NCBI RefSeq assembly: GCF_000241485.1 | Contig: NZ_JH584241.1 | Location: 2,871,788-2,935,787, forward strand | DNA from: Sphingomonas sp. PAMC 26605 | GTDB taxonomy: Bacteria > Pseudomonadota > Alphaproteobacteria > Sphingomonadales > Sphingomonadaceae | Direction: 5' to 3' | DNA length: 64,000 nt | Shown: one piece after another, positions 1-64,000 of the stretch | Layout of the letters: each line of letters starts with the position of its first letter | How positions within the stretch are numbered: the first letter of the stretch is position 1 | The notes under the pieces: generated by a model | Databases searched by the model: none | What the model was told of the DNA's origin: nothing | The model's input: only the letters and a program-made list of their open reading frames with translations | Translations under genes and position numbers: made by a program

Positions 1-1185
1 CAGCTGGAGCTCGTGGCTCCAGAAGTCGTAGCGCGAGAAGGCCGTATTGTTTTCGCTGAAGCTGTCATTGGGCAGGTTGAGCGACCCGTCGGCGTTGCTG
101 AACGGCGGATGCGCGCCGGCATCGGCGTCCGAATTCGCCGTGCCGCCGACGCGGCTGAAGCCGGCGATATACGCGGCCTCGATATGATCGGAAATGTCGT
201 ACGTCATGTTCGACCGTACGCTCCACGAATAGCGATCGGTCTGTGGCGCGGTATCGGCCAGCGTCGACCAGAATTTCTGGCCCGCGCGCGGGGTCTGGAA
301 GAGGCTCTGAATGGGCGAGCCGGTGTCCTTGTAATATTCGCCCGACAGGTTCCACTTGAAGCGCCCGAGGTTCCACAGCGCCGAGACACGCGCCGACTTC
401 TGGTCGCCGGCATAATATTTGGTGCCGCCGGTGACATAGGCGGAACGGTTGACGCCCGGCACGTTGGGCGCCTGCTGGTAATCGATATAGCCGTCATGCC
501 GATCGGTAACGAAGGCCGCGCGCACCGCGAGATTGTCGGTAACCGGGATGTTGATCATCCCGCGCGTGCCGAAGCGGTTGTAGCTGCCGCCGACCGCCTC
601 GATGCTGGCGTGGAAACCGTCGAGCTGCGGCTTGGCGGTGATCAGGCTGACCGCGCCGACGGTCGCGTTGCGGCCGAACAGCGTGCCCTGCGGGCCGCGC
701 AGCACTTCGACGCGCTCCATGTCGTACATCAGCACCGATGCGCCCTGCGCACGCGGCGAATAGATGCCGTCGACATAGATCGCGACTTCGGGGTCGGCGA
801 CTTCGGTATAGGCGGCGTCGTTGCCGATACCGCGCAGCGTCAGCAGGATCGCGCCTTGGTCGCCCTGCTGCGCGAAGTGCAGGCTTGGCACGTAATTGGC
901 AAGCCCGGTCACGTCGCGAACCTGCTGCCGGTCGAGCGTCGCCTGGCTGAACGCGGAGATCGCGATCGGGGTCTTCTGGAGGCTGGTCTCGCGCTTCGTC
1001 GCGGTCACCACGATATCCTGGAGCTGGCCCGAATCGCCTGTCGCGTCCGACGGCTGCGCGGCAGGCGTTGGTCCGGCGGGGGTCGCGCTAGGCTGCGTCG
1101 CGGAATCCGCTTGCGCGTGCGCGGCGGATGAAAACACCAGTACGGCGGCGAGCGCGGTGCTCGCGGCAAGTATCTGCCGAGTCAT
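1..1185 (-). CDS. TonB-dependent receptor, N-terminal part (runs off left edge)
   Basis: Outer-membrane active transporter; only the first 395 codons are in the window. The start is the ATG at 1185-1183, preceded by a strong GGAGG ribosome site near 1192-1198. A signal peptide ending in the AHA-QA region is followed by the TonB-box-like stretch DIVVTATKRE and a plug domain with the usual motifs: YVDGIY, then RVEVLRGPQGTLFGRNA near residue 150. The plug and the first barrel strands are intact. It lies downstream of, and in the same direction as, the LacI and MFS genes, but a 380-base gap with two palindromic operators gives it its own promoter. The alpha-glucan context suggests a saccharide substrate, which is inference. 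Plugs of this type also occur in siderophore and aromatic-compound receptors. Confidence 0.9.
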   Translation of the reverse strand, partial: MTRQILAASTALAAVLVFSSAAHAQADSATQPSATPAGPTPAAQPSDATGDSGQLQDIVVTATKRETSLQKTPIAISAFSQATLDRQQVRDVTGLANYVPSLHFAQQGDQGAILLTLRGIGNDAAYTEVADPEVAIYVDGIYSPRAQGASVLMYDMERVEVLRGPQGTLFGRNATVGAVSLITAKPQLDGFHASIEAVGGSYNRFGTRGMINIPVTDNLAVRAAFVTDRHDGYIDYQQAPNVPGVNRSAYVTGGTKYYAGDQKSARVSALWNLGRFKWNLSGEYYKDTGSPIQSLFQTPRAGQKFWSTLADTAPQTDRYSWSVRSNMTYDISDHIEAAYIAGFSRVGGTANSDADAGAHPPFSNADGSLNLPNDSFSENNTAFSRYDFWSHELQL

Positions 1186-1267
1186 TAGAAATCCTCCCAA
1201 AATCGCACGTCTTTCACGAGCTTGAGGGCGCCAAGAGCAAACCGCGCGCGCTGTGTCAAAACATTTC

Positions 1268-1301
1268 TGACATCGATGTCGAAAAATTGACATCGATGTC
1301 G
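1268..1301. promoter_or_regulatory. Tandem 12-bp palindromic operators
   Basis: The perfect palindrome GACATCGATGTC occurs twice, at 1269-1280 and 1289-1300, each flanked by T on the left and G on the right. Centre-to-centre spacing is 20 bp, about two helical turns, so two dimers would bind one face of the helix. The sites lie 84-116 bases upstream of the receptor start at 1185. The LacI-type regulator at 3113-4171 is the natural candidate to bind them. That link is inferred from proximity and from the dyad form typical of LacI operators. Confidence 0.7.
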
Positions 1302-1565
1302 AGCGCGGGCGCGGTCCGATCGGCGGCGTGGGTGCGCAGTGGAGCGGGCGAACTCGGTCTGACGGGCAGGGAAGGGCGTTTCGCTCGCCCGACTGGGCGC
1401 GGGTCGCTTGGGCGGACGACGGTTAGCCCGGTGTGCGCGTGCCGGGCTCAGAGCCGGTCGCGGCGTTTTGCGGGCGGGGAGCAGCCTCTGCCGGAGATTG
1501 TCGGGCGGTTGTCACGGGCAATCCGCGCGCGGGGCTCGGCGATCAGCGCAGAGCGACGGGCGACG

Positions 1566-3056
1566 TCATGCCGGCTCCACGACGCGCAGCATCGCGACGG
1601 CGGCGAGCGCCATCACCACCGCGGCGAACGCCATCGTCCAGATCGGATCGCCCGGGAAGAACGCCTGCATGATCGACCCCATCACCGTCGCGACGAGCAG
1701 TTGCGGCACGACGACGAAGACGTTGAACAGCCCCATATAGATGCCGAGCTTGCGCTGCGGCAGATGCGAGGCGAGGATCGCATAGGGCATTGCGAGGATC
1801 GACGCCCAGGCGATGCCGATGCCGATCTCGCTCAGCAGCAATGCGTGCGCATCGCGCAGCACCAGGAAGCTCGCATAGCCCGCCGTGCCGCACAGCAGCC
1901 CGACGACGTGCGTCCGCGCGGCGCCGATCCGCTTCGCCAGGAAGGGCAGCAGCGTCAGCGCGGCGACTGCGGCGACCGCGTTATAGGTGCCGAACAGCAC
2001 GTCGACCCATTGCCCCGCCTCCTGGAAGCGCGGGCTGTCGCCGCGCGGCGCATCGAAGACATATTGCGCGACGACCGGACCGGTGTTGGTCCACATGATG
2101 AACAGCGCCGACCAGGTGAAGAACTGGACCAGCGCGAGTTTTTTCATCAGCGGCGGCATGCCGGCGAAATCGCCGACGATATGCCCGAGCATCGACGCCT
2201 TGCGCCCGCGCTTGGCGAGACCGATCGCGATGCTGCTCGCGACGCCGTACGCCGCGAGCAGGCCCGCCAGCAGGTACATCTCCTTGTGCAGACCGAAGCG
2301 GGAGACGCTCGCCGCGACGACCAGCCCGGCGGCGATCCACGCCGCGCACGCGCCATAGCCCCGCGCCGCAAGCAAGCGGATCGTGGCGCCGTCGTCATTA
2401 CTCGGCGGCCCATCGAACGCCGCCATCTCCGCGGGGCTGTATTCGCGCGTCGTCACCACGGTCCACAGCACCGAGCCGAACAGCGCGATCCCGCCGAACC
2501 AGAATGACACCGTCACCGTGGCGGGAAGGGCGCCCGCGGGCGCGGCGTTCGAAACGCCGAAATATTCGAGGATATTGGGGAAGATCGACCCGACCACTGC
2601 GCCCGCCCCGATAAAGGCGGTCTGCACGGCATAGCCGACGCTATGCTGGTCCTTGCAAAGCATGTCTCCGACAAAGGCGCGGAACGGCTCCATCGAGATG
2701 TTGAGCGATGCGTCGAGCACCCACAGCATCACCGCCGCGAACAACAAAGGCTGCGCCAGCGGCATCGCCAGCAGCGCGAGCGCCGCCAGCACTGCGCCCG
2801 ACAGGAAATACGGTCGCCTACGCCCGAGCCGTCCGAGCCAGGTGGTGTCCGACAAATGCCCGATGATCGGCTGGACCAGCAGGCCGGTCAGCGGCGCGGC
2901 GATCCACAAAGCCGGCAATTGCTCGATGCTCGAGCCGAGCGTCTGGAAGACGCGGCTCATATTGGCGTTCTGCAGCGCAAAGCCGATCTGGATGCCGAAG
3001 AACCCGAACGAGATGTTCCACAGTCCGGCGAGGGACTGGCGCGGCCGTTCGTTCAA
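1566..3056 (-). CDS. MFS sugar transporter (MalY/sucrose-transporter-like)
   Basis: Inner-membrane permease of about 496 residues with twelve predicted hydrophobic segments. After the second segment it carries GHLSDTTWLGRLGRRRPYFL, the loop signature of the GPH/SLC45-like disaccharide transporters, which move sucrose or maltose with protons. The chosen start is TTG at 3056 (followed by codons for NERPRQS), which has a G-rich ribosome site about 8 bases upstream. The next in-frame ATG would remove the first transmembrane segment. The open frame extends further upstream, but that part is not transporter-like. It sits 57 bases after the LacI gene, so the two probably share a transcript. Within the alpha-glucan locus it would import maltose or maltodextrin products released in the periplasm, as MalY is thought to do in Caulobacter. 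Confidence 0.88.
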   Translation of the reverse strand: MNERPRQSLAGLWNISFGFFGIQIGFALQNANMSRVFQTLGSSIEQLPALWIAAPLTGLLVQPIIGHLSDTTWLGRLGRRRPYFLSGAVLAALALLAMPLAQPLLFAAVMLWVLDASLNISMEPFRAFVGDMLCKDQHSVGYAVQTAFIGAGAVVGSIFPNILEYFGVSNAAPAGALPATVTVSFWFGGIALFGSVLWTVVTTREYSPAEMAAFDGPPSNDDGATIRLLAARGYGACAAWIAAGLVVAASVSRFGLHKEMYLLAGLLAAYGVASSIAIGLAKRGRKASMLGHIVGDFAGMPPLMKKLALVQFFTWSALFIMWTNTGPVVAQYVFDAPRGDSPRFQEAGQWVDVLFGTYNAVAAVAALTLLPFLAKRIGAARTHVVGLLCGTAGYASFLVLRDAHALLLSEIGIGIAWASILAMPYAILASHLPQRKLGIYMGLFNVFVVVPQLLVATVMGSIMQAFFPGDPIWTMAFAAVVMALAAVAMLRVVEPA

Positions 3057-3112
3057 TGATCCACCCCTAGACTTTTCTCTTCTGTGGCTACGGCCTGGCC
3101 GCGAACGCGCGC

Positions 3113-4171
3113 TTAGTCGCCATGAATACGTATGCCGCTCGACGCGCGCACGACGAGCCGCGGCGGCAGGATCGCGGTCGCGGTGGTCTTGCCGCGGATC
3201 CGCGCGAGCAGCGTATCGACCAGGCACTCGCCCGCGAGGCGGTAATCCTGCGCGACGGTGGTGAGCGGCGGGTGCGCGAGTTGCGCCGCGGGCAGATCGT
3301 CGAACCCGACGATCGTGACGTCGCCGGGCACGTCGCACCCGGCCTCGGCGAGCGCGCGCATCGCGCCGATCGCGATCAGGTCGCTCGCCGCGAAGATCGC
3401 GTCGAAGTCGCGCGTGCGCTCGAGCAACGTCTTTGTCGCGTCGTGGCCCGATGCCTCGGTGGTGATGGCATCGACCTGCAGGATCGGATCGAGCGTGAGG
3501 CCGTGTTCGCGCAGCGCGTCGCCCAATCCGTGATAGCGATCGGCGAATTCGGGATAGCGGCTCGACGCTTCACCGAGGAACGCGATCCGCCGCGCGCCGC
3601 GATCGAGCAGGTGGCGCCCGGCGAGCAGCCCACCGAGCACATTGTCGCATCCCACCGTGGCGACATCGACCGCGCTCTTGCCGAGACTCGGCGTGATCGA
3701 CCCCCAGCGCACGAAATGCGTGTTCTGCGCCACCAGCAGGTCGAGCCGCGCGCGATACTGCTCATAGTCGCCATAGCCGAGCAGGATCAGCCCGTCGGCC
3801 TTGCGGCTGTCCTCATAATCGACGTGCCAGTCGTCGGAGAGCTGCTGGAACGAGATCAGCAGATCATAGCCGCGCAAAGCGCAGGTCCGCGTGATCGACC
3901 CGAGCATCGCCAGGAAGAACGGGTTGATCAGCGAATCGTCGGGGGTCGGATCCTCGAAGAACAGCAAGGCGAGCGTGTTCGACTGGCCGCGCCGCAGGTT
4001 CGAGGCGTTCTTGTCGACCTTATAGTTCAATTGCCGCGCGATCGCCTCGATCCGCAGGCGCGTCGCCTCGCTCACCGTGGGGTCGCCGCGCAGTGCGCGC
4101 GAGACCGTCGGTTGCGACACGCCCGCGAGCGCCGCGATGTCGAAGGACGTCGGCTTGTCGTTCAGCGCCAT
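3113..4171 (-). CDS. LacI-family transcriptional regulator of the alpha-glucan locus
   Basis: 352 residues, the usual LacI length. The N-terminal helix-turn-helix reads IAALAGVSQPTVSRALRG, followed by the hinge region ending NASNLRRG. The remainder is a periplasmic-binding-protein-like effector domain with the conserved VTIVGFDD segment near residue 300. It is divergent from the TonB receptor/glycosidase operon starting at 4378 and is followed by the MFS transporter gene. This is the arrangement expected of a local repressor responding to maltose or a related sugar (MalI/MalR type). Candidate targets are the palindromes at 1269-1300 and the dyads in the divergent promoter at 4230-4287. The effector is unknown. 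Confidence 0.93.
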   Translation of the reverse strand: MALNDKPTSFDIAALAGVSQPTVSRALRGDPTVSEATRLRIEAIARQLNYKVDKNASNLRRGQSNTLALLFFEDPTPDDSLINPFFLAMLGSITRTCALRGYDLLISFQQLSDDWHVDYEDSRKADGLILLGYGDYEQYRARLDLLVAQNTHFVRWGSITPSLGKSAVDVATVGCDNVLGGLLAGRHLLDRGARRIAFLGEASSRYPEFADRYHGLGDALREHGLTLDPILQVDAITTEASGHDATKTLLERTRDFDAIFAASDLIAIGAMRALAEAGCDVPGDVTIVGFDDLPAAQLAHPPLTTVAQDYRLAGECLVDTLLARIRGKTTATAILPPRLVVRASSGIRIHGD

Positions 4172-4229
4172 CTCCGTGGCCGTTCCTCACCCTGAAGTGC
4201 GCCGAATGCGTCGGCGCCGGTTCTTGTAT

Positions 4230-4287
4230 CCGACATACCGCGTTTTAGAAAAGCCGTACATCCGGGGGCCGTGAATACGTATGTCGG
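4230..4287. promoter_or_regulatory. Divergent promoter region with inverted CCGACATAC half-sites
   Basis: The 9-mer CCGACATAC occurs at 4230-4238 and as its reverse complement GTATGTCGG at 4279-4287. The right copy overlaps the perfect 8-bp palindrome ATACGTAT at 4275-4282, whose central CG is typical of LacI-family operators. The sites lie in the 206-base gap between the LacI gene and the TonB receptor operon. The half-site GACAT is shared with the GACATCGATGTC palindromes near 1280, consistent with one regulator serving both promoters. No -35/-10 pair could be assigned with confidence. Confidence 0.45.
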
Positions 4288-4377
4288 TCGCTTGGCTTTG
4301 CGACCCGCGCGGCGCAATCACGCCGCACAGATGCTCAACGCGCCGAAGACGCCGTGGAGCTCAAGGGGAGGATTGCA

Positions 4378-7068
4378 ATGATCGCATCAACACGCCGCGG
4401 GGCGCAGCCGTTCCGCACGACCGTTTCGGCCGGCACCAGCATCGCAGCGCTCGGCGCCGCACTGATGCTCGGCACCGCCGCGCACGCCCAGACCTCGCCA
4501 GCGCCCGCCGCCGACGCGCCCGTCGCGACGCAGGATGGCGACAAGGACATCGTCGTCACCGGCTTCCGCGCGGCGCTGCGCAGCGCGACCGCCAAGAAGA
4601 AGAATTCCGAGACGGTCGTCGAATCGGTTTCGGCCGAGGATATCGGCAAGCTCCCCGACAACGGCATCGGCGAGTCGATCGCGCGCCTGCCGGGCATCTC
4701 GGCGCAGCGCAACGGCGGCCGCGCCAACATCATCTCGATCCGCGGCTTCGGTCCCGATTTCTCGAGCACGACGCTCAACGGTCGTCAGCAGACCACGACC
4801 AACGACAGCCGCGCGGTCGAATTCGACCAATATCCTTCGGAAATCCTGGCCGGCGTCGACGTCTACAAGACCGCCGAGGCCGATCACACCGCCGGCGGCC
4901 TGGTCGGCAGCATCGACCTGCGCACGATCCGTCCGCTCGACGTCAGCAAGCGGATCATCGCGGTCGGCGCACGCGGCACCTATACCGGTGACAAGCTCGA
5001 CCCCAATGCGAGCAACGCCGGCTATCGCGCCTATGCGACCTTCGTCGACAAGTTCGCCGACGACCGGATCGGCGTCGCCTTCTCGGCGGCCTATACCGAC
5101 GAGCCGTACCAGACCGACGATTTCAACGCCTGGGGGTTCGGCAGCTATCCGGGCGGGGCGCAGGGCATGAACGGCATCAAGACCTGGGTCGAGACCGACA
5201 AACTCAAGCGCTTCGGCGCCAACGCCACCGTCCAGGGCCAAGTGGACGACAATCTGCGCGTCACGATCGACGGCTTCTATTCGCACTTCATCGACCGGGT
5301 CGACCAGCGCGGGTTCGAGATGCCGTTCAACTGCGGCGGCGGGTGCGGCCATGACGCGATTTCGAATGTCACGGCGACCAACGGCCTGGTGACGGGTGCG
5401 ACGATCGCGGGCACCCCGCTGATCGAGAATTATGCCAATGACCGCGTTGCCGACCAGTACGCATTCGGCGTCAACGGCGCATGGGATAACCATGACGGTT
5501 GGCACGCGCTCGCCGACTTCAGCTGGTCGCGCACCGACCGCACCGACGAGGCGCTGCAATCGACCGCCGGCCTCGGCCGCGCATTGCCGAATTCGACCGC
5601 GGTGGTGTCGTACAAGACGACGCCGACCGGGCCGCAATTCACCAGCAACTATAACGGCACCAGCTCGGCGCTGGTGCTGACCGACGTCGAAGGTTGGAGC
5701 GGTTCGCCGGTCCAGGCGGGCTACGACAACCTCCGTCGCACCAAGGACGATCTGATCGAGGCGCGCGGCGAGATCGAGCGCGACATCGGCGGCTTGCTCA
5801 AGTCGATCAAGGCGGGCGTTGACTATACCACGCGCACCAAGACGCTCAGCGCGACCGAGGGCTATCTCAGCCCGCCGAACGGCGCGCTGACCGCCGCGAT
5901 CCCGACGAACCTGCTGCTGCCGTCGGTCACGCTCGATCGCGGTCTCGGGTCGATCATCGCCTACGACCCGCGCAAGCTCGTCTCGAGCGGTACGCTCGTC
6001 TACAACGCCAACCCGTTCGGCGCGAGCAAGGGCTATGGCATCGAAGAGAATGTCGTGACGCCCTACGCCATGGCGAAGCTCGACGGGCATTTCGGCACGG
6101 CCGTGCTGACCGGCAATATCGGCGTCCAGGCGATGCACACCGACGTCACCTCGAGCGGTCAGGCCTTCGCGACCGTCAAGGACTCGTACTGGATGGTGCT
6201 GCCGAGCGCGAACCTCAATTTGCGCACCGCAGGCGACTTCGTCATCCGCGCGGCGGCATCGAAGGAAATGATGCGCCCGCGCCTGCCCGATCTCAACAAC
6301 GTGATCACCTACGGGGTCGACACGACGCGTTCGCCGATCATCTTTTCGGGCAGCGGCGGCAACCCGCGGTTGAAGCCCTATGAGGCCTGGGCGTTCGACT
6401 TCAACGTCGAGAAGTATTTCGGCACCAAGGGCTATGTCGCGCTGCAGCTGTTCTACAAGGACATCACGACGTACATCGCGAGCGGCTTCACCGACACGTT
6501 CAACTATACCGGCTTCGCGCCCGTCCCCGGCACCCAGCCAGCGACGCCGGTCGGCATCCTGTTCAGCAACGTCAACACGCATGGTGGCCATGTCTATGGC
6601 GCCGAGGTCGCGGGCACGCTGCCGTTCGACGTCTTCTCCTCGGCCTTGTCGGGCTTCGGCATCACCGGTGGCGGCGGCTATACCGACACCAAGGTGAAGG
6701 ACTTCAACGGCGCCGACACGACGATCCCGGGCTATTCGAAGTGGGTCGCGAGCATGACCGCCTTCTACGAGAAGAACGGCATCAACATCCGCGGCAGCGC
6801 GCGCTATCGCTCGTCCTATCTCGGCGACTTCGCGCTCTACAGCGGTGGCCTCGATCGCCAGAACGTGCTCGGCGAGACGATCTACGATGCGCAGGTCGGC
6901 TATGACTTCCAGGATACATCGGCGCTGCACGGCCTGTCGCTCTATGTGCAGGGCCAGAACCTGAGCAACACGCGCTCGGCGACGCTGGGCACGGCGGATC
7001 CTTTGTCGTACCTCAAATATCAGAGCTATGGGCGGCGCTACGTCGCCGGGTTTACGTACAAGTTCTGA
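4378..7068 (+). CDS. TonB-dependent receptor, MalA-like, first gene of the alpha-glucan operon
   Basis: Outer-membrane receptor of 896 residues. The start is the ATG at 4378, preceded by the ribosome site AGGGGAGGA; a GTG 24 bases upstream also keeps the frame open but lies on top of that site. A signal peptide ends at AHAQ. The plug follows, with DIVVTGFRAALRSA, KLPDNGIGESIARLPGIS and VDVYKT, the pattern of the large 'Caulobacter-type' TonB receptors that include the maltodextrin receptor MalA. The barrel ends in YVAGFTYKF, with the terminal aromatic residue needed for outer-membrane assembly. The downstream genes are alpha-glucan hydrolases, so maltodextrin or a similar alpha-glucan is the likely cargo. 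It is followed by a hairpin that may lower expression of the downstream enzymes. Confidence 0.95.
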   Translation: MIASTRRGAQPFRTTVSAGTSIAALGAALMLGTAAHAQTSPAPAADAPVATQDGDKDIVVTGFRAALRSATAKKKNSETVVESVSAEDIGKLPDNGIGESIARLPGISAQRNGGRANIISIRGFGPDFSSTTLNGRQQTTTNDSRAVEFDQYPSEILAGVDVYKTAEADHTAGGLVGSIDLRTIRPLDVSKRIIAVGARGTYTGDKLDPNASNAGYRAYATFVDKFADDRIGVAFSAAYTDEPYQTDDFNAWGFGSYPGGAQGMNGIKTWVETDKLKRFGANATVQGQVDDNLRVTIDGFYSHFIDRVDQRGFEMPFNCGGGCGHDAISNVTATNGLVTGATIAGTPLIENYANDRVADQYAFGVNGAWDNHDGWHALADFSWSRTDRTDEALQSTAGLGRALPNSTAVVSYKTTPTGPQFTSNYNGTSSALVLTDVEGWSGSPVQAGYDNLRRTKDDLIEARGEIERDIGGLLKSIKAGVDYTTRTKTLSATEGYLSPPNGALTAAIPTNLLLPSVTLDRGLGSIIAYDPRKLVSSGTLVYNANPFGASKGYGIEENVVTPYAMAKLDGHFGTAVLTGNIGVQAMHTDVTSSGQAFATVKDSYWMVLPSANLNLRTAGDFVIRAAASKEMMRPRLPDLNNVITYGVDTTRSPIIFSGSGGNPRLKPYEAWAFDFNVEKYFGTKGYVALQLFYKDITTYIASGFTDTFNYTGFAPVPGTQPATPVGILFSNVNTHGGHVYGAEVAGTLPFDVFSSALSGFGITGGGGYTDTKVKDFNGADTTIPGYSKWVASMTAFYEKNGINIRGSARYRSSYLGDFALYSGGLDRQNVLGETIYDAQVGYDFQDTSALHGLSLYVQGQNLSNTRSATLGTADPLSYLKYQSYGRRYVAGFTYKF

Positions 7069-7077
7069 TACCCATGA

Positions 7078-7106
7078 CGCGCCCTGCTGCTGGTTGGCAG
7101 GGCGCG
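7078..7106 (+). other. Intercistronic 10-bp perfect hairpin
   Basis: CGCGCCCTGC at 7078-7087 and GCAGGGCGCG at 7097-7106 are exact inverted repeats around a 9-base loop. It starts 10 bases after the receptor stop codon and ends 18 bases before the preferred halogenase start. There is no T-run after it, so it is unlikely to be a full terminator. A role in 3'-end protection of the receptor mRNA, or in uncoupling receptor and enzyme levels, fits the position. It also argues against the alternative halogenase start at 7074, which would put the stem inside the coding region. Confidence 0.6.
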
Positions 7107-7124
7107 GCGTTGCGAAGGCCGGAC

Positions 7125-8642
7125 ATGCGCGACCCTGCTGCTCTCAATATCGTGATCGCCGGCGGCGGGACAGCGGGATGGATGGCGGCCGCCACTTTCG
7201 CCCGCTTTCTGGGCAACACTGCGTCGATCACGCTGGTCGAATCGGATGCGATCGGCATCGTCGGCGTCGGCGAGGCGACGATCCCGCAGATCCACAATCT
7301 GCTGATCGGGCTGGGGATCGATCAGGCTGATTTCCTGCGGCGCACCAATGCCAGCTTCAAGCTCGGCATCGAGTTCGCCGACTGGCTGCGGCCGGGGCAG
7401 TCCTACATCCACAGCTTCGGGCAGGTCGGGCGCGGGGTCGGGCTGATCCCGTTCCGGCAGCTGTGGCTGCGCGCGCAGGCGCTCGGCGTCGCGGGTGACT
7501 ATGGCGATTACAGCGTCAATGTCGCGGCGGCGCGGCTCGGGTGCTTCGCGATTGGCGAGGGGCAGGGGGGCAAGCTGCCCGATCTTGCTTATGCCTATCA
7601 TCTCGACGCGACGCTGTTCGCGCAGATGCTGCGCGACTATGCCGAGGAGCGCGGCGTAACGCGGATCGAGGGGAAGATCGCGTCGGTCGAACGCGACGGC
7701 GATACCGGCGACATCCGTGCGCTCAAGCTCGATGGCGAACGGCGCATTGCCGGCAACCTGTTCATCGACTGCACCGGTTTCCGCAGCCTGTTGCTCGGCG
7801 ATGCCCTCGGCGTGGCGTTCGACGACTGGAGCGCCATGCTGCCGTGCGACACCGCGCTCGCCGTGCCGAGCCAGACGCGGGCGGCGCTCGATCCCTATAC
7901 CCGATCCACCGCCCGCGCCGCCGGATGGCAGTGGCGTATCCCGTTGCAGCACCGCACCGGCAACGGGCACGTCTTCTGCTCGTATTTCACTTCGGTCGAT
8001 GAGGCGAGCGCGCTGCTGCTCGCCAATCTCGATGGCCCCGCGCTCGCCGATCCGCGGCCGATCCGCTTCACCACCGGGCGTCGGCAGACGCCGTGGTCGC
8101 ACAATTGCGTCGCCCTGGGGCTGGCGGCGGGGTTCATGGAGCCGCTCGAATCGACGAGCATCCACCTCGTCCAGTCGGGGATCGGACGGCTGCTGAATCT
8201 GCTGTCGCACGACCTTTCCGATGTCGCCGCGGCGCGCGCGTCGTTCAATCGCCTGTCCGAAATCGAATGGCGGCGCGTGCGCGATTTCCTGCTGCTGCAT
8301 TATGTCGCCAACGCGCGCGTCGGCGAGCCGTTCTGGGACCATTGCCGCTCAATCCCCCTCCCCGACACGCTCGCCGAGAAGATCGCGATCTTCCGCGAAA
8401 CGGGCGGCTTCATGCGCGAGGAGGACGAGCTCTTCCTTGACGACAGCTGGGGGCAGGTGATGCTCGGCCAGGGCATCGCCCCGCGCGCCTGGTCGCTGCT
8501 CGCCGACAATGTCGCGGCGGCGGAGATCGGCCCGTTCCTCGCCTCGCTCGGCCAAGCGTGCGCGCTGAAAGCCCAATCCCTGCCGCGCCACCGCGATTTC
8601 ATCGCGGCGATGCTGAAGACCAAGACGGAGCAATACGCATGA
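7125..8642 (+). CDS. Flavin-dependent (tryptophan-type) halogenase
   Basis: 505 residues. The FAD-binding motif GGGTAGWMAA begins at residue 13, and GVGEATIP follows. Three features of active halogenases are present: the catalytic lysine at residue 79 (motif FKLGIEF), the glutamate at residue 342 (EPLEST) and the WQWRIP block at 268-273. The ATG at 7125 is preferred: it has a GAAGG ribosome site 6 bases upstream and puts the lysine at 79, the same number as in PrnA. An ATG at 7074 is in frame. The stop overlaps the next start by ATGA. Family members halogenate indoles and other electron-rich aromatics using FADH2 from a separate reductase. No reductase gene is seen here, and the role in a saccharide operon is unknown. 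Confidence 0.9.
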   Translation: MRDPAALNIVIAGGGTAGWMAAATFARFLGNTASITLVESDAIGIVGVGEATIPQIHNLLIGLGIDQADFLRRTNASFKLGIEFADWLRPGQSYIHSFGQVGRGVGLIPFRQLWLRAQALGVAGDYGDYSVNVAAARLGCFAIGEGQGGKLPDLAYAYHLDATLFAQMLRDYAEERGVTRIEGKIASVERDGDTGDIRALKLDGERRIAGNLFIDCTGFRSLLLGDALGVAFDDWSAMLPCDTALAVPSQTRAALDPYTRSTARAAGWQWRIPLQHRTGNGHVFCSYFTSVDEASALLLANLDGPALADPRPIRFTTGRRQTPWSHNCVALGLAAGFMEPLESTSIHLVQSGIGRLLNLLSHDLSDVAAARASFNRLSEIEWRRVRDFLLLHYVANARVGEPFWDHCRSIPLPDTLAEKIAIFRETGGFMREEDELFLDDSWGQVMLGQGIAPRAWSLLADNVAAAEIGPFLASLGQACALKAQSLPRHRDFIAAMLKTKTEQYA

Positions 8643-10453
8643 TCGCGGCGCTTGCCATCCTGCTGGCGGCCGCCGCCGCCCCGCCGCCTGCGGTGCCTGC
8701 TCCCCCGCCAGCGCCGAGCTATCGCGAGCGCCTGCCGCAGGACGAGGTGATCTATTTCGCGCTGCCCGACCGCTTCGACAATGCCGATCCGTCCAACGAC
8801 CGCGGCGGCCTCAGCGGCGACCGGACCAGGACGGGCTACGATCCGACCGCCAAGGGCTTCTATCATGGCGGCGACCTCAAGGGCCTGACCCGGCGGCTCG
8901 ACTATATCCAGGGGCTCGGCGCGACCGCGCTGTGGGTCGGCCCGGTGTTCAAGAACAAGCCGGTGCAGGGCGCCAAGGGCGCGGAGTCGGCGGGCTATCA
9001 CGGCTATTGGATCACCGACTTCACGCAGGTCGACCCGCATCTCGGCAGCAACGCCGATTTCAAGGCGCTGGTCGATGCGGCGCATGCGCGCGGGATGAAG
9101 GTCTATATGGACATCATCATCAACCACACCGCCGACGTGATCAAATATCGCGAGTGCGTGCCCGACCAGTATTGCGCCTATCGCTCGCGCGCGGACCATC
9201 CCTACACGCGCCGCGGCGGGCTGACCGGTGCGCCGATCAACCCGGGCTTCGCTGGCGAGGGCGACGGGAGTGCTGCGAATTTCGCGCGGCTGACCGATCC
9301 GAACTACGCCTATACGCCGTATATCCCCGCAGGCGAGGCCAAGGCCAAGACCCCGGCCTGGCTCAACGACGTCACGCTCTACCACAACCGCGGCGATTCG
9401 ACCTTCGCGGGCGAGAGTTCGACGCTCGGCGATTTCTCCGGGCTCGACGATCTGATGACCGAGAACCCGCGCGTCGTGACGGGCATGATCCAGATCTTCG
9501 GCGACTGGATCGACCGCTTCGGCGTGGACGGCTTCCGCATCGACACCGCGCAGCACGTCAATCCGGAATTCTGGCAGGCGTTCGTGCCCGCGATGAAGGC
9601 GCGCGCCGCCGCCAGGGGGATCCCCAACTTCCACATCTTCGGCGAGGTTTCGACCGGCGACATGGACCCCGCGCGGCTCGCCGAGCATACCCGCGTCGAC
9701 GGCTTGCCCGCAGTGCTCGACTTCGCCTTCCGCCGCGCGGTGATCGATACCGTCGGCGGCAATGCTGGCACCGAGGAACTCAACCGCCTGTTCTTCGCCG
9801 ATCCGCTCTACGAAGGCGGCGCGGCGGCGGCGCAGCAGCTGCCGACCTTCCTCGGCAATCACGACAACGGCCGCTTCGCCTTGTTCGTCAAGAAAGGCTT
9901 CCCGCAGGCGAGCGACGCCGAGCTGCTCAAGCGCGTGATCCTCGGCCATGCGATGCTGCTGACGCTGCGCGGCGTGCCGACGATCTATTCGGGCGACGAG
10001 CAGGGCTTCGTCGGCACCGGCGGCGACCAGGATGCGCGCGAGGACATGTTCGCGAGCAAGGTCGCAAGCTACAATGCCAACCATCTGCTCGGCACGACCA
10101 AGACGACCGCGACCGACAGCTTCGATCCCGCGCATCCGTTGTACCGCGCGATCGCCACGCTCGCGAAGCTGCGCGTCGAGCTGCCGGCGCTGCGCCGCGG
10201 CAAGCAGGTGCTGCGCGCCTATGGCGACAAGCCCGGCCTGTTCGCGGTCTCGCGCTTCGACCCGGCAACCGGGCGCGAAGTGCTGCTCGCGTTCAACACC
10301 TCGACCGCGCCGATCGACGCGCACGTGCTGGTCGAGACGCGCTCGACCGCCTTCACCGCGCGCCACGGCCAATGCCCCGCCACGCCGGGGGCGCCCGGCA
10401 GCCTCGCGCTCGCCATTCCTCCCCTCGATTATGTGATCTGCACCGCGCAATGA
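8639..10453 (+). CDS. Secreted GH13 alpha-amylase family enzyme
   Basis: 604 residues; translation starts at the ATG inside the halogenase stop (ATGA). A hydrophobic signal segment and a Pro/Ala-rich linker precede the barrel, so it acts in the periplasm or outside the cell. GH13 signatures: DIIINHTAD (region I), GFRIDTAQH with nucleophile Asp302, FGEVS with acid Glu336, and LGNHDNGRF with Asp409, all retained. It should cleave alpha-1,4 bonds in starch-like glucans or maltodextrins; exact product size cannot be told from sequence. The open frame reaches further upstream, inside the halogenase, but that part has no signal peptide and no relation to the family. Confidence 0.93.
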   Translation: MIAALAILLAAAAAPPPAVPAPPPAPSYRERLPQDEVIYFALPDRFDNADPSNDRGGLSGDRTRTGYDPTAKGFYHGGDLKGLTRRLDYIQGLGATALWVGPVFKNKPVQGAKGAESAGYHGYWITDFTQVDPHLGSNADFKALVDAAHARGMKVYMDIIINHTADVIKYRECVPDQYCAYRSRADHPYTRRGGLTGAPINPGFAGEGDGSAANFARLTDPNYAYTPYIPAGEAKAKTPAWLNDVTLYHNRGDSTFAGESSTLGDFSGLDDLMTENPRVVTGMIQIFGDWIDRFGVDGFRIDTAQHVNPEFWQAFVPAMKARAAARGIPNFHIFGEVSTGDMDPARLAEHTRVDGLPAVLDFAFRRAVIDTVGGNAGTEELNRLFFADPLYEGGAAAAQQLPTFLGNHDNGRFALFVKKGFPQASDAELLKRVILGHAMLLTLRGVPTIYSGDEQGFVGTGGDQDAREDMFASKVASYNANHLLGTTKTTATDSFDPAHPLYRAIATLAKLRVELPALRRGKQVLRAYGDKPGLFAVSRFDPATGREVLLAFNTSTAPIDAHVLVETRSTAFTARHGQCPATPGAPGSLALAIPPLDYVICTAQ

Positions 10454-12084
10454 GCACCCGTCCGATCGACCCGTCCCCCGCTCCCGCCGAAGCCCCTGAT
10501 TGGTGGCGCGGCGCGGCGATCTACCAGATCTATCCGCGCAGCTTCGCCGATTCGAACGACGACGGGATCGGCGATCTCCCCGGGATCACCGCGCATCTCG
10601 ATCATGTCGCAGCACTCGGTGTCGACGGCATCTGGCTGTCGCCCTTCTTCGCCTCGCCGATGAAGGATTTCGGCTATGACGTCGCCGATTATCGCGCGGT
10701 CGACCCGATCTTCGGCACGCTCGCCGATTTCGACGCGATGGTCGCGCGCGCGCATGCGCTCGGGCTCAAGGTGATCATCGACCAGGTCTATTCGCACACC
10801 TCGGACGAGCACGCTTGGTTCACCGAAAGCCGCGCCGACCGGCACAATCCCAAGGCCGACTGGTACGTCTGGGCCGACGCCAAGCCCGACGGCTCGCCGC
10901 CCAACAATTGGCAGTCGGTATTCGGCGGCCCGGCCTGGACCTGGGATGCGCGCCGCGGGCAATATTACATGCACAATTTCCTGAGCGCACAGCCGCAGCT
11001 CAATCTGCACTCGCTGGCGGCGCAGGATGCGGTGCTCGACGTCGCGCGCTTCTGGCTCGATCGCGGCGTCGACGGGTTCCGCATCGACGCGATCAACTTC
11101 GCGATGTGCGACCCCGAACTGCGCGACAACCCGCCCGCGCCCGACACCAACGGCGTGCGCACGCGGTCGTTCGATTTCCAGCTCCACGTCCACAACCAGT
11201 CGCACCCCGACATTCCGCTGTTCCTCGAACGGCTGCGCGCGCTGACCGATCGCTATGACGGCATCTTCACCGTGGCCGAGGTCGGCGGGGCGGATGCCGA
11301 GCCCGAGATGAAGGCGTTCACGCGCGGCGAGCAGCGGCTCAACAGCGCGTACGGCTTCAACTTCCTCTATGCGCCGACGCTGACCCCGGCGCTGGTGCGC
11401 GACGCGGTCGAGCAATGGCCCGATGTGCCCGAGATGGGCTGGCCGAGTTGGGCGTTCGAGAATCACGACGCGCCGCGCGCGCTGTCGCGCTGGGCGGGGC
11501 CGGACGGGATGGCCGCTTTCGCACGCCTCAAGCTGCTGCTGCTGATCGCGCTGCGCGGCAACATCTTTCTGTATCAGGGCGAAGAGCTCGGCCTGACGCA
11601 GGTCGACGTGCCCTTCGACCGGTTGCGGGATCCCGAGGCGATCGCCAACTGGCCGCTCACGCTCAGCCGCGACGGCGCGCGGACGCCGATGCCCTGGGCC
11701 GAAAGCGCGCCGCAGCTCGGCTTTTCGAGCGTCGAGCCGTGGCTCCCGCTCGGTCCCGACCATGCGGCGCTCGCGGTCGACCGGCAGGAGGCTGACCGGG
11801 ACTCGATCCTCCAGCTGACGCGGCACCTGCTGCAGCTACGCGACGCCAACCCGGCGCTGCGCGGCGGGGACATTCGCGTGATCGAGGCGCGCGCCACGCT
11901 GCTCGTGTTCGAGCGCATCTCCGCCGAGCAGCATCTGCTCTGCATCTACAATATCGGACCCGACGCGATCGAGTGGCCGCCCGCCGATCGATCGCGCTGG
12001 ACACATCTTGCGTCGGTCAACGACGTGCAGGCATGGCGTCTGGGCGGCTTTGCCGCCCTGATCGCGGAAAAGGGTATCCAATGA
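10450..12084 (+). CDS. GH13 alpha-glucosidase / oligo-1,6-glucosidase type
   Basis: 544 residues with no signal peptide, so cytoplasmic. It starts directly with the alpha-glucosidase hallmark WWRGAAIYQIYPRSFADSN and then GDLPGI. Catalytic residues are present: Asp213 in GFRIDAINF, Glu277 in FTVAEVGG and Asp340 in FENHDAPR. This is the GH13 group that splits maltose and short malto-oligosaccharides to glucose. It overlaps the stop of the secreted GH13 by four bases and the GH97 start by four bases, indicating translational coupling. Together with the MFS transporter it would complete intracellular use of imported maltose. Confidence 0.94.
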   Translation: MSTRPIDPSPAPAEAPDWWRGAAIYQIYPRSFADSNDDGIGDLPGITAHLDHVAALGVDGIWLSPFFASPMKDFGYDVADYRAVDPIFGTLADFDAMVARAHALGLKVIIDQVYSHTSDEHAWFTESRADRHNPKADWYVWADAKPDGSPPNNWQSVFGGPAWTWDARRGQYYMHNFLSAQPQLNLHSLAAQDAVLDVARFWLDRGVDGFRIDAINFAMCDPELRDNPPAPDTNGVRTRSFDFQLHVHNQSHPDIPLFLERLRALTDRYDGIFTVAEVGGADAEPEMKAFTRGEQRLNSAYGFNFLYAPTLTPALVRDAVEQWPDVPEMGWPSWAFENHDAPRALSRWAGPDGMAAFARLKLLLLIALRGNIFLYQGEELGLTQVDVPFDRLRDPEAIANWPLTLSRDGARTPMPWAESAPQLGFSSVEPWLPLGPDHAALAVDRQEADRDSILQLTRHLLQLRDANPALRGGDIRVIEARATLLVFERISAEQHLLCIYNIGPDAIEWPPADRSRWTHLASVNDVQAWRLGGFAALIAEKGIQ

Positions 12085-14186
12085 CCTCCAAATATCTCCT
12101 GGCGATGGCCGTATCGCTGCTCGCCACCGCCACCGCCACTGCCGCCACGGCGCAGGACAAGCCCGCGCCCGCGGTCACCAACGAGACGATCAAGCCCCAG
12201 CCCGCCGCCGCGATCCCGAGCGCCAGCGCGACCTCGCCCGACGGCCGCATCCAGGTAACCGTCGCGACCGACGGCGAAGGCCATGCGACCTATGCGATCG
12301 TCCGCAAGGGCGAGACGATCGTCACCCCGTCGCGGCTCGGCTTCCTGTTCACCGACGCGCCCAAGCTCGACCGGCACCTCCACATCGTCTCGGTCAAGCG
12401 CGGCGCCGCCGACTCGACCTGGACCCAGCCATGGGGCGAGTGGCAGAGCATCCGCGACAACCACACCGAACTCCGCGTCCGCCTGCAGGAGAATGACGGC
12501 GCGCAGCGCATCCTCGACGTCGTGTTCCGGCTGCAGGACGATGGCGTCGGCTTCCGCTACGAATTCCCCGAACAGCCCAATCTCAAGACCATCAACATCG
12601 CCGAGGAGCTGACGCAGTTCGCCTTCGCCGAGGACGCGACCGCCTGGTGGAAGCCCGCGTTCGAATGGAATCGCGAGGAATATCTGTACAATCGCACCCC
12701 GCTGCGCGGCGTCGGCACCGCCGCCACGCCGATCACCTTGAAGCTCGCCAGCGGCACGCACGTCGCGCTGCACGAGGCGGCCTTGGTCGATTATGCCGGC
12801 ATGGCGGTCGCCAAGGTCGGCGACAGCAATACGTTGAAGGCGGTGCTCACCCCCGGCGCCGGCGCGCCGAAGGTGACGCGTACCGGCCCGTTCACCACGC
12901 CGTGGCGCACGCTGATCATCGCCGACGACGCGCCGGGCCTGTACATGAGCCACCTCGAGCTCAACCTCAACGAGCCCAACAAGCTCGGCGACGTCAGCTG
13001 GGTCAAGCCCGGCAAGTTCGTCGGCGTGTGGTGGAACATGATCACCGGCAAATGGAGCTGGGCGACCGGGCCGAACCACGGCGCGACCACCGCGAAAGTG
13101 AAGACCTACATCGATTTCGCGAGCGCCAACAAGATTCCGGGCGTGCTGGTCGAGGGCTGGAACGTCGGCTGGGACGGCGACTGGTTCGGCAACGGCAACG
13201 CCATGCAGTTCGACCAGCCGACCCCCGATTTCGATGCCGCCGAACTCAAGCGCTACGCCAAGGCGAAGCATGTCTATCTGATCGGGCATAACGAGACCGG
13301 CGGTTCGGCGAGCCATTACGACAGCCAGCTCGACCGGTCGTTCGGCTATGCGCGCGACCACGGCATCCCGGTGATCAAGACGGGGTACGTCACCGACGCC
13401 GGCCAGATCGAGCGCGTCGATCCCGACGGCAGCCAGCACCGCGAATGGCACGAGGGGCAGTGGATGGTGAACCATTACCAGCGCGTCGTCACCACCGCGG
13501 CGAAATACCATGTCGCGATCGACAGCCACGAGCCGGTCAAGGATACGGGTCTGCGCCGCACCTATCCCAATTGGGTCGCGCGCGAGGGCTCGCGCGGGAT
13601 GGAATATAACAGCTGGCCCGGCAAGAACCCGCCCGAGCATGAGGCCAACCTCGTCTTCACGCGGATGCTCGAGGGGCCGATGGATTTCACCCCCGGCGTG
13701 CTGAGCCTCAAGGGGTCGGACAATAGCGATCTGCTGTCGACCGAGGCGAAGCAATTGGCGCTCTACGTCGTGCTCTATTCGCCCGTCGTAATGGCGGCGG
13801 ATACGCCCGAACATTATGCCGAGCATCGCGCCGCCTTCCAGTTCATCCACGACGTGCCGACCGACTGGTCCGACACGCGCGTGCTCAACGGCGAGGTCGG
13901 CGATTATGTGACGATCGCGCGCAAGGATCGGCGGTCGGCCGACTGGTATCTCGGCAGCGTCACCGACGAGAATGCGCGCACGCTGACGATCCCGCTCGAC
14001 TTCCTCGACGCCGGGCGCAGCTACACCGCGCAAATCTATCGCGACGCGCCCGATGCCGATTACCGCACCGACAAGCGCCACGCGATGGTGATCGAGACGC
14101 GGACGCTGCGGCGTGGGGACACGCTCAGCCTGCCGCTCGCCCCCGGCGGCGGCGCGGCGGTGCGCTTCGTGGCGGGGAAGCGGTGA
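12081..14186 (+). CDS. susB: GH97 alpha-glucosidase (SusB-like), secreted
   Basis: 701 residues with a clear signal peptide (ending ATAATAQ) from the ATG at 12081, which overlaps the previous stop. The GH97 layout is complete: an N-terminal beta-sandwich, then a barrel with VEGWNVGWDGDW and the acidic residues Glu405 (HNETGG), Glu484 (SHEPVK) and Glu508 (MEYN). These correspond to the carboxylates of the inverting SusB subgroup rather than the retaining alpha-galactosidase subgroup. It should release glucose from alpha-linked oligosaccharides in the periplasm. It continues the four-base-overlap chain on both sides. Confidence 0.94.
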   Translation: MTSKYLLAMAVSLLATATATAATAQDKPAPAVTNETIKPQPAAAIPSASATSPDGRIQVTVATDGEGHATYAIVRKGETIVTPSRLGFLFTDAPKLDRHLHIVSVKRGAADSTWTQPWGEWQSIRDNHTELRVRLQENDGAQRILDVVFRLQDDGVGFRYEFPEQPNLKTINIAEELTQFAFAEDATAWWKPAFEWNREEYLYNRTPLRGVGTAATPITLKLASGTHVALHEAALVDYAGMAVAKVGDSNTLKAVLTPGAGAPKVTRTGPFTTPWRTLIIADDAPGLYMSHLELNLNEPNKLGDVSWVKPGKFVGVWWNMITGKWSWATGPNHGATTAKVKTYIDFASANKIPGVLVEGWNVGWDGDWFGNGNAMQFDQPTPDFDAAELKRYAKAKHVYLIGHNETGGSASHYDSQLDRSFGYARDHGIPVIKTGYVTDAGQIERVDPDGSQHREWHEGQWMVNHYQRVVTTAAKYHVAIDSHEPVKDTGLRRTYPNWVAREGSRGMEYNSWPGKNPPEHEANLVFTRMLEGPMDFTPGVLSLKGSDNSDLLSTEAKQLALYVVLYSPVVMAADTPEHYAEHRAAFQFIHDVPTDWSDTRVLNGEVGDYVTIARKDRRSADWYLGSVTDENARTLTIPLDFLDAGRSYTAQIYRDAPDADYRTDKRHAMVIETRTLRRGDTLSLPLAPGGGAAVRFVAGKR

Positions 14187-15085
14187 TCCGCGCGCTGCTG
14201 GCGGCGCTGCTCGCGCTGGTCGCGACGATCGCGCCGGCGGCGGCGCAGGATGCCGGGCGCTTCGTCACGATCGCGGCGGCGCCTTCGGTCAATATCGTAG
14301 CCCCGCGCGTCACGATCTGGCTGCCGCCGGGGTACGACGCGGGGCGGCAGCGCTACGGCGTCGTCTATATGCACGACGGGCAGAATTTGTTCGATCGCAA
14401 GCGCTCGAGCTACGACAAGGTGTGGGCGGCGGACAGATCGGTGCTGCGGCTCGTCGCGGCGCACCGGATCGCGCCCGTCATCATCGTCGGCATCGATCAG
14501 CCGGGCGAAGCGCGCTATCGCCAATATTTTCCGAAGCGTTTGTACGCGATGGCGTCGCCCGGGCTGCAGGCCGATATCGACAGCTCGGCCAAGGGGCCGC
14601 TGACCGGCGATGCCTATCTGCGCTTCCTCACCGACGAGCTGAAGCCGCTGATCGACCGCAGCTATCGCACGCGCACCGACGCCGCGCATACCGCGGTGAT
14701 CGGGTCGAGCATGGGCGGGCTGATCTCGTGCTACGCCTTTGTCGAGCGGCCCCAGGTGTTCGGCCGCGCGGGCTGCGTGTCGACGCACTGGCCGCTGACC
14801 TTCGGGCTCAAGCTCCTGCCAGGCGACGAACGCCCCGCGCTGTGGAAGGCGTATCTGACGCAGCATCTCAGCAAGCCGGCGGGGCGGCGGCTGTGGATGG
14901 ATCATGGCGACCAGACGCTCGACGCATCCTATCCGCCGTTCCAGGCGCTGATCGACGCAGATCTCGTCGCGCTCGGGTGGCGGAAGGGCCGCGATTTCGA
15001 AAGCCGCGCCTATCCCGGCGCGGCGCACGAGGAAAACGCCTGGGCCGCGCGGATGGACGACATTCTCGGCTGGCTGCTGCGGTGA
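14183..15085 (+). CDS. Secreted alpha/beta-hydrolase, putative esterase (PF00756 type)
   Basis: 300 residues starting at a GTG that overlaps the GH97 stop (GTGA). A signal peptide ends at AAAQD. The esterase-D-like fold is recognisable by YMHDGQNLFD near residue 55, the nucleophile serine in GSSMGG near residue 175, and a C-terminal His in AHEENAW. The family includes esterases such as feruloyl and acetyl esterases and enterobactin esterase relatives. In this operon it could deacylate a substituted glucan or oligosaccharide; the substrate is not determined by sequence. Confidence 0.85.
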   Translation: MIRALLAALLALVATIAPAAAQDAGRFVTIAAAPSVNIVAPRVTIWLPPGYDAGRQRYGVVYMHDGQNLFDRKRSSYDKVWAADRSVLRLVAAHRIAPVIIVGIDQPGEARYRQYFPKRLYAMASPGLQADIDSSAKGPLTGDAYLRFLTDELKPLIDRSYRTRTDAAHTAVIGSSMGGLISCYAFVERPQVFGRAGCVSTHWPLTFGLKLLPGDERPALWKAYLTQHLSKPAGRRLWMDHGDQTLDASYPPFQALIDADLVALGWRKGRDFESRAYPGAAHEENAWAARMDDILGWLLR

Positions 15086-16557
15086 CAGTGCCCAGGTCGG
15101 GGCAGGGGCCGGGCCGGATCGTCATCCTCGGCGGCGGGACGGCCGGGTGGATGGCGGCGAACCTGTTCGCCAACGCCTGGCCGGGTCGCGCGCAGGTGAC
15201 GGTGGTCGAAAGCCCCGACATCGGCATCATCGGCGTCGGGGAAGGTTCGACGCCGCAATTGAAGGCGTTCTTCGACACGCTCGGCATCGCCGAAATCGCA
15301 TGGATGCCCGCCTGCAACGCCACCTACAAGAACGGCATCGCGTTTCACGGCTGGTCGGACCGGCCGGGCTTCGAAAGCTACTTCCACCCCTTTCCCGGGC
15401 CGCTCGATCTCCACACCGCGCCCGCCTTCTTCGATGCGACGCGGCGGCGGCGCCACGGGCAGGATGTGTGGGCGCATCCCGATCGCTTCTTCCTGTCGTC
15501 GCGGCTTGCGGCGGCGCGGCTGTCCCCGATCGCGCCCGAGCATTTTCCGCTCGGGCCGTCCTACGGCTATCATTTCGATGCGCATCTGGTCGGCGCCTTC
15601 CTGCGCGATCATGCGGTCGGGCAGGGCGTGCGGCATCTCGAGCGGCGCATCGTCGAGGTCGCGGTCGCCGAGGGATCGGTCACGGATCTCGTCGCCGAGG
15701 GCGGCGAGCGGATCGCGGGCGACCTGTTCGTCGACGCCAGTGGGTTCCGCTCGGCGATCCACCAGGCCGCGCTCGGCGTACCCTTCCGCTCGTTCGGCGA
15801 GACCCTCTTCAACGACAGCGCGGTGGTGATGCCGACCCCGTCCGATCCGGGCGGCCGCGCCACCGCTACGCGGGCGACCGCGCTCGGCAACGGCTGGGTG
15901 TGGGACATTCCGCTCACCAGCCGGACGGGCAACGGCTATGTCTACGCCTCGCGCTATTGCGCGCGCGAGGAGGCGGAGCGCGACTTGCGCGCGCATCTCG
16001 GCGTGGGTGATGCCGGCACAGCGCGGCACCTGTCGATGAAGGTCGGGCGCGTCGCCGAGAGCTGGGTCAGCAACAGCCTCGCGATCGGGCTGGCGCAGGG
16101 GTTCATCGAACCGCTTGAGGCGACCGCGCTGCACATCGTCCAGGCAACCGTCGAAGGCTTCATCCGCGCCTGGAGCGCAGGCGGCTTCTCCCCGCAGAAC
16201 CGCGCCGCGTTCAACGCCCGCATCGCCGCGCGCTATGACGGCATCCGCGACTATATCGTCGCGCATTATCGGATGAACGGCCGATCCGACACACCCTATT
16301 GGCGCGACAACGCCGCCAACACTGCGCTGTCGGACTCGCTCAAGGCGATCATCACGTGCTGGTTCACTGGCGGCGAACTCGAGGCCGAAATCGCCGCGCA
16401 GGGTATCGGCGGCTATTACAGCGCCCTGTCGTGGCACTGTCTGTTCGCCGGTTATGGCGCTTTCCCGCGGACCACGCCACACGCTCCTACGCCGGGTGCA
16501 GCCGACATGACCGGCATCGATGCCTTTCTGCGCCATGTCGCCCTCAATTTCGGCTAG
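15082..16557 (+). CDS. Second flavin-dependent halogenase of the operon
   Basis: 491 residues from a GTG overlapping the esterase stop; the frame is open further upstream, but only this start gives the family's short N-terminus before GGGTAGWMAA. Active-site features are kept: Lys83 in YKNGIAF, the WVWDIP block starting at residue 272, and Glu346 in EPLEAT. It is a paralogue of, but clearly diverged from, the halogenase at 7125, and has a longer insertion around residues 90-130. It ends the operon; the next gene is convergent. A divergent pair of halogenases in one carbohydrate operon suggests different substrates or regiochemistry, which is inference. Confidence 0.9.
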   Translation: MTVPRSGQGPGRIVILGGGTAGWMAANLFANAWPGRAQVTVVESPDIGIIGVGEGSTPQLKAFFDTLGIAEIAWMPACNATYKNGIAFHGWSDRPGFESYFHPFPGPLDLHTAPAFFDATRRRRHGQDVWAHPDRFFLSSRLAAARLSPIAPEHFPLGPSYGYHFDAHLVGAFLRDHAVGQGVRHLERRIVEVAVAEGSVTDLVAEGGERIAGDLFVDASGFRSAIHQAALGVPFRSFGETLFNDSAVVMPTPSDPGGRATATRATALGNGWVWDIPLTSRTGNGYVYASRYCAREEAERDLRAHLGVGDAGTARHLSMKVGRVAESWVSNSLAIGLAQGFIEPLEATALHIVQATVEGFIRAWSAGGFSPQNRAAFNARIAARYDGIRDYIVAHYRMNGRSDTPYWRDNAANTALSDSLKAIITCWFTGGELEAEIAAQGIGGYYSALSWHCLFAGYGAFPRTTPHAPTPGAADMTGIDAFLRHVALNFG

Positions 16558-16643
16558 CCGATCGCGCGGTCGGCGCGGCGCCGATGCTTCATCCTCGCGG
16601 CCGCGCCGTCGCGAACTCCGCCCCCGGCTCGCCGCGCGTCAGC

Positions 16644-17651
16644 TCATTTGCGCGTTCTGGATCGCCGGAACGCCAGCAACGTCGCACCCGCGATGCCCGC
16701 CAACGCAATGCTGCGGAGCGCGATCGGATGGCGCTCGGCGGCCGTATAGACGCTAGTCTTCCGACCGGGTTGGACGCCAGAGCGTTCCTGCCCGCGCTGT
16801 TCGGGTTCGAACAGCGTCGTGCTTTCGGTCTTGGGACGCGTCTTGTCCGACATTGCCGGGATCATCACCCCTGCGAGCCTGTCGAGCAGCGCGGGGAAAT
16901 GCGTGCCGAGCAAGACCTGCAATCGTCCCGCGCCCCCCACCGTAATATCGCGGCGGACATGCTCCGCCGCATCGAGAATTGCCTCGGCCACCAGCGCCGG
17001 ATCGTAGACCGGTGCCGGGATCAGCGCCTCGCCATCGACATGGTTGGCGGCATGCTGCGCGATCGGCGTGTCGATTCCCGCCGGCTTTATCAGCGTTATC
17101 GCGATCGGCACCGCGTCCGCCGTCAGCTCCATGCGCAGCGCATCGACGAAGCCCTTCACCGCGTGCTTCGACGCGGCATAGGCGCTGAGGATCGGCGACG
17201 GCAGATCCGACGCGATCGATCCAACGGTGATGATCGCGCCACCCGTATCGCGCAGATATGGGATCGCCGTCAGCGCGCCGTGGACCACGCCGAAATAGTT
17301 GGTCTGGAACAGCCGCTGATGCTCGTCGAGCGGGGTGTCGACGAGCTTGGCGTAGATCGCGCTGCCGGCGTCGTTGACCCAGGTGTCGATGCGACCGTAA
17401 TGCCCGACCGCCTTTGCCGCGGCGGCACGGACTGCGGCGATATCGCCGACATCGGCGACCGCAGAGATGGCGTCGCCGCCGGCGGCACGGATCGCCTCGA
17501 CCGCCTCGGTGAGCGATGCGTCGTTGCGCGCGACGAGGACGACCTTCGCCCCGCGCGCGGCGGCGAGCTTCGCGGCGACCAGCCCGATCCCCGAGCTTGC
17601 GCCCGTGATGACCATGACCTGCTCGGCGAGCGGCTTGAGCACGAGCGTCAC
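16644..17651 (-). CDS. Short-chain dehydrogenase/reductase with C-terminal membrane tail
   Basis: 335 residues from a GTG at 17651 that overlaps the stop of the upstream Yellow-type gene. The cofactor motif TGASSGIG is near residue 17, NDAGSA near 92, and the catalytic YAASK near 158. The C-terminus has a charged linker rich in Lys, Thr and Glu, then a hydrophobic segment (IALRSIALAGIAGATLLAF) and a basic end, suggesting a tail-anchored inner-membrane enzyme. The same layout is seen in a bacterial SDR family often annotated as SDR oxidoreductase of unknown substrate. It is probably co-transcribed with the two genes upstream. Confidence 0.9.
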   Translation of the reverse strand: MTLVLKPLAEQVMVITGASSGIGLVAAKLAAARGAKVVLVARNDASLTEAVEAIRAAGGDAISAVADVGDIAAVRAAAAKAVGHYGRIDTWVNDAGSAIYAKLVDTPLDEHQRLFQTNYFGVVHGALTAIPYLRDTGGAIITVGSIASDLPSPILSAYAASKHAVKGFVDALRMELTADAVPIAITLIKPAGIDTPIAQHAANHVDGEALIPAPVYDPALVAEAILDAAEHVRRDITVGGAGRLQVLLGTHFPALLDRLAGVMIPAMSDKTRPKTESTTLFEPEQRGQERSGVQPGRKTSVYTAAERHPIALRSIALAGIAGATLLAFRRSRTRK

Positions 17652-18766
17652 TTCGTCACCGGCGCAAAGGAGAAGAGCTGCGTGCGGATCGACGGCGGCG
17701 CACCGGGCGTGAACCACTGCGTGTCCTGAATGTGGCTGGCGGTGACGTAGATCCGACCGTCCGGCCCTTCGGAGAAGGTGTCGGGCCAGCGGAGCCGTTT
17801 GTCGGTCAGCACCGGCTCAACCCGGCTCCCTGCCAGTCGCGTGATCGAATAATGGGTGGGTGAGGTGAGGTACAGGACGCCCGCCTTGCTCATCCACAGA
17901 CCGTCGGCGACATGCGTCGTCGCGACTTTCACGACGGCCTGCGCGCGATCGGTTTCGCTGACCTCGGCGCGGAGCTTCGCCGTGCTGATGCTGTAGAGCG
18001 TCTTGCCCGTCAGCGCCTGATAATACAGCGTCGCGCCGTCGTTCGAGATCGCGATGCCGTCGGACGCGAAGGCGGGCTGGCGGCCATCGGGGCGTACCAG
18101 CGGCTTGCCGTCAATCTCGACCGTCACCGTCTTGTCGATCTGCGTCGAGGGGTGACCATCGAGCGCGCGGAAACTCTTGCCGCTGTCGAGATCGACGACG
18201 ATGATCGCGCCGCGCGTCCCGCTGTCGGTGATATAGCCGGTGCGGCCGTCGGGCGAGAAGCGGATGTCGTTGAGATAGGTGCCCTGCAGCGCGACATCGC
18301 CGGGGATTGCGATCACCTTGACGACGCGATTGCTCGCGAGATCGATCTTGACCAGCTTGGGCGCGCCTTCGAGGATTTTCTCGTTGCCCGGCGCACCGGG
18401 ATCGAGCACCCACAGATTGCCATGGCCGTCGGGGACGATCGACTGGACACAGACGAAATGGTCGGCGACCGATAGCTCGTTGGCCCTGGCGTTGCGCCAG
18501 CTGTTCCATTTGGCATCGGGATAGGGCTCGAGCGTCCCGTCGGACAGGATTTCGGCGACCGAGACCGGCGCGTCATCGGTCCAGCGCGGGAAATTGACGA
18601 AGCGCCTGCCGTCCTCGGTCACCGCGACGCCCGTTACCTGATGATCGAACTGCGCTTCCTGCGTCAGCGCGCCGCGCGCCTGGGCATAAGCAGTGGCGCC
18701 GAACGCCGCTGCGGCGATCACGCCGGCGGCAGCGAGCCCGGCGAGGACGGGTTTGGCTTTGGTCAT
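17648..18766 (-). CDS. Yellow / major-royal-jelly-type beta-propeller protein, secreted
   Basis: 372 residues. The ATG at 18766 has a GGAG ribosome site 8 bases upstream and starts a signal peptide (MTKAKPVLAG to TAYAQ). The body has the Yellow/MRJP (L-dopachrome tautomerase-related) features: FVNFPRW, WVLDPGAP near residue 115, LNDIRFSPDGRTGYITDSG near residue 155 and ASDGIAISNDG near 220. Function in bacteria is unknown; some are thought to be lactonases or sugar-acid binders. The reading frame is open upstream without a stop into the hydrolase remnant at 18767-19710, so automated callers may merge the two; the internal signal peptide argues for a separate protein. Confidence 0.88.
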   Translation of the reverse strand: MTKAKPVLAGLAAAGVIAAAAFGATAYAQARGALTQEAQFDHQVTGVAVTEDGRRFVNFPRWTDDAPVSVAEILSDGTLEPYPDAKWNSWRNARANELSVADHFVCVQSIVPDGHGNLWVLDPGAPGNEKILEGAPKLVKIDLASNRVVKVIAIPGDVALQGTYLNDIRFSPDGRTGYITDSGTRGAIIVVDLDSGKSFRALDGHPSTQIDKTVTVEIDGKPLVRPDGRQPAFASDGIAISNDGATLYYQALTGKTLYSISTAKLRAEVSETDRAQAVVKVATTHVADGLWMSKAGVLYLTSPTHYSITRLAGSRVEPVLTDKRLRWPDTFSEGPDGRIYVTASHIQDTQWFTPGAPPSIRTQLFSFAPVTK

Positions 18767-19710
18767 GATAAGGCTCCGGTCCGTGGTGTCGCTCAGGGTG
18801 GCGGGGTCGCCAGTGAACAGGTGAAGGAGGTGCCGCGCGACCGCGTCCGGATGCTCGCGCTGGATGAAGTGCCCGACGCCCGCCAGCGTGACCACGCCGA
18901 ACGGCCCGCTGAACTTCGCCGGAACGCTCACGCTGGCCGAGGGCGGGTTCACGCCGTCGAGCGCGCCTTGGAAATAGAGCGTCGGCAGCGAAAGCGTGGC
19001 GGTCGCCTTGACCTTGTCCTCGAGCCATTGGCTGCGCGGGTCGGGTTCGGCTTCACCCCAGCGCGCGCGATAGCTGTGCAGCGTGACGTCGACCCAATCG
19101 GGCGTGTCGAACGACCGCGCGACGGAGTCGAATGTGGCTTCGTCGAACCATCCCGATGGCGACCAATTGACCCAATGCAGCCGCGCGAACGCTTTGCGGT
19201 CGTCGCGTACGGCTTGCTCCCCGCGCGCGGTCGCCATGAACCAGTGATACCATTGCCGCTGCGCCTGCTCGAAGGGGGGGTGGGCATGCCGCCGAGCCGC
19301 GACGGGGTTGCCAGCATCGCCATCCGTTCGACGCGGTCGGGCCAGCCCACCGCGAGCGCCTCGGCGGTGTTCGAGCCCCAGTCATGCCCCGCGACCATGA
19401 ACCGGTCGATGCCGAGGCCGTCGATCAGCGCGATCATGTCGATCGCCAGCATCGCGCTGTTGCCCGTGCGCGGGGCGTGACCGAGCAGGCGGCTCTCGCC
19501 GAAACCGCGCAAGGTCGGCACGATCGTGCGCAGGCCCGTGTCGTTGAGCTGGCGTGCGACCGAGGTCCAACTCGTCGCATCGTCGGGCCAGCCGTGGATC
19601 AGCAGCACCACCGGGCCGTCGCGCGGACCGCTATCGGTATAGGCGATCGTCAGGTCGGCTATGGCCAGACTTTCTCGCGCGATGCCCGCACTGGCTGAGT
19701 CAGGAGACAT
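18767..19710 (-). pseudogene. Epoxide-hydrolase-like alpha/beta-hydrolase, frameshifted
   Basis: The N-terminal half starts at the ATG at 19710 and contains the oxyanion motif HGWPDD and the nucleophile motif GHDWGSN. After GGMPTPP the frame is lost. The expected continuation (FEQAQRQWYHWF and on to GVGHFIQREHPDAV, with the catalytic His) is read in another frame from about 19273 on. The break is a run of seven G on the plus strand at 19274-19280; eight would restore the frame. So one base is missing, either a real mutation or a homopolymer sequencing error. A second oddity is that no stop codon separates the C-terminal frame from the Yellow-type gene. It belongs to the group with the SDR. 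Confidence 0.82.
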
Positions 19711-19987
19711 TCGGTGGGTGTTTCTGGCTGGGGATCCAGCTGCGGTAACCAACCGCCCAACCGCCTGTTCCCACGGACGTGAAAACGCGGGTCGTTGGTC
19801 TTTGCCAGGACGACGGGTGGGGGCAGGTTTCGATCGGCGGCGGGTGAACGCGCGGCGATGCCGAGGATGCACCGAACACCTGCCTTTAGCATCCGGTTGG
19901 CCGTTCATCGCCGGCGTGCAATATGATGTTCGTGTTTTCGAGTTAGCATGGGCCCGCCGCTGGTCGACACGGCTTTAAGGACGATTG

Positions 19988-20845
19988 ATGCGCGCATTTC
20001 CGCTTTCGCACCTGCTTGTTTCCGGTCTCGTCGCGAGCCTCCTCGTCCCGACCCCTGCGGCCGCGAGCTCGCCCGAGCTTATCGGGCTCGAGCGTCAGCT
20101 GAGCATGCTGGTCGCGGCGAATTCGGGGCAATATGGCATTGCCGCGCTCGACCTGCGCGACGGCTCGACCGTGGCGATCAACGGCGACACGCCGTTTCCA
20201 ATGGCGAGCACGGTCAAGATCGCCATCGCAGCAGCCTATCTCGCCGAGGTCGATCAAGGCCGAAGGAGCCTCGGCGATATGGTCCTCGGCCGCTCTGCCG
20301 CGAAAGTCCTGGAGCTGATGATCGTGCGGAGCGACAATCACGCCGCCGATCAGGTGCTGGCGGCGCTCGGTGGCCCGGTTGCGGTACAGCAGTGGCTCTC
20401 GTCGCACAATATCGTCGGCATCCGCGTCGACCGCACCATCGACCAGCTGCTTCGGGAGCGCGGCCACCTGGCCGACAGCAAGGATGTCGCCACGCCGGTC
20501 GCCATGGTCGCGCTCTTGCACAAGCTCGACAGTGGGGCAGTGTTGTCGGCGCAAAGCCGCGCCTTTCTGTTCGAGCTGATGCGCCGATGCGAGACGGGCA
20601 CACGCCGCATCCGCGCGATGCTGCCCGCTGGTACCCCGGTCGAGGACAAGACTGGCACACTCGACGGCGTCACGAATGACGTGGGGTTCATCACCATGCC
20701 GGACGGCCACCGCGTTGCCGTCGCGGTCTTTGCGCGGGGTGGACGCGATCGCCAGCCGGTCATCGCTGCTGCCGCTCGCGTCATCTATGACCGCTTCGCG
20801 GATACCGCACTCACCGCACTGTCGTACTTCCTGCGACTGCGGTGA
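19988..20845 (+). CDS. Class A beta-lactamase-like serine hydrolase, atypical
   Basis: 285 residues from the ATG at 19988, with AAGGA 8 bases upstream and a signal peptide ending AAAS. Three class A motifs are visible: STVK with Ser74/Lys77, SDN at 115-117 and KTG at 221-223. The usual omega-loop motif (R-x-D-R-x-E-P-x-L-N) reads RVDRTIDQLL here, so the position of the deacylating Glu166 holds Ile and Asn170 is Leu. The spacing between STVK and SDN is about 41 residues instead of 60. It may be acylated by beta-lactams but is unlikely to turn them over by the normal class A mechanism. A peptidoglycan or other serine-hydrolase role is possible. Confidence 0.85.
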   Translation: MRAFPLSHLLVSGLVASLLVPTPAAASSPELIGLERQLSMLVAANSGQYGIAALDLRDGSTVAINGDTPFPMASTVKIAIAAAYLAEVDQGRRSLGDMVLGRSAAKVLELMIVRSDNHAADQVLAALGGPVAVQQWLSSHNIVGIRVDRTIDQLLRERGHLADSKDVATPVAMVALLHKLDSGAVLSAQSRAFLFELMRRCETGTRRIRAMLPAGTPVEDKTGTLDGVTNDVGFITMPDGHRVAVAVFARGGRDRQPVIAAAARVIYDRFADTALTALSYFLRLR

Positions 20846-20896
20846 CTCGGCCCCGACCGGTCGCGCCCTTCATTTCGGACCGGGAAAGGCGAGCGC

Positions 20897-21655
20897 GTGA
20901 AGAATATCTTTCCCATGTCGCCGCTGATCGGAACCGCAGGCTGGGCCATCCCGGCCCTCGATCGCCCATTGCTCTCGCAAGCGGGAACGGCGCTGCAACG
21001 GTATGCGGCAACGCTGCCCTGCGTGGAGGTGAACTCCTCTTTCTACAAGCCGCATCGGCGCTCGACATGGGAACGCTGGGCGGCATCGGTGCCGGATGGC
21101 TTCCGCTTCGCCGTCAAGATCCCGAAGGACATCAGTCATGTTCGACGATTGGTCGATACGACGGATCGGCTCGATCGGTTTCTGAATGAAGCCACGGGTC
21201 TCGGCGACAAGCTGGCCGTTCTCCTCCTGCAGCTCCCGCCGAGCCTGGCCTTCGACGCGGACGTGGTCGCGCGCTTCCTCGAAGCGCTGTCGTCCCGGAA
21301 CGAAACGCAGATCGTATGCGAGCCGCGTCACCCGAGCTGGTTCTCGCCCGAGGCCGACGCGTTGATGACCGAACGGCGGGTGGCGCGCGTGGCCGCGGAT
21401 CCTGCCCGGATCCCCGAGGCGGGCCGCCCGGGGGGCTGGCGCGGTTTGAGCTATTGGAGGTTGCACGGCTCGCCTGTGATGTACCGATCGGCCTATGGGG
21501 AGGCGCGCCTGCGCTTCTATGCCAACGCGATCGCAGCAGACCTTGCTGCGGGGCGGCCGGCATGGTGCGTGTTCGATAACACCGCGTCCTCGGCTGCACT
21601 TGGCGATGCGCTGAACCTTCTGCAGCTGTTCCATAGCACGCGCTCCGCATCGTGA
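20897..21655 (+). CDS. DUF72 family TIM-barrel protein
   Basis: 252 residues from GTG at 20897, which has GGAAAGG about 8 bases upstream; an ATG at 20915 is the alternative. The DUF72 (YecE) signatures are present: IGTAGW at the N-terminus, VEVNSSFYKPHRRSTWERW near residue 45, FRFAVKIPKDISH near 75, LLLQLPPSL near 110 and CVFDNTASSAAL near the end. The biochemical function of the family is not established. It stands 51 bases after the beta-lactamase-like gene, so co-transcription is possible. Confidence 0.9.
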   Translation: MKNIFPMSPLIGTAGWAIPALDRPLLSQAGTALQRYAATLPCVEVNSSFYKPHRRSTWERWAASVPDGFRFAVKIPKDISHVRRLVDTTDRLDRFLNEATGLGDKLAVLLLQLPPSLAFDADVVARFLEALSSRNETQIVCEPRHPSWFSPEADALMTERRVARVAADPARIPEAGRPGGWRGLSYWRLHGSPVMYRSAYGEARLRFYANAIAADLAAGRPAWCVFDNTASSAALGDALNLLQLFHSTRSAS

Positions 21656-21739
21656 TCGTGTCGCAACGCACGGGGTGTTTGAACGCGGTCCTCGATCGCG
21701 CATTGGTATCGGGTATCTCGGACGGTCCGTCGTCGTCGA

Positions 21740-22080
21740 CGATGATTGGTGGTTGAGGTCGGCGCGGACTTCATGCGGAAGCTCCCAGCGGTGTCGTTGG
21801 CGAACACGCCGCCGTTCAGCTTGCTCTTCGCGACCTTGCCCTCGGCGCTGACCAACCGATCATCGGTGTAGCGATAGTGCGCCAGGCTCGGCACGCGGTT
21901 GCCGATCTTGTCGATCTCGGTATTGGCGCCGCCGAGCGCTCCGGGCTGCGCCTCAGGTGGTGACGATGTTCGCCGCAGTGTCGATCGTGTCGAGCAGCGT
22001 GCTGTCGCGGCGATAAACGCGGATTGTGCTCGAGCCGATGATCACCGGCGGGCCGTCGAAGGTCGGCTTTCGCGACCCAG
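21740..22080 (-). pseudogene. Broken gene remnant, unrecognised (possibly phage or tail-type protein)
   Basis: Two protein-like segments are found in different frames on the minus strand. Segment A (about 22079 down to the stop at 21953) encodes PTFDGPPVIIGSSTIRVYRR and ends NIVTT. Segment B (about 21960 to 21740) includes GANTEIDKIGNRVPSLAHYR and SKLNGGVFANDTAG. Both have good composition for folded protein, but neither has a start or full length, so this looks like decayed coding sequence. I do not recognise the family; phage structural protein is only a guess. The whole 466-base gap from 21656 to 22121 holds nothing else I can support. Confidence 0.35.
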
Positions 22081-22121
22081 ACAGAGCGGTGTGATGCCGC
22101 CGCTGGATCACATGCGTCCGC

Positions 22122-23048
22122 CTACGCGCCGACAGCGACGGCGGCGGCCTCTTCGCTAACGGAAGTCCAGCGGAGCCGATCGATCAACACGCGCAATGCC
22201 GGCGTGACCTGTCGGCTGGGGTAATAGAGGTGGCAGCCGGGGAAGGCGGGGCACCAGGATTCGAGAACTTGGATCAGCCGGCCATCGGCGATCTCCGCCG
22301 CGACATCGTGATCCAACATATACCCCAGCCCCGCGCCCGCTCGGACCGCGGCGGCCGCCAGATGCTCGTCGTTCACGATAAGCTGTCCGCCCGGGCGAAA
22401 CTTGATGTCACGCCCGTCGCGCTCGAATTCCCAGGGAAGCAGGCCACCCCCGCCGAGCAGCCGGTAGTTGATGCAATTGTGCCCCTCCAGATCGGCGGGG
22501 GACGCGGGCCGGGGGCGGCCCTCGAAATAGCCCGGCGTGCCGACCACGAGTGTGCGCAGCGAAGGGCCTACCGGCACCGCCACCATGTCGAGATCGACCG
22601 TCTCGCCCAGCCGGATCCCCGCGTCGAAGCCGCCCGCCACGAGATCGACCAGCCGATCCTCGACGATCACCTCGACCGATATGTCGGGATGCTCGCGCAG
22701 GAAACGTGGCAAAGTCGGCGCCAATATCGTGCGCGCGGCATAGCCGAACGTCGTCAGCCGGATGGCGCCCGATGGGACACCGCGCCAGTCGGCCAGCGCC
22801 GACAATCCGCGCGCAACCTCCGCCAGCGCCGGGTCGAGCGAGCGCAGCAGGCGCTCGCCGGCCGCGGTCGGCGCAACGCTGCGTGTCGTGCGCGCGAGGA
22901 GGCGGACCCCCAATCGCGCTTCGAGGCTGCGCATCGCGTGACTGAGCGCCGAGGGCGAGAGACCGAGTTCGGCCGCCGCACGGGTGAAGCTTCGCGCACG
23001 TGCGACCGCCGCGTAGGCAACCAGATCGTCGAGGTCGCCACGCTTCAT
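22122..23048 (-). CDS. LysR-family regulator divergent from aldo/keto reductase
   Basis: 308 residues, the standard LysR length. The N-terminal winged helix reads FTRAAAELGLSPSALSHAMR, followed by LEARLGVRLLARTTRSV. The effector domain contains GFDAGIRLGETV, typical of the CrgA/YhjC-like group. It is divergent from the aldo/keto reductase gene at 23147 with a 98-base gap, so that gene is its likely target along with itself. Confidence 0.93.
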   Translation of the reverse strand: MKRGDLDDLVAYAAVARARSFTRAAAELGLSPSALSHAMRSLEARLGVRLLARTTRSVAPTAAGERLLRSLDPALAEVARGLSALADWRGVPSGAIRLTTFGYAARTILAPTLPRFLREHPDISVEVIVEDRLVDLVAGGFDAGIRLGETVDLDMVAVPVGPSLRTLVVGTPGYFEGRPRPASPADLEGHNCINYRLLGGGGLLPWEFERDGRDIKFRPGGQLIVNDEHLAAAAVRAGAGLGYMLDHDVAAEIADGRLIQVLESWCPAFPGCHLYYPSRQVTPALRVLIDRLRWTSVSEEAAAVAVGA

Positions 23049-23063
23049 TGCTGCATTTCCTTC

Positions 23064-23075
23064 ACAAGCCCTTGT
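23064..23075. promoter_or_regulatory. Candidate LysR dyad ACAAG-CC-CTTGT
   Basis: A perfect 5-bp inverted repeat with a 2-base spacer lies in the divergent LysR/aldo-keto reductase promoter, 16 bases from the LysR start. AACAAGG appears again at 23102-23108. The dyad is short, so chance is possible. It is listed because it is the only symmetric element in the gap. Confidence 0.3.
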
Positions 23076-23146
23076 CGCAGATGAGGGCTAATCCGGCGGC
23101 GAACAAGGTTTATCTCCGGGGGCAGACCTTTCAAGGAGCAACAGCA

Positions 23147-24256
23147 ATGACCCTCGCCACCTATCGGACGCTCGGACGCTCCGGCTTGACCGTCAGCCCG
23201 CTTGCCCTCGGCACGATGACCTTCGGCGCTGGGCGGTGGGGCGCTGACGAAGCGACGTCACGCGCGATCTTCGACGCCTATATCGAGGCCGGCGGCAATT
23301 TCGCCGATACCGCCGACGTCTATTCCGGCGGGGAGAGCGAGGCGATGCTCGGCCGCTTTGTCGCCGAACGGGGAAACCGCGACCGGATGGTGATCGCGAC
23401 CAAATCGGGCTTCCCGCGGACCGACGGGACGCCGCTCGCTGGCGGCAATTCGGCGCGCAATATCCGCGACGGGATCGAAGGATCGTTGCGCCGGATCGGC
23501 ACCGATTTCATCGACATGTACTGGACGCACGTCTGGGACCGAACGACACCGCCCGAGGAAGTGCTCCGCGCGCTGACCGACGCGGTCCGGCGTGGTGACA
23601 TTCTGTATTACGGCTTCTCCAATGCGCCGGCGTGGTACGCCGCGCAGATCGCGACGCTTGCCCGCGCGCATGGTCTGCCCGAGCCGATCGGCCTGCAATA
23701 TTCCTATTCGCTGATCGATCGCGGCGTCGAACTGGACGTGATGCCTGCCGGGCAGGCGCTCGGGCTGGGCCTCGTCGCCTGGAGCCCATTGGCGGCCGGC
23801 ATGCTGACCGGCAAATACGGCCGCGAGAAGATCGCCGAGGCCGGTCCCGCGGGAAGCCTGCCCAACCGTGCCGGCGTGGCCGCGGTCAACGGGAGCGACG
23901 GCCGCCTGAATGGCGACAATCCCTTTGGTGGCATGCTGTTCACCGAACAGAATTTTACGGTGGTGGACGCGGTGCGCTCGGTTGCGGCTGAAATCGGTCG
24001 TCCGATGGCGCAGGTCGCGCTGGCCTGGGTCGCGGCGCGCGGTGGCGTCTCGTCCGTCCTGGTGGGGGCGAGCCGACCTGAACAGCTGAAGGAAAACATC
24101 GCCGCGCTCGACATCGTCTTCAGCGCCGAGCAGCAGGCGCGCCTGGATGCCGCAGGCGCGCCACCGATGCTCAATCCGTACTTCATATTCGATCTGCCGC
24201 GTTCGCGTATTTTCGGCGGTCAGGAGATCGAGCCGTGGGCGCCGGCTTTGGTCTGA
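23147..24256 (+). CDS. Aldo/keto reductase
   Basis: 369 residues from the ATG at 23147, with AAGGAGC about 8 bases upstream. The family pattern begins YRTLGRSGLTVSPLALGTMT. Catalytic residues are visible as Asp and Tyr in FADTADVYSGG, Lys in ATKSGF and His in YWTHVWD. GFSNAPAW and the C-terminal cofactor-binding stretch VLVGASRPEQLKENI are in place. It is an NAD(P)H-dependent reductase of the AKR 'YghZ/YajO-like' branch acting on aldehydes or ketones; the substrate is unknown. It is probably controlled by the divergent LysR. Confidence 0.92.
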   Translation: MTLATYRTLGRSGLTVSPLALGTMTFGAGRWGADEATSRAIFDAYIEAGGNFADTADVYSGGESEAMLGRFVAERGNRDRMVIATKSGFPRTDGTPLAGGNSARNIRDGIEGSLRRIGTDFIDMYWTHVWDRTTPPEEVLRALTDAVRRGDILYYGFSNAPAWYAAQIATLARAHGLPEPIGLQYSYSLIDRGVELDVMPAGQALGLGLVAWSPLAAGMLTGKYGREKIAEAGPAGSLPNRAGVAAVNGSDGRLNGDNPFGGMLFTEQNFTVVDAVRSVAAEIGRPMAQVALAWVAARGGVSSVLVGASRPEQLKENIAALDIVFSAEQQARLDAAGAPPMLNPYFIFDLPRSRIFGGQEIEPWAPALV

Positions 24257-24356
24257 GGGAAGGGGAGGGCGGCGTCGAGCTGCGAGCCATGTTCCCGCCC
24301 CCCCCGCAGAACCGCAGTCACGCTTCGAATGTCGCCCCAGCGAAAGCTCGGCTCAA

Positions 24357-24566
24357 GTGATCGCGCGCACCGTCGTCGATCGCAACCGGTTGACCGGCGG
24401 CGGCATCGCCTCCGGCCTGGATGAATCGCTCAAACTGATCGCGCTGATCAGCGGCACCGCGGCGGCGATGAACGTGCAACTCGGCACGCAATATTATCCC
24501 AATCCGCCCGTGACCAGCGCGATCCCAGCCTCGGTGCCGATGCCCGCGCTGCCGACGCCGCCTTGA
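24357..24566 (+). pseudogene. C-terminal remnant of a DJ-1/PfpI family protein
   Basis: About 70 codons in one frame read VDRNRLTGGGIASGLDESLK, then a helix, then VQLGTQYYPNPP, ending at a stop at 24566. This is the C-terminal third of DJ-1/PfpI proteins of the isonitrile-hydratase-like group (pattern DRN-x-x-TGGG-x-x-G-x-D, then Q-x-x-x-x-Y-x-P-x-PP). The nucleophile-Cys domain that should precede it is absent: upstream is the aldo/keto reductase tail and out-of-frame sequence. The rest of the gap to 24897 shows no gene I can support. Confidence 0.7.
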
Positions 24567-24897
24567 TCGCATCGCTGCACAGCGCCGTCCAGGGCTGCGC
24601 TCGCTCGAAGTCGATCGCCGCAGAGCAGGTCACGAGCGCGAGTGGCAGTATCGCACCCCCTTGGCGTCGTTCCCCGCTGCCATATTGGCGCATGTTGGTC
24701 TTTGTGCTCACCGAGGCGGAGATCGGCCTGCATGCGGAGGCGAGCTTATCGATTGCGCTCTTTCGCGGAGGGAGCGGCGACTGCATTGGCCGCGCAAAAA
24801 ATTCAGCCCTCGCAGAAAGATCCTTCCGCGGTGGCTTCCCGATCGCGTCGAGGCTGCCATAGTGGTGGCGAGAGATGCCAAGGACGGGGGAAGTCAC

Positions 24898-26313
24898 ATG
24901 AAGAATGCCGCAACGGTCGCCATCGGTCTGGCGACTCTGACGAGCCTGTTCGCGGCGCAACCCGGCGCGGCGCAAACGCTGCGGCCGGACCAGCAGGCGT
25001 TCCGTGCGCTCTACAAGGAAATGGTCGAGACCGACACCAGCATCACGACGGGCAGCTGCACCGCGCTTGCCGGCAAGGTCGCCGAACGTTTCAGGGCGGC
25101 AGGGTTTACCGACGCGCAGATCACGCCTTTCTCGGTCCCCGATCACCCCAAGGAGGGCGGGCTCGTCATCGTCTATCCGGGCAGCTCGAAGACGGTGAAG
25201 CCGATGTTGCTGCTCGGCCATATCGACGTGGTCGTGGCCAAGCGCGAGGATTGGGTGCGCGACCCATACACGCTGATCGAGGAAAACGGCTATTTCTACG
25301 GCCGCGGCACCGCCGACATGAAGGCGCTCGACGCGATCTGGGTCGACAGCCTGCTCCGCTTCAAGCAGCAGGGGTATCGCCCCAAGCGGACGATCAAGCT
25401 CGCGCTGACCTGTGGCGAGGAGACGAGCTGGGCGTTCAACGGCGCCTCCTGGCTCGCGGCGAACAAGCCCGATCTCATCGCCGCCGAATTCGCGCTCAAC
25501 GAGGGCGGCGGCGGGCGCAGCGACGGGCATGGCAAGCTCGTCATCTCGACGCTCCACGTCGGCGAGAAGACCGCGATCAATTACCGGATCGAGGCGACCA
25601 ATCCGGGCGGCCATAGCTCTGCACCGGTCAAGGAAAACGCGATCTACCAGCTGTCCGACGCCCTGGTCCGGCTGCGCGGCTATGATTTCCCCGTGATGAT
25701 GACCGACACGACCAAGGCGTATTTCCGCAATGCCGGCGCCGCGCGCGGCGATGCGATGGGGCGCGCGATGATCGCGCTCGCCGCCAACCCGGCCGATACC
25801 GCCGCGCTCGCGCTGGTCGATACCGACAAGAGCTATCACTCGATGCTGCGTACGACGTGCGTCGCGACGCTGCTCGACGGCGGCCATGCCAACAATGCGC
25901 TGCCGCAGCGCGCCGGCGCCAACATCAATTGCCGCATCTTCCCAGGCGTTTCGCCCGATGCAGTGCGCGACCAGCTCGCGAAGGTCGCCGCCGATCCCGC
26001 GCTTACGGTGAAGCAGACCGACAGTCGCGGGCCGGTCGCCAAGCCGGTGCCGCTCGACCCGAAGATCATCGGTCCGGCAAAGGCACTGCTCGCAAAATAT
26101 TACCCCGGCGTGCCGCTGAGCCCGATGATGTCGACCGGCGCGACCGACGGCATTTTCCTCGAGGCGATCGGCATTCCGGTCTACGGCCCGCCGGGCACCT
26201 ATGGCGACCCCGACGGGAATGGCACGCACGGTCTCAACGAGCGCGCGATCGTCAAGGCGGTCTATTCGGGCCGCGACTATCTGTTCGACCTGATCAAGGC
26301 CTATGCGGGCTGA
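24898..26313 (+). CDS. Secreted M20 family metallopeptidase
   Basis: 471 residues from the ATG at 24898 (ribosome site GGGGGAAG), with a signal peptide ending GAAQT. Zinc-site motifs of M20/M25/M40 peptidases are present: LLLGHIDVV with the His ligand, GRGTADMK with the bridging Asp, and CGEETSW with the Glu pair. TNPGGHSS marks the dimerisation-domain lid and GTHGLNER the final His ligand. It is a di- or tripeptidase or aminoacylase acting in the periplasm. It is followed 70 bases later by an M28 peptidase gene in the same direction. Confidence 0.93.
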   Translation: MKNAATVAIGLATLTSLFAAQPGAAQTLRPDQQAFRALYKEMVETDTSITTGSCTALAGKVAERFRAAGFTDAQITPFSVPDHPKEGGLVIVYPGSSKTVKPMLLLGHIDVVVAKREDWVRDPYTLIEENGYFYGRGTADMKALDAIWVDSLLRFKQQGYRPKRTIKLALTCGEETSWAFNGASWLAANKPDLIAAEFALNEGGGGRSDGHGKLVISTLHVGEKTAINYRIEATNPGGHSSAPVKENAIYQLSDALVRLRGYDFPVMMTDTTKAYFRNAGAARGDAMGRAMIALAANPADTAALALVDTDKSYHSMLRTTCVATLLDGGHANNALPQRAGANINCRIFPGVSPDAVRDQLAKVAADPALTVKQTDSRGPVAKPVPLDPKIIGPAKALLAKYYPGVPLSPMMSTGATDGIFLEAIGIPVYGPPGTYGDPDGNGTHGLNERAIVKAVYSGRDYLFDLIKAYAG

Positions 26314-26383
26314 CCGACGCCGATACATCGAACGATCGTGATACTCGCCGGGGCGATCGGTCCCGGCAGCTGGGGGCATTGCT

Positions 26384-28033
26384 ATGTTGAAGACGCTTTC
26401 GATCCTCGCGCTGCTCGCTTCCGCGACGCCGGCACTGGCGCAAGGCGTCGATACCGTCGTGATCACCAAGAGCGTGCAGGACCTGTCGTCGGACGCGTTC
26501 CAGGGCCGCGCGCCGGGCGGACCGGGCGAGGCGGCGACGATCGCCTATCTCGTCAAGCGTTTCGCGGCACTCGGGCTCGAGCCCGGTGCTGCAGACGGGA
26601 CATGGACGCAGACCGTCCCCCTGCTGCGGACCAAGCTCGGCGACACCACGCGCTTCGGCGTGGCGGTCGGCGGGCAGGAGCAACGCTGGACGCGGGGCGA
26701 ACAAGCCTATGTCTGGTCGCTGCAACCCAAGGACCGGGCGGTGATCGACGCGGCCCCGCTCGTCTTCGTCGGGTACGGCGTCAGCGCGCCCGAACGCGGC
26801 TGGGACGATTTCAAGGGCGTCGATCTCCACGGCAAGGTCGCCGTCGTGCTGGTCAACGATCCCGATTTCGAGGCCGTGCAGGGCGACGATGCGTTCGGCA
26901 AGTTCGGTGGCCGGACGATGACCTATTACGGACGCTGGACCTACAAGTTCGAGGAACTGGCGCGGCGTGGCGCGATCGGCGCGCTGATCGTCCACGATAC
27001 CGCCGGCGCAGGCTATGGCTGGAATGTCGTGGTCTCCGGCCAGGGCGAAGCGTACGACATCGCGCGGGCGCCGGACGCGATCACCAGCCTGCGGCTGCAG
27101 GGCTGGCTCCAGGGTGACGCCGCCACCGCCTTGTTCAAGAGCGCCGGGCTCGATCTTTCGGCGCTGCGTGCGGCCGCGCGGCAAAAGCGCTTCACCCCGG
27201 TGGCGCTGAAGGGTGCAAGCTTCTCCGCCGCGATCGCCGTCGAGCATAAGATCGTCGAAAGCCACAATGTGCTCGCGCGCATTCCGGGCACGGTCGCGCG
27301 CGACCAGACGGTTATGTTCGGCGCGCATTGGGACGCGTATGGCGTCGGTGCACCCGATGCGGAGGGCCAGACGATCCGGCGTGGCGCCAATGACGATGCG
27401 CTCGGCGTCGCGGCGCTGCTCGAGATCGCGCGGATCCTCAAGGCCGAGCCCGCGCCGCGCCGCACGATCGCCTTCGCGCTGTGGACCGCCGAGGAGCGCG
27501 GGCTGCTCGGGTCCGAATATTACGCGACGCATCCCGTCTATCCGCTCGAGAAGACCGCGGCCAACCTGACGATCGACATTCTGCAGACCGCGGGCAAGGC
27601 GAAGGATGCGATCCTGGTCGGCGTCGGGCAGGACAGCCTGCAGGACGACATGGCGCGCGTCGCCGCGACGCAGGGGCGCCGGGTGACCCCCGAGGGTTTG
27701 CCCGAGCGCGGGCTGTTCTACCGCGCCGATCATTTCAGCCTGGCGAAGCGCGGCGTTCCGGTGCTGCTGCAGATGGGGATCGCCGGCGCCTCCGACTTGG
27801 AGCAAGGCGGGGCCGCGGCGGGGCAGGCGTGGATCGATGCCTATACGGGCAAATGCTATCACCAGGCGTGCGACGCCTGGTCGCCCGACTGGAATCTTGC
27901 CGGCGCCAAGCAGGATATCGACCTGATGCTGACGATCGGTCGCGAGGTGGCGAATGCTTCGACCTGGCCGAGCTGGAAGGCGACTTCCGAATTCAAGGCG
28001 ATCCGCGACCAGAGCGCGGCGGCACGCAAATAG
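26384..28033 (+). CDS. Secreted M28 family aminopeptidase with PA domain
   Basis: 549 residues from the ATG at 26384 with a signal peptide ending ALAQG. A protease-associated insert lies between about residues 120 and 250. The M28 zinc site is visible: FGAHWDAYG (His), GANDDALG (bridging Asp), TAEERGLLGSEYY (catalytic Glu and Glu ligand), DILQTAG and ADHFSLAKRG (last His). It removes N-terminal residues from peptides in the periplasm. It is probably in one transcript with the M20 peptidase, implying peptide scavenging close to the TonB receptor at 28938. Confidence 0.93.
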   Translation: MLKTLSILALLASATPALAQGVDTVVITKSVQDLSSDAFQGRAPGGPGEAATIAYLVKRFAALGLEPGAADGTWTQTVPLLRTKLGDTTRFGVAVGGQEQRWTRGEQAYVWSLQPKDRAVIDAAPLVFVGYGVSAPERGWDDFKGVDLHGKVAVVLVNDPDFEAVQGDDAFGKFGGRTMTYYGRWTYKFEELARRGAIGALIVHDTAGAGYGWNVVVSGQGEAYDIARAPDAITSLRLQGWLQGDAATALFKSAGLDLSALRAAARQKRFTPVALKGASFSAAIAVEHKIVESHNVLARIPGTVARDQTVMFGAHWDAYGVGAPDAEGQTIRRGANDDALGVAALLEIARILKAEPAPRRTIAFALWTAEERGLLGSEYYATHPVYPLEKTAANLTIDILQTAGKAKDAILVGVGQDSLQDDMARVAATQGRRVTPEGLPERGLFYRADHFSLAKRGVPVLLQMGIAGASDLEQGGAAAGQAWIDAYTGKCYHQACDAWSPDWNLAGAKQDIDLMLTIGREVANASTWPSWKATSEFKAIRDQSAAARK

Positions 28034-28169
28034 CCCGCCCCCGGGATCTACGCAAACGCCGCAATCCGCTGTCGACCGCGGTCCGCGCGCGTCGAACGCC
28101 GCGGCAACGCGTCTTCCCTTGTGCACAGCGATCTGCGCCGCGTAGCGACTGCCGCGGTGATCTGCGCAA

Positions 28170-28706
28170 TCAGCGGATGCGTTTCACATCGACCGCGCGG
28201 CCTGTGCCGATCTTTGCGATGTAATGGCCCAGCATCCCTGCCTTGATCGTAACCGAGTCACCCTTGCGGGGTTCGAAGGCAGAGCGATCGCTGATCGACT
28301 GCCAATCCCCGCCCTCGGCAAGGCTGAATGCCCATAATCCGTAGCCGGCTTGCCGGGCCGAGGTCACGGTACTGGTGATCTCGCGGACATCGGTGTCGGA
28401 TTCGGCGCGCGGGTCTTCCTTGCCGGTCCCGAACAGATTGAGATGCGGCAACGAGAACCCGAACAGCGAACGTTTGGCGCGCTGAACGGTCTCGCGATCG
28501 ACAATCCTGATCTCGCGGTGATCGCGCGCCGCAACAAGGGCCGCAGCGGTCCGGTCGTAACACGCCAATTGCTCCGCGCGCGGTTCCGTGCGGCAGGCGG
28601 CGACCGCCGTCACCAATTGGTCGCCTCGATTTTCAACGGTTTGGCCCGTCGCGGGTAGCGGCAGAAGGGCAACACACAGAACCGATCCTATGACGCGTTT
28701 GGGCAT
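28170..28706 (-). CDS. Hypothetical secreted protein
   Basis: 178 residues with a signal peptide (MPKRVIGSVLCVALLP to TGQT). The mature N-terminus contains ACRTEPRAEQLACYDRTAAAL, a two-cysteine helical motif recurring in sphingomonad and related secreted proteins. The C-terminal half is predicted beta-rich (ITSTVTSARQAGYGLWAFSL, then WQSISDRSAFEPRKGDSVTI). The function is unknown. It is divergent from the TonB receptor at 28938 with about 230 bases between them. Confidence 0.75.
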   Translation of the reverse strand: MPKRVIGSVLCVALLPLPATGQTVENRGDQLVTAVAACRTEPRAEQLACYDRTAAALVAARDHREIRIVDRETVQRAKRSLFGFSLPHLNLFGTGKEDPRAESDTDVREITSTVTSARQAGYGLWAFSLAEGGDWQSISDRSAFEPRKGDSVTIKAGMLGHYIAKIGTGRAVDVKRIR

Positions 28707-28937
28707 TGCTCACCTGTGCTCCGATGGTCGTTATGGTCGTTATACGCCGTCCTGACCGCTCGGCAATTCGGGCGCTCCCACACGATATGTATCTAAAACG
28801 TCACATGCGAAACGATATTGTCATGTCACTATATTTGACCGTTGCGGCCCCACCTCGGAATGCCATACCTTTTGCATAACGGCCGGCACCAGTCGGACCT
28901 GACGAACGGCGGCCATAACGGCCGAAATGGGGGTTTT

Positions 28938-31900
28938 ATGAAATCGAGAACGCGGTCCATTCTGCTTGGTTCTACCCTTTTTGCCAGCGCGGCGCTTGGG
29001 TCGACGTCGGCCTATGCGCAGACGGCACCCGCCACGCCGCCGGCCGATACAACGGCGCAACCAGCCCCCGCCGAAACGAGCGGCTCCGACATCGTCGTTA
29101 CCGGAACCCTTATCCGGAACCCGAACCTCGTCAGCTCGACACCGGTCGCGGTCATCGGTTCGAACGAACTCGCGCTGCGCCAGACCAATACGGCGGAGCA
29201 GGTCCTGCGCGATCTGCCGGGTGCCGTCGCGAGCATCGGCTCGGCGGTCAATAACGGCAATGGCGGCGCCTCCTATGCCGATCTTCGCGGCCTCGGCAAC
29301 TTCCGCAACGTCGTGCTGCTCGACGGCAACCGCATCACCCCGTCGAACACCGTCGGTCGCGTCGATCTCAACAATATCCCGCTCGCACTCGTCCAGCGCG
29401 TCGAGACGGTGACCGGTGGCGCGGCCACCACTTACGGTGCCGACGCGGTGTCGGGCGTCATCAACTTCATCACGCGTCAGGACTTCTCTGGCGTCGAGGC
29501 GACGGTGTCGAACCAGATCACCGAGCGCGGCGATGGCCACACCTATCGCGCCGATCTGACGATCGGCGCCAATTTCGACGACAGCCGCGGCAATGCGGTG
29601 CTGTCGGTCGGCTATCAGCATTCTGACCCCGTCTACCAGGGCGCACGCAACATCGCGGTCAACAACTATACCTCGACGAGTGGCGCCGCCGGCGGTTCGG
29701 GCACGACGGTACCGACGCGCTTTTCGGTCGCCGGGCTCGGCACGGGGGCTGCGCGCGTATCGGGCAATCGCCAGATCAACCCGACCACGGGCGCACTCCA
29801 GTCGCCGGTCGTGCCGTTCAACTTCAACCCGTACAACATCTTCCAGACGCCGTTCCAGCGCTACAACATCTACGGCGCGGCGCGGTATGACATCTCGGAT
29901 CATGTCGAAGTCTATACGCGCGGCATGTTCTCGAAGAACAAGGTGAGCACGATCATCGCGCCGTCGGGCAGCTTCGGTTCGTCGCTCGCGATCCCGTTCT
30001 CGAACCCGTACCTCCCGGCGGCGGCACGGCAGACCTTCTGCGACAACAACCCGACCTTCACCGCGGCCGGCGCGCAGGTCGCGCAGCTGACCGCGGCTCA
30101 GTGCGCCGCCGCGGCGACCGCGACGGCAACGACCGATCCGAACTTCCGCTACTTCACCGTCGCGACCAACCGCCGCACCACCGAAGTCGGCCCGCGTCTG
30201 TCCGATTACACCACGACGCTGTTCGATTATCGCGCGGGCGTGAAGATCGGCATCACCGACTCGATCAAGCTCGACATCAACGGGTCGTACGGCGAGTCGG
30301 AGAATGTCCAGGCGATCCAGAACTACGTGCTGACCTCGCGCCTTCGTGCGGCGGCGTTCGCCACCAACACCACGACCTGCCTTCCCAACGGCCCCAATGG
30401 TGCCGCGAGCATCACCGCAGGGAGCGGCTGCGTTCCGATCAACCTGTTCGGCCCCGAAGGATCGATCACGCCGGGTCAGGTGTCCTATCTGACCGCGAAC
30501 AGCACGTCGTCGAATCTCACCTCGCTCGCGCAGGCGCGCGCGCTGCTGACCGGCGACATCGGCGTGAGCTCGCCGCTCGCCGACAGCCCGATCGGCTTCG
30601 CGCTCGGCACCGAATATCGCAAATATACCGCATCGCAGTCGTCCGACACGCTCGCGCAGACGCCGGGCGAACTGGGTGGCGCAGGTGGTGCCGCGCCGAC
30701 CTTCTCGGGCGGATATCACGTGACCGAGGGCTATGGCGAATTGAACGTCCCGCTCGTCGCCGACAAGCCCTTCTTCAAGAGCCTGACGCTCGAAGGCGGT
30801 TTGCGTTACTCGGCGTACAAGGTCGATTCGGCGGCTTCGCGCGGGTACGATACGCTGACCTACAAGGGCGGCGCGACGTGGGAGCCGGTGCATGGCATCC
30901 GGATTCGCGGTAGCTATCAGCGTGCGGTCCGCGCCCCGAACATCAACGAGCTGTTCGCGCCGGTCACGACCGGCCTGACCAACCTGTCGTACGATGCGTG
31001 CGCCGGGGCTGCGCCGACGACGAACGCCAATCTGCGCGCGGTCTGCCTGGCACAGGGCGCTCCGGTATCCTCGATCGGCAGCATCCAGACCCCGACGGCG
31101 GCGCAGGCCAACTTCACCAGCGGGGGCAACATCACCTTGCGGCCGGAAAAGTCGGACTCGTACACGCTGGGTATCGTGTTCCAGCCGGACTATGTCCCCG
31201 GCCTGTCGATCTCGGTCGACTATTACAACATCTCGATCCGCGACGCGATTTCGCAGCTGACCGCCGGCGGCGCATACAATCTCTGCTTCGGTAACAGGGT
31301 GGGGGCGGGCATCACGTCCGCCAGCGCCGCCGATGTGAACTGCACCGTGATCCGCCGCAATCCAGCAACGGGCGCGCTCGACGGCGATCCCGCAACCACC
31401 CAGGGCCTCAACATCATTCCGAGCAACGACGGCAAGGTGTTGACCGATGGTATCGACCTCAGTGCCAACTATCGCCGCAACCTTGGCTTCGCCAAGCTGG
31501 ACCTGAGCTTCAACGGCAACTGGACGGCGCGTTCGCGGTTCCAGGCGAAGCCCGGATCGGACGTCCTGAACTGCGTCGGCTATTACGGCCAGAATTGCGG
31601 TTCGCCGGCTTCGGCGGGTCCGTCGTCGACCGCCGGATCGCTTCAGCCGCAGATCACCTGGAACCAGCGCACGACGCTGACCGTCAACCGCGTCGATTTC
31701 TCGGTGAACTGGCGGCACATCAGCTCGATGCGTGTCGAGCCTGGCGTCACGACCTTCACCGGCACGATCGCCACGGGCGCGCTGGCGGGTACGGCCGTCA
31801 ATTTCGGCAAGATCCCGTCGTACGATTATTTCGATCTGACAACGCGCTTCGCGATCGGCGATCATTTCGACCTGACCTTCACCGTGATGAACCTGTTCGA

Positions 31901-32024
31901 CCGCGATCCGCCGATCGTCGGTGGCACGGTCGGTTCGACCTCGTTCAACAGCGGCAACACCTATCCGTCGACCTACGACGCGCTGGGCCGTCGCTTCGCA
32001 GTGGGTGCCAGCGTCAGGTTCTGA
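28938..32024 (+). CDS. Large TonB-dependent receptor
   Basis: 1028 residues starting at the ATG at 28938; the frame is open for 32 codons upstream, but the signal peptide (MKSRTRSILLG to AYAQT) fixes the start. The plug contains GSDIVVTGTLIRNPNL, then RGLGNFRNVVLLDGNR and VETVTGGAATTYGADAVSGV, the layout of the large 'IroN/BtuB-like' receptors with a TGTR-type box. The barrel ends in RRFAVGASVRF. Extracellular loops contain several Cys pairs (near 31000 and 31340), suggesting disulfide-stabilised loops. M20, M28 and M3 peptidases nearby suggest peptide cargo, which is inference. Confidence 0.94.
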   Translation: MKSRTRSILLGSTLFASAALGSTSAYAQTAPATPPADTTAQPAPAETSGSDIVVTGTLIRNPNLVSSTPVAVIGSNELALRQTNTAEQVLRDLPGAVASIGSAVNNGNGGASYADLRGLGNFRNVVLLDGNRITPSNTVGRVDLNNIPLALVQRVETVTGGAATTYGADAVSGVINFITRQDFSGVEATVSNQITERGDGHTYRADLTIGANFDDSRGNAVLSVGYQHSDPVYQGARNIAVNNYTSTSGAAGGSGTTVPTRFSVAGLGTGAARVSGNRQINPTTGALQSPVVPFNFNPYNIFQTPFQRYNIYGAARYDISDHVEVYTRGMFSKNKVSTIIAPSGSFGSSLAIPFSNPYLPAAARQTFCDNNPTFTAAGAQVAQLTAAQCAAAATATATTDPNFRYFTVATNRRTTEVGPRLSDYTTTLFDYRAGVKIGITDSIKLDINGSYGESENVQAIQNYVLTSRLRAAAFATNTTTCLPNGPNGAASITAGSGCVPINLFGPEGSITPGQVSYLTANSTSSNLTSLAQARALLTGDIGVSSPLADSPIGFALGTEYRKYTASQSSDTLAQTPGELGGAGGAAPTFSGGYHVTEGYGELNVPLVADKPFFKSLTLEGGLRYSAYKVDSAASRGYDTLTYKGGATWEPVHGIRIRGSYQRAVRAPNINELFAPVTTGLTNLSYDACAGAAPTTNANLRAVCLAQGAPVSSIGSIQTPTAAQANFTSGGNITLRPEKSDSYTLGIVFQPDYVPGLSISVDYYNISIRDAISQLTAGGAYNLCFGNRVGAGITSASAADVNCTVIRRNPATGALDGDPATTQGLNIIPSNDGKVLTDGIDLSANYRRNLGFAKLDLSFNGNWTARSRFQAKPGSDVLNCVGYYGQNCGSPASAGPSSTAGSLQPQITWNQRTTLTVNRVDFSVNWRHISSMRVEPGVTTFTGTIATGALAGTAVNFGKIPSYDYFDLTTRFAIGDHFDLTFTVMNLFDRDPPIVGGTVGSTSFNSGNTYPSTYDALGRRFAVGASVRF

Positions 32025-32051
32025 CCCGCACGCGACGTGAAGAGACCGGGG

Positions 32052-32080
32052 GGGGCGGGCCGAAAGGCTCGCCCCTCTTT
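32052..32080 (+). terminator. Rho-independent terminator after the TonB receptor gene
   Basis: A 10-bp G/C stem (32052-32061 with 32066-32075, one G-U pair) is closed by a GAAA tetraloop and followed by TCTTT. It begins 28 bases after the receptor stop and ends 16 bases before the stop of the convergent TPR-sulfotransferase gene, so it may serve both directions. Confidence 0.8.
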
Positions 32081-32095
32081 CGGTGCAGGCAGCGT

Positions 32096-33748
32096 CTAGC
32101 CGCCGCTGCCGAAGCGCTCGACCCATGGCGCGAGGATCGGCAGCACCGGGGCGAGCTGGTCGGCGTAGCGCCGCCATTGGCCGCCGCCATTGTAGAGCCC
32201 CTTGCGGACCTGCGTCTCGCTGGCGGTGCGAACGCCGCGCGTCCTCGCGGTGCTGGCAAAGCGTGTAAAATCGTCGGTCCAGGCAAGGCCGATGAACGCG
32301 GCCAGCGCGCGGACGGTCGGCGCGAAGTCGCCGACCAGTTGATCGTACCGCACGTCATGCGTCGCGATCGGCAGCATCTCGCGCGTCAGGTCCGTGAGCC
32401 GCATCAGCGAATCGTAATGCAGCGCCGTTTCCTCGAGGTCGCTGAACGCCCAGGCGCCTGCGCCGGGCGTGAAATTGACGCGGAAGCAGCTCAGCACGAC
32501 GTCGCGCGGATCGCGCCGCATCACGACGAAGCGCGCCGTCGGGAACAGCCGTGCGAGGATCGGCAGCTTGATTCCGTTGAACGGATTCATGTCGACCAGC
32601 ACCTTGCCGGCGACCGGGGCCCCGGCGAGCGCCGCAACGCGCCTCCAGTAGCGGGTGCGCAGATCGTGCAGCAGCGTGGAATCGAGCGCATCGAGATCGG
32701 GCATCGCGCCGTCGTTGGCGAGCAGCGCGGCGTCGATGTCGACCAGCGTGTCGCGTTCCTCGAGCGCGACGACGTCGGGTGCGCTCGCCAGCACATTCTC
32801 GATCAACGTCGTGCCCGAGCGCGGATAGCCGAGCAGGAAGACATGGGTCGCGGCGGCCCCCGCGACTGGCTCGGCGGGCGGCAGCGCCGCGACCGGTCCG
32901 GTGGCGGCGACCTGTGCGCGGATCGCGTCGATAAAGGCGCGATGCGACGGGCGCTCCGCCGTCGGCGCGAGCAGCGTGCGATACGCGTCGCGGAACGTGG
33001 CTTTTGCTGCCCGATACGCGGCGAATGCGTCGCTCGGACGATCGAGCCGGTCGAGCGCGTCGCCAAGCAGGGTGAGCGAGCGTGTCCGATCGTCGAGCGC
33101 GAGGCGGGTCTCGAGCAGCGGGCGCAACAGCGCTTCCGCGCGAGCACCATCGCGCGCCTCGACCGCGAGCAACGCCAGCGCAAAAACCGCCGATGGCTCG
33201 TGCGGGTTTAGCGCCAATGCTTGTTGCGCAAAGCCTTGCGCGGCGTCGGCGTCGCCGCGCCGCGCCGCTGCATCGCTCAGCTTGCCGAGCGCGGGCGACA
33301 GCGTCGGGTCGATCGCGAGCGCGCGCGCGTAGCTGGCGGTCGCCGCGGCATCGTCGCGTTGCGCGTCGAGCACATAGCCGCGCTCGAGCCACGCCGCAGC
33401 ATGGCGCGGTTCGGCGGCGACCACCTGGTCGAGCACGGTGAGCGCTTCGCCGAGAAACCCCTGCTTGCGCAGCACCGCGCCGATCGAGCCGAGGATCGCC
33501 ACGTCGCCGGGGCTGATCGCCAGCGCGCGGGCGAGCAGGGCGTGCGCCGCGGCGAATTCGCCCGCTTCCTCCTTACGCCATGCGGCGAGATTGAGCACCA
33601 ACGGGTCCGGCCGCCCGGCCGCGAGTTCGCGCTCCGCCAACTGCGCGGCCTGCGCTACGTCGCCCGCCGCAAGCGCTTGATCGACCTGCGATCTTTGCGA
33701 TCGTGGCGGGGTCGTCGGGCGGCGCTGCGGGATGTTTCGCTTTGACAT
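32096..33748 (-). CDS. TPR-sulfotransferase
   Basis: 550 residues. The ATG at 33748 with GGAG just upstream is preferred; a start 42 bases further upstream lacks a ribosome site. Residues about 25-250 are tetratricopeptide-like helical repeats (for example AWLERGYVLDAQRDDAAATA). The C-terminal half is a sulfotransferase domain: LLGYPRSGTTLIENVLAS is the PAPS 5'-phosphosulfate loop near residue 315, and FVVMRRDPRDVVLSCFRVNF the 3'-phosphate site. There is no signal peptide. Such proteins are often near TonB receptors in sphingomonads and Caulobacter relatives; the acceptor is unknown. Two further sulfotransferase-like genes and two oxygenases follow within 5 kb. Confidence 0.9.
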   Translation of the reverse strand: MSKRNIPQRRPTTPPRSQRSQVDQALAAGDVAQAAQLAERELAAGRPDPLVLNLAAWRKEEAGEFAAAHALLARALAISPGDVAILGSIGAVLRKQGFLGEALTVLDQVVAAEPRHAAAWLERGYVLDAQRDDAAATASYARALAIDPTLSPALGKLSDAAARRGDADAAQGFAQQALALNPHEPSAVFALALLAVEARDGARAEALLRPLLETRLALDDRTRSLTLLGDALDRLDRPSDAFAAYRAAKATFRDAYRTLLAPTAERPSHRAFIDAIRAQVAATGPVAALPPAEPVAGAAATHVFLLGYPRSGTTLIENVLASAPDVVALEERDTLVDIDAALLANDGAMPDLDALDSTLLHDLRTRYWRRVAALAGAPVAGKVLVDMNPFNGIKLPILARLFPTARFVVMRRDPRDVVLSCFRVNFTPGAGAWAFSDLEETALHYDSLMRLTDLTREMLPIATHDVRYDQLVGDFAPTVRALAAFIGLAWTDDFTRFASTARTRGVRTASETQVRKGLYNGGGQWRRYADQLAPVLPILAPWVERFGSGG

Positions 33749-33813
33749 TGCTCCGCCATAATCCTTATCGTTACGCAGGCACATCGCCATAATTGTTATG
33801 CTGGGAGGTCGTG

Positions 33814-34059
33814 ATGATCCTGCTCCTGTTGTCGCTGGCCGCGGCCGATCCGCAGACCCCGCCGTCCAGCACCACCAAGCCCGCTGCGAGCGCGCCCGAC
33901 AAGCCGGTGTGCAAGCAGTTCCCGATCACCGGCTCGCTGGTCGGCAGCAAGAAGATCTGCAAGACGCGGCGCGAATGGGATGACGAACGCGCCCAGCTCC
34001 GCGCGAGCGGCACGGGCTTCGATGCCTGTGCCAATGGCGGCGTCGGCGGAAAATGCTGA
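33814..34059 (+). CDS. Small secreted cysteine-containing protein
   Basis: 81 residues from the ATG at 33814 with GGGAGG 5 bases upstream. A short signal peptide (ILLLLSLAAA) is followed by a Pro/Thr/Ser linker and a C-terminal domain with four Cys, including CKQFPITGSLVGSKKICKTR and EWDD. The pattern C-x(3-4)-TGS-x(4-5)-KK-x-C-x-TR-x-EWD recurs, to my recollection, in small sphingomonad secreted proteins of unknown role. It lies divergent from the TPR-sulfotransferase and convergent with the next gene, with only four bases between the stops. Confidence 0.7.
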   Translation: MILLLLSLAAADPQTPPSSTTKPAASAPDKPVCKQFPITGSLVGSKKICKTRREWDDERAQLRASGTGFDACANGGVGGKC

Positions 34060-34063
34060 TCGG

Positions 34064-35125
34064 CTAGCCGACGAGCGGAGCGGGGGGGGCCATCGCGATG
34101 GCCCGGAGCGCGGCGATCGATTCGGCCCATATCGCAACCTTTTCGATCTCGTCGGCATGGAGGGTGTCGCCGCGCGCAAGCTCGGCGGCGCGATCGTCCG
34201 GCGTGAACGCCGCGCCCGATTTCGAATGGGTCGTGAAGGCGGGCCCCTGTGCGATCGCGTCCAGCGTCTCGGCGGCGAGCGGGTGCCTGGTCAGCGTGGC
34301 AAGGCGCGTCAGTGCTGCGGACGGATCCGCCATCAGCGTCGCGCTGTCGAGCGTCCGCACCCGCGTCGCGCCGAACTGATCGACCAGCCGCGCGAACAGA
34401 TGCTGTTGCGCGAGCCATCCGACCGCGGCGATCTGCAGATCGGTCAGGCCGAGATAGTCGCGCGGCGCGAAGCCGAGGTCGACCAGCCCGTCGTCGAGCA
34501 TCCCGATCAGCAACGTGCGCACCCACAACCGTCCGTCCAATCCCTTGCGCGCGATCGAGCCGAGATAGGTGCGCAGCGGCGCATAGAGCAGCACCGCGCA
34601 GGCATCGCCGCGCAGCGTCAGCAGGGCAGGGGCCAGCGCGTTGACCGCGGTCGACGGCTTGACGAATACCGCCTCGCCCGGCGCGAACGGGCGTGCCAGC
34701 AGCGTCAATACATCGTCGAGCACCCCCGCCATGTCGGGTCCTTTCCCGCCGCGGCGACGCCAGCCGATGATGTCGTTAAGGATCACCGGCTCCTTCAGCC
34801 CCATCGCCCAGCCGGGATGATCGAGCGCGCGGGCGAGCAGCGTCGAGCAGCAAAAGGCCGAATGGAAGAGGAAGTGGAGCGGCGCGGTCGGCGGGGCGGC
34901 GGCGATCGCATCGGCGCGGCGCACGACGAGCGGGGTCAGCCCGGCGGGCAGATAGGCGTCGGTCAGGAAGGTCGCGCGGCGATGGTCGGCGCGCGGCAGC
35001 GGGAGGAAATGCACCGCGTCGTGACCGGGATCGTAGCGATGCGCGAGCCAGGCGGGATCGCGCGCGACATCCGCGATCGATCTCGGCGTGCCCGATGGGC
35101 CGCTCGACAAGGGGGTCGGCGTCAT
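34064..35125 (-). CDS. Sulfotransferase-like P-loop protein (paralogue of 36462-37430)
   Basis: 353 residues from the ATG at 35125; the frame stays open far upstream across the opposite-strand oxygenase gene, but that part is a shadow. The nucleotide-binding loop is FHSAFCCSTLLARALD near residue 95, followed by LKEPVILNDI. This is a variant of the sulfotransferase PSB loop in which Cys-Cys/Gly-Ser-Thr replaces the usual PRSGTT. The C-terminal THSKSGAAF segment matches the THS/TYSK segment of the paralogue. The acceptor is unknown. It is divergent from the beta-hydroxylase gene with 63 bases between starts. Confidence 0.75.
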   Translation of the reverse strand: MTPTPLSSGPSGTPRSIADVARDPAWLAHRYDPGHDAVHFLPLPRADHRRATFLTDAYLPAGLTPLVVRRADAIAAAPPTAPLHFLFHSAFCCSTLLARALDHPGWAMGLKEPVILNDIIGWRRRGGKGPDMAGVLDDVLTLLARPFAPGEAVFVKPSTAVNALAPALLTLRGDACAVLLYAPLRTYLGSIARKGLDGRLWVRTLLIGMLDDGLVDLGFAPRDYLGLTDLQIAAVGWLAQQHLFARLVDQFGATRVRTLDSATLMADPSAALTRLATLTRHPLAAETLDAIAQGPAFTTHSKSGAAFTPDDRAAELARGDTLHADEIEKVAIWAESIAALRAIAMAPPAPLVG

Positions 35126-35188
35126 TGCGCCTGTTTGTGCAGCGGTGCGTGCGTTGTCTAGTCGGTTGCACGCCGATATGCAGTTGGC

Positions 35189-36472
35189 ATGGATGATCCC
35201 CAGATTCAGCGATTGCTCCAGTCGGCGGTGCAGGAGCGGCGCGCAGGCCGGGCCGAGGTTGCGGCAGGCCTGTTCCACGAGGTGCTCGCGAACGCCGGCG
35301 AGCATCCGCTGGCGCTGAATGCGTTGGGCATGCACGCGCTGGCGCTGGCCAGGCCAAGCGAGGCAGCCGGCTATTTCGAGCGCGCGATCGCCGCCGATCC
35401 GGGCGCGCCCGAATTGTGGATGAACCTTGCGCGCGCACGCCGCGAACAGCGTGACGATCCCGGCGAGGCGGCGGCGCTCGAGGGCGCGCTGGCGATCGAC
35501 CAGCGCCACTTCATGGCGCTGGTGCGGATGGCCGAACTGCTCGAGCGCCAGGGCGACGTCGCCAACGCTGCCGACCGCTGGGGCAACGTGCTCGCGATGG
35601 AGCCGTCGATCGAGGAGCGCAGCCCCGCGCTCGAACTGATGTTCGACCATGCGCGCGCTTTCGTGGCGGGGCAGCGCGCGGCGTTCGGGGCGACGATCGA
35701 TCGCGGCCTTGCCGCGGTGCGCGACGCGATCCCGGCGGGGGAGCGTCGCCGTGCCGATGCGTGCATCGACCATGCGCTCGGGCGGCGCGCGATCTACGCG
35801 AACGTCTGTGCCGGCATGCACTTCCCCTTCTTGCCCGCGGAGGAATATTTCGCGCGCGATCATTTCCCCTGGCTCGCCGAAATCGAAGCCAAGACCGACC
35901 TGATCCGCGCCGAGCTCGAGGCGATCCTGGCCGAGGATGCGGCGGCGATCCGTCCTTATGTCGCGATGCCGCCGGGCACACCGCCGAACAAATGGTCGGC
36001 GCTCGACCATTCGTTGCAATGGGGCGCGCTGCACCTGTGGAAGGACGGCGCGCGCGACGATGCAGCGTGCGCGCGCGCGCCGCGCACCGCGCAAGCCATC
36101 GCAGCGCTCCCCTTGTCGGATCTGCCGGGACGGACGCCGACGGTATTCTTCTCGCTGCTCCAGCCGGGCGCGCATCTGCCCGCGCATACGGGGGTGAGCA
36201 ACGTCCGTTCGATCGTCCATCTGCCGCTGATCGTGCCGCCGGGGTGCAGCTTCCGCGTCGGCGGGGAGACACGCGACTGGCGCGCGGGCGAGGCGTGGGT
36301 GTTCGACGACACGATCGAGCATGAAGCGTGGAACCGCTCGGATCAGCTGCGCGCGATCCTGATCTTCGACGTGTGGAACCCCTATATCACCGCGACCGAA
36401 CGCGACGTGCTGCGCCGCTTCTATGCGGTTGCCGCAGACGCGGGACACTCCGCGATCGGCGTCAGCGACTGA
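35189..36472 (+). CDS. TPR-aspartyl/asparaginyl beta-hydroxylase (2OG-Fe(II) dioxygenase)
   Basis: 427 residues. TPR-like helices fill about residues 1-140 (ALNALGMHALALARPSEAAG). The C-terminal domain is AspH-type (PF05118): HLPAHTGVSNVRSIVHLPL with iron-ligand His333, and FDDTIEHEAWN with His378. The region ILIFDVWNPYIT includes the 2-oxoglutarate side. The two-His spacing of 45 matches human AspH closely, and the third carboxylate ligand is missing as in that family. It should hydroxylate Asp or Asn in a protein or peptide, or a related small molecule. No signal peptide. It ends overlapping the next minus-strand gene by 11 bases. Confidence 0.92.
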   Translation: MDDPQIQRLLQSAVQERRAGRAEVAAGLFHEVLANAGEHPLALNALGMHALALARPSEAAGYFERAIAADPGAPELWMNLARARREQRDDPGEAAALEGALAIDQRHFMALVRMAELLERQGDVANAADRWGNVLAMEPSIEERSPALELMFDHARAFVAGQRAAFGATIDRGLAAVRDAIPAGERRRADACIDHALGRRAIYANVCAGMHFPFLPAEEYFARDHFPWLAEIEAKTDLIRAELEAILAEDAAAIRPYVAMPPGTPPNKWSALDHSLQWGALHLWKDGARDDAACARAPRTAQAIAALPLSDLPGRTPTVFFSLLQPGAHLPAHTGVSNVRSIVHLPLIVPPGCSFRVGGETRDWRAGEAWVFDDTIEHEAWNRSDQLRAILIFDVWNPYITATERDVLRRFYAVAADAGHSAIGVSD

Positions 36473-37430
36473 GCGCGGCGGCCGCCAGCGCGGCGTCGGG
36501 CGTCGCGGTCGACGCCCTGCGCTCGATCCAGGCCTGCGCCGCGTCGAGCTCGGGCGCGATCGCGGCGGCGACCTGTGCGGCGCGGTCGCGCCGCGCGGCA
36601 TTGTCGAACGCAACGCTCGGGTTCTTCGAATAGGTCGAGAAGAGCGGGCCGGCGACGACCGTTTCGAGGGCCTGCGGCGCAAGCGGCAGTCCCAGATGCG
36701 CGGCCGCTGCCTGCAAGCTCGGCAACGGCGCATCGAACAGCGTTTCGGCATCGAGCGTTCGCGCGTTGGGCAGTGCCGACAGCGCCGCGGTGAAGGCCTC
36801 GACCTGCGTCAGCCATAAGGCGGCACCGCGCTCGGCGTCGTTGAGCGCCGACCAGTCGCCGACATACGGCGCCAGCTGCGTCGTTACATGGCGCAGCCAG
36901 CCACGATGGTTCTCGTCGCGCAGGATCGCCAGCAGATAGGCGCGCAGTGGCAGATAGAGCAGGGTCGCCCGCATCTCGGGCTGCGCCACGGCGAGCTGCG
37001 GCAGCAGGAAATTGACCGGCACATTGGCCTTCACCAGCGTCGGCGCGTCGGCCCGATAGCGTTTCGCCAGCATCGCCAGCACCAGCGGGAGTCGAGCAGG
37101 GTCGCGCTGGATCGCGGTCTGTCGCAGCGCCAGCGGCTCTCGCAGCACGAGGCTGGCGCCAGGGTCATCGAGCGCGCGCGCCAGCAAGGTCGATCCGCAA
37201 TGCGCCATATGGAAGATCCACGCCGTCGGCGCAGCCGCGGGCACGCGCGGGATCACATCTGTGAGTGGCAGCAGCATCCGCTGCGTGGCCGCCGGGGAAA
37301 TCCGGTGATCGAGAAAGATCGAGCGGTGATAGGCGGCGCGATCCATCGGCATGAACACTGCCTGGTCGTGCTCGAAAGCCTGGAGGAGATGGTCGGGCGA
37401 GCCGAAGAGATCGTCGAAGGTCAAAGCCAC
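36462..37430 (-). CDS. Sulfotransferase-like P-loop protein (paralogue of 34064-35125)
   Basis: 322 residues. The motif FHMAHCGSTLLARALD near residue 70, followed by LREPLALRQ, is the counterpart of the loop in the gene at 34064. TYSKNPSVAFDNAARRDRAA near residue 265 matches the paralogue's THSKSGAAF segment. The two share overall layout but are strongly diverged. It flanks the AspH gene on the other side, so the oxygenase is bracketed by two related enzymes, and it is divergent from the TauD-type gene with 47 bases between. Confidence 0.75.
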   Translation of the reverse strand: MALTFDDLFGSPDHLLQAFEHDQAVFMPMDRAAYHRSIFLDHRISPAATQRMLLPLTDVIPRVPAAAPTAWIFHMAHCGSTLLARALDDPGASLVLREPLALRQTAIQRDPARLPLVLAMLAKRYRADAPTLVKANVPVNFLLPQLAVAQPEMRATLLYLPLRAYLLAILRDENHRGWLRHVTTQLAPYVGDWSALNDAERGAALWLTQVEAFTAALSALPNARTLDAETLFDAPLPSLQAAAAHLGLPLAPQALETVVAGPLFSTYSKNPSVAFDNAARRDRAAQVAAAIAPELDAAQAWIERRASTATPDAALAAAALSR

Positions 37431-37477
37431 GCTTCGGTGTAGCGCGACGGGGCGTTGACGGCTATCCCCGTCGAGTC

Positions 37478-38461
37478 ATGCCCGCTGTCCATTTGCCCGC
37501 TCTCCACCAACCGTACGTCGTGATCGAAGCGACGGTCGAAACGTCGATCCTCGAGCTCGACAAAGCGCAGCTTATCGAACTCTACAAGGCGCATGGCGCG
37601 CTGCTGTTTCGCGGCTTCGGCGTCGATGTCGAGCGCTTCGGCGCGTTCGCGAAACGGTTTTGCGCGACCTCGGTGGTCAACGAGAGCCCCGGGCGGCAAG
37701 CGGTCGATGCGGCGGCGAACGTCTTCACGGTAGATGGCGGGAATGGCGCATTCGCCTTGCACCCCGAACTGTCCCGCGAGCCGTGGAAACCCGATATCGC
37801 CTTTTTCGGTTGCCTGGTCGCGCCGCGATCGGGCGGGCGCACGACGATTTGCGATGGCGTCGCGCTGGCGCGCGAGATGCCGGAGCCGATAAGACGGGCG
37901 CTTGCGGGCCGACGCCTGCTCTATATCAAGCCGACATGGCCGGCGCTGCTCGATTTCTGGCTCGGCACGCCCGAACCGAGCGATGCGCAACTCGCATCGC
38001 CACCGCCGGACTGCCCCTATTATCTCCGGCGCTATCCCGATGCCGGAATCCTCCGCGTGTTCAGTCGGCCGGCGCTCCACACGCCGATGTTCAGCGCTGC
38101 GCCGGCGTTCGGCAACTTTCTGCTCTTTTCGCGCTTCAATCTCGGTCGTGCCGATCATCCGGTGCTCGATGACGGCCACGCGGTGCCGGATGCATGGCTG
38201 CAGGCGATCAAGGCGACCGGCGATCGTCTCAGCGCGGAGATCGAATGGGATCCGGGCGACCTGCTGATGCTCGACAATACGCGCTTTCTCCACGGGCGGA
38301 CCGCGATCGTCGATACCGCCGAACGCGTGATCCTCACCTATTTCGGCTATCTCGAATTCGCGATTCCCGATCCCGAGGAACCCGCGACGGCGATCTGGCG
38401 ACGCATCGATTTCGAGCCGCCGCTGCGCCCCGACCACCCGCGAGCGAAGCTGCCGGGCTGA
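37478..38461 (+). CDS. TauD/TfdA-family 2OG-Fe(II) dioxygenase
   Basis: 327 residues. The N-terminal GALLFRGFGVDVERFGAFAK is the standard TauD entry pattern. Iron ligands are read as His-x-Glu in ALHPELS near residue 92 (variant of HxD) and His in FLHGRTAI near residue 270, with R-V-I-L-T-Y-F-G-Y nearby for 2-oxoglutarate. It resembles the SyrP/clavaminate-synthase-like branch that hydroxylates amino acids or peptides more than taurine dioxygenases proper. Context with AspH and sulfotransferases points to tailoring chemistry, which is inference. Confidence 0.88.
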   Translation: MPAVHLPALHQPYVVIEATVETSILELDKAQLIELYKAHGALLFRGFGVDVERFGAFAKRFCATSVVNESPGRQAVDAAANVFTVDGGNGAFALHPELSREPWKPDIAFFGCLVAPRSGGRTTICDGVALAREMPEPIRRALAGRRLLYIKPTWPALLDFWLGTPEPSDAQLASPPPDCPYYLRRYPDAGILRVFSRPALHTPMFSAAPAFGNFLLFSRFNLGRADHPVLDDGHAVPDAWLQAIKATGDRLSAEIEWDPGDLLMLDNTRFLHGRTAIVDTAERVILTYFGYLEFAIPDPEEPATAIWRRIDFEPPLRPDHPRAKLPG

Positions 38462-38574
38462 CGTGCGCCGTACAGCCGGAAAACAGCGCGGCATGCTTGT
38501 GCAACGCGCCGCCACACCGCTAGAAAATGTACGCCAGGGGTAAGTTGGCGAAGCTCGCATGATTGGAGTTAAGG

Positions 38575-40677
38575 ATGAAGCGCCTCGTCTTCTTGCTGAC
38601 CTGCACGATCCTGTCCTCCACCGCGGCGCGGGCGGCGGACAACCCCTTCGCCAAGCCCAGCAGTCTGCCGTTCGAGGCGCCGCCCTTCGATCGCATCGCC
38701 GACGCGGACTATCAGCCGGGCTTCGATCAGGGCATGGCCGAGCAGATCGCGGAGATGCGCTCGATCGCCGACACGCCCGCAGCGCCGACCTTCGACAACA
38801 CGATCGCGGCGATGGAACGCTCGGGCGCGATGCTGCGGCGGGTGTCGGCGGCCTTCGGCGCGGTCAATCAGGCCGACACCAATCCGACGCGCCAGGCTGT
38901 GCAGAAGGCCGAGGCGACCAAGCTCGCCGCGCATACCGACGCGATCTATCTCGACCCGAAGCTCTTCGCGCGCGTGCACACCCTGTACCAGAACCGCGCG
39001 CGGCTCGGTCTCGATCCTGATCAGCTGCAGGCGCTGACGATCACGCATCAACGCTTCGTGCGCGCGGGCGCGCAACTCTCGGATGCCGACAAGGCGAAAT
39101 TGCGCGATCTGAACGCGCAGCTGTCGACGCTGCAGACCGCATTCGTGCAGAAATTGCTGATCGGCACCAAAGCGGGCGCGCTGGTGGTCGACGATCCCAA
39201 GCAGCTCGACGGTATCGGCGAAGGCGCGATCGCCGCGGCAGCGCAGGCGGCCAAGGCACGCGGGCTCGACGGCAAATGGGTGATACCGCTCCAGAATACC
39301 ACGCAGCAGCCGGCGCTCCAGTCGCTGTCCGATCGCGCGGTGCGCGAGGATCTGTTCGAGCGCGGCTGGACGCGCAGCGAGAAGGGCGACGCCAACGACA
39401 CGCGCGACATCGCCGCAACGATTGCGCAGCTGCGCGCGCAAAAGGCGTCGCTGCTCGGCTTCGCTGATTGGGCGAGCTACGTGCTCGCGGACCAGATGGC
39501 CAAGACGCCGCAGACCGCCGAGGCGTTCATGGCCAAGCTCATCCCCGCGACCGCCGCGCAGCAGCACCGCGAGGCGGCGGAAATCGATGCGGTGATCAAG
39601 CAGCAGGGCGGCGATTTCACCGTCAAGCCATGGGACTGGAATCATTACGCCGAGCAGGTTCGCAAGGCCAAGTTCGACCTCGATGAAAATGCAGTAAAGC
39701 CCTATTTCGAGCTCGACACGGTGCTCCAGAAGGGCGTGTTCTTCGCCGCCAACCAGCTCTACGGGCTGACCTTCAAGGAACGCCACGACATCCCGGTCTA
39801 CAATCCGGACGTCCGCGTGTTCGAAGTGTTCGACCGTGACGGCAAGCATCTGGCGCTCTGGTATTGCGATTATTTCAAGCGCGACAACAAGCAGGGTGGC
39901 GCCTGGAACAGCAGCTTCGTCAACCAATCCGGCCTGCTGGGCACGACCCCGGTGATCTACAATGTCGCCAATTTGCCCAAGCCCGCGCCGGGCCAGCCGG
40001 CGCTGATCAGCTTCGACGACGTGACGACGATGTTTCACGAATTCGGCCATGCGCTGCATGGTTTCTTCGCGCAGCTGGCGTACCCATCGCTCGGCGCCTC
40101 GGCGCGCGATTTCGTCGAGTTTCCGTCGCAGTTCAACGAGCATTGGGCGCTCGATCCCAAGGTGTTCGCCAATTACGCGGTCCACTACAAGACCGGCGCG
40201 CCGATGCCGCCGGTGCTGGTCGCCAAGATCAAGCAGGCGGCCAAGTTCAACCAGGGCTATGCGTTGGGCGAACTCGTCGCCGCGGCCGAGCTGGACATGC
40301 AATGGCACGCCTTGCCCGCCTCTGCTCCGAAGCAGGACGTCGACGCGTTCGAGGCGACCGCATTGGCGAAGACCGGGCTCGACGTGGCGCACGTGCCGCC
40401 GCGCTATCGCAGCAGCTATTTCCAGCATATCTGGTCGGGCGGGTATGCGGCGGGCTATTACGGCTATCTATGGACGCAGATGCTCGAGAACGACGCTTTT
40501 GCGTGGTTCACCGCGCATGGCGGGCTGACGCGCGCGAACGGCGATCGCTTCCGCGCGCTCGTCCTGTCGCGCGGGCACGCGCAGGATTACGACACGATCT
40601 TCCGCAGCTTTTACGGCAAGGACCCCGATATCGGCCCGATGTTGCAGGATCGCGGGTTGGCGCCACCGTCGAAGTGA
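38575..40677 (+). CDS. dcp: M3 family peptidyl-dipeptidase (Dcp-like), secreted
   Basis: 700 residues from the ATG at 38575 (GGAGTTAAGG upstream) with a signal peptide ending ARAAD. The zinc motif HEFGH is at 488-492 and the third ligand Glu lies in the FPSQFNEHW region. VPPRYRSSYFQHIWSGGYAAGYYGY is the conserved M3 substrate-binding stretch. It cleaves dipeptides from the C-termini of oligopeptides. With the M20 and M28 enzymes upstream it makes a periplasmic peptide-degradation set around the TonB receptor. Confidence 0.93.
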   Translation: MKRLVFLLTCTILSSTAARAADNPFAKPSSLPFEAPPFDRIADADYQPGFDQGMAEQIAEMRSIADTPAAPTFDNTIAAMERSGAMLRRVSAAFGAVNQADTNPTRQAVQKAEATKLAAHTDAIYLDPKLFARVHTLYQNRARLGLDPDQLQALTITHQRFVRAGAQLSDADKAKLRDLNAQLSTLQTAFVQKLLIGTKAGALVVDDPKQLDGIGEGAIAAAAQAAKARGLDGKWVIPLQNTTQQPALQSLSDRAVREDLFERGWTRSEKGDANDTRDIAATIAQLRAQKASLLGFADWASYVLADQMAKTPQTAEAFMAKLIPATAAQQHREAAEIDAVIKQQGGDFTVKPWDWNHYAEQVRKAKFDLDENAVKPYFELDTVLQKGVFFAANQLYGLTFKERHDIPVYNPDVRVFEVFDRDGKHLALWYCDYFKRDNKQGGAWNSSFVNQSGLLGTTPVIYNVANLPKPAPGQPALISFDDVTTMFHEFGHALHGFFAQLAYPSLGASARDFVEFPSQFNEHWALDPKVFANYAVHYKTGAPMPPVLVAKIKQAAKFNQGYALGELVAAAELDMQWHALPASAPKQDVDAFEATALAKTGLDVAHVPPRYRSSYFQHIWSGGYAAGYYGYLWTQMLENDAFAWFTAHGGLTRANGDRFRALVLSRGHAQDYDTIFRSFYGKDPDIGPMLQDRGLAPPSK

Positions 40678-40752
40678 CGGTGATTTGCGGGACGGACGCG
40701 AGTGTGAACCAACGGCGAGTGTGCGGATGTGGGGCGTATCGCCTCTGTCCCG

Positions 40753-41850
40753 CTACTCGGATCGGTTGAGCAGGTCGATCAGGTCCGATTTCCAGAAGCG
40801 CGCCGCGGTGTGCGTGCCGTGGCCACGCGTTTCGGCCGTTTCCGCAATCAGCCGGAAGCGCGCGTCATGCATCCGGGCGACGGCCTGCCGCGGATAGTCG
40901 AGGTTGCGCGGGTTGATGAAGTCGTCGGCGGAGTTGATCCAGCTGGTCGGCGCGGTGATCGCCTCCAATCGTGACCACGGCGCATAGCTGCGCGACGCGT
41001 TGATCTGATAGATCAGGTCGTTCGCGTCGATCGCCGCGATCGAAGTCGCCACCCGCTCGCGCGCAAAGGCTTCCGCCGTCTCGCGCCGCGGATACTGCGC
41101 CTGGAAATACAGCGGGGCAGCGCCCGCGACAAACAACAGGCTTGCAGCAGTGCGCAAGCCCTGCACGGGTGGTGCCCGATATTCGCCGGCGGCCCAGGCC
41201 GGGTCCGCCTTGATCCCCTCCACCGCAAGTTCGCGCCACATGCGGTTGAGCCCCGCGATCTCGACCGGCTCGCACGCGAGCGGCATCAGCGCGCGGGCGA
41301 AATCGGGATGCGTCTCTCCCCACACCAGGCTGTGCATGCAGCCCATCGACGTGCCCATGATCAGCCGCATGCGTTTGATGCCGAGCGCATCGTGCAGCAG
41401 CCGATACTGCGCCTCCACCATGTCGTCATAATCATAGGCGGGGAAGCGCATGTGCAGCCCGTCGGAGGGCTTGGACGATTTGCCGTGGCCGATACCATCG
41501 GGGAGGATGATCCAGTAGCGCGTTATGTCGAGCGGCTGGCCCGGGCCGTAGAGCTCGTCGGCGAATTGCGGGCTGAGGAACTGTCGGCCGGTGCCGCCGG
41601 TGCCGTGGAGGATCATCACCGCATTGTCGATCTCGCCGCTGGCGTTGCGATGCGGTTTCCCGAGCGAGGTGTAGTTGATGCGCAAGTGCGGCAGCATCTC
41701 GCCCGATCGAAAGCGGAAGTCGCGCAAGGTGACCTCGGCATCGCGCGCCGGCCATTTCGTCGGGGCGGCTGCGGGCGCGGTCGCGGCGGCCAGGGGCGGG
41801 GTTTGCGGCGCGGACGCTTGGGCCAGGAGCAGAAGCAGGGGTGTCAGCAT
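40753..41850 (-). CDS. MetX-like alpha/beta-hydrolase, secreted
   Basis: 365 residues starting at the ATG at 41850, which begins a signal-like segment (MLTPLLLLLAQASA). The homoserine-acetyltransferase-like fold is shown by AVMILHGTGGTGRQF, PDGIGHGKS, the nucleophile elbow GTSMGCMHS near residue 185, NSADDFINP with the Asp, and GHGTHTAA with the His. The secretion signal and surrounding genes argue against methionine biosynthesis; a hydrolase on an ester or amide is more likely. The frame is open upstream, but without any related sequence. Confidence 0.85.
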   Translation of the reverse strand: MLTPLLLLLAQASAPQTPPLAAATAPAAAPTKWPARDAEVTLRDFRFRSGEMLPHLRINYTSLGKPHRNASGEIDNAVMILHGTGGTGRQFLSPQFADELYGPGQPLDITRYWIILPDGIGHGKSSKPSDGLHMRFPAYDYDDMVEAQYRLLHDALGIKRMRLIMGTSMGCMHSLVWGETHPDFARALMPLACEPVEIAGLNRMWRELAVEGIKADPAWAAGEYRAPPVQGLRTAASLLFVAGAAPLYFQAQYPRRETAEAFARERVATSIAAIDANDLIYQINASRSYAPWSRLEAITAPTSWINSADDFINPRNLDYPRQAVARMHDARFRLIAETAETRGHGTHTAARFWKSDLIDLLNRSE

Positions 41851-41958
41851 CGCGCCAGTCTGCGCCAGATCGGGTGATGCGCCAAGCGGCTTCGCGTCGT
41901 CGGTGCGATCGAAGATATCCTTGGCTTGATCGGCCCCGCGGAAGTGGGAGACGGAAGG

Positions 41959-42018
41959 ATGGAACCATGGCAGTTCTGGATCGATCGTGGCGGCACTTTC
42001 ACCGATGCAAGGGTCCGC
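41959..42018 (+). pseudogene. N-terminal stub of a 5-oxoprolinase/hydantoinase gene
   Basis: After GAAGG and ATG at 41959 the sequence encodes MEPWQFWIDRGGTFTDARVR. This is the start of bacterial 5-oxoprolinase/hydantoinase A proteins (WQFWID-x-GGTFTD, the first nucleotide-binding loop). After about 20 codons the similarity stops: the frame stays open to 42231 but no longer looks like the family, which is over 1,000 residues long. This is the leftover of a deleted gene; the normal second residue of the loop (V or T) is also changed to R. Nothing else is evident in 41851-42297. Confidence 0.65.
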
Positions 42019-42297
42019 GGAACAAAAGCCCCAGAGTACAGACCGCCTCGAAGAGAAACGCTGCGCGTGGACGCAAGAGGTGGCATGGTCAGCACGGGCG
42101 TATCGCACGATCATGCGACGGCCGACGAGACCGTTACGCAGACATCACAGGCACGATGGTCGTCGACCGCCACCTTTGCCGTTGCGAAGGTGGTTATCAG
42201 ATGGAAAGCTGATGATTCTTCTTGCAAGTAATTGATGTCCGGCTGACTATAAAGCGGCACAAACGGTCATGCTGGTCGTGTCGGAAGGTATCAAACC

Positions 42298-42633
42298 ATG
42301 AAGACTTTGATCGGGCTTGCGATAGCGTTGACGGCGGTCTCGGCTTCGGCCCAGACGACGGTCGCTGGCATCGGCATGAACGCGCCGAACTCCAGCACTT
42401 TTCAGTCGGGCGTGGCGGGTAGGAGCGGTATTGCGGAGACGCCAACCATGCGGGCGGACAAGCTCAAGCGGGCGATCGCGCTGCGAACTGAAGTAAGCGC
42501 CTGGATCAAACAGGACGGGGGCAGGCTCAGCCCCGGGCACGAACGCTACGTGCAACGAAAGGCTTGCCAGATCCTCGGGACGCAGGGCGCCACGACGGGA
42601 TCGCTCGTTCCACCGAGGCGCTGCAGCCTCTAG
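42298..42633 (+). CDS. Small secreted hypothetical protein
   Basis: 111 residues from the ATG at 42298 with GGAAGG about 8 bases upstream and a clear signal peptide (MKTLIGLAIALTAVSASAQT). The mature part is hydrophilic with two Cys (RKACQILG and RRCSL) and a helical centre (ADKLKRAIALRTEVSAWIKQ). No family is recognised. It is monocistronic by position. Confidence 0.7.
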   Translation: MKTLIGLAIALTAVSASAQTTVAGIGMNAPNSSTFQSGVAGRSGIAETPTMRADKLKRAIALRTEVSAWIKQDGGRLSPGHERYVQRKACQILGTQGATTGSLVPPRRCSL

Positions 42634-43040
42634 CTGCCGGACAACCTGAAGATGAGGCCGCCGCTACTGATCGTTTCCGGCAAATATGCCGGCGCGCTGC
42701 CTAGCCGATGCTCGGCGTGGCGGGGACAGCCGCATCACCGAGGGGGCAGGTTCGCGACGTGACAAACGTTTTGGCTGAAGCAGGTCCCCGCGCATTAATG
42801 GCGACCGCATGCCGTAACCGGCGTTCATTACCGGCGCTGCCGCCGATTACCGGCAGGGGGAGGTAAGCTCGGTATCGGCAGCGACAGGTAGGGACGCGGC
42901 TTCTTCGCGGTGAGGAAAGGGGCCCTGCCATTCAGCGCGAAGAGACCGGTCGAAAGCGTCGTCTGCGTATGTCTCAAGCGCGCGGACGATCGGGGTGCCG
43001 TTTGGGGGGCGAGCGACCCCCTACGAAATTGAGCCGTCCG
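42634..43040. other. 407-base gap without a recognised gene
   Basis: No supported coding sequence. ATTACCGGC occurs twice, near 42827 and 42845. A G5/C5 inverted repeat near 43001-43020 could form a hairpin after the convergent esterase gene, but there is no T-run. Confidence 0.5.
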
Positions 43041-44021
43041 TCACGCGGCGTCTCCGGTGTCCGGGGCGAGCAGGCGCGCGAAGGCCGCGAGCAGGTCCCG
43101 ACGATAGTGCGTCTGCAGCGGCCCCGGTACCGCGTCGAAGCCGTGAACGCCGCCGGGATAGACGTGCAGCTCGGTCGGCACCGAAGCGCGCGACAATGCC
43201 AAGGCGTAAGCGACATCTTCTTCGAGAAAGAGATCGAGCGCGCCGACCGCGATGAACGTCGGGGGCAGGCCGGATACGTCGTGTGCGAGCGCCGGGCCGA
43301 ACGTAGCGGGATCGGCGCTCGCGTCCGAATGTCCGCGCAGCGCGTCCCAGGCGAACCGATTGTGCCGCTCGGTCCAGACGAATTCGCCGGTCGCCGGGTT
43401 CGTGGCCGGGGCGCTCGCGGTACCGGTGCGCGGATCGAGCATCGGGTAGATCAGCACCTGCGCGCGAACGGCGAACTCCGCGCGATCGCGCACCAGCAGC
43501 GCGAGGGCGGCCGCAAGCCCGCCGCCCGCGCTCTCGCCCATGATGACGATCCGGGTCGGATCGACGTTCAACGCCGCGGCATTGGCGAACAGCCAGCGCA
43601 GCCCCGCATAAGCGTCGTGCAGAGCGCTCGGATAGATATTCTCGGGTGCCAGCCGGTAGGCGCCCGCGACGACAACGGCGCCCAGTTCCTGCGCGAGCGC
43701 GGCGTTCGCGTTCGCCGACATCTCGGGATTGCCGGCGATGAAACCGCTGGCGTGGAGAAAAAACACTGCCGGCGTCGGACCGGTCGGGCCGGACGGGCGA
43801 TGGATGAGCAGGCGGACATCCGGTTCGCCTGCCAAGCCGGGAATGGTGCGCGCTTCATAGGTCGGCGCATCGGCGGCAGAGGCTTGTCCGAAGGCCGCCA
43901 GGAGATCTCGACGATATTCATCGATTGGCTGCCGGCTCGGATCGAACGCCGCGAACGCCTCGGCCAGACCGCGCGCCGAGGGGTCAACGAGATGTAGCGT
44001 GTCCATGTCAGTTCCAGTCAT
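43041..44021 (-). CDS. Alpha/beta-hydrolase (HSL-like esterase)
   Basis: 326 residues from the ATG at 44021 (GGAG about 8 bases upstream). The hormone-sensitive-lipase-type fold is shown by FFLHASGF (the HGGG oxyanion motif with two Gly replaced), AYRLAPENIYPSALHDAYAG, the nucleophile elbow GESAGGG near residue 165, and PGGVHGFDAV with the catalytic His. It has no signal peptide. It is divergent from the LysR gene at 44109 with a clear dyad between, so it is its probable target. Confidence 0.9.
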   Translation of the reverse strand: MTGTDMDTLHLVDPSARGLAEAFAAFDPSRQPIDEYRRDLLAAFGQASAADAPTYEARTIPGLAGEPDVRLLIHRPSGPTGPTPAVFFLHASGFIAGNPEMSANANAALAQELGAVVVAGAYRLAPENIYPSALHDAYAGLRWLFANAAALNVDPTRIVIMGESAGGGLAAALALLVRDRAEFAVRAQVLIYPMLDPRTGTASAPATNPATGEFVWTERHNRFAWDALRGHSDASADPATFGPALAHDVSGLPPTFIAVGALDLFLEEDVAYALALSRASVPTELHVYPGGVHGFDAVPGPLQTHYRRDLLAAFARLLAPDTGDAA

Positions 44022-44064
44022 CGGGGTGCTCCTGCCCCCTTATATGGACCGCGCGACCGTTCTA

Positions 44065-44079
44065 ATAATGCGCTATTAT
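44065..44079. promoter_or_regulatory. LysR-type dyad ATAAT-N5-ATTAT
   Basis: A perfect 5-bp inverted repeat with a 5-base spacer (15 bp in all) sits in the 87-base gap between the esterase start at 44021 and the LysR start at 44109. The length and T/A-rich arms fit the T-N11-A boxes bound by LysR proteins. AT-rich sequence is rare in this genome, which makes it stand out. Confidence 0.6.
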
Positions 44080-44108
44080 CGGTATGACGTGATGAAGGAA
44101 TGTCACCA

Positions 44109-45005
44109 ATGACCAGCCCCAGCTTCGGCGATCTCCGGTCCTTCGTCGCGGTCGCGGAAAGCGCCAGCTTCCGCCGTGCGGCGGATGCGCTGTCGGTGTC
44201 GCGATCCTCGCTCAGCCATGGCATCAAGGGGCTGGAAACCGATCTTGGCGTGCGGCTGTTTCATCGCACGACACGCAGCGTCGCGCTGACCGAAGCGGGG
44301 CAGCACTTGCTCGACCGCCTGCGGCCGATCCTGGGAGAGCTCGAAGACACGCTGGAAGATGTTGCGACATTGCGCAAGACGCCGTCTGGAACGGTGCGGA
44401 TCAACGCAGCCGAGCCAGCCATTCGCCCGATCCTGCGATCCGTCGTACCGGTGCTGCTCCAGCGCTTTCCGGAGGTCAGCGTCGACCTGGTCAGCGACGG
44501 TCGGCTGGTCGATATCGTCCGCGAGGGGTTCGATGCCGGCATCCGGCTCGGCAGCATCGTGCCGCGCGATATGGTCGGGGTGAAGTTCGGCGGAGAGGCG
44601 CGCTTCGTCGCGGTCGCATCGCCCGATTATCTCGCCACACATGGCAGGCCCGAACACCCGGACGATCTGCGCGATCATGCCTGCATCCGCACGCGGTTGC
44701 CGAGCGGACGCCTCTACCGCTGGGATTTCGCCCGCGACGACCGATCGCTCAGCATCGAACCCGATGGACGGCTGATCCTCGACAGTCCGCTGCTGATGGC
44801 GGAGGCCGCGGCGGACGGCCTGGGGGTCGCCTATTTGCTCGAAAGCGTGGCGAAACCGTTTCTGGAACGCGGCGCGCTGATATCGATCTTGCCGGAGTGG
44901 TGCCCTGCAGTTCCTGGCCTGCTGCTTTATTATTCCAGCGGCCGCCGCGTGCCCGCGGCTTTGCGGGCGATGATCTCGGTCATGCAGGAAATCCTGCCAC
45001 CGTAA
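44109..45005 (+). CDS. LysR-family regulator divergent from esterase
   Basis: 298 residues from the ATG at 44109, which is 9 bases after AAGGA; an ATG at 44100 abuts that site and is less likely. The winged helix reads FRRAADALSVSRSSLSHGIK, and the effector domain carries GFDAGIRLGSIV. It is closely similar in style to the LysR at 22122. It probably controls the divergent esterase gene. Confidence 0.93.
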   Translation: MTSPSFGDLRSFVAVAESASFRRAADALSVSRSSLSHGIKGLETDLGVRLFHRTTRSVALTEAGQHLLDRLRPILGELEDTLEDVATLRKTPSGTVRINAAEPAIRPILRSVVPVLLQRFPEVSVDLVSDGRLVDIVREGFDAGIRLGSIVPRDMVGVKFGGEARFVAVASPDYLATHGRPEHPDDLRDHACIRTRLPSGRLYRWDFARDDRSLSIEPDGRLILDSPLLMAEAAADGLGVAYLLESVAKPFLERGALISILPEWCPAVPGLLLYYSSGRRVPAALRAMISVMQEILPP

Positions 45006-45146
45006 TCTGATGACGAAGGTCGGCTTCCGGCCGGGGCGGATATTTCCGGCGCTTCCCACATCTCGCCCCGGAACGAGTGTGTCTGGCCGATTGCCAACTG
45101 GCGCTTCCAGGGATGGCGCAGCAGATATCTGCCCATAGCCGGGCGA

Positions 45147-47126
45147 TCAAGCCGGTCGCTCGCCAGCGCTCGATACTTCGATGCGATACGCGAACGCGAA
45201 TGACAGGAGCGCCTCTTGAACGCGCTGCTGATCGGCCGCGTCGACCCGGATCCGCACGGTCGCACCGCCGACGCCATCTTCCAGCAGGTCGACCGCCGCC
45301 TGCTCGATCCCCGTTGCGCCAATCGCCTCGCGGGTGGCGGCAACCGCTTCCCGGTATCGCAGCGTCGGCTTGTGGATCTTGCCGACCGCGGTCAGCGGCA
45401 TGGCATCGAGGATCGTGATCGCCTTAGGGATCGCCGCGCGCTCGCCGATAGCCCTGACGACGAAGTCGAGCAGCGCCGCTGCTTCGACGCTGGCATCGGC
45501 GCGCAACTGTACATAGGCGACCGGCAACTCGCCGACCCGGCGATCCGGCCGCCCTACGGCGGCCGCGATCCCGACCGCCGGATGGGAATAAAGCGCCTCC
45601 TCGATGACCGCGGGGTCGATATTGTGCCCGCCCCGGATGATCACATCCTTCGCCCGACCGGTGAGCCATAGATAGCCATCGGCATCGAACCGACCAAGAT
45701 CACCGCTATTCAGCCATTTTCGTCCGTCCTTGCGATCGATCCAGGCAATCCTCTCATGCTGCGGATCGAGGTATCCGGAAAAGATGTTGGGACCGGCGAT
45801 CGCCACGACGCCGATCTCTCCTGTCGCAGCATCATGCAGATAGCGGCCGTTCTGGTCGAGCAGAACGATCTCGATCCGTTGCAAGGGCAGCGCGAAACCG
45901 ACCGAGCCTGGGCGATGCTCGCCATCGACAGGATTGAAGGACGCACCGCAAACCGTTTCGGTCAGGCCATAGGCTTCGCATACCGACACTTGGCAGGCCC
46001 GTTCGAAGCGATGCAGGAGTTCGGCGGACAGAGGCGATGCCGCGCAGATCGCGAAGCGAAGCGACGACAGGTCACAGCCTGCGGTCCGATATTCAAGCAG
46101 CGATACCAGCAAGGTTGGCACACCACTGAACGCGGTAACGGCGTGGCGTTCGACGATTTCCCAGAAGCGTGCGACAAGACCGGGGGCGCGATACCCCTGG
46201 GGCGTGCCCAGCAGGACCGACGCGCCTTTGAGAAATGGTACGAGGCCGGTCAGCATGACCGCATTGACGTGAAACAGCGGCAGGCCACAGAACAGCACCG
46301 AGTTCTCGTCGATCGCGGAGCCGAACATGCGCTGGATCATCCAGGCATTGGCCATCGTCTGACGATGCGTGCGCACCGCGATCTTGGGCAAGCCGGTTGT
46401 CCCGCCGGTGCAGAAGTAGGACGCGACGTCGTCGGGCGATATCTGCCGACCGCTGACGCGGCGATCGGCGGTCGCCTGCGACAGGCCCTGCGCGAAGTCG
46501 TGAACGGCAATGGGTGTCGTCGCCTCGATCAGGGTGCTGATACGCTTGAACTCCCCATTCGTCGCGGACACCAGAACGACATGTTCCACGCCGGGCGCTA
46601 CCGCGAGCGCCGCAATGATTTTCGCGATGGTCGCGGGATCGACCGCCGCCGTGACCAGCACCTTCGCGCGCGCCGCGACCATCAAGCTGCCGATTGCACG
46701 CGCCTCGAGCATCGGGTTGATCGGCATGACGATTCCGGCAGCTTCGGCGCCCCATAGCGCGAAATGGGTCTCGGGCAGATTGGGCAGCAGCAGCGCCACC
46801 ACGTCGGTCGCACCGACGCCGAGGCTGTCGAACAGGTTCGCGGCGCGGGTGACTTCGCGCAGCAGCGATCGATAGCCGAGTGTTCGCGTCTCGCTGTGCG
46901 TTTCGACCGTTGCGAAATACGAGATCGCGGTTCGCTCGCCGTGGCGATGCGCCGACTGGCACAGCAGGTCGTAGCTGTTGGTCGGGAAATCCTCGGGTAG
47001 TCCCGCAGCGCCGGCCGCCGCGACATCGCTGAAGGTCCGAAGCGGCGCGTCGCCAGCGTCGCCGCCCGACGATCCGCTGCCGATATGGGCGCCAGCGCTC
47101 GCATTCCCGGTTCCAGGCACGTCCAT
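45147..47126 (-). CDS. Acyl-CoA synthetase / AMP-dependent ligase
   Basis: 659 residues from the ATG at 47126; GTG at 47162 is an in-frame alternative. The adenylation motif is YFCTGGTTGLPKIAVRTHR near residue 255, with YGLTE near 400, SGDLGRFDADGYLWLTGR near 500 and the C-terminal catalytic Lys in AVGKIHKPTL. The protein is longer than typical (about 550), with about 40 extra N-terminal residues and about 60 after the catalytic Lys. It activates a carboxylic acid (fatty or aromatic) to its CoA thioester. It is divergent from the LacI/TonB/esterase cluster, consistent with using the acid released by the esterases. Confidence 0.92.
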   Translation of the reverse strand: MDVPGTGNASAGAHIGSGSSGGDAGDAPLRTFSDVAAAGAAGLPEDFPTNSYDLLCQSAHRHGERTAISYFATVETHSETRTLGYRSLLREVTRAANLFDSLGVGATDVVALLLPNLPETHFALWGAEAAGIVMPINPMLEARAIGSLMVAARAKVLVTAAVDPATIAKIIAALAVAPGVEHVVLVSATNGEFKRISTLIEATTPIAVHDFAQGLSQATADRRVSGRQISPDDVASYFCTGGTTGLPKIAVRTHRQTMANAWMIQRMFGSAIDENSVLFCGLPLFHVNAVMLTGLVPFLKGASVLLGTPQGYRAPGLVARFWEIVERHAVTAFSGVPTLLVSLLEYRTAGCDLSSLRFAICAASPLSAELLHRFERACQVSVCEAYGLTETVCGASFNPVDGEHRPGSVGFALPLQRIEIVLLDQNGRYLHDAATGEIGVVAIAGPNIFSGYLDPQHERIAWIDRKDGRKWLNSGDLGRFDADGYLWLTGRAKDVIIRGGHNIDPAVIEEALYSHPAVGIAAAVGRPDRRVGELPVAYVQLRADASVEAAALLDFVVRAIGERAAIPKAITILDAMPLTAVGKIHKPTLRYREAVAATREAIGATGIEQAAVDLLEDGVGGATVRIRVDAADQQRVQEALLSFAFAYRIEVSSAGERPA

Positions 47127-47204
47127 CTCCCAGCCCCCCACCACGCGTTCCGCGCTGATCACACGCCGTCGCCGTATCGCACGACCTACAAGTCATCAAA
47201 ATCT

Positions 47205-47220
47205 CTGTAAAGTCTTACAG
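47205..47220. promoter_or_regulatory. Operator dyad CTGTAA-AGTC-TTACAG
   Basis: A perfect 6-bp inverted repeat with a 4-base spacer in the 218-base gap between the acyl-CoA synthetase and the LacI gene. Its inner 14-mer, TGTAAAGTCTTACA, matches 10 of 14 positions of the dyad at 48446-48459 before the TonB gene. Its outer arms TGTAA/TTACA are of the kind used by LacI-family regulators. The regulator at 47345 is the likely binder. Confidence 0.65.
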
Positions 47221-47344
47221 GCATCGATTGGGGTATCGAGGATACGAGCGGCTTCTCCATCGGAGGTGCTGGCCATGACTGCTCCGCGTTTCATGAAGGA
47301 GTGCCTCGCTTGTGAAGCGCGTGTTGTAGAGGATAGAAGCACGA

Positions 47345-48364
47345 ATGAGCAGGAAACGCAGCACACGCGCCAATTCGACCGATGTCGCACGGCTGGCCGG
47401 CGTGTCGATCGCGGCGGTGAGCCGTGCCTTTACCCCCGGGGGCAGCATCTCGCCGGAGATGGCAGAGCGCGTCCGGACGGCGGCGCGCCAGCTCAATTAC
47501 GTGCCCAACACCCTCGCCAGCAGCATCATCACCCGCCGCACCAACATCGTCGCGCTGTTGTTCCCGCCGCTGCTGAACCAGGTCTTTGCCGCCTTGCTGT
47601 CGGAGGCGAGCCTGAGGTTGGAGGAAGTCGGCAAGCAAATCCTGCTGTTTACCCCGCTCGACGAAGATGATTTCGATCGCACTCTGCAGCGCATGCTCGA
47701 ATTCCAGGTGGATGCGATCGTGGTGGGGGCCGCCCCCATCTCGAGCCGCATGGCCGCGCTGTGCCTCGGTCGCGACGTGCCGGTTGTGATGTTGGGGCGC
47801 CATGTACCCAACCTTTCGGTACACAGTGTGCGCGGCAATGCCGACGATGCGGGCACCAAGGCGGCGGATCTTTTGCTGCGCGGCGGCGGCCGGCGTTTCG
47901 GCATCATCAGCGGCCCACAGACCTTTTCGAAGATCGTGGAACGACAGAAGGCGATCGTGCGCCACCTCGCCCTGAAAGGCGCGCAGGATGAACTTCCGGT
48001 AGCGGACGGCAAGATGACCTACGACGGTGGCTATGCCGCCGCGCTCGAGCTCATGCGCGGCGACGATCCGCCGGATTCGGTGTTCGGACTTACCGACATC
48101 ATGGCGATCGGGGCAATGGACGCGATTCGGCACGAATTGGGCCTGCGCATCCCGGAAGATGTCGCGGTGATCGGCTTCGACGACATCGCCGAGGCGGCCC
48201 ATAAGAGTTACGATCTGACGACGGTTAGAACGCCGGTGCGCCAGATGGTCCAGCACATGCTGACCCTGATCGAGCCCGGTGCTGGTCTCGGCGAGCCGCA
48301 AACCATAGAAATCGACGCGCAGTTGATCGTTCGCGGATCGACCCGCGCCGTACCAGCGGCGTAG
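47345..48364 (+). CDS. LacI-family regulator of the ester-uptake cluster
   Basis: 339 residues. The helix-turn-helix reads VARLAGVSIAAVSRAFTPGG, followed by LNYVPNTLASSI. The effector domain includes FGLTDIMAIGAMDAIRHELG and VIGFDDIAEAAH. It sits between the divergent acyl-CoA synthetase and the TonB receptor, with matching dyads at both promoters, so it likely represses the group. The effector is unknown; an acid or ester product is a natural candidate. Confidence 0.93.
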   Translation: MSRKRSTRANSTDVARLAGVSIAAVSRAFTPGGSISPEMAERVRTAARQLNYVPNTLASSIITRRTNIVALLFPPLLNQVFAALLSEASLRLEEVGKQILLFTPLDEDDFDRTLQRMLEFQVDAIVVGAAPISSRMAALCLGRDVPVVMLGRHVPNLSVHSVRGNADDAGTKAADLLLRGGGRRFGIISGPQTFSKIVERQKAIVRHLALKGAQDELPVADGKMTYDGGYAAALELMRGDDPPDSVFGLTDIMAIGAMDAIRHELGLRIPEDVAVIGFDDIAEAAHKSYDLTTVRTPVRQMVQHMLTLIEPGAGLGEPQTIEIDAQLIVRGSTRAVPAA

Positions 48365-48445
48365 CGCGACCCTTCCGACGCGTCTTCGGTTACAGTGGCT
48401 GTTCGGTCTCGCGATATTGCACAATCGCCCCAGTCCTGCTAGCCA

Positions 48446-48459
48446 TGTAAATATATACA
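48446..48459. promoter_or_regulatory. Operator dyad TGTAAATATATACA before the TonB gene
   Basis: An AT-rich 14-mer with TGTA/TACA arms, 23 bases before the receptor start. Ten positions are identical to the dyad inside 47205-47220. The location near the start would allow repression by blocking initiation. Confidence 0.55.
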
Positions 48460-48481
48460 AAAAGCGATGGGGAGAGGCGAC

Positions 48482-50722
48482 GTGAAGAGGGCTCCACAGC
48501 TGTTGGGCGCAATCGGTGTTTCGCTGTTCGCGATCGCCGACGCGTCGGCCCAGGAAGCGCCGTTACCGGCGACTGCCGCTCCATCGTCCGGTCAGAACGA
48601 CGACGGACCGATACGCGATATCATCGTGACGGCGACTCGTCGGGATGAGCATATTCATGACGTTCCGGGCGCAGTGAGCGCGGTGAGCGGCGCGTTCCTC
48701 GACAGCATCAACGCGAAGAGCCTTGTCGACTTTGCGGCGTTCACCCCCGGGGTCAGCTTCCAGCAGACATCGCCCAATACCAATCAGGTCGTCATTCGCG
48801 GCGTCACTACGGGCACACAGCTCAACAGCGCGATCGGTCTCTATCTCGACGACGTGCCGATCGGATCGAGCACCCCGTTCGGTGCCGGGGCACAGGCGAT
48901 CAATGTCGGCTTGTTCGATCTGCAGCGCGTCGAAGTGCTTAGCGGTCCGCAGGGCACCTTGTTCGGCGCCAATGCGCTCGGGGGTACGCTTCGCTACATC
49001 ACCGAAGCGCCGAGCCTTGCCCGAATGTCGGGCCAAATCGAGGGCGAGGGGAGTTATACGACGCATGGCCAGGCGGGAGGAGCGATCCGCGCGGCACTGA
49101 ATGCGCCGCTTGGTGACGACATTGCCATTCGCCTCGACGGCACGGCGGAAAAGGACCCGGGCTATGTCGATGACCCGACCCATGGCCGCAACAACCTCGG
49201 CGACGCGCGGCTGTTCGAAGGGCGCGGTGCACTCCTGTTTCAGGTCACGCCAACACTGAGTGTCCAGCTCAATGGTTTTGCCGAAAGCATCAAGAGCAAC
49301 GGCTATGACGTCGGTATGCGAGACCCGATAACCCACCAGCCGACCGCGGGCGCCTATAACCAATCCTTCGCGTCCGAGACGCCGTCGCAATCCGAACTCT
49401 ATCTCGGCAGCGGCGTGATCCGCTGGGATCTCGGGGGCATCAATCTCACATCGATCACTGCCTACCAGCGAACCAGGAACCAGAGCGCGAGCGACTATGG
49501 CGTTGCCTATAGCGCGATCCTGAGCGCGGCCCTCGGCCCGGCTGGCGTCAATCCGTATGTCCTCGTCACCGACGCGACCACCAAACGCTTCACTCAGGAG
49601 GTCAGGCTGGCATCGGCGAGCGGGCGGACCTTCGAATGGGTCGCCGGCGGGTTCTTCTCCAATGAGAAGACCGGCGAACAGGTCGCCATCAGAAACAATG
49701 CCGATCCCGATGGCGCACTATTCGGCCTGTCGATCGGCCGGTTCGACCTGCCGAGCACGGCGCGGGATTTCGCGTTGTTCGCGAACGCGACGGTGCATTT
49801 CAGCGCGACCTTCGATGTGACGGTCGGTGGGCGGCAGACGTGGAGTCACCAGATCTTTTCGTCGAGCGGCACTGGCCTGGTGGTCAATCCGCTGGCGCCG
49901 GCCACGCCGGTACTGGGCAGCGGCACGTCGGATCAATCGGTGCAGACCTATTTGTTCAACGCGCGCTATCGCCCCACGAAGGCGACCTTGATCTATGTCC
50001 GGGTGGCGAGCGGCTATCGGCCCGGCGGACCCAATCTTCAGACCGGCGGCGCCGGCTCGGGCAACCAGACCTTCGCCTCGGACACGTTGTGGAACTACGA
50101 GCTCGGCGTGAAGCAGACCCTCGGACGCGGCTTTCTCAACCTCAGCGGCTATCATATCGACTGGACCAACATCCAGCAGGTGCGCAACATCGGCGGCGTC
50201 AATCAGCTGGTGAACGCCGGCAATGCGCGGATCAACGGGGCCGAAGCGTCGCTCTCCTACCCGGTGCTACCGGGGCTGACCACGCTGCTGACCGCCGCCT
50301 ATACCGATGCCAAGCTGACCACCGTGGCGCCCTTGCTGGGCCTCGACTACGAAGGCGCGCGGCTGCCGCTCTCTCCCAAGTTCAGCTTCGCGCTTGCCGC
50401 GAACTATATCTTCGATCTTTCGGCGGCGGCGAAGGGCGCGGCGAACGTCACGCTGCGCCATGTCGGGTCGCGCAATTCGGGCTATCCCGGCAGCACGGTT
50501 TCGCTTCCCTATGAGCTTGCAAGCTACAATCTGGTAGACGCCAACCTGACTCTGCGTCTGGCCGATAGCTGGCGTGTCAGCCCGTACATCAAAAACCTGT
50601 TCGACGTGCGCGGCGAGGTTTCGGCGAACACCATCACCAATCAGTTCGTGCCGAATGCGCCGGTTCCGGTCACGCTGACGCAGCCGAGAACGTTCGGCCT
50701 CGTTATTGGCAAAAGCTTTTGA
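48482..50722 (+). CDS. TonB-dependent receptor of the ester cluster
   Basis: 746 residues. GTG at 48482 is preferred because it is 4-8 bases after GGGGAGAGG and gives a normal signal peptide (KRAPQLLGAIGVS to ASAQE); an ATG at 48467 overlaps the ribosome site. The plug has DIIVTATRRDEHIHDVPGAV, then GLYLDDVPIG and RVEVLSGPQGTLFGANALGG. The barrel ends in RTFGLVIGKSF. It is of the FepA/FecA-like 'xenobiotic' class common in sphingomonads. Followed by two esterases, so an ester compound is the likely cargo. Confidence 0.94.
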   Translation: MKRAPQLLGAIGVSLFAIADASAQEAPLPATAAPSSGQNDDGPIRDIIVTATRRDEHIHDVPGAVSAVSGAFLDSINAKSLVDFAAFTPGVSFQQTSPNTNQVVIRGVTTGTQLNSAIGLYLDDVPIGSSTPFGAGAQAINVGLFDLQRVEVLSGPQGTLFGANALGGTLRYITEAPSLARMSGQIEGEGSYTTHGQAGGAIRAALNAPLGDDIAIRLDGTAEKDPGYVDDPTHGRNNLGDARLFEGRGALLFQVTPTLSVQLNGFAESIKSNGYDVGMRDPITHQPTAGAYNQSFASETPSQSELYLGSGVIRWDLGGINLTSITAYQRTRNQSASDYGVAYSAILSAALGPAGVNPYVLVTDATTKRFTQEVRLASASGRTFEWVAGGFFSNEKTGEQVAIRNNADPDGALFGLSIGRFDLPSTARDFALFANATVHFSATFDVTVGGRQTWSHQIFSSSGTGLVVNPLAPATPVLGSGTSDQSVQTYLFNARYRPTKATLIYVRVASGYRPGGPNLQTGGAGSGNQTFASDTLWNYELGVKQTLGRGFLNLSGYHIDWTNIQQVRNIGGVNQLVNAGNARINGAEASLSYPVLPGLTTLLTAAYTDAKLTTVAPLLGLDYEGARLPLSPKFSFALAANYIFDLSAAAKGAANVTLRHVGSRNSGYPGSTVSLPYELASYNLVDANLTLRLADSWRVSPYIKNLFDVRGEVSANTITNQFVPNAPVPVTLTQPRTFGLVIGKSF

Positions 50723-50759
50723 CCCGGTCTGCGATCCTGTCGACCATCGGGACGATGCT

Positions 50760-51689
50760 ATGACTCCAGCTCTCCGGCCCGATGTCCGCGCTTTTCTCGA
50801 CCTCGTTTCAGCCAGCCCGCTTGCCAGGCTGGGCGACTATGGGATCGAGGAAGCGCGCGCGATCTCGAACCAGATGCGCTCCCCGCCGCCGGATCCCGGA
50901 TCGGTGCGCGTCAGCGATACCAGTTTCACACATCCGGGTGGCGATATCGCGTTGCGATGCTACGATCCGGGCACCAGTCACACGTCGACGCCGCTGATGG
51001 TGTATTTCCATGGCGGTGGCTTCGTGATGGGCGACCTCGACTCCCATCATCAACTCTGCCTCACGCTCGCCGCGGGCGTGGGATTGCCGCTGGTTTCAGT
51101 CGCATACCGGCTCGCCCCCGAAAACCCTTGGCCGGCGGCACCCGACGACGCCGCGGCGGCGGCGCGTTGGCTGGCGGTGCACGGCGCCGAACTGTTCGAT
51201 ACCGAGACGACGGGGCTGGTGCTGGCGGGCGACAGCGCCGGCGCGAACCTCGCCGCCGTCACGGCGCGCGCGCTCGCCGACACGCCGGCCGCGTGCCCGG
51301 TGCTCGCGCAATGCCTGCTCTACCCGTGCGTCTCGCTCGATCCCACGACGCGCTCGATGCGCGAAAATGGCGAAGGCCTCTTCCTCACCAGGACCGCGCT
51401 CGACTGGTTCACGGCGCACTACCGTGCCCCGTCCGACAGCCCGCGCTACAATTTGCTCGCGTTCGATCAGGCGGGGATGCCACCCACCTTGCTCGTCACC
51501 GCGGAATTCGATCCGCTACGCGACGAGGGCCGCGCCTATGCAGCGCGGCTAGCGGAAGCCGGCGTGTCGGTCACCTATCAGGAGGTGCGCGGACATATCC
51601 ACGGCTGCTTCGGTTTCGCGCCCGCCATCCGTTCGACCAAACGGGATGTCGATCGGGCGATCGCCGCGCTTGGCGTCCTCCTTTCCTGA
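50760..51689 (+). CDS. HSL-like esterase 1 of the ester cluster
   Basis: 309 residues from the ATG at 50760, 37 bases after the receptor stop. Complete hormone-sensitive-lipase signatures: YFHGGGFVMGDLDSH (oxyanion HGGG), VAYRLAPENPWPAAPDD, nucleophile GDSAGAN near residue 160, EFDPLRDEG (Asp) and RGHIHGCFGF (His). No signal peptide. It hydrolyses short-chain or aromatic esters. Confidence 0.92.
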   Translation: MTPALRPDVRAFLDLVSASPLARLGDYGIEEARAISNQMRSPPPDPGSVRVSDTSFTHPGGDIALRCYDPGTSHTSTPLMVYFHGGGFVMGDLDSHHQLCLTLAAGVGLPLVSVAYRLAPENPWPAAPDDAAAAARWLAVHGAELFDTETTGLVLAGDSAGANLAAVTARALADTPAACPVLAQCLLYPCVSLDPTTRSMRENGEGLFLTRTALDWFTAHYRAPSDSPRYNLLAFDQAGMPPTLLVTAEFDPLRDEGRAYAARLAEAGVSVTYQEVRGHIHGCFGFAPAIRSTKRDVDRAIAALGVLLS

Positions 51690-51740
51690 CGCCGCGAGCT
51701 ATCCCAGGTGACAGACCATCCCGACCGACTGGAGAGTGAA

Positions 51741-52697
51741 ATGGATATTGTGCTTCCCAAGGCCACCAAGGACCGGGACGACGTCGCGCGCACCTTCGCG
51801 CACCTCGCCAATCTCGTCAGCGAGACGCCGCCGGCCGGCGCCGATCCGATCGCGTTCATGCGCGCTCAGGTCGAACGCTATGGCGCGGCCGAACCGGTTT
51901 CGGTTCCCGCCGATGTTGAGGTGCGCCCCGTTTCGGTGGACGGGATCGGCGCCGAATGGCTTCTGCCCGCGGGCTGGAAGCAGGGGCCGCATGCCCGCTT
52001 GGTCTATCTCCATGGTGGCGCATGGGCCGCAGGTAGCCTGAACAGCCATCGGCCGCTCGCGGCATCGCTGGCCAAGCGGCTCGGCTATCCGGTGCTGCTG
52101 GTCGCCTATGCCCTGGCGCCGGAGCACCCGTTCCCCGCTGGATTGAACGACTGCGCGGCGGCGCTCGCCTGGGCGCGCACCAACGGCCCCGAGGGCGAGG
52201 GCGCGACTGCCTCGCTGTTCCTGGCGGGGGACTCGGCGGGCGGCAATTTCGCCGCCGCCGCGACCGTCAAGGGCATCGTGGAAGGGGGGGAGGTACCCGA
52301 TCGGTTGCTGCTGTTGTCGGGGGCGCTCGAACTCTCCCACAATGAGGGGCGAGCGGGGATCATCGATCCGCTCAATAGCTTTGCGCGGCAAGAGGCGCAG
52401 TTCGAGGGGATCCATTTTCTGTACCTTCAGGAACGTGCCCAACCCTCCGATCCGCTGGTCTCGCCGCTTCAGGCGTCAGATGCTACGATTGCGCGATTTC
52501 CGCCGACGCTGCTGCAGGTCAGCAACAGCGAATTCCTCTTGTGGGATGGGCAGCATTTTGCCGCGAAGCTGATCGCCGGCGGCGTGCGGACGCAGTTGAG
52601 CGTGTGGGCCGGACTGCCGCATGTCTGGCAAATTTTCCCGTCTCTTCCCGAAACCGATGCGGCGCTGGGCGAGGCGGCGACGTTCCTCAAACCGTAA
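51741..52697 (+). CDS. HSL-like esterase 2 of the ester cluster
   Basis: 318 residues from the ATG at 51741 with GGAG 6 bases upstream; GTG at 51708 is in frame but lacks a ribosome site. Signatures: YLHGGAWAAGSLNSHRP, VAYALAPEHPFPAGLND, nucleophile GDSAGGN, SNSEFLLWDG (Asp region shifted) and LPHVWQIF (His). It is a diverged relative of the gene before it, with 51 bases between them, so probably in the same transcript. Confidence 0.92.
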   Translation: MDIVLPKATKDRDDVARTFAHLANLVSETPPAGADPIAFMRAQVERYGAAEPVSVPADVEVRPVSVDGIGAEWLLPAGWKQGPHARLVYLHGGAWAAGSLNSHRPLAASLAKRLGYPVLLVAYALAPEHPFPAGLNDCAAALAWARTNGPEGEGATASLFLAGDSAGGNFAAAATVKGIVEGGEVPDRLLLLSGALELSHNEGRAGIIDPLNSFARQEAQFEGIHFLYLQERAQPSDPLVSPLQASDATIARFPPTLLQVSNSEFLLWDGQHFAAKLIAGGVRTQLSVWAGLPHVWQIFPSLPETDAALGEAATFLKP

Positions 52698-53049
52698 GGC
52701 GGCCGACCTGCCGTTCGCGGGGCGCTCCTAAGTGCGTTTGAAACACCAGGATCGATGAGCGAGGGACGACGGACTAGCAGACCCTCGCATCATCGGGCGG
52801 CCACGCACCTCGTGCTAGGAATAGGTTTATTTCAAATCGGCTAAAGAACTGCTGTTCCTGAACGGCCTTACGCCCACAGTTGCGACGATGACGAGGACGC
52901 GCTCCAACACTTGGGAGATTGTTGGGTGCCCATCTGAGAATAATAAACCGCGTTCGACGATAAGCCGCGCACATATCGTGGGATCACCTTTGCGCGCGGC
53001 ATAATCAGCCAGAGGTGCATCGGCGACTGCCATACCTCACGAGGACGGA
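52698..53049. other. 352-base gap, no supported gene
   Basis: Lower GC than its surroundings. A minus-strand open frame (52827-53033) has no recognisable domain and no convincing ribosome site. It may be decayed sequence next to the frameshifted RidA gene. Confidence 0.4.
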
Positions 53050-53549
53050 TCAATCGGTATGGGCGACGACACGGATTTCGATAAGCTGGTCTGGATAGAA
53101 AAGCCCCGTGGTCCCGATCACTGTTCCCGCTGGCCGATGATCGCCCAGATACGCCTGGAGTATAGGAATGAGCGGATCGGATTGCTTGCGCGGGTCGGTC
53201 AGGTACACCACCAATTCGGAGATGTTCGATCGCTTGAGCTTGAAGCCCGCCAGCACTCGGTCGATATTCGCGAGAGTCGTCCGAGCTTGCGTCGCAAAAT
53301 CACCTACGCCGACGAATTTACCTTTTTCATCGTGCGAGAACTGGCCCGAGATATAGATTGTGTCGTTGATGCGGTAGCCTTGGCTGATAACCGTGTTCGC
53401 CTCGGGCGATCCCGAGCCGAAATTGAACGTCTCAACTTGGATGCGGGATTTGCCGTGCTCCCGCTTGGCGCACGCTCGGCGGCTTGCGCGGTGCCGTTCA
53501 TGATGGAACCCGCAACCAGGACCGCGGCGAAGATTTTTGAAGGTATCAT
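53050..53549 (-). pseudogene. RidA-family gene with N-terminal signal, frameshifted
   Basis: The start ATG at 53549 has AAGGA 8 bases upstream and encodes a signal peptide (MIPSKIFAAVLVAGSIMNG to AQAAE). Downstream, from about 53470, the RidA body is read in another frame: VETFNFGSGSPEANTVIS, then GQFSHDEKGKFVGVGDF, RSNISELVVYLTD and the C-terminal LIEIRVVAHTD, ending at 53050. One base is missing (or two extra) in the segment 53455-53475. No alternative start exists for the second frame. Either it is a dead gene or there is a sequencing error. A secreted RidA protein would be unusual, since most are cytoplasmic imine deaminases. Confidence 0.8.
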
Positions 53550-53685
53550 ATTGAGTGTCCTTGTGGTGTTTGCTTGACCGAGCCGGAGAAGGAAGGGTGC
53601 GCTAAGCGCGTTCCGGTTATGGCGGCGTTTGTTGCTTGCGAGATATCGACCGACATGCATCCCCGCGTCGCACGGGATCATCGCG

Positions 53686-54168
53686 TCAATTTACGTTCTG
53701 CAACCGCCCCCGGGCGGCTAGGCTCTGCGCCAGCAGCACGGTCGATACCGCCAGCAGTACGATGTCCTTGAGCAGAAACAGTCCGTTGGCCGACAGGATC
53801 GGTGCGTGTCCGGGGACAAAGACCCCCGGTGTCGTGAACAGAAAGCTGAGGGTGGTGAGAAAAGATCCCACGCCGCCCACGCCGCCCAGGACAGCCACGA
53901 TCGAACCCGGTCGCCAGAATGCGACAGCCAGCATCGCCCCAAAGAGCAGTTCGAAACACCCGATTACCCTACTTGCCCCCTCGATTCCGAGACCGCCGAG
54001 CCACGAGATGAACGGGCTGTTGGCGATAAGTGGCACGACCGCTTGCGCCTCGGGAAGGGTGAATTTCTGTAGACCGAAGATCACGAAAATCAGGACCAGC
54101 GTAAACCGCAGAAAGAGCATCGCCCGCTGTTCAATCGCGCTTTGACCCTCGATATTTCCAATATTCAT
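53686..54168 (-). CDS. DUF417 (RclC/YkgB-like) inner-membrane protein
   Basis: 160 residues from the ATG at 54168, with GAGGGG 5 bases upstream. Four hydrophobic segments. The family signature is clear: LFLRFTLVLIFVIFGLQKFT, then AVVPLIANSPFISWL and GCFELLFGAML. Escherichia coli RclC belongs here and is linked to reactive chlorine resistance. It is downstream of the TetR gene on the same strand, with two TetR-type dyads 118-182 bases upstream of its start. Confidence 0.88.
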   Translation of the reverse strand: MNIGNIEGQSAIEQRAMLFLRFTLVLIFVIFGLQKFTLPEAQAVVPLIANSPFISWLGGLGIEGASRVIGCFELLFGAMLAVAFWRPGSIVAVLGGVGGVGSFLTTLSFLFTTPGVFVPGHAPILSANGLFLLKDIVLLAVSTVLLAQSLAARGRLQNVN

Positions 54169-54285
54169 CACGACCCCTCAACGCTCTCGCAGCAGGATCC
54201 GTGTGGTCTTTCGTCGATAGCGGCGCAGACGGTACTGTCCGGCGTCCGCTTGCAAATGCTGTCGATCATCCGAGGATCCGCCTAT

Positions 54286-54350
54286 ATACGTAGCGTATGT
54301 GGATAAATGCCTGCATATGCCTCGCCTGTCAATCCGCATACGCACCGTAT
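54286..54350. promoter_or_regulatory. Two TetR-type dyads ATACG-N3-CGTAT upstream of the DUF417 gene
   Basis: ATACG-TAG-CGTAT at 54286-54298 and ATACG-CAC-CGTAT at 54338-54350 are perfect 13-bp dyads, start-to-start 52 bases. The second overlaps the last codons of the TetR gene. Two further copies lie in the TetR promoter. The repetition at both promoters marks them as operators of the TetR protein. Confidence 0.75.
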
Positions 54351-54883
54351 GTGTAATCCACTTCCGGCGTGAGAGGCGGCGCAGGCCCTGACCGATGGGT
54401 CGGCGCCAGAGGAGAGGCGGCCTCGACATCGACCGGCTTCATCACGCGGGCGGCGATCGACTCGGCGACTGCCCGCATCGTGATGGCCAGGCAGGCGGCC
54501 TGGCTCGGCCACGTCGACGGGTCGCCGAGAAAGGCGGGCCCGTCCAGCAAGACGATCCGACGTACCTCGGGATCCAGCGCCATCACGACATACGCCTCGC
54601 CCTCAGCCAGCAGACCCGCCCGGGCGTCTGCGGCCGATGCGCCCGCTTGTCGGGCGCACTCGGCCATCTCGCCATCGATCTGAGCGACGACAGCGGCAAG
54701 CAAACCCGTCTTGTCGCCAAAGCCACGATAGAGGGCTCCGCGCGTGAGGCCGACCTGCGCGGTGAGAGCGTCCATCGACGCGGCGGCAAAACCCGATGTT
54801 GCGAACGCCTTACGCGCTGCCCCGATCGGCTTGACGCGGTTTTCCTCCATGGTTTCGGCGCGGCGTTTGACAACCAAAGACAT
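54329..54883 (-). CDS. TetR-family regulator, C-terminus possibly altered
   Basis: 184 residues. The N-terminal helix-turn-helix reads AARKAFATSGFAAASMDALT, then VGLTRGALYRGFGDKTGLLAA. Ligand-domain helices follow to MKPVDVEAA near residue 155. The final 25 residues (SPLAPTHRSGPAPPLTPEV and on) are proline-rich and unlike the C-terminal helix expected here, which usually reads ARLL-x-GA. The bases CTCTCCTCTGGCGCC nearby resemble that in another frame, so a frameshift or small deletion is likely. DNA binding should be intact. The stop codon region overlaps an operator dyad. Confidence 0.85.
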   Translation of the reverse strand: MSLVVKRRAETMEENRVKPIGAARKAFATSGFAAASMDALTAQVGLTRGALYRGFGDKTGLLAAVVAQIDGEMAECARQAGASAADARAGLLAEGEAYVVMALDPEVRRIVLLDGPAFLGDPSTWPSQAACLAITMRAVAESIAARVMKPVDVEAASPLAPTHRSGPAPPLTPEVDYTYGAYAD

Positions 54884-54895
54884 CTCTTATTTCGC

Positions 54896-54956
54896 ATACA
54901 CCTCGTATCTGGATTTGACGGGCAGGCCATATCTGTGCTTTACATACGCGACGTAT
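54896..54956. promoter_or_regulatory. Two TetR-type dyads in the divergent TetR/RidA promoter
   Basis: ATACA-CCT-CGTAT at 54896-54908 (one mismatch) and ATACG-CGA-CGTAT at 54944-54956 are preceded by C and followed by CTGG in both. Start-to-start spacing is 48 bases. They lie 13-73 bases upstream of the TetR start and 78-138 bases upstream of the RidA-RidA start, suitable for autorepression and control of both directions. Confidence 0.78.
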
Positions 54957-55033
54957 CTGGATGCGCCGATTTCGTTGGAATGTCCAACGCAGTGGGTAGG
55001 GCAGGTTTACCCCTGCATAAAAAGGATCATGTT

Positions 55034-55831
55034 ATGACCAAGCGTGAAGCAGTGTTTCCTGCCAACCGGCATGCTCTCTATGACGCGCACGGCTATTCCG
55101 CGGCCGTCCGATCGGGCGATTTCCTGTTCGTGTCGGGGCAGGTTGGCAGTCGCACGGACGGTACGCCCGAATCCGATTTCGAAGCGCAGGTTCGCCTGGC
55201 CTTCGCCAATCTGGAAGCCACGCTCGCAGCGGCCGGATGCACGCTTGACGACATCGTTGACGTGACGTCGTTCCATACGGACCCGGAAAACCAAATGGCC
55301 ACTGTCATGGCGGTGAAAGACGAGAAGTTTCCGCAAGCCCCCTTGCCGAACTGGACCGCTCTCGGGGTCAACTGGCTTGCAGGCTTTGATTTCGAGATCA
55401 AGGTAACCGCGCGCATTCCGGCGGATCCATCAGCGTCGGTCAAACGCCGCAATCCCGCGACGATGTGGGACATGGCGTCGGGGGGATTCTCGCAGATCAG
55501 CGTCGGGGAGCCGGGGCGCATCGCCTTCCTGTCCGGGCAGATCGCGGCATCGCCTGGCAGTGTCGCCGCGCCCAAGGACGTCGCTGGTCAGGCAAAGCTC
55601 GCGACTGCCAGTCTCGCGGCCGCGCTCGAGGAGCTGGAGGCATCTGCACAGGACATCGTCATGATGCGCGTCTATGTCGTGAACGCGACGACCGAAGCGT
55701 TCCAGCAGGTCCTGACCGCGCTGCGCGACCTGCTTGGGGACGCGAAGCCGAGCATGACCACGATCGGCGTCCAGGCGCTCTATACGCCGGAGATATTGGT
55801 CGAAATCGAAATGGCGGTGCGACTCCCCTGA
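55034..55831 (+). CDS. Tandem RidA-RidA fusion protein
   Basis: 265 residues from the ATG at 55034 (AAAAGGAT 7 bases upstream). Domain 1 (about 1-130) has the RidA pattern SGDFLFVSGQVGSRTDGT, LEATLAAAGCTLDDIVDVTS and the C-terminal FEIKVTARIP. Domain 2 (about 155-265) has IAFLSGQIA, LEASAQDIVMMRVYVV and ILVEIEMAVRLP. Single RidA proteins are about 130 residues, so this is a full tandem duplication/fusion in one frame. RidA proteins deaminate reactive enamines/imines as trimers; the conserved Arg of that activity is present near the end of domain 1 (TARIP) and near the end of domain 2 (AVRLP). Controlled by the divergent TetR. Confidence 0.88.
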   Translation: MTKREAVFPANRHALYDAHGYSAAVRSGDFLFVSGQVGSRTDGTPESDFEAQVRLAFANLEATLAAAGCTLDDIVDVTSFHTDPENQMATVMAVKDEKFPQAPLPNWTALGVNWLAGFDFEIKVTARIPADPSASVKRRNPATMWDMASGGFSQISVGEPGRIAFLSGQIAASPGSVAAPKDVAGQAKLATASLAAALEELEASAQDIVMMRVYVVNATTEAFQQVLTALRDLLGDAKPSMTTIGVQALYTPEILVEIEMAVRLP

Positions 55832-56038
55832 CGAGGCAGAGAGCGACACGCCACCGGCCTTCGGGGGCGTGTCGCAGGCAGACGCGCATGACCGGTGGGT
55901 CCCGACGGAGCGTTTCATCATGGGCTTTGGACACGCCAAACTGCATAGGGCGATCCCCCGCACTCGACGCTAAGCAGGTCCGGGTGGGCTGGCGCGTCGA
56001 TCGGCGCACAATGGGGCGGGATATCTGAAGGACGTCAA

Positions 56039-57022
56039 ATGAGCAGCATGACGACGCGTAGGAACGTCCTAGTAACGGGAGCGAACGGTTACATAGGCGG
56101 GGCCGTCGCCAGGGCATTCCGCCGCGCGGGTTGGAGAACCTATGGGCTCGTCCGCCGCCCCGAGGCGGTTGCCGACCTGGCGCGCAACGAAATCCACCCG
56201 ATCATCGGCACGCCCGAGGACACCACGTTCCTCGATCATGTCGGCGACGTGGCCTTCGACGTCGTCGTCTCGAACACCGAAGATTTCGCCAACTATCGCA
56301 GCCACCTCGCGAAGGTCGGCGACATGTTCGAGGAGATTGGCCGCCGCAGCATGCGCGCGGGGGGGCGGCCGCTGATGATGTTCTCGAGCGGTTGCAAGGA
56401 CTATGGGGTGATGGCGGAAAATGATGGCGATCCGGGGCTCGCCCCACACGTCGAGACGAGCCCGATCACGCCACCCGAGTTCCTGATCCCGAGGGCGTCT
56501 TTCGGCCAGTCATTGCTCGAAAGGCACAGTGACCTTTACGACGCGACGGTCCTCAGACCAACCAACGTTTACGGCTACGCTTCGAGCTATTACGGTCGAT
56601 TGTTCGAACACGCGGCAGCGAGTGCATCGACCTTTCTCATCTATGGCAGCCCGCGCGCCATCATGGATGCGCTGCATGTCGACGATTGTGCCGATGCCTA
56701 TGTTGCGCTTGCGGAGCATCAGCGAGGAGGGGTCGCGGGAGAAGCCTTCAACATCTCCAGCGTGCGCTATGACACAGCCGGCGAGATCAGCGCGGCAGTC
56801 GCCCGTTCCTACGGGCTGACCCCGCAGTTCCAGCCTGTGCCGCCCGACCTTCCGCGCTTTTCCGTCCACGGCCTGGCGAACTTCTCGCAATGGGTTTCGT
56901 CCGACAAGCTGCGCGCTTTAACCGGTTGGCGAGACCGCCGACCAGCTTTCCCCGCCGGCATCGATGAATACCGCCTTGCCTACGAAGCAGCGGCTTCGCC
57001 ACATCCCATCACTCCGCTGTGA
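56039..57022 (+). CDS. NAD(P)-binding epimerase/dehydratase-like protein
   Basis: 327 residues from the ATG at 56039 (GAAGGACG upstream). Rossmann motif TGANGYIGGAVARAFRRAGW, then LRPTNVYGYAS and ALHVDDCADAYVAL, typical of extended SDR epimerases. The catalytic Tyr-x3-Lys is not seen where expected: the segment reads PRASFGQSLLE. The protein may be a non-standard reductase or a binding protein. It is in the same direction as the RidA-RidA gene, 207 bases downstream. Confidence 0.82.
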   Translation: MSSMTTRRNVLVTGANGYIGGAVARAFRRAGWRTYGLVRRPEAVADLARNEIHPIIGTPEDTTFLDHVGDVAFDVVVSNTEDFANYRSHLAKVGDMFEEIGRRSMRAGGRPLMMFSSGCKDYGVMAENDGDPGLAPHVETSPITPPEFLIPRASFGQSLLERHSDLYDATVLRPTNVYGYASSYYGRLFEHAAASASTFLIYGSPRAIMDALHVDDCADAYVALAEHQRGGVAGEAFNISSVRYDTAGEISAAVARSYGLTPQFQPVPPDLPRFSVHGLANFSQWVSSDKLRALTGWRDRRPAFPAGIDEYRLAYEAAASPHPITPL

Positions 57023-57178
57023 GCATCAGCTGCGGGCGCGACCTATTCCGCGCGGTCCGCCTCGCGAGCGATGTAGCTGACGATGCGATGGGCTGGTCCA
57101 CCGGGCAGAGCTAGCTACCGCTTTGTCCGCGTCGCCAAGGGGATCGAATTTATGGGTCCTGCCCGTAAGGCCTCGCCC

Positions 57179-57862
57179 TCAGGCCGGTCCAAGCGCGAAA
57201 AACCTCCTATATTCGGGTTTCACGGCCGCCAGGATGGCGGACGTCACGGGGACGGTGATGTCGAAGCTCCCCTGCGCATACGGTCCTGCCTCGTAAGGCG
57301 GTAGGAGGAAGCCGATACGGTCGAATGCTCGTCCCGTCGTAGATCCCAGGATCAGCGCCTCCTTGCTCGGGTCGGGGCAGGGGCTGTATTCGGGCTCCCC
57401 CGGCGTGTCGCGACGAGCGTTCAGCTTCTGGCAGAAGGCCGACGTGACGGAGCGCTTCAGCGCATCGGGGCTTGAAAAGAAGGCGATCGGCGGCCGGCGC
57501 AGCTTCGCCGCCTTGTCCCAGACCAAAGCCGCGTAGCTGGCGTTGCCATGCGCGCCGCCGCTATAGTCGTAGCGCTCCTCCGAAAGGCTCAGGAAGCGCG
57601 GGAGATCGCTCACCACCTTCCATACGCGACTGGTCCGGTAGGGATCGTATTGCCGGTGGGTGGCGGCTGCATCACGCTTCTCGGCGGCGGCCTCGGCCGC
57701 GGCCGCCGCGCGCAACCGGTGCCGCTCGCCCGCGAACCACCCACGCAGCGCCGGATAGGCGTTCGCCTGCGGCGGAACGCTATAGGTAAATGCGTTGAGC
57801 GGAGCTGCCATTGCCGGCCCTGCTGGGAGGAGAAGTGACGCTAGCATCAGCCGAATTCGCAT
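57179..57862 (-). CDS. Secreted DUF3298/DUF4163-like protein
   Basis: 227 residues with a signal peptide (MRIRLMLASLLLPAGPAMAAP). The centre contains RYDYSGGAHGNASYAALVW, the signature of DUF4163/DUF3298 proteins (RsiV/PdaC-related), followed by LLPPYEAGPYAQGSFDITVP, also typical. Function unknown; cell-envelope location. A helical Ala/Glu-rich stretch lies at residues 45-70. Confidence 0.82.
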   Translation of the reverse strand: MRIRLMLASLLLPAGPAMAAPLNAFTYSVPPQANAYPALRGWFAGERHRLRAAAAAEAAAEKRDAAATHRQYDPYRTSRVWKVVSDLPRFLSLSEERYDYSGGAHGNASYAALVWDKAAKLRRPPIAFFSSPDALKRSVTSAFCQKLNARRDTPGEPEYSPCPDPSKEALILGSTTGRAFDRIGFLLPPYEAGPYAQGSFDITVPVTSAILAAVKPEYRRFFALGPA

Positions 57863-58027
57863 GGTTCGTTCGCTCCGCTTGCTAATTTTGGGTGCAATGG
57901 CACCAGAGACGATCTGCTTACCGTGCCCGCGCCCTTCAAGAGCCTGTTTGATTGCCGCAAGTGACCTGCGAGCGGCCAGATATAATCCATGCCGACGGAC
58001 AGTTCTTTGGCATGACCGAAGACGATA

Positions 58028-60265
58028 TCATGACGCACCCCATGCCGCGCGCGCCTCGCGGACAGCCTCGACAAGGACTTCCTTGAGGTGACGGCTCGCG
58101 TCGTGCTCCTGTTGGCTTGCCAGGGCTGCCGCACGCAGCGTGTTACGGCGGGCGGTCCAGGCCGAGCCCGCGCATACTTCGTCCGCCCAGCTTACCGCAC
58201 GATCGACATAACCGTTGGCGGTCTGTGCGATCCCGTCGGTTTCCCCGATCTGCCGGAGGAGCCCCGCCGCCAGGCGCTGACGGAGGAACGCGCCCTCCAG
58301 GGTCACAATCGGCAGGCCGCGCTGCACCGCCTGGAGCGCGGTGGTGTAACCCGAGAACGCGGGACAATCGAGGTAAACGTCCATCGCATCGAGAAACCCG
58401 TTGAACAGTCTTGGCGGCATCCACGGCGTGAACCGCAGATATCGCGCGGGATCTAGCCCCGCATTCTCGAACGCGCGTTCGAGCCGGGCGCGCAATTTCT
58501 CTCCCGCCCACGCGCGATGACGGGGCATGACCAGCCAGAACTCGCACAGCCCGCTCTGCGCTGCGATCCTCGCGATCAACTGGTCATCTGCAGGATCGAA
58601 TTTTCCCGGCTGCTGACACAGGGCAAATCGGACCGTGCCGGAGACCCCGGACGGTCCGTCCCAGGGCTCGACCTCATGCTCGATCACATCGTTCGACACG
58701 CCAGTTTCCGGGAGGCGTACGAGACGTTCGGAATAGTGCTGGTCGCCCGCGCCCGGCTCGAGCAGAGCGCCACTGAGAAAAATGTCTATGGTAGGGAGGC
58801 CGGTTGTGACGGGATGCCCCCAACCGGCGGCCTGAACAGGCGCGAGCCGATGCGCGGCCAGCGCACCGACGATCGGGTCCATTCCGACTTCTGGATAAAG
58901 AATTACGTCGTACTCGCCGCGTTTCAGGTCAGCGCGCCACTTCGCCAGGCTGCGCTGTCCGCTAACGTAGCGTGCGACGCGCGGTGCAGCCAAGGCCTCC
59001 TGCTCCGCATGCGCGATCCCGACATTGTACAGTACGATCTCGACATCCGGAGCGGGTAACCGAGCCAGCCATCCACGCAGGATGACATGCCAGACCGGAT
59101 GGTCACGCAGATGTGCCGTTATGATCGCGATCCGAACGCGACTCGATCTGACGACCGGTGGGGAAGGAGGCGATCCAGGCGATGGCTCCTCGGCCGCAAT
59201 TAGTCGGCCAAAGCGAACCAGATCGGTGGTGATATCGTGCGTGTAATAGGCGAGGTGGAATGGCTGATATCGGCCGGCCGCCGCCGGGATGGCGCCGGGA
59301 TGCGACGCCGCCCAGGTTTCGAGCTCGGTAAGTGCGATTGTGAAGGCTCGGTGACCGGCAGCAGCTTCGGCCGGGCAGTCGACCTGTAGTGGCAAGGTCG
59401 CCAGAACGAGACCAATGCGGGCGTCGGCGCGCGCCGGAGCGAGTGCGATGGCATGCCGGTAAGCCGCGATTGCATCCGTCGATCGGCCAAGATCGCGCAG
59501 GGTGTCGGCAAGGTTGATCTGCGCATCGACGTAGTGCGGGCTGAGAGCAATTGCTTCCCGGTACTGTACCGCCGCGCCCTCCAGATCCCCCTGATCGAAC
59601 AGCGCGAGCCCCAGGTTGTTATATGCTTCCGGCGTCGCGGGCTGCAGTGCAATGGCATTTCGATAGGTTGCGATCGCCGCGCTACGCCTTCCCGCGGCAC
59701 GCAGGATATTGCCGCGATTGACGTATCGGGCGGGATTGCGCGGACTTAGGACTATGGCCCGATCGATCGCCGCAAGGGCTTGGTCCAGAAATCCTTGCTG
59801 CTGAAGGGTGATGGCGTGCGCGGCGTGGGCGTCTGCGTGATCGGGTTGCAGCGCGATTGCTCGCTGAAAGGCCCGGCTGGCGTTATCGTGGTCCTCCACG
59901 GCCTGCATCGCCATGCCGAGATTATAGTGCGCTTGCGCATGTTCCGGCTGCAACTGAATGGCGCGCCGATACGCTGCGGCGGCGTCCTCGTAACGTCGCA
60001 ATCTGCTCAGCACGTTTCCGTGGTTGTTGTGAAACGCCGGGACGCTCCCGTTCCGGGAAATCGCTTGCTCGATAAGTTCGGCCGCGATCATGTTGTTGTC
60101 GCGCTGATGCTCGACCACGCCCAGCAAGTGCAAGGCATCGGCGTGGCCGGGCTGCGCCCCCAAAATCTGCCTATAGAGGACTTCAGCATCAATCAGACGC
60201 CCCGCGCGGTGGTGCGCGAGTGCCGCCGCAATAAGAGTCTCGGTGGCGTTCATGATCCAGTCCAT
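58028..60265 (-). CDS. TPR protein with SPINDLY/O-GlcNAc-transferase-like domain
   Basis: 745 residues from the ATG at 60265; ATG at 60253 is an alternative. About nine TPR units fill residues 1-330 (for example AHYNLGMAMQAVEDHDNASR and AYNNLGLALFDQGDLEGAAV). The C-terminal half is the glycosyltransferase 41-like domain: FALCQQPGKFDPADDQLIARI and GYTTALQAVQRGLPIVTLEG, with FRQRLAAGLL-type continuation (FLRQRLAAGLLRQIG). It probably adds a sugar to a protein (such as flagellin) or to a surface glycan. AT content is higher than in the surrounding genes, as is common for laterally moved surface genes. Confidence 0.9.
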   Translation of the reverse strand: MDWIMNATETLIAAALAHHRAGRLIDAEVLYRQILGAQPGHADALHLLGVVEHQRDNNMIAAELIEQAISRNGSVPAFHNNHGNVLSRLRRYEDAAAAYRRAIQLQPEHAQAHYNLGMAMQAVEDHDNASRAFQRAIALQPDHADAHAAHAITLQQQGFLDQALAAIDRAIVLSPRNPARYVNRGNILRAAGRRSAAIATYRNAIALQPATPEAYNNLGLALFDQGDLEGAAVQYREAIALSPHYVDAQINLADTLRDLGRSTDAIAAYRHAIALAPARADARIGLVLATLPLQVDCPAEAAAGHRAFTIALTELETWAASHPGAIPAAAGRYQPFHLAYYTHDITTDLVRFGRLIAAEEPSPGSPPSPPVVRSSRVRIAIITAHLRDHPVWHVILRGWLARLPAPDVEIVLYNVGIAHAEQEALAAPRVARYVSGQRSLAKWRADLKRGEYDVILYPEVGMDPIVGALAAHRLAPVQAAGWGHPVTTGLPTIDIFLSGALLEPGAGDQHYSERLVRLPETGVSNDVIEHEVEPWDGPSGVSGTVRFALCQQPGKFDPADDQLIARIAAQSGLCEFWLVMPRHRAWAGEKLRARLERAFENAGLDPARYLRFTPWMPPRLFNGFLDAMDVYLDCPAFSGYTTALQAVQRGLPIVTLEGAFLRQRLAAGLLRQIGETDGIAQTANGYVDRAVSWADEVCAGSAWTARRNTLRAAALASQQEHDASRHLKEVLVEAVREARAAWGAS

Positions 60266-60731
60266 GCGGCGAAAGGCTCGCTATTCGGGCTCAGCATGAT
60301 ACCTGCCCAGATTGGAGATGACCCGGATTATGCCGCGAAGCTACTGAAATAATTGTTATAAGTCGCGTTTGAATAAACCGTTGAAATAGCAGGCTTGCGG
60401 ATCGAGGGATGTCCAGCACCGAGCTGGACGTCAGGGTCGCCACGGGTGGATCGGTCCTTCGCCTCAAGATGAATGAAAGTCCGCCTCCAGGCGAAAAGGG
60501 GACCGGCAGAAACCGACCTATCGCTTCGAAAAACGCTGAATAGCTGTGCTGAATACGAACAACACCAGTCGGCCCTTGGCCCAGAACTAAACGAGGAGCG
60601 CGAACAGGTGGGGGAGGACGCGCATTTTCATCCGGCGCGAAAAGGTCTCCCGACGTCGCAGGGCATCCGTTACCCAAACCGCCGTCTTTGATACCGATAA
60701 CCACTCGCGATGAGGGTTAAGTCGTTGAAGG
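60266..60731. other. 466-base gap, no supported gene
   Basis: Short open frames on both strands show no recognisable domains and no good ribosome sites. The region lies directly left of the tRNA-Lys fragment. Confidence 0.4.
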
Positions 60732-60776
60732 TGGTGGACGCACTTGGGCTCGAACCAAGGACCCGCTGATTAAGAG
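60732..60776 (-). repeat. 3' fragment of tRNA-Lys(CTT): attachment-site repeat
   Basis: On the minus strand the 45 bases from 60776 to 60732 run from the anticodon loop CTCTTAA (anticodon CTT) through the 3' half of the anticodon stem and the variable loop, then the T-arm CTTGG-TTCGAGC-CCAAG, the acceptor strand TGCGTCC, A and CCA. The 5' half (acceptor 5' strand, D-arm, 5' anticodon stem) is absent: the bases beyond 60776 are AT-rich and unrelated. Such 3'-half copies are left by integrases that use tRNA genes as attachment sites. By orientation, the element lies to the right and the intact tRNA beyond the window. Confidence 0.72.
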
Positions 60777-60972
60777 TGCGTCAGTCTTAGTTAAATATCA
60801 AACACTTAGCTGCATTCGTGTTTAATAATTGACCACAACTACCTATTGTAATCACCATTTGGTCATGACAGCGCACAGCACTATTTCGGCCACACCGGCC
60901 ATGGCCGCTTTGCGCCTAAAGTTCTGCCATTCAGCCTGCGCTTGCTCGCACCCAAAACCTGCCGTTCGTGCA

Positions 60973-61044
60973 CTTCGCAAAGGCCGCGGCGGGAACCGCC
61001 GACTTTGTGAAGGATATCGGATGCCGGCAGGCGAACGATATCCT
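60973..61044. other. Two adjacent hairpins beside the IS91-type element (candidate oriIS end)
   Basis: Hairpin 1: CTTCGCAAAG at 60973-60982 pairs with CTTTGTGAAG at 61003-61012 (one G-U pair) and encloses GGCGG/CCGCC at 60988-60992/60996-61000 with a GAA loop. Hairpin 2: AGGATATCG at 61011-61019 pairs with CGATATCCT at 61036-61044. They are downstream of the transposase stop, where IS91 elements carry the oriIS with hairpins. Confidence 0.5.
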
Positions 61045-61304
61045 CCAAAGCAGGAAGCCGCGGGCAGCACGCGGTGCCTATGGGTTTTTCGGTTTTTGCC
61101 CTGCCGCGCGGGGGTCGCATCGGCCTGTGGGAAGCGCATGGGCGGGTCGGAACGTGGGGCGCAGGGGCGACGTGCCGCGTAGCTGGTGACCAGGGTCGGG
61201 GCTTGAGATCGCAGCCGGCTCGGCTGACGTTGTCGCCAACGCGAGCGGTATCGTCGCCGGAAGCACGGGACTTTCGGAGCGCGGTTGGGGCGAGCCATGC
61301 CGGG

Positions 61305-62483
61305 TCATGACGCGGTGGTCCCGGTTGCTGCGGAGACGTTTGGCGGTGCCCGCGGCTGTCGCCAGCGCTCGAAGGTCTCGATGACGACCATGTGCCCGCC
61401 GCAGCAGGGGCATGGCGGGCGGACATCGGTCGGCTCGTCGGGCGGCTCGTTATCGGGCGGCGGCGCAACGCCGAGCAACTGGCGGGCGTGTTCGAGGTGC
61501 GCCTTGCGGGTGGCGCCGGCGAGCAGGCCGTAATGGCGGATGCGGTGGAACCCGCGCGGCAGGACATGCAGCAGGAAGCGGCGGATGAACTCGTCCGTCG
61601 CGAGCGTCATCACCTGCTGCCGATCGGCGCCGTCGCGGCGATAGTCTTTGTAGCGCATGGTGACGCCGGCCTCGTCGAAGGCGAGCAGCCGACTGTTCGA
61701 GATCGCGACGCGGTGAGTGTAGCGCGACAGATAGGCGAGCACGGCCTGCGGCCCGGCGAACGGCGGCTTGGCGTAGACGACCCAGTTCTTTTTGCGGGCC
61801 GGGGACAGGTGGCGCAGGAACGCGCGGCGGTCGGCCAGATGCGCGAGGCTGCCGTAGAAGGCGAGCCGCCCCGATGCGTGCAGCGCCATCAGCCGGGTCA
61901 GGAACAGGCGGCCGAACAGCTTGCCCAGCACCTTGACCGGCAGCAGGAACGCCGGCCGCGAGGATATCCAGCGCGATCCGTCGCCCGGCACGATCATGTG
62001 GACATGCGGATGGTGGGTCAGCGCCGACCCCCAGGAGTGCAGCACCGCAGTGATGCCGATACGGGCGCCCAGATGCTTGGGGTCGGCGGCGATCGTGAGC
62101 ATCGTCTCGGACGCGGCCTTGAACAGCAGATCGTAGACCAGCGCCTTGTTGTGGAACGCGATGTCGGCGACCTCGGCGGGCAGCGTGAACACGACATGGA
62201 AGTAGCCCACCGGCAGCAGGTCGGCCTCGCGCTCGGCGAGCCAGGCGCGCGCGGCGGCGCCCTGGCACCGCGGGCAGTGCCGGTTGCGGCAGCTGTTATA
62301 AGCAACCCGCCAGTGCCCGCAGTCGGTGCAGGCCTCGACGTGACAGCCCATGAGAGCGGTGCGGCAATGCTCGATCGCCGACATGACCTTGAGCTGGTGC
62401 AGGCTCAGGTGCCCGGCATGGCTTGCCCGATATGCGGGCCCCGCGCTGCGGAAGATGTCTGCGACCTCGAGCGATGTGCGCAC
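61305..62483 (-). CDS. IS91-family transposase (HUH, Y2 type)
   Basis: 392 residues from GTG at 62483. The N-terminal zinc finger has Cys52, Cys55, Cys65, Cys70 and Cys73 (CRNRHCPRC). The HUH metal motif is HPHVH at 158-162 within [30 protein letters not shown] near residue 245 contains the nucleophile tyrosines. It is full length for the family. It replicates by rolling circle and recognises the oriIS downstream of its gene. Confidence 0.95.
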
Positions 62484-62782
62484 CGGCTCAACCGGCGGGG
62501 ATCTTCCCCTCCATCAAGCGCCATCAACCGATCGAGCGGACTGGTGACCGCGCGGATCGTACGGGTCGCCACCTTGGTGTAGAGCGCGGTCGTCTCGAGC
62601 TTGCTGTGCCCGAGCAAGACCTGGATGACGCGGATATCGACGTCCTGTTCGAGCAGGTGGGTGGCGAAGCTGTGCCGCAAGGCGATCGCGTCGTGTGCAT
62701 GCGGCGCGCTGCTGGGGTCAGACCGGGCGGCAACCTTGCTGCCCGAAACCTTGACGATACCAGTGCGTTGGAAAAACCGCCA
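62405..62782 (-). pseudogene. Tyrosine recombinase, C-terminal fragment
   Basis: One open frame with the tyrosine-recombinase core [20 protein letters not shown], then [16 protein letters not shown], which holds the R-H-x-x-H box and the nucleophile Tyr. Upstream codons reach only to a stop at 62783-62785; the first Arg and N-terminal SAM-like domain are absent, and no good start codon is seen (TTG at 62680 is the only listed one). It overlaps the transposase start by 79 bases, the usual arrangement of sphingomonad IS91-type elements. Likely nonfunctional. Confidence 0.78.
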
Positions 62783-62797
62783 TTAACGGGGGAGATC

Positions 62798-64000
62798 ATG
62801 GTCCAGAAGAAACAACATCACACGCCTGTGCCGGTCTCCGGGACAGTGCTCGCGCTTCGCCAGGAGCTGGCGAGCGGGATGCGATCGCTCGCGCGTTTCG
62901 AGCTCGGTATCCGGTCGGTCGATGTCGTCGCCGGCACGGACGCGATATGGGCGATCATCCGGCGTCCCGGTTGTGGCGGCCTCGCACTGCGACTGGCGTA
63001 TTGTCCGGGGGGCGCGGCTGCGATCCGCAAACGCCGGGTACGCGCTGGTGAGCACGTCCGGATCGACGTGCGCAGCGCGATCGGGCTTCACGAGATCGTG
63101 CTGCGCGCCGACACGCTCGACCTCGCCGTGCTGCGCGCGACGATCCAGCTGACCCCGTCCGCGCCGTTGCTCGTGCCGTTCCACCCCCGCGACGTCTACC
63201 CGCTCGGCCAGCATGACGACCCTCTCTCCGCACAGGGGCGGGTCGAGGCGGCGCAGCGCGGTCTGAACAGCGGGATCAGCTTTTTTCATCTCGACGCGCC
63301 CGCGTTCGGTAGCGTGCTCTATTTCCAGAACCTTACCGCGCTGAACGCGTACTTTGCCGGAACCGGCACCAAGCCCGATGCAGCGGTCGGTGGGGAATGG
63401 CCAGAGCTCGGCTATCTCCCGCCGACCCCGCCGCAGAGCGGGACGCCGCCGACCAACCCGCTGTCCGCCGACGTCGCGGTCACCATGTCGGACGCGATCC
63501 TGGTCCTGCACGACGATACGGCGTGCGACGAACAGGACATGGCGCGGCGCTTCCTGCAGATGCTCGGCGCGGCGTATCGCCAGCTCGAAGCGCCGCCGAC
63601 CGACTATCGCGACTGGGTGTGGCGCGCCGAGAAAACGCTGAACGATCTGCAGACCGCGCCCGAGGCGACGATCCGGCATTACGGCCACACCTACATCCAC
63701 CCCTACACCGCCTCGGAATATCCCGACGTGATGGTGCAGATGTCGCTCGTCGCGGCGCTGCGCGACTATGCCGCCTGGACCCAAGAAGATATCGCGCTCG
63801 AGGACGAACTCAAGCGCAGCCTCGTCAAGTTCCACGATACCAAGCTCAATACGATGCGGCGCTATCTCCCCAATGTCGGGCGCGACAAGGACAAGCTCGC
63901 GGTCGACAGCTGGTATCTGTATCACCCGCTGCTCAATCTCGGTCGCCTCGCTCTCGACGGCGATGCCCGGGCGAAGCGCCTTTTCCTCGGCTCGCTCGAC
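62798..64000 (+). CDS. Large hypothetical protein, runs off right edge
   Basis: At least 401 codons from the ATG at 62798 (GGGGGAG about 4 bases upstream). No signal peptide. The N-terminal 130 residues are predicted beta-rich (ELGIRSVDVVAGTDAIW, then EIVLRADTLDLAVLRATIQL), followed by a mixed region with SGISFFHLDAPAFGSVLYFQ and, from about residue 270, a helical part with WVWRAEKTLNDL, IRHYGHTYIHPYTASEYPD and WYLYHPLLNLGRLAL. The helical half could be an (alpha/alpha)6 toroid as in some glycoside hydrolases, but no family is recognised. Composition is typical of the rest of the window, not AT-rich. Confidence 0.75.
   Translation, partial: MVQKKQHHTPVPVSGTVLALRQELASGMRSLARFELGIRSVDVVAGTDAIWAIIRRPGCGGLALRLAYCPGGAAAIRKRRVRAGEHVRIDVRSAIGLHEIVLRADTLDLAVLRATIQLTPSAPLLVPFHPRDVYPLGQHDDPLSAQGRVEAAQRGLNSGISFFHLDAPAFGSVLYFQNLTALNAYFAGTGTKPDAAVGGEWPELGYLPPTPPQSGTPPTNPLSADVAVTMSDAILVLHDDTACDEQDMARRFLQMLGAAYRQLEAPPTDYRDWVWRAEKTLNDLQTAPEATIRHYGHTYIHPYTASEYPDVMVQMSLVAALRDYAAWTQEDIALEDELKRSLVKFHDTKLNTMRRYLPNVGRDKDKLAVDSWYLYHPLLNLGRLALDGDARAKRLFLGSLD

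Follow-up and report, generated by a model that had tools for sequence, protein, structure and literature searches.

A TonB-receptor locus with hydroxylase and sulfotransferase genes in Sphingomonadaceae and the possible modification of its receptor or peptide

Genes at the locus

The window is the whole stretch of DNA that was analysed, 64,000 nt of Sphingomonas sp. PAMC 26605 (contig NZ_JH584241.1). In it, a cluster of mainly enzyme genes (32096–38461) adjoins the gene of a TonB-dependent receptor, the hub of the locus. The genes and their neighbours are:

24661–26313 (ORF), M20-like protein, matching NCBIfam PRK09133 above cut-off
26384–28033, putative M28 peptidase, with sub-threshold matches to peptidase models only
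28170–28706, minus strand, 178-aa exported protein, transcribed away from the receptor gene
28935–32024, plus strand, TonB-dependent receptor of 1029 aa, with Pfam plug and barrel
32096–33790, minus strand, TPR-ST, a TPR-fused sulfotransferase (PF13469, E 1.4e-30, plus TPR)
33793–34059, plus strand, small exported Cys peptide and candidate substrate, an 88-aa ORF with a possible ATG at 33817
34064–35125, minus strand, ST1, sulfotransferase-like, with a TPST fold in the model and no Pfam match
35189–36472, plus strand, TPR-AspH, an aspartyl/asparaginyl beta-hydroxylase (PF05118, E 8.6e-42, plus TPR)
36462–37430, minus strand, ST2, a paralogue of ST1 with a GTG start, head-to-head with TauD
37478–38461, plus strand, TauD-type 2-oxoglutarate oxygenase (PF02668, E 3.5e-31; HxE...H motif)
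38563–40677, plus strand, M3 peptidase (Pfam)

The set and order from receptor to TauD are as the initial annotation had described them, and all genes are present where it placed them. The alternating directions that it pointed out resolve into three head-to-head pairs (TPR-ST/Cys peptide, ST1/AspH and ST2/TauD), and this alternation exceeds chance. ST2 overlaps AspH by 11 bp at its 3' end. Rfam, promoter and terminator scans returned nothing more than a single promoter-like site, which precedes the Cys peptide gene.

Conservation was followed through 74 ST1 loci, 61 of which are full (flanked on either side by 5 kb or more) and form the basis of all counts out of 61. The three peptidases beside the cluster, which had been read as its companions, are real genes, but they are not conserved with the enzyme set. 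Neither M20 nor M3 was found within 5 kb of ST1 at any of the 61 full loci, and M28 was so at 13, only as a weak paralogue of about 140–190 bits. The peptidases are therefore ruled out as parts of the system and are site-specific neighbours: the M20/M28 genes of the window are common to locus L099, as a site flank, and an M3 gene adjoining ST1 was seen at one further locus (L092). PRK09133 is itself a family of hypothetical proteins, the M20 and ArgE/DapE families falling below cut-off for 24661–26313, and since all matches of 26384–28033 are sub-threshold, "M28" is a family reading. The 178-aa protein lies within 5 kb of ST1 at 27/61 full loci and accompanies the receptor even where AspH is missing (L178, L083), so that it is probably a receptor accessory rather than part of the enzyme set.

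Enzyme families and the Cys peptide

The AspH protein of the window has a TPR domain besides its hydroxylase domain, and its residues H333, H378 and R388 are invariant among 23 aligned sequences. We take the two histidines to be metal ligands and the arginine to bind 2-oxoglutarate; in the alignment with human AspH, the nearest solved relative, both histidines and the arginine match. AspH also resembles OlsC and LpxO, which are lipid hydroxylases, at sub-threshold level in NCBIfam. TauD keeps its metal triad (HPE and a distal His) in 10/10 sequences. Its PDB matches are weak and comprise TauD/TfdA proteins, a clavaminate synthase-like protein and the alkylsulfatase AtsK, while its relatives on plasmids are all below 31% identity among the best 15 of 36 matches.

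The nearest solved relatives of TPR-ST by sequence are protein-tyrosine sulfotransferases, and it carries a canonical PAPS loop with a basic residue (PRSGTT). ST1 and ST2 are paralogues (35% identity) that match nothing in Pfam or NCBIfam, and a profile search of PDB sequences with ST1 gave nothing significant. Its predicted model (pLDDT 90.5) nevertheless resembles tyrosylprotein sulfotransferases: human and tick TPST fill the first seven VIA-align rows (Z 15.0–15.2, over 226–235 residues). The earlier label "sulfotransferase-like" is thus borne out, and ST1 is, as modelled, a TPST-fold sulfotransferase-like protein. Its E111 is invariant and S189 nearly so; both lie in regions that align to the TPR-ST profile, but with a probability of 59%, and they may be equivalents of the conserved Glu and the 3'-PB Ser of TPST. 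However, the PAPS loop contains no Arg or Lys in either ST1 ([FY]C[CAL]S[TS] across the aligned sequences, e.g., FCCST) or ST2 (HCGST), which makes their enzyme activity doubtful. ST1 is rare beyond its family (5/337 genomes of the class at E 1e-15, including its own genome), and no annotated relatives were found on plasmids.

The small Cys-containing secreted protein proved real, since its family HMM matches in 69/74 ST1 loci. Its N-terminus is Sec-like by eye, its core reads C-x5-TGSL-x6-C, and it is predicted to form a hairpin and a helix. The invariant positions are C32, G39, L41, C48 and W54; the alignment holds no conserved Asp, Asn or Tyr. An EGF-like AspH target between the two cysteines was considered and dropped, because no conserved Asp or Asn lies there. 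Foldseek with the peptide model gave a best E of 1.8. At 47/69 loci compared for gene orientation the peptide is on the AspH strand and at most 400 bp from the AspH ORF; solitary relatives also occur in housekeeping surroundings.

Linkage across genomes

Around ST1, AspH is constant (61/61 full loci) and the Cys peptide (58/61, in one to four copies) and a receptor of the window's class (55/61) are nearly so. In the six genomes whose ST1 locus has no adjacent receptor, one orthologue (64–74% identical) is encoded elsewhere, the other receptor matches reaching at most 374 bits among the matches listed. The five enzymes are not equally constant: the pairing of AspH with ST1 holds, but ST2 and TauD are each present at 6/61 full loci and a close TPR-ST relative (HMM at least 300 bits) at 12/61, or 16/61 with every TPR-ST counted down to 80 bits. 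Independence of the enzymes from each other and from receptors, the outcome that would have spoken against a shared system, was not seen.

ST1 and AspH are head-to-head in 62/69 pairs. Among the seven others, a second AspH had been picked at L012 and L032 and ORFs are over-long at L062 and L067; the arrangement is truly different at L019, L033 and L053. Much of the linkage is owed to inheritance, as one ancestral site holds 53/81 loci, and the 66 AspH-linked receptors group together in one tree, which implies few independent events. Flank groups with at least two loci number six, and each contains ST1 and AspH.

In 37 genomes of the same genus, a strong AspH match occurs in 18/20 with a receptor ortholog vs. 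0/17 without (Fisher 1e-8, relatedness ignored), with cuts that were chosen after the numbers were known (receptor, at least 50% identity, G007 being partial at a contig end and G032 in two pieces; AspH, E < 1e-165, the next value being 2e-117). Most receptor searches scored the best 13 candidates per genome, so that absence is not strict. Receptor and AspH also occur without ST1 or the Cys peptide in some genomes. In other families of the order, a receptor adjoins AspH in 7/8 loci fetched, the eighth being on a 3.5-kb contig; AspH matches on G037:C8, G053:C8 and G055:C81 stand outside this count. At the phylum level, outside the family, a receptor lies within about 5 kb of AspH in 6/16 loci (L151, L152, L153, L155, L156 and L165, with a match of only 20 bits at L151) and was not found by the receptor HMM in the other ten (L154, L157–L164, L166); this HMM misses receptors of other classes (e.g., that of L006), which makes 6/16 a lower bound. 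With the same HMM, no receptor was found near the AspH relatives L108, L109 and L111–L117.

An Asticcacaulis plasmid encodes receptor, sulfotransferase, AspH and TPR-ST consecutively, and among eight TPR-ST plasmid records chosen by hand from 42, five have an annotated receptor within 5 kb, one an autotransporter and two neither. TPR-fused 2OG-FeII_Oxy_5 enzymes sit beside other receptors at L190, L195 and L197 (3/20 loci drawn from receptor matches) and lie near AspH at L156 and L169. The PAMC 26605 genome contains 71 receptor plugs, and the PF13469 proteins found in it, all four of them TPR-sulfotransferases, are each encoded beside a TonB receptor, three on the same strand and within about 160 bp; the rough chance of 4/4 within 1 kb of a receptor is 2e-5. 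A counter-case is the congener G018, in which the sole PF13469 gene and a receptor gene are separated by about 4 kb and by further genes.

Candidate substrates and known systems

The recurrence of the gene set in many related bacteria points to a chemical modification of either the receptor or the peptide. The initial annotation had proposed a system that modifies a peptide or surface protein; the linkage supports this in part, and the peptidase part is not supported. Assembly of the enzymes on a shared scaffold through their TPR domains, also put forward there, would be a further possibility. Protein substrates are plausible for AspH, TPR-ST and ST1, because their closest solved relatives are human AspH and protein-tyrosine sulfotransferases. 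The reading that we tentatively favour, at slightly below an even chance, is a modification module dedicated to the receptor, in which hydroxylases and sulfotransferases would act on the receptor, and in Sphingomonadaceae on the Cys peptide too, ahead of export. TPR-AspH (with TauD in some lineages), TPR-ST, ST1 and ST2 would work in the cytoplasm, the site of 2-oxoglutarate and PAPS, on ribosomally made proteins of the same locus: the adjoining TonB receptor and, in Sphingomonadaceae, the Cys-hairpin peptide. The TPR domains would grip the unfolded substrate, AspH would hydroxylate Asp or Asn, and the sulfotransferases would have Tyr, Ser, Thr or the hydroxyl just added as their targets. Ligand binding by the modified receptor, with or without the peptide, or its regulation, would be the outcome. 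Observed in all this are the gene families, the predicted fold of ST1, the conservation and the linkage, from which the activity of the enzymes, their substrates, the sequence of steps and the effect are inferred.

Alternatively, the Cys peptide alone may be modified, as a hydroxylated and sulfated exported metallophore, signal or toxin-like product; the receptor would import or sense it, in the manner of MbnT and methanobactin. We consider this rather unlikely. Besides its near-constancy at ST1 loci, mostly beside AspH and on its strand, the peptide tracks ST1: it is found near the locus in 11/13 genomes with ST1 and receptor vs. 2/7 with receptor and without ST1 (Fisher 0.02; one of the two misses, G007, sits on short contigs). 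The combination of genes in methanobactin operons (PMC3621798) and the entries numbered next to lasso-peptide entries in a published list (PMC10040529), both described below, also fit such a product. However, receptor and AspH occur where no Cys peptide was found (L099, L100 and L171–L173, TPR-ST being present in 4/5 of these genomes), and the same holds for the AspH-receptor pairs of other families. This genome also has bare TPR-ST/receptor pairs, which the peptide search did not cover. Further arguments against the peptide as the sole product are its seemingly Sec-like N-terminus, the lack of a conserved Asp, Asn or Tyr, and the existence of relatives that lie outside the cluster.

Enzymes encoded near a receptor often serve the metabolism of its ligand. 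The set could accordingly make or alter a small molecule for uptake, e.g., an amino acid, lipid or siderophore that is hydroxylated and sulfated, in line with the weak matches of TauD to clavaminate synthase-like protein and AtsK and the sub-threshold likeness of AspH to OlsC and LpxO. This is improbable: the nearest structures or sequences of AspH, TPR-ST and ST1 are protein-modifying, the TPR fusions of AspH, TPR-ST and the Oxy_5 enzymes fit protein substrates, and clustering of neighbours at 38 loci gave no extra family in more than seven loci besides shadow frames. The neighbour families scanned are site flanks (penicillin amidase, M23, ExoVII and two without a match).

A more specific idea, framed after the data had been seen, concerns the TonB box, which in the window receptor lies in the region IVVTGTLIRNPN. 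Many receptors and peptides share the motif TG[ST]L[IV] with a basic residue after it. Receptors might be hydroxylated and sulfated at or near the TonB box by enzymes of adjoining genes, and the Cys peptide might be a disulfide-stapled hairpin with the same motif that binds TonB or the modifying enzymes and tunes the receptor; we hold this to be distinctly doubtful. In aligned AspH-linked receptors Leu59 and Asn62 are present in 66/66 and Asn64 in 64/66, and these positions are Arg, Arg and Asp in 9/9 relatives that lack a linked AspH. Cluster peptides mostly have G[ST]L, others GSI, GSW or GSN, and in L086 and L089, two divergent clusters, receptor and peptide alike read GSR. Against the idea, the receptors compared form one clade, and in peptides from outside clusters the motif position is taken by Leu, Arg or other residues. 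The best 8-residue match between peptide and receptor falls at the TonB box in 24/89 pairs, mostly from Sphingobium and not in the window, rows without a readable TonB box being left out; the L039 receptor is fragmented.

Mere co-location by vertical inheritance at an ancestral Sphingomonadaceae site, without shared function, would suit the 53/81 loci at a single site and the 71 receptor plugs of this genome, but is very unlikely given that ST1 accompanies AspH in each of the six flank groups, that the receptor is retained in the genome when linkage is lost, and that the association is met again in further families and classes and on plasmids.

To our knowledge, it is not established that bacteria hydroxylate or sulfate outer-membrane proteins. 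Should receptors, or the peptides that partner them, carry such modifications, a very large receptor family would have an unseen layer in its specificity and regulation; this would also give substrates to the TPR-AspH, TPR-sulfotransferase and TPR-2OG oxygenase families, here annotated by domain only.

The remark that no described system has this gene set agrees with our searches of open-access text, in which none was found. In Pontixanthobacter and Allopontixanthobacter, entries 1738–1748 of one table list lasso B2, sulfotransferase, aspartyl beta-hydroxylase, sulfotransferase, PqqD and Asn synthase (PMC10040529, Table 2); the likeness lies in the sulfotransferases and the aspartyl beta-hydroxylase, compared by entry names and numbering only, whereas no lasso enzyme was recognised by Pfam in the cluster here. 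Methanobactin operons encode the precursor MbnA, often a TonB-dependent transporter (MbnT) and, in two operons, the sulfotransferase MbnS, and so share with the present locus a small Cys-containing product, a sulfotransferase and a TonB-dependent transporter (PMC3621798). By contrast, MbnS belongs to PF00685 and TPR-ST to PF13469, and the portion of the methanobactin text consulted nowhere names an AspH-type hydroxylase (PMC3621798). The peptide here differs further in its Sec-like N-terminus. The cluster proteins scanned gave no MbnB-like Pfam match, MbnB presumably being a DUF692 protein.

Closer parallels exist for the single enzymes. Human AspH, which carries an N-terminal TPR and acts in the ER on EGF-like domains, shares with the window protein the TPR and hydroxylase domains and the conserved metal histidines and arginine. 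The window AspH, in contrast, is presumably cytoplasmic, no signal being evident by eye, and no EGF domain is among the Pfam matches of the cluster. TPST1/2 are nearest to TPR-ST by sequence and to ST1 by fold, and RaxST is a bacterial protein-tyrosine sulfotransferase; the proteins of the locus differ from both in the TPR fusion of TPR-ST, the altered PAPS loop of ST1 and ST2, and the TonB receptor as neighbour.

Gene organization and enzyme identity

The genome around the window is of Sphingomonas type (4.8 Mb). Six genes of alternating direction lie between two bordering genes:

28935-32024 (+), TonB-dependent receptor, identified by a Pfam match
from 38563 (+), M3 peptidase

The gene order is TPR-sulfotransferase (-), Cys peptide (a small exported protein, +), sulfotransferase-like ST1 (-), TPR-fused aspartyl/asparaginyl beta-hydroxylase (AspH, +), sulfotransferase-like ST2 (-) and TauD 2-oxoglutarate oxygenase (+), giving three head-to-head pairs in which a sulfotransferase faces a peptide or an oxygenase. 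Divergent from the receptor is a gene (28170-28706) for an exported protein of 178 aa that carries a CYD motif; it adjoins receptors both with and without AspH.

Pfam matches were also obtained for the TPR-sulfotransferase, AspH and TauD. AspH matches human AspH (5apa, E 7e-28) and retains two metal-binding His and an Arg, invariant across 23 sequences. The catalytic part of the TPR-sulfotransferase is nearest to tick and human protein-tyrosine sulfotransferases (TPSTs), and TauD carries HPE and the distal His in 10/10 sequences.

ST1 and ST2 matched no family in Pfam or NCBIfam. They are paralogues (35%; 33% in multiple alignment), and the nearest ST1 relative found is from Sphingomonas glacialis (86%). 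The AlphaFold2 model of ST1, based on a 22-sequence alignment, has a mean pLDDT of 90.5. Foldseek returned three matches at E < 0.001 (tick TPST, a curacin-pathway sulfotransferase and human TPST1), and the best seven rows of a VIA-align comparison are TPSTs (Z 15). Glu111 and Lys155 are invariant in the ST1 alignment and Ser189 almost so; the regions of all three align with the TPR-sulfotransferase profile at a probability of 59%. The putative phosphosulfate-binding loop contains no Arg or Lys (e.g., FCCST in ST1 and HCGST in ST2, versus PRSGTT), so the activity of both is doubtful. Distant ST2-like proteins (family f12) occur outside Sphingomonadaceae (L169 8724-9818; L170 8056-9105), that of L169 in a cluster with AspH, a TPR-sulfotransferase and a receptor.

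The Cys peptide matched no family in Pfam. Its family has a hydrophobic N-terminus, followed in the window by C-x5-TGSL-x6-C-x5-W, and C32, G39, L41, C48 and W54 are invariant in 28 sequences. The model (overall pLDDT 72, confident over about residues 30-60 only) predicts a hairpin (30-36/44-50) that has both Cys on its strands and is tipped by the TGSL loop; a helix follows. The genome encodes one further relative in a housekeeping setting (glyA-, nrdR- and rpsD-like genes, by eye). A relative in a setting of this kind (L081 7866-8189) has an M28 peptidase ~3 kb away, and several congeners show a similar neighbourhood.

Association of AspH with the receptor

A single scan of the genome collection with ST1 as query found 74 loci. 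Those whose record title is more specific than "Alphaproteobacteria" or "bacterium" all belong to Sphingomonadales; 69 of the 74 hold one to four copies of the Cys peptide. Neighbours were counted in the 61 loci that extend 5 kb or more to both sides.

Neighbours of ST1 in 61 full loci
AspH: 61
Cys peptide: 58
Receptor: 55 (54 scoring at least 1200 bits)
178-aa protein: 27
M28-like protein: 13
Close TPR-sulfotransferase: 12
ST2: 6
TauD: 6
M20 and M3 peptidases: 0

The six ST1 loci lacking the receptor form a single flank group, and each of their genomes has one receptor ortholog elsewhere. By flanking genes, 81 loci fall into 16 groups and 53 share one site, so part of the linkage reflects vertical descent. 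Five more groups, of at least two loci each, also hold ST1 with AspH.

Across 37 same-genus genomes (a limited number of candidates scored per genome, relatedness ignored), 20 carry a receptor ortholog. Strong AspH occurs in 18/20 of these versus 0/17 of the others, and ST1 in 13/20 versus 1/17. The two exceptions for AspH retain the receptor with ST1 (G022, locus L092) or with the Cys peptide and a weaker AspH elsewhere (G027, loci L083 and L177). Five genomes have receptor and AspH with neither ST1 nor Cys peptide at the locus; another TPR-sulfotransferase adjoins AspH in four and an M1 peptidase in the fifth. In the receptor tree, 66 AspH-linked receptors group together, with L092 within and L083 basal, and nine AspH-free relatives fall outside. 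Given these profiles and the tree, AspH and the receptor are a tight pair, around which the sulfotransferases are exchanged. Among receptor genomes, the Cys peptide tracks ST1 more (11/13 with ST1 versus 2/7 without).

Related arrangements

In other families of the order, the receptor adjoins AspH in 7/8 loci fetched, and in a phylum-wide sample outside the family it lies beside AspH in at least 6/16. L169 is a fuller relative (ST2-like, AspH, TPR-sulfotransferase, receptor and TPR-Oxy5, a TPR-fused oxygenase), as are L152, L156, L165 and an Asticcacaulis plasmid. The three PF13469 proteins of PAMC 26605 besides that of the window are all TPR-sulfotransferases, each within ~160 bp of a receptor encoded on its own strand; the sole one of congener G018 lies ~4 kb from a receptor. 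Of 20 receptors sampled from the genome-search list, TPR-Oxy5 adjoins three and a TPR-sulfotransferase is near one.

L198, L199 and L200, one strand: the three TPR-sulfotransferase/TonB receptor two-gene pairs of PAMC 26605, gaps below ~160 bp
L190 7881-9689, L195 2682-4496 and L197 2853-4706: genes for TPR-2OG-FeII_Oxy_5 (PF13759) fusions that adjoin TonB receptors

L190, L195 and L197 repeat this theme with a different oxygenase family. Plasmid TPR-sulfotransferases have a receptor within 5 kb in 5/8 examined, and on an Enterobacter sp. 638 plasmid (L212 3663-9876) one stands ahead of a glycosyltransferase (family 8) and an autotransporter. An outer-membrane protein is the commonest partner.

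A second TPR-AspH of PAMC 26605 (L006 10004-11149; G000:C1:3005018-3006118) has a pyrG-like gene on one side and a small-heat-shock-like gene on the other (both by eye); a different TonB receptor is ~0.85 kb away.

Proposed working and known systems

Modification before export would be the simplest route, since the cosubstrates are cytoplasmic and the enzymes have no evident signal peptide (by eye). The receptor ranks first as candidate substrate, being the component common to most versions; the Cys peptide may be a second substrate or a partner where ST1 is present. Three rival readings are rated less likely: modification of the peptide alone, action on a ligand of the receptor and, least likely, neighbourhood with no common function. 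The TonB-box segment of the receptor differs with AspH status, and in sequence it appears to resemble the loop of the Cys peptide, by a weak test of likeness.

No description of the receptor-linked enzyme set was found in the searched literature. In a published list, sulfotransferase and aspartyl beta-hydroxylase entries stand near lasso-peptide entries (PMC10040529), a lead that such enzymes may tailor peptides. The nearest described arrangement found is the methanobactin operon (PMC3621798), which the cluster resembles in parts; the cluster does not belong to that class, as an MbnB-type enzyme is absent among its scanned proteins.
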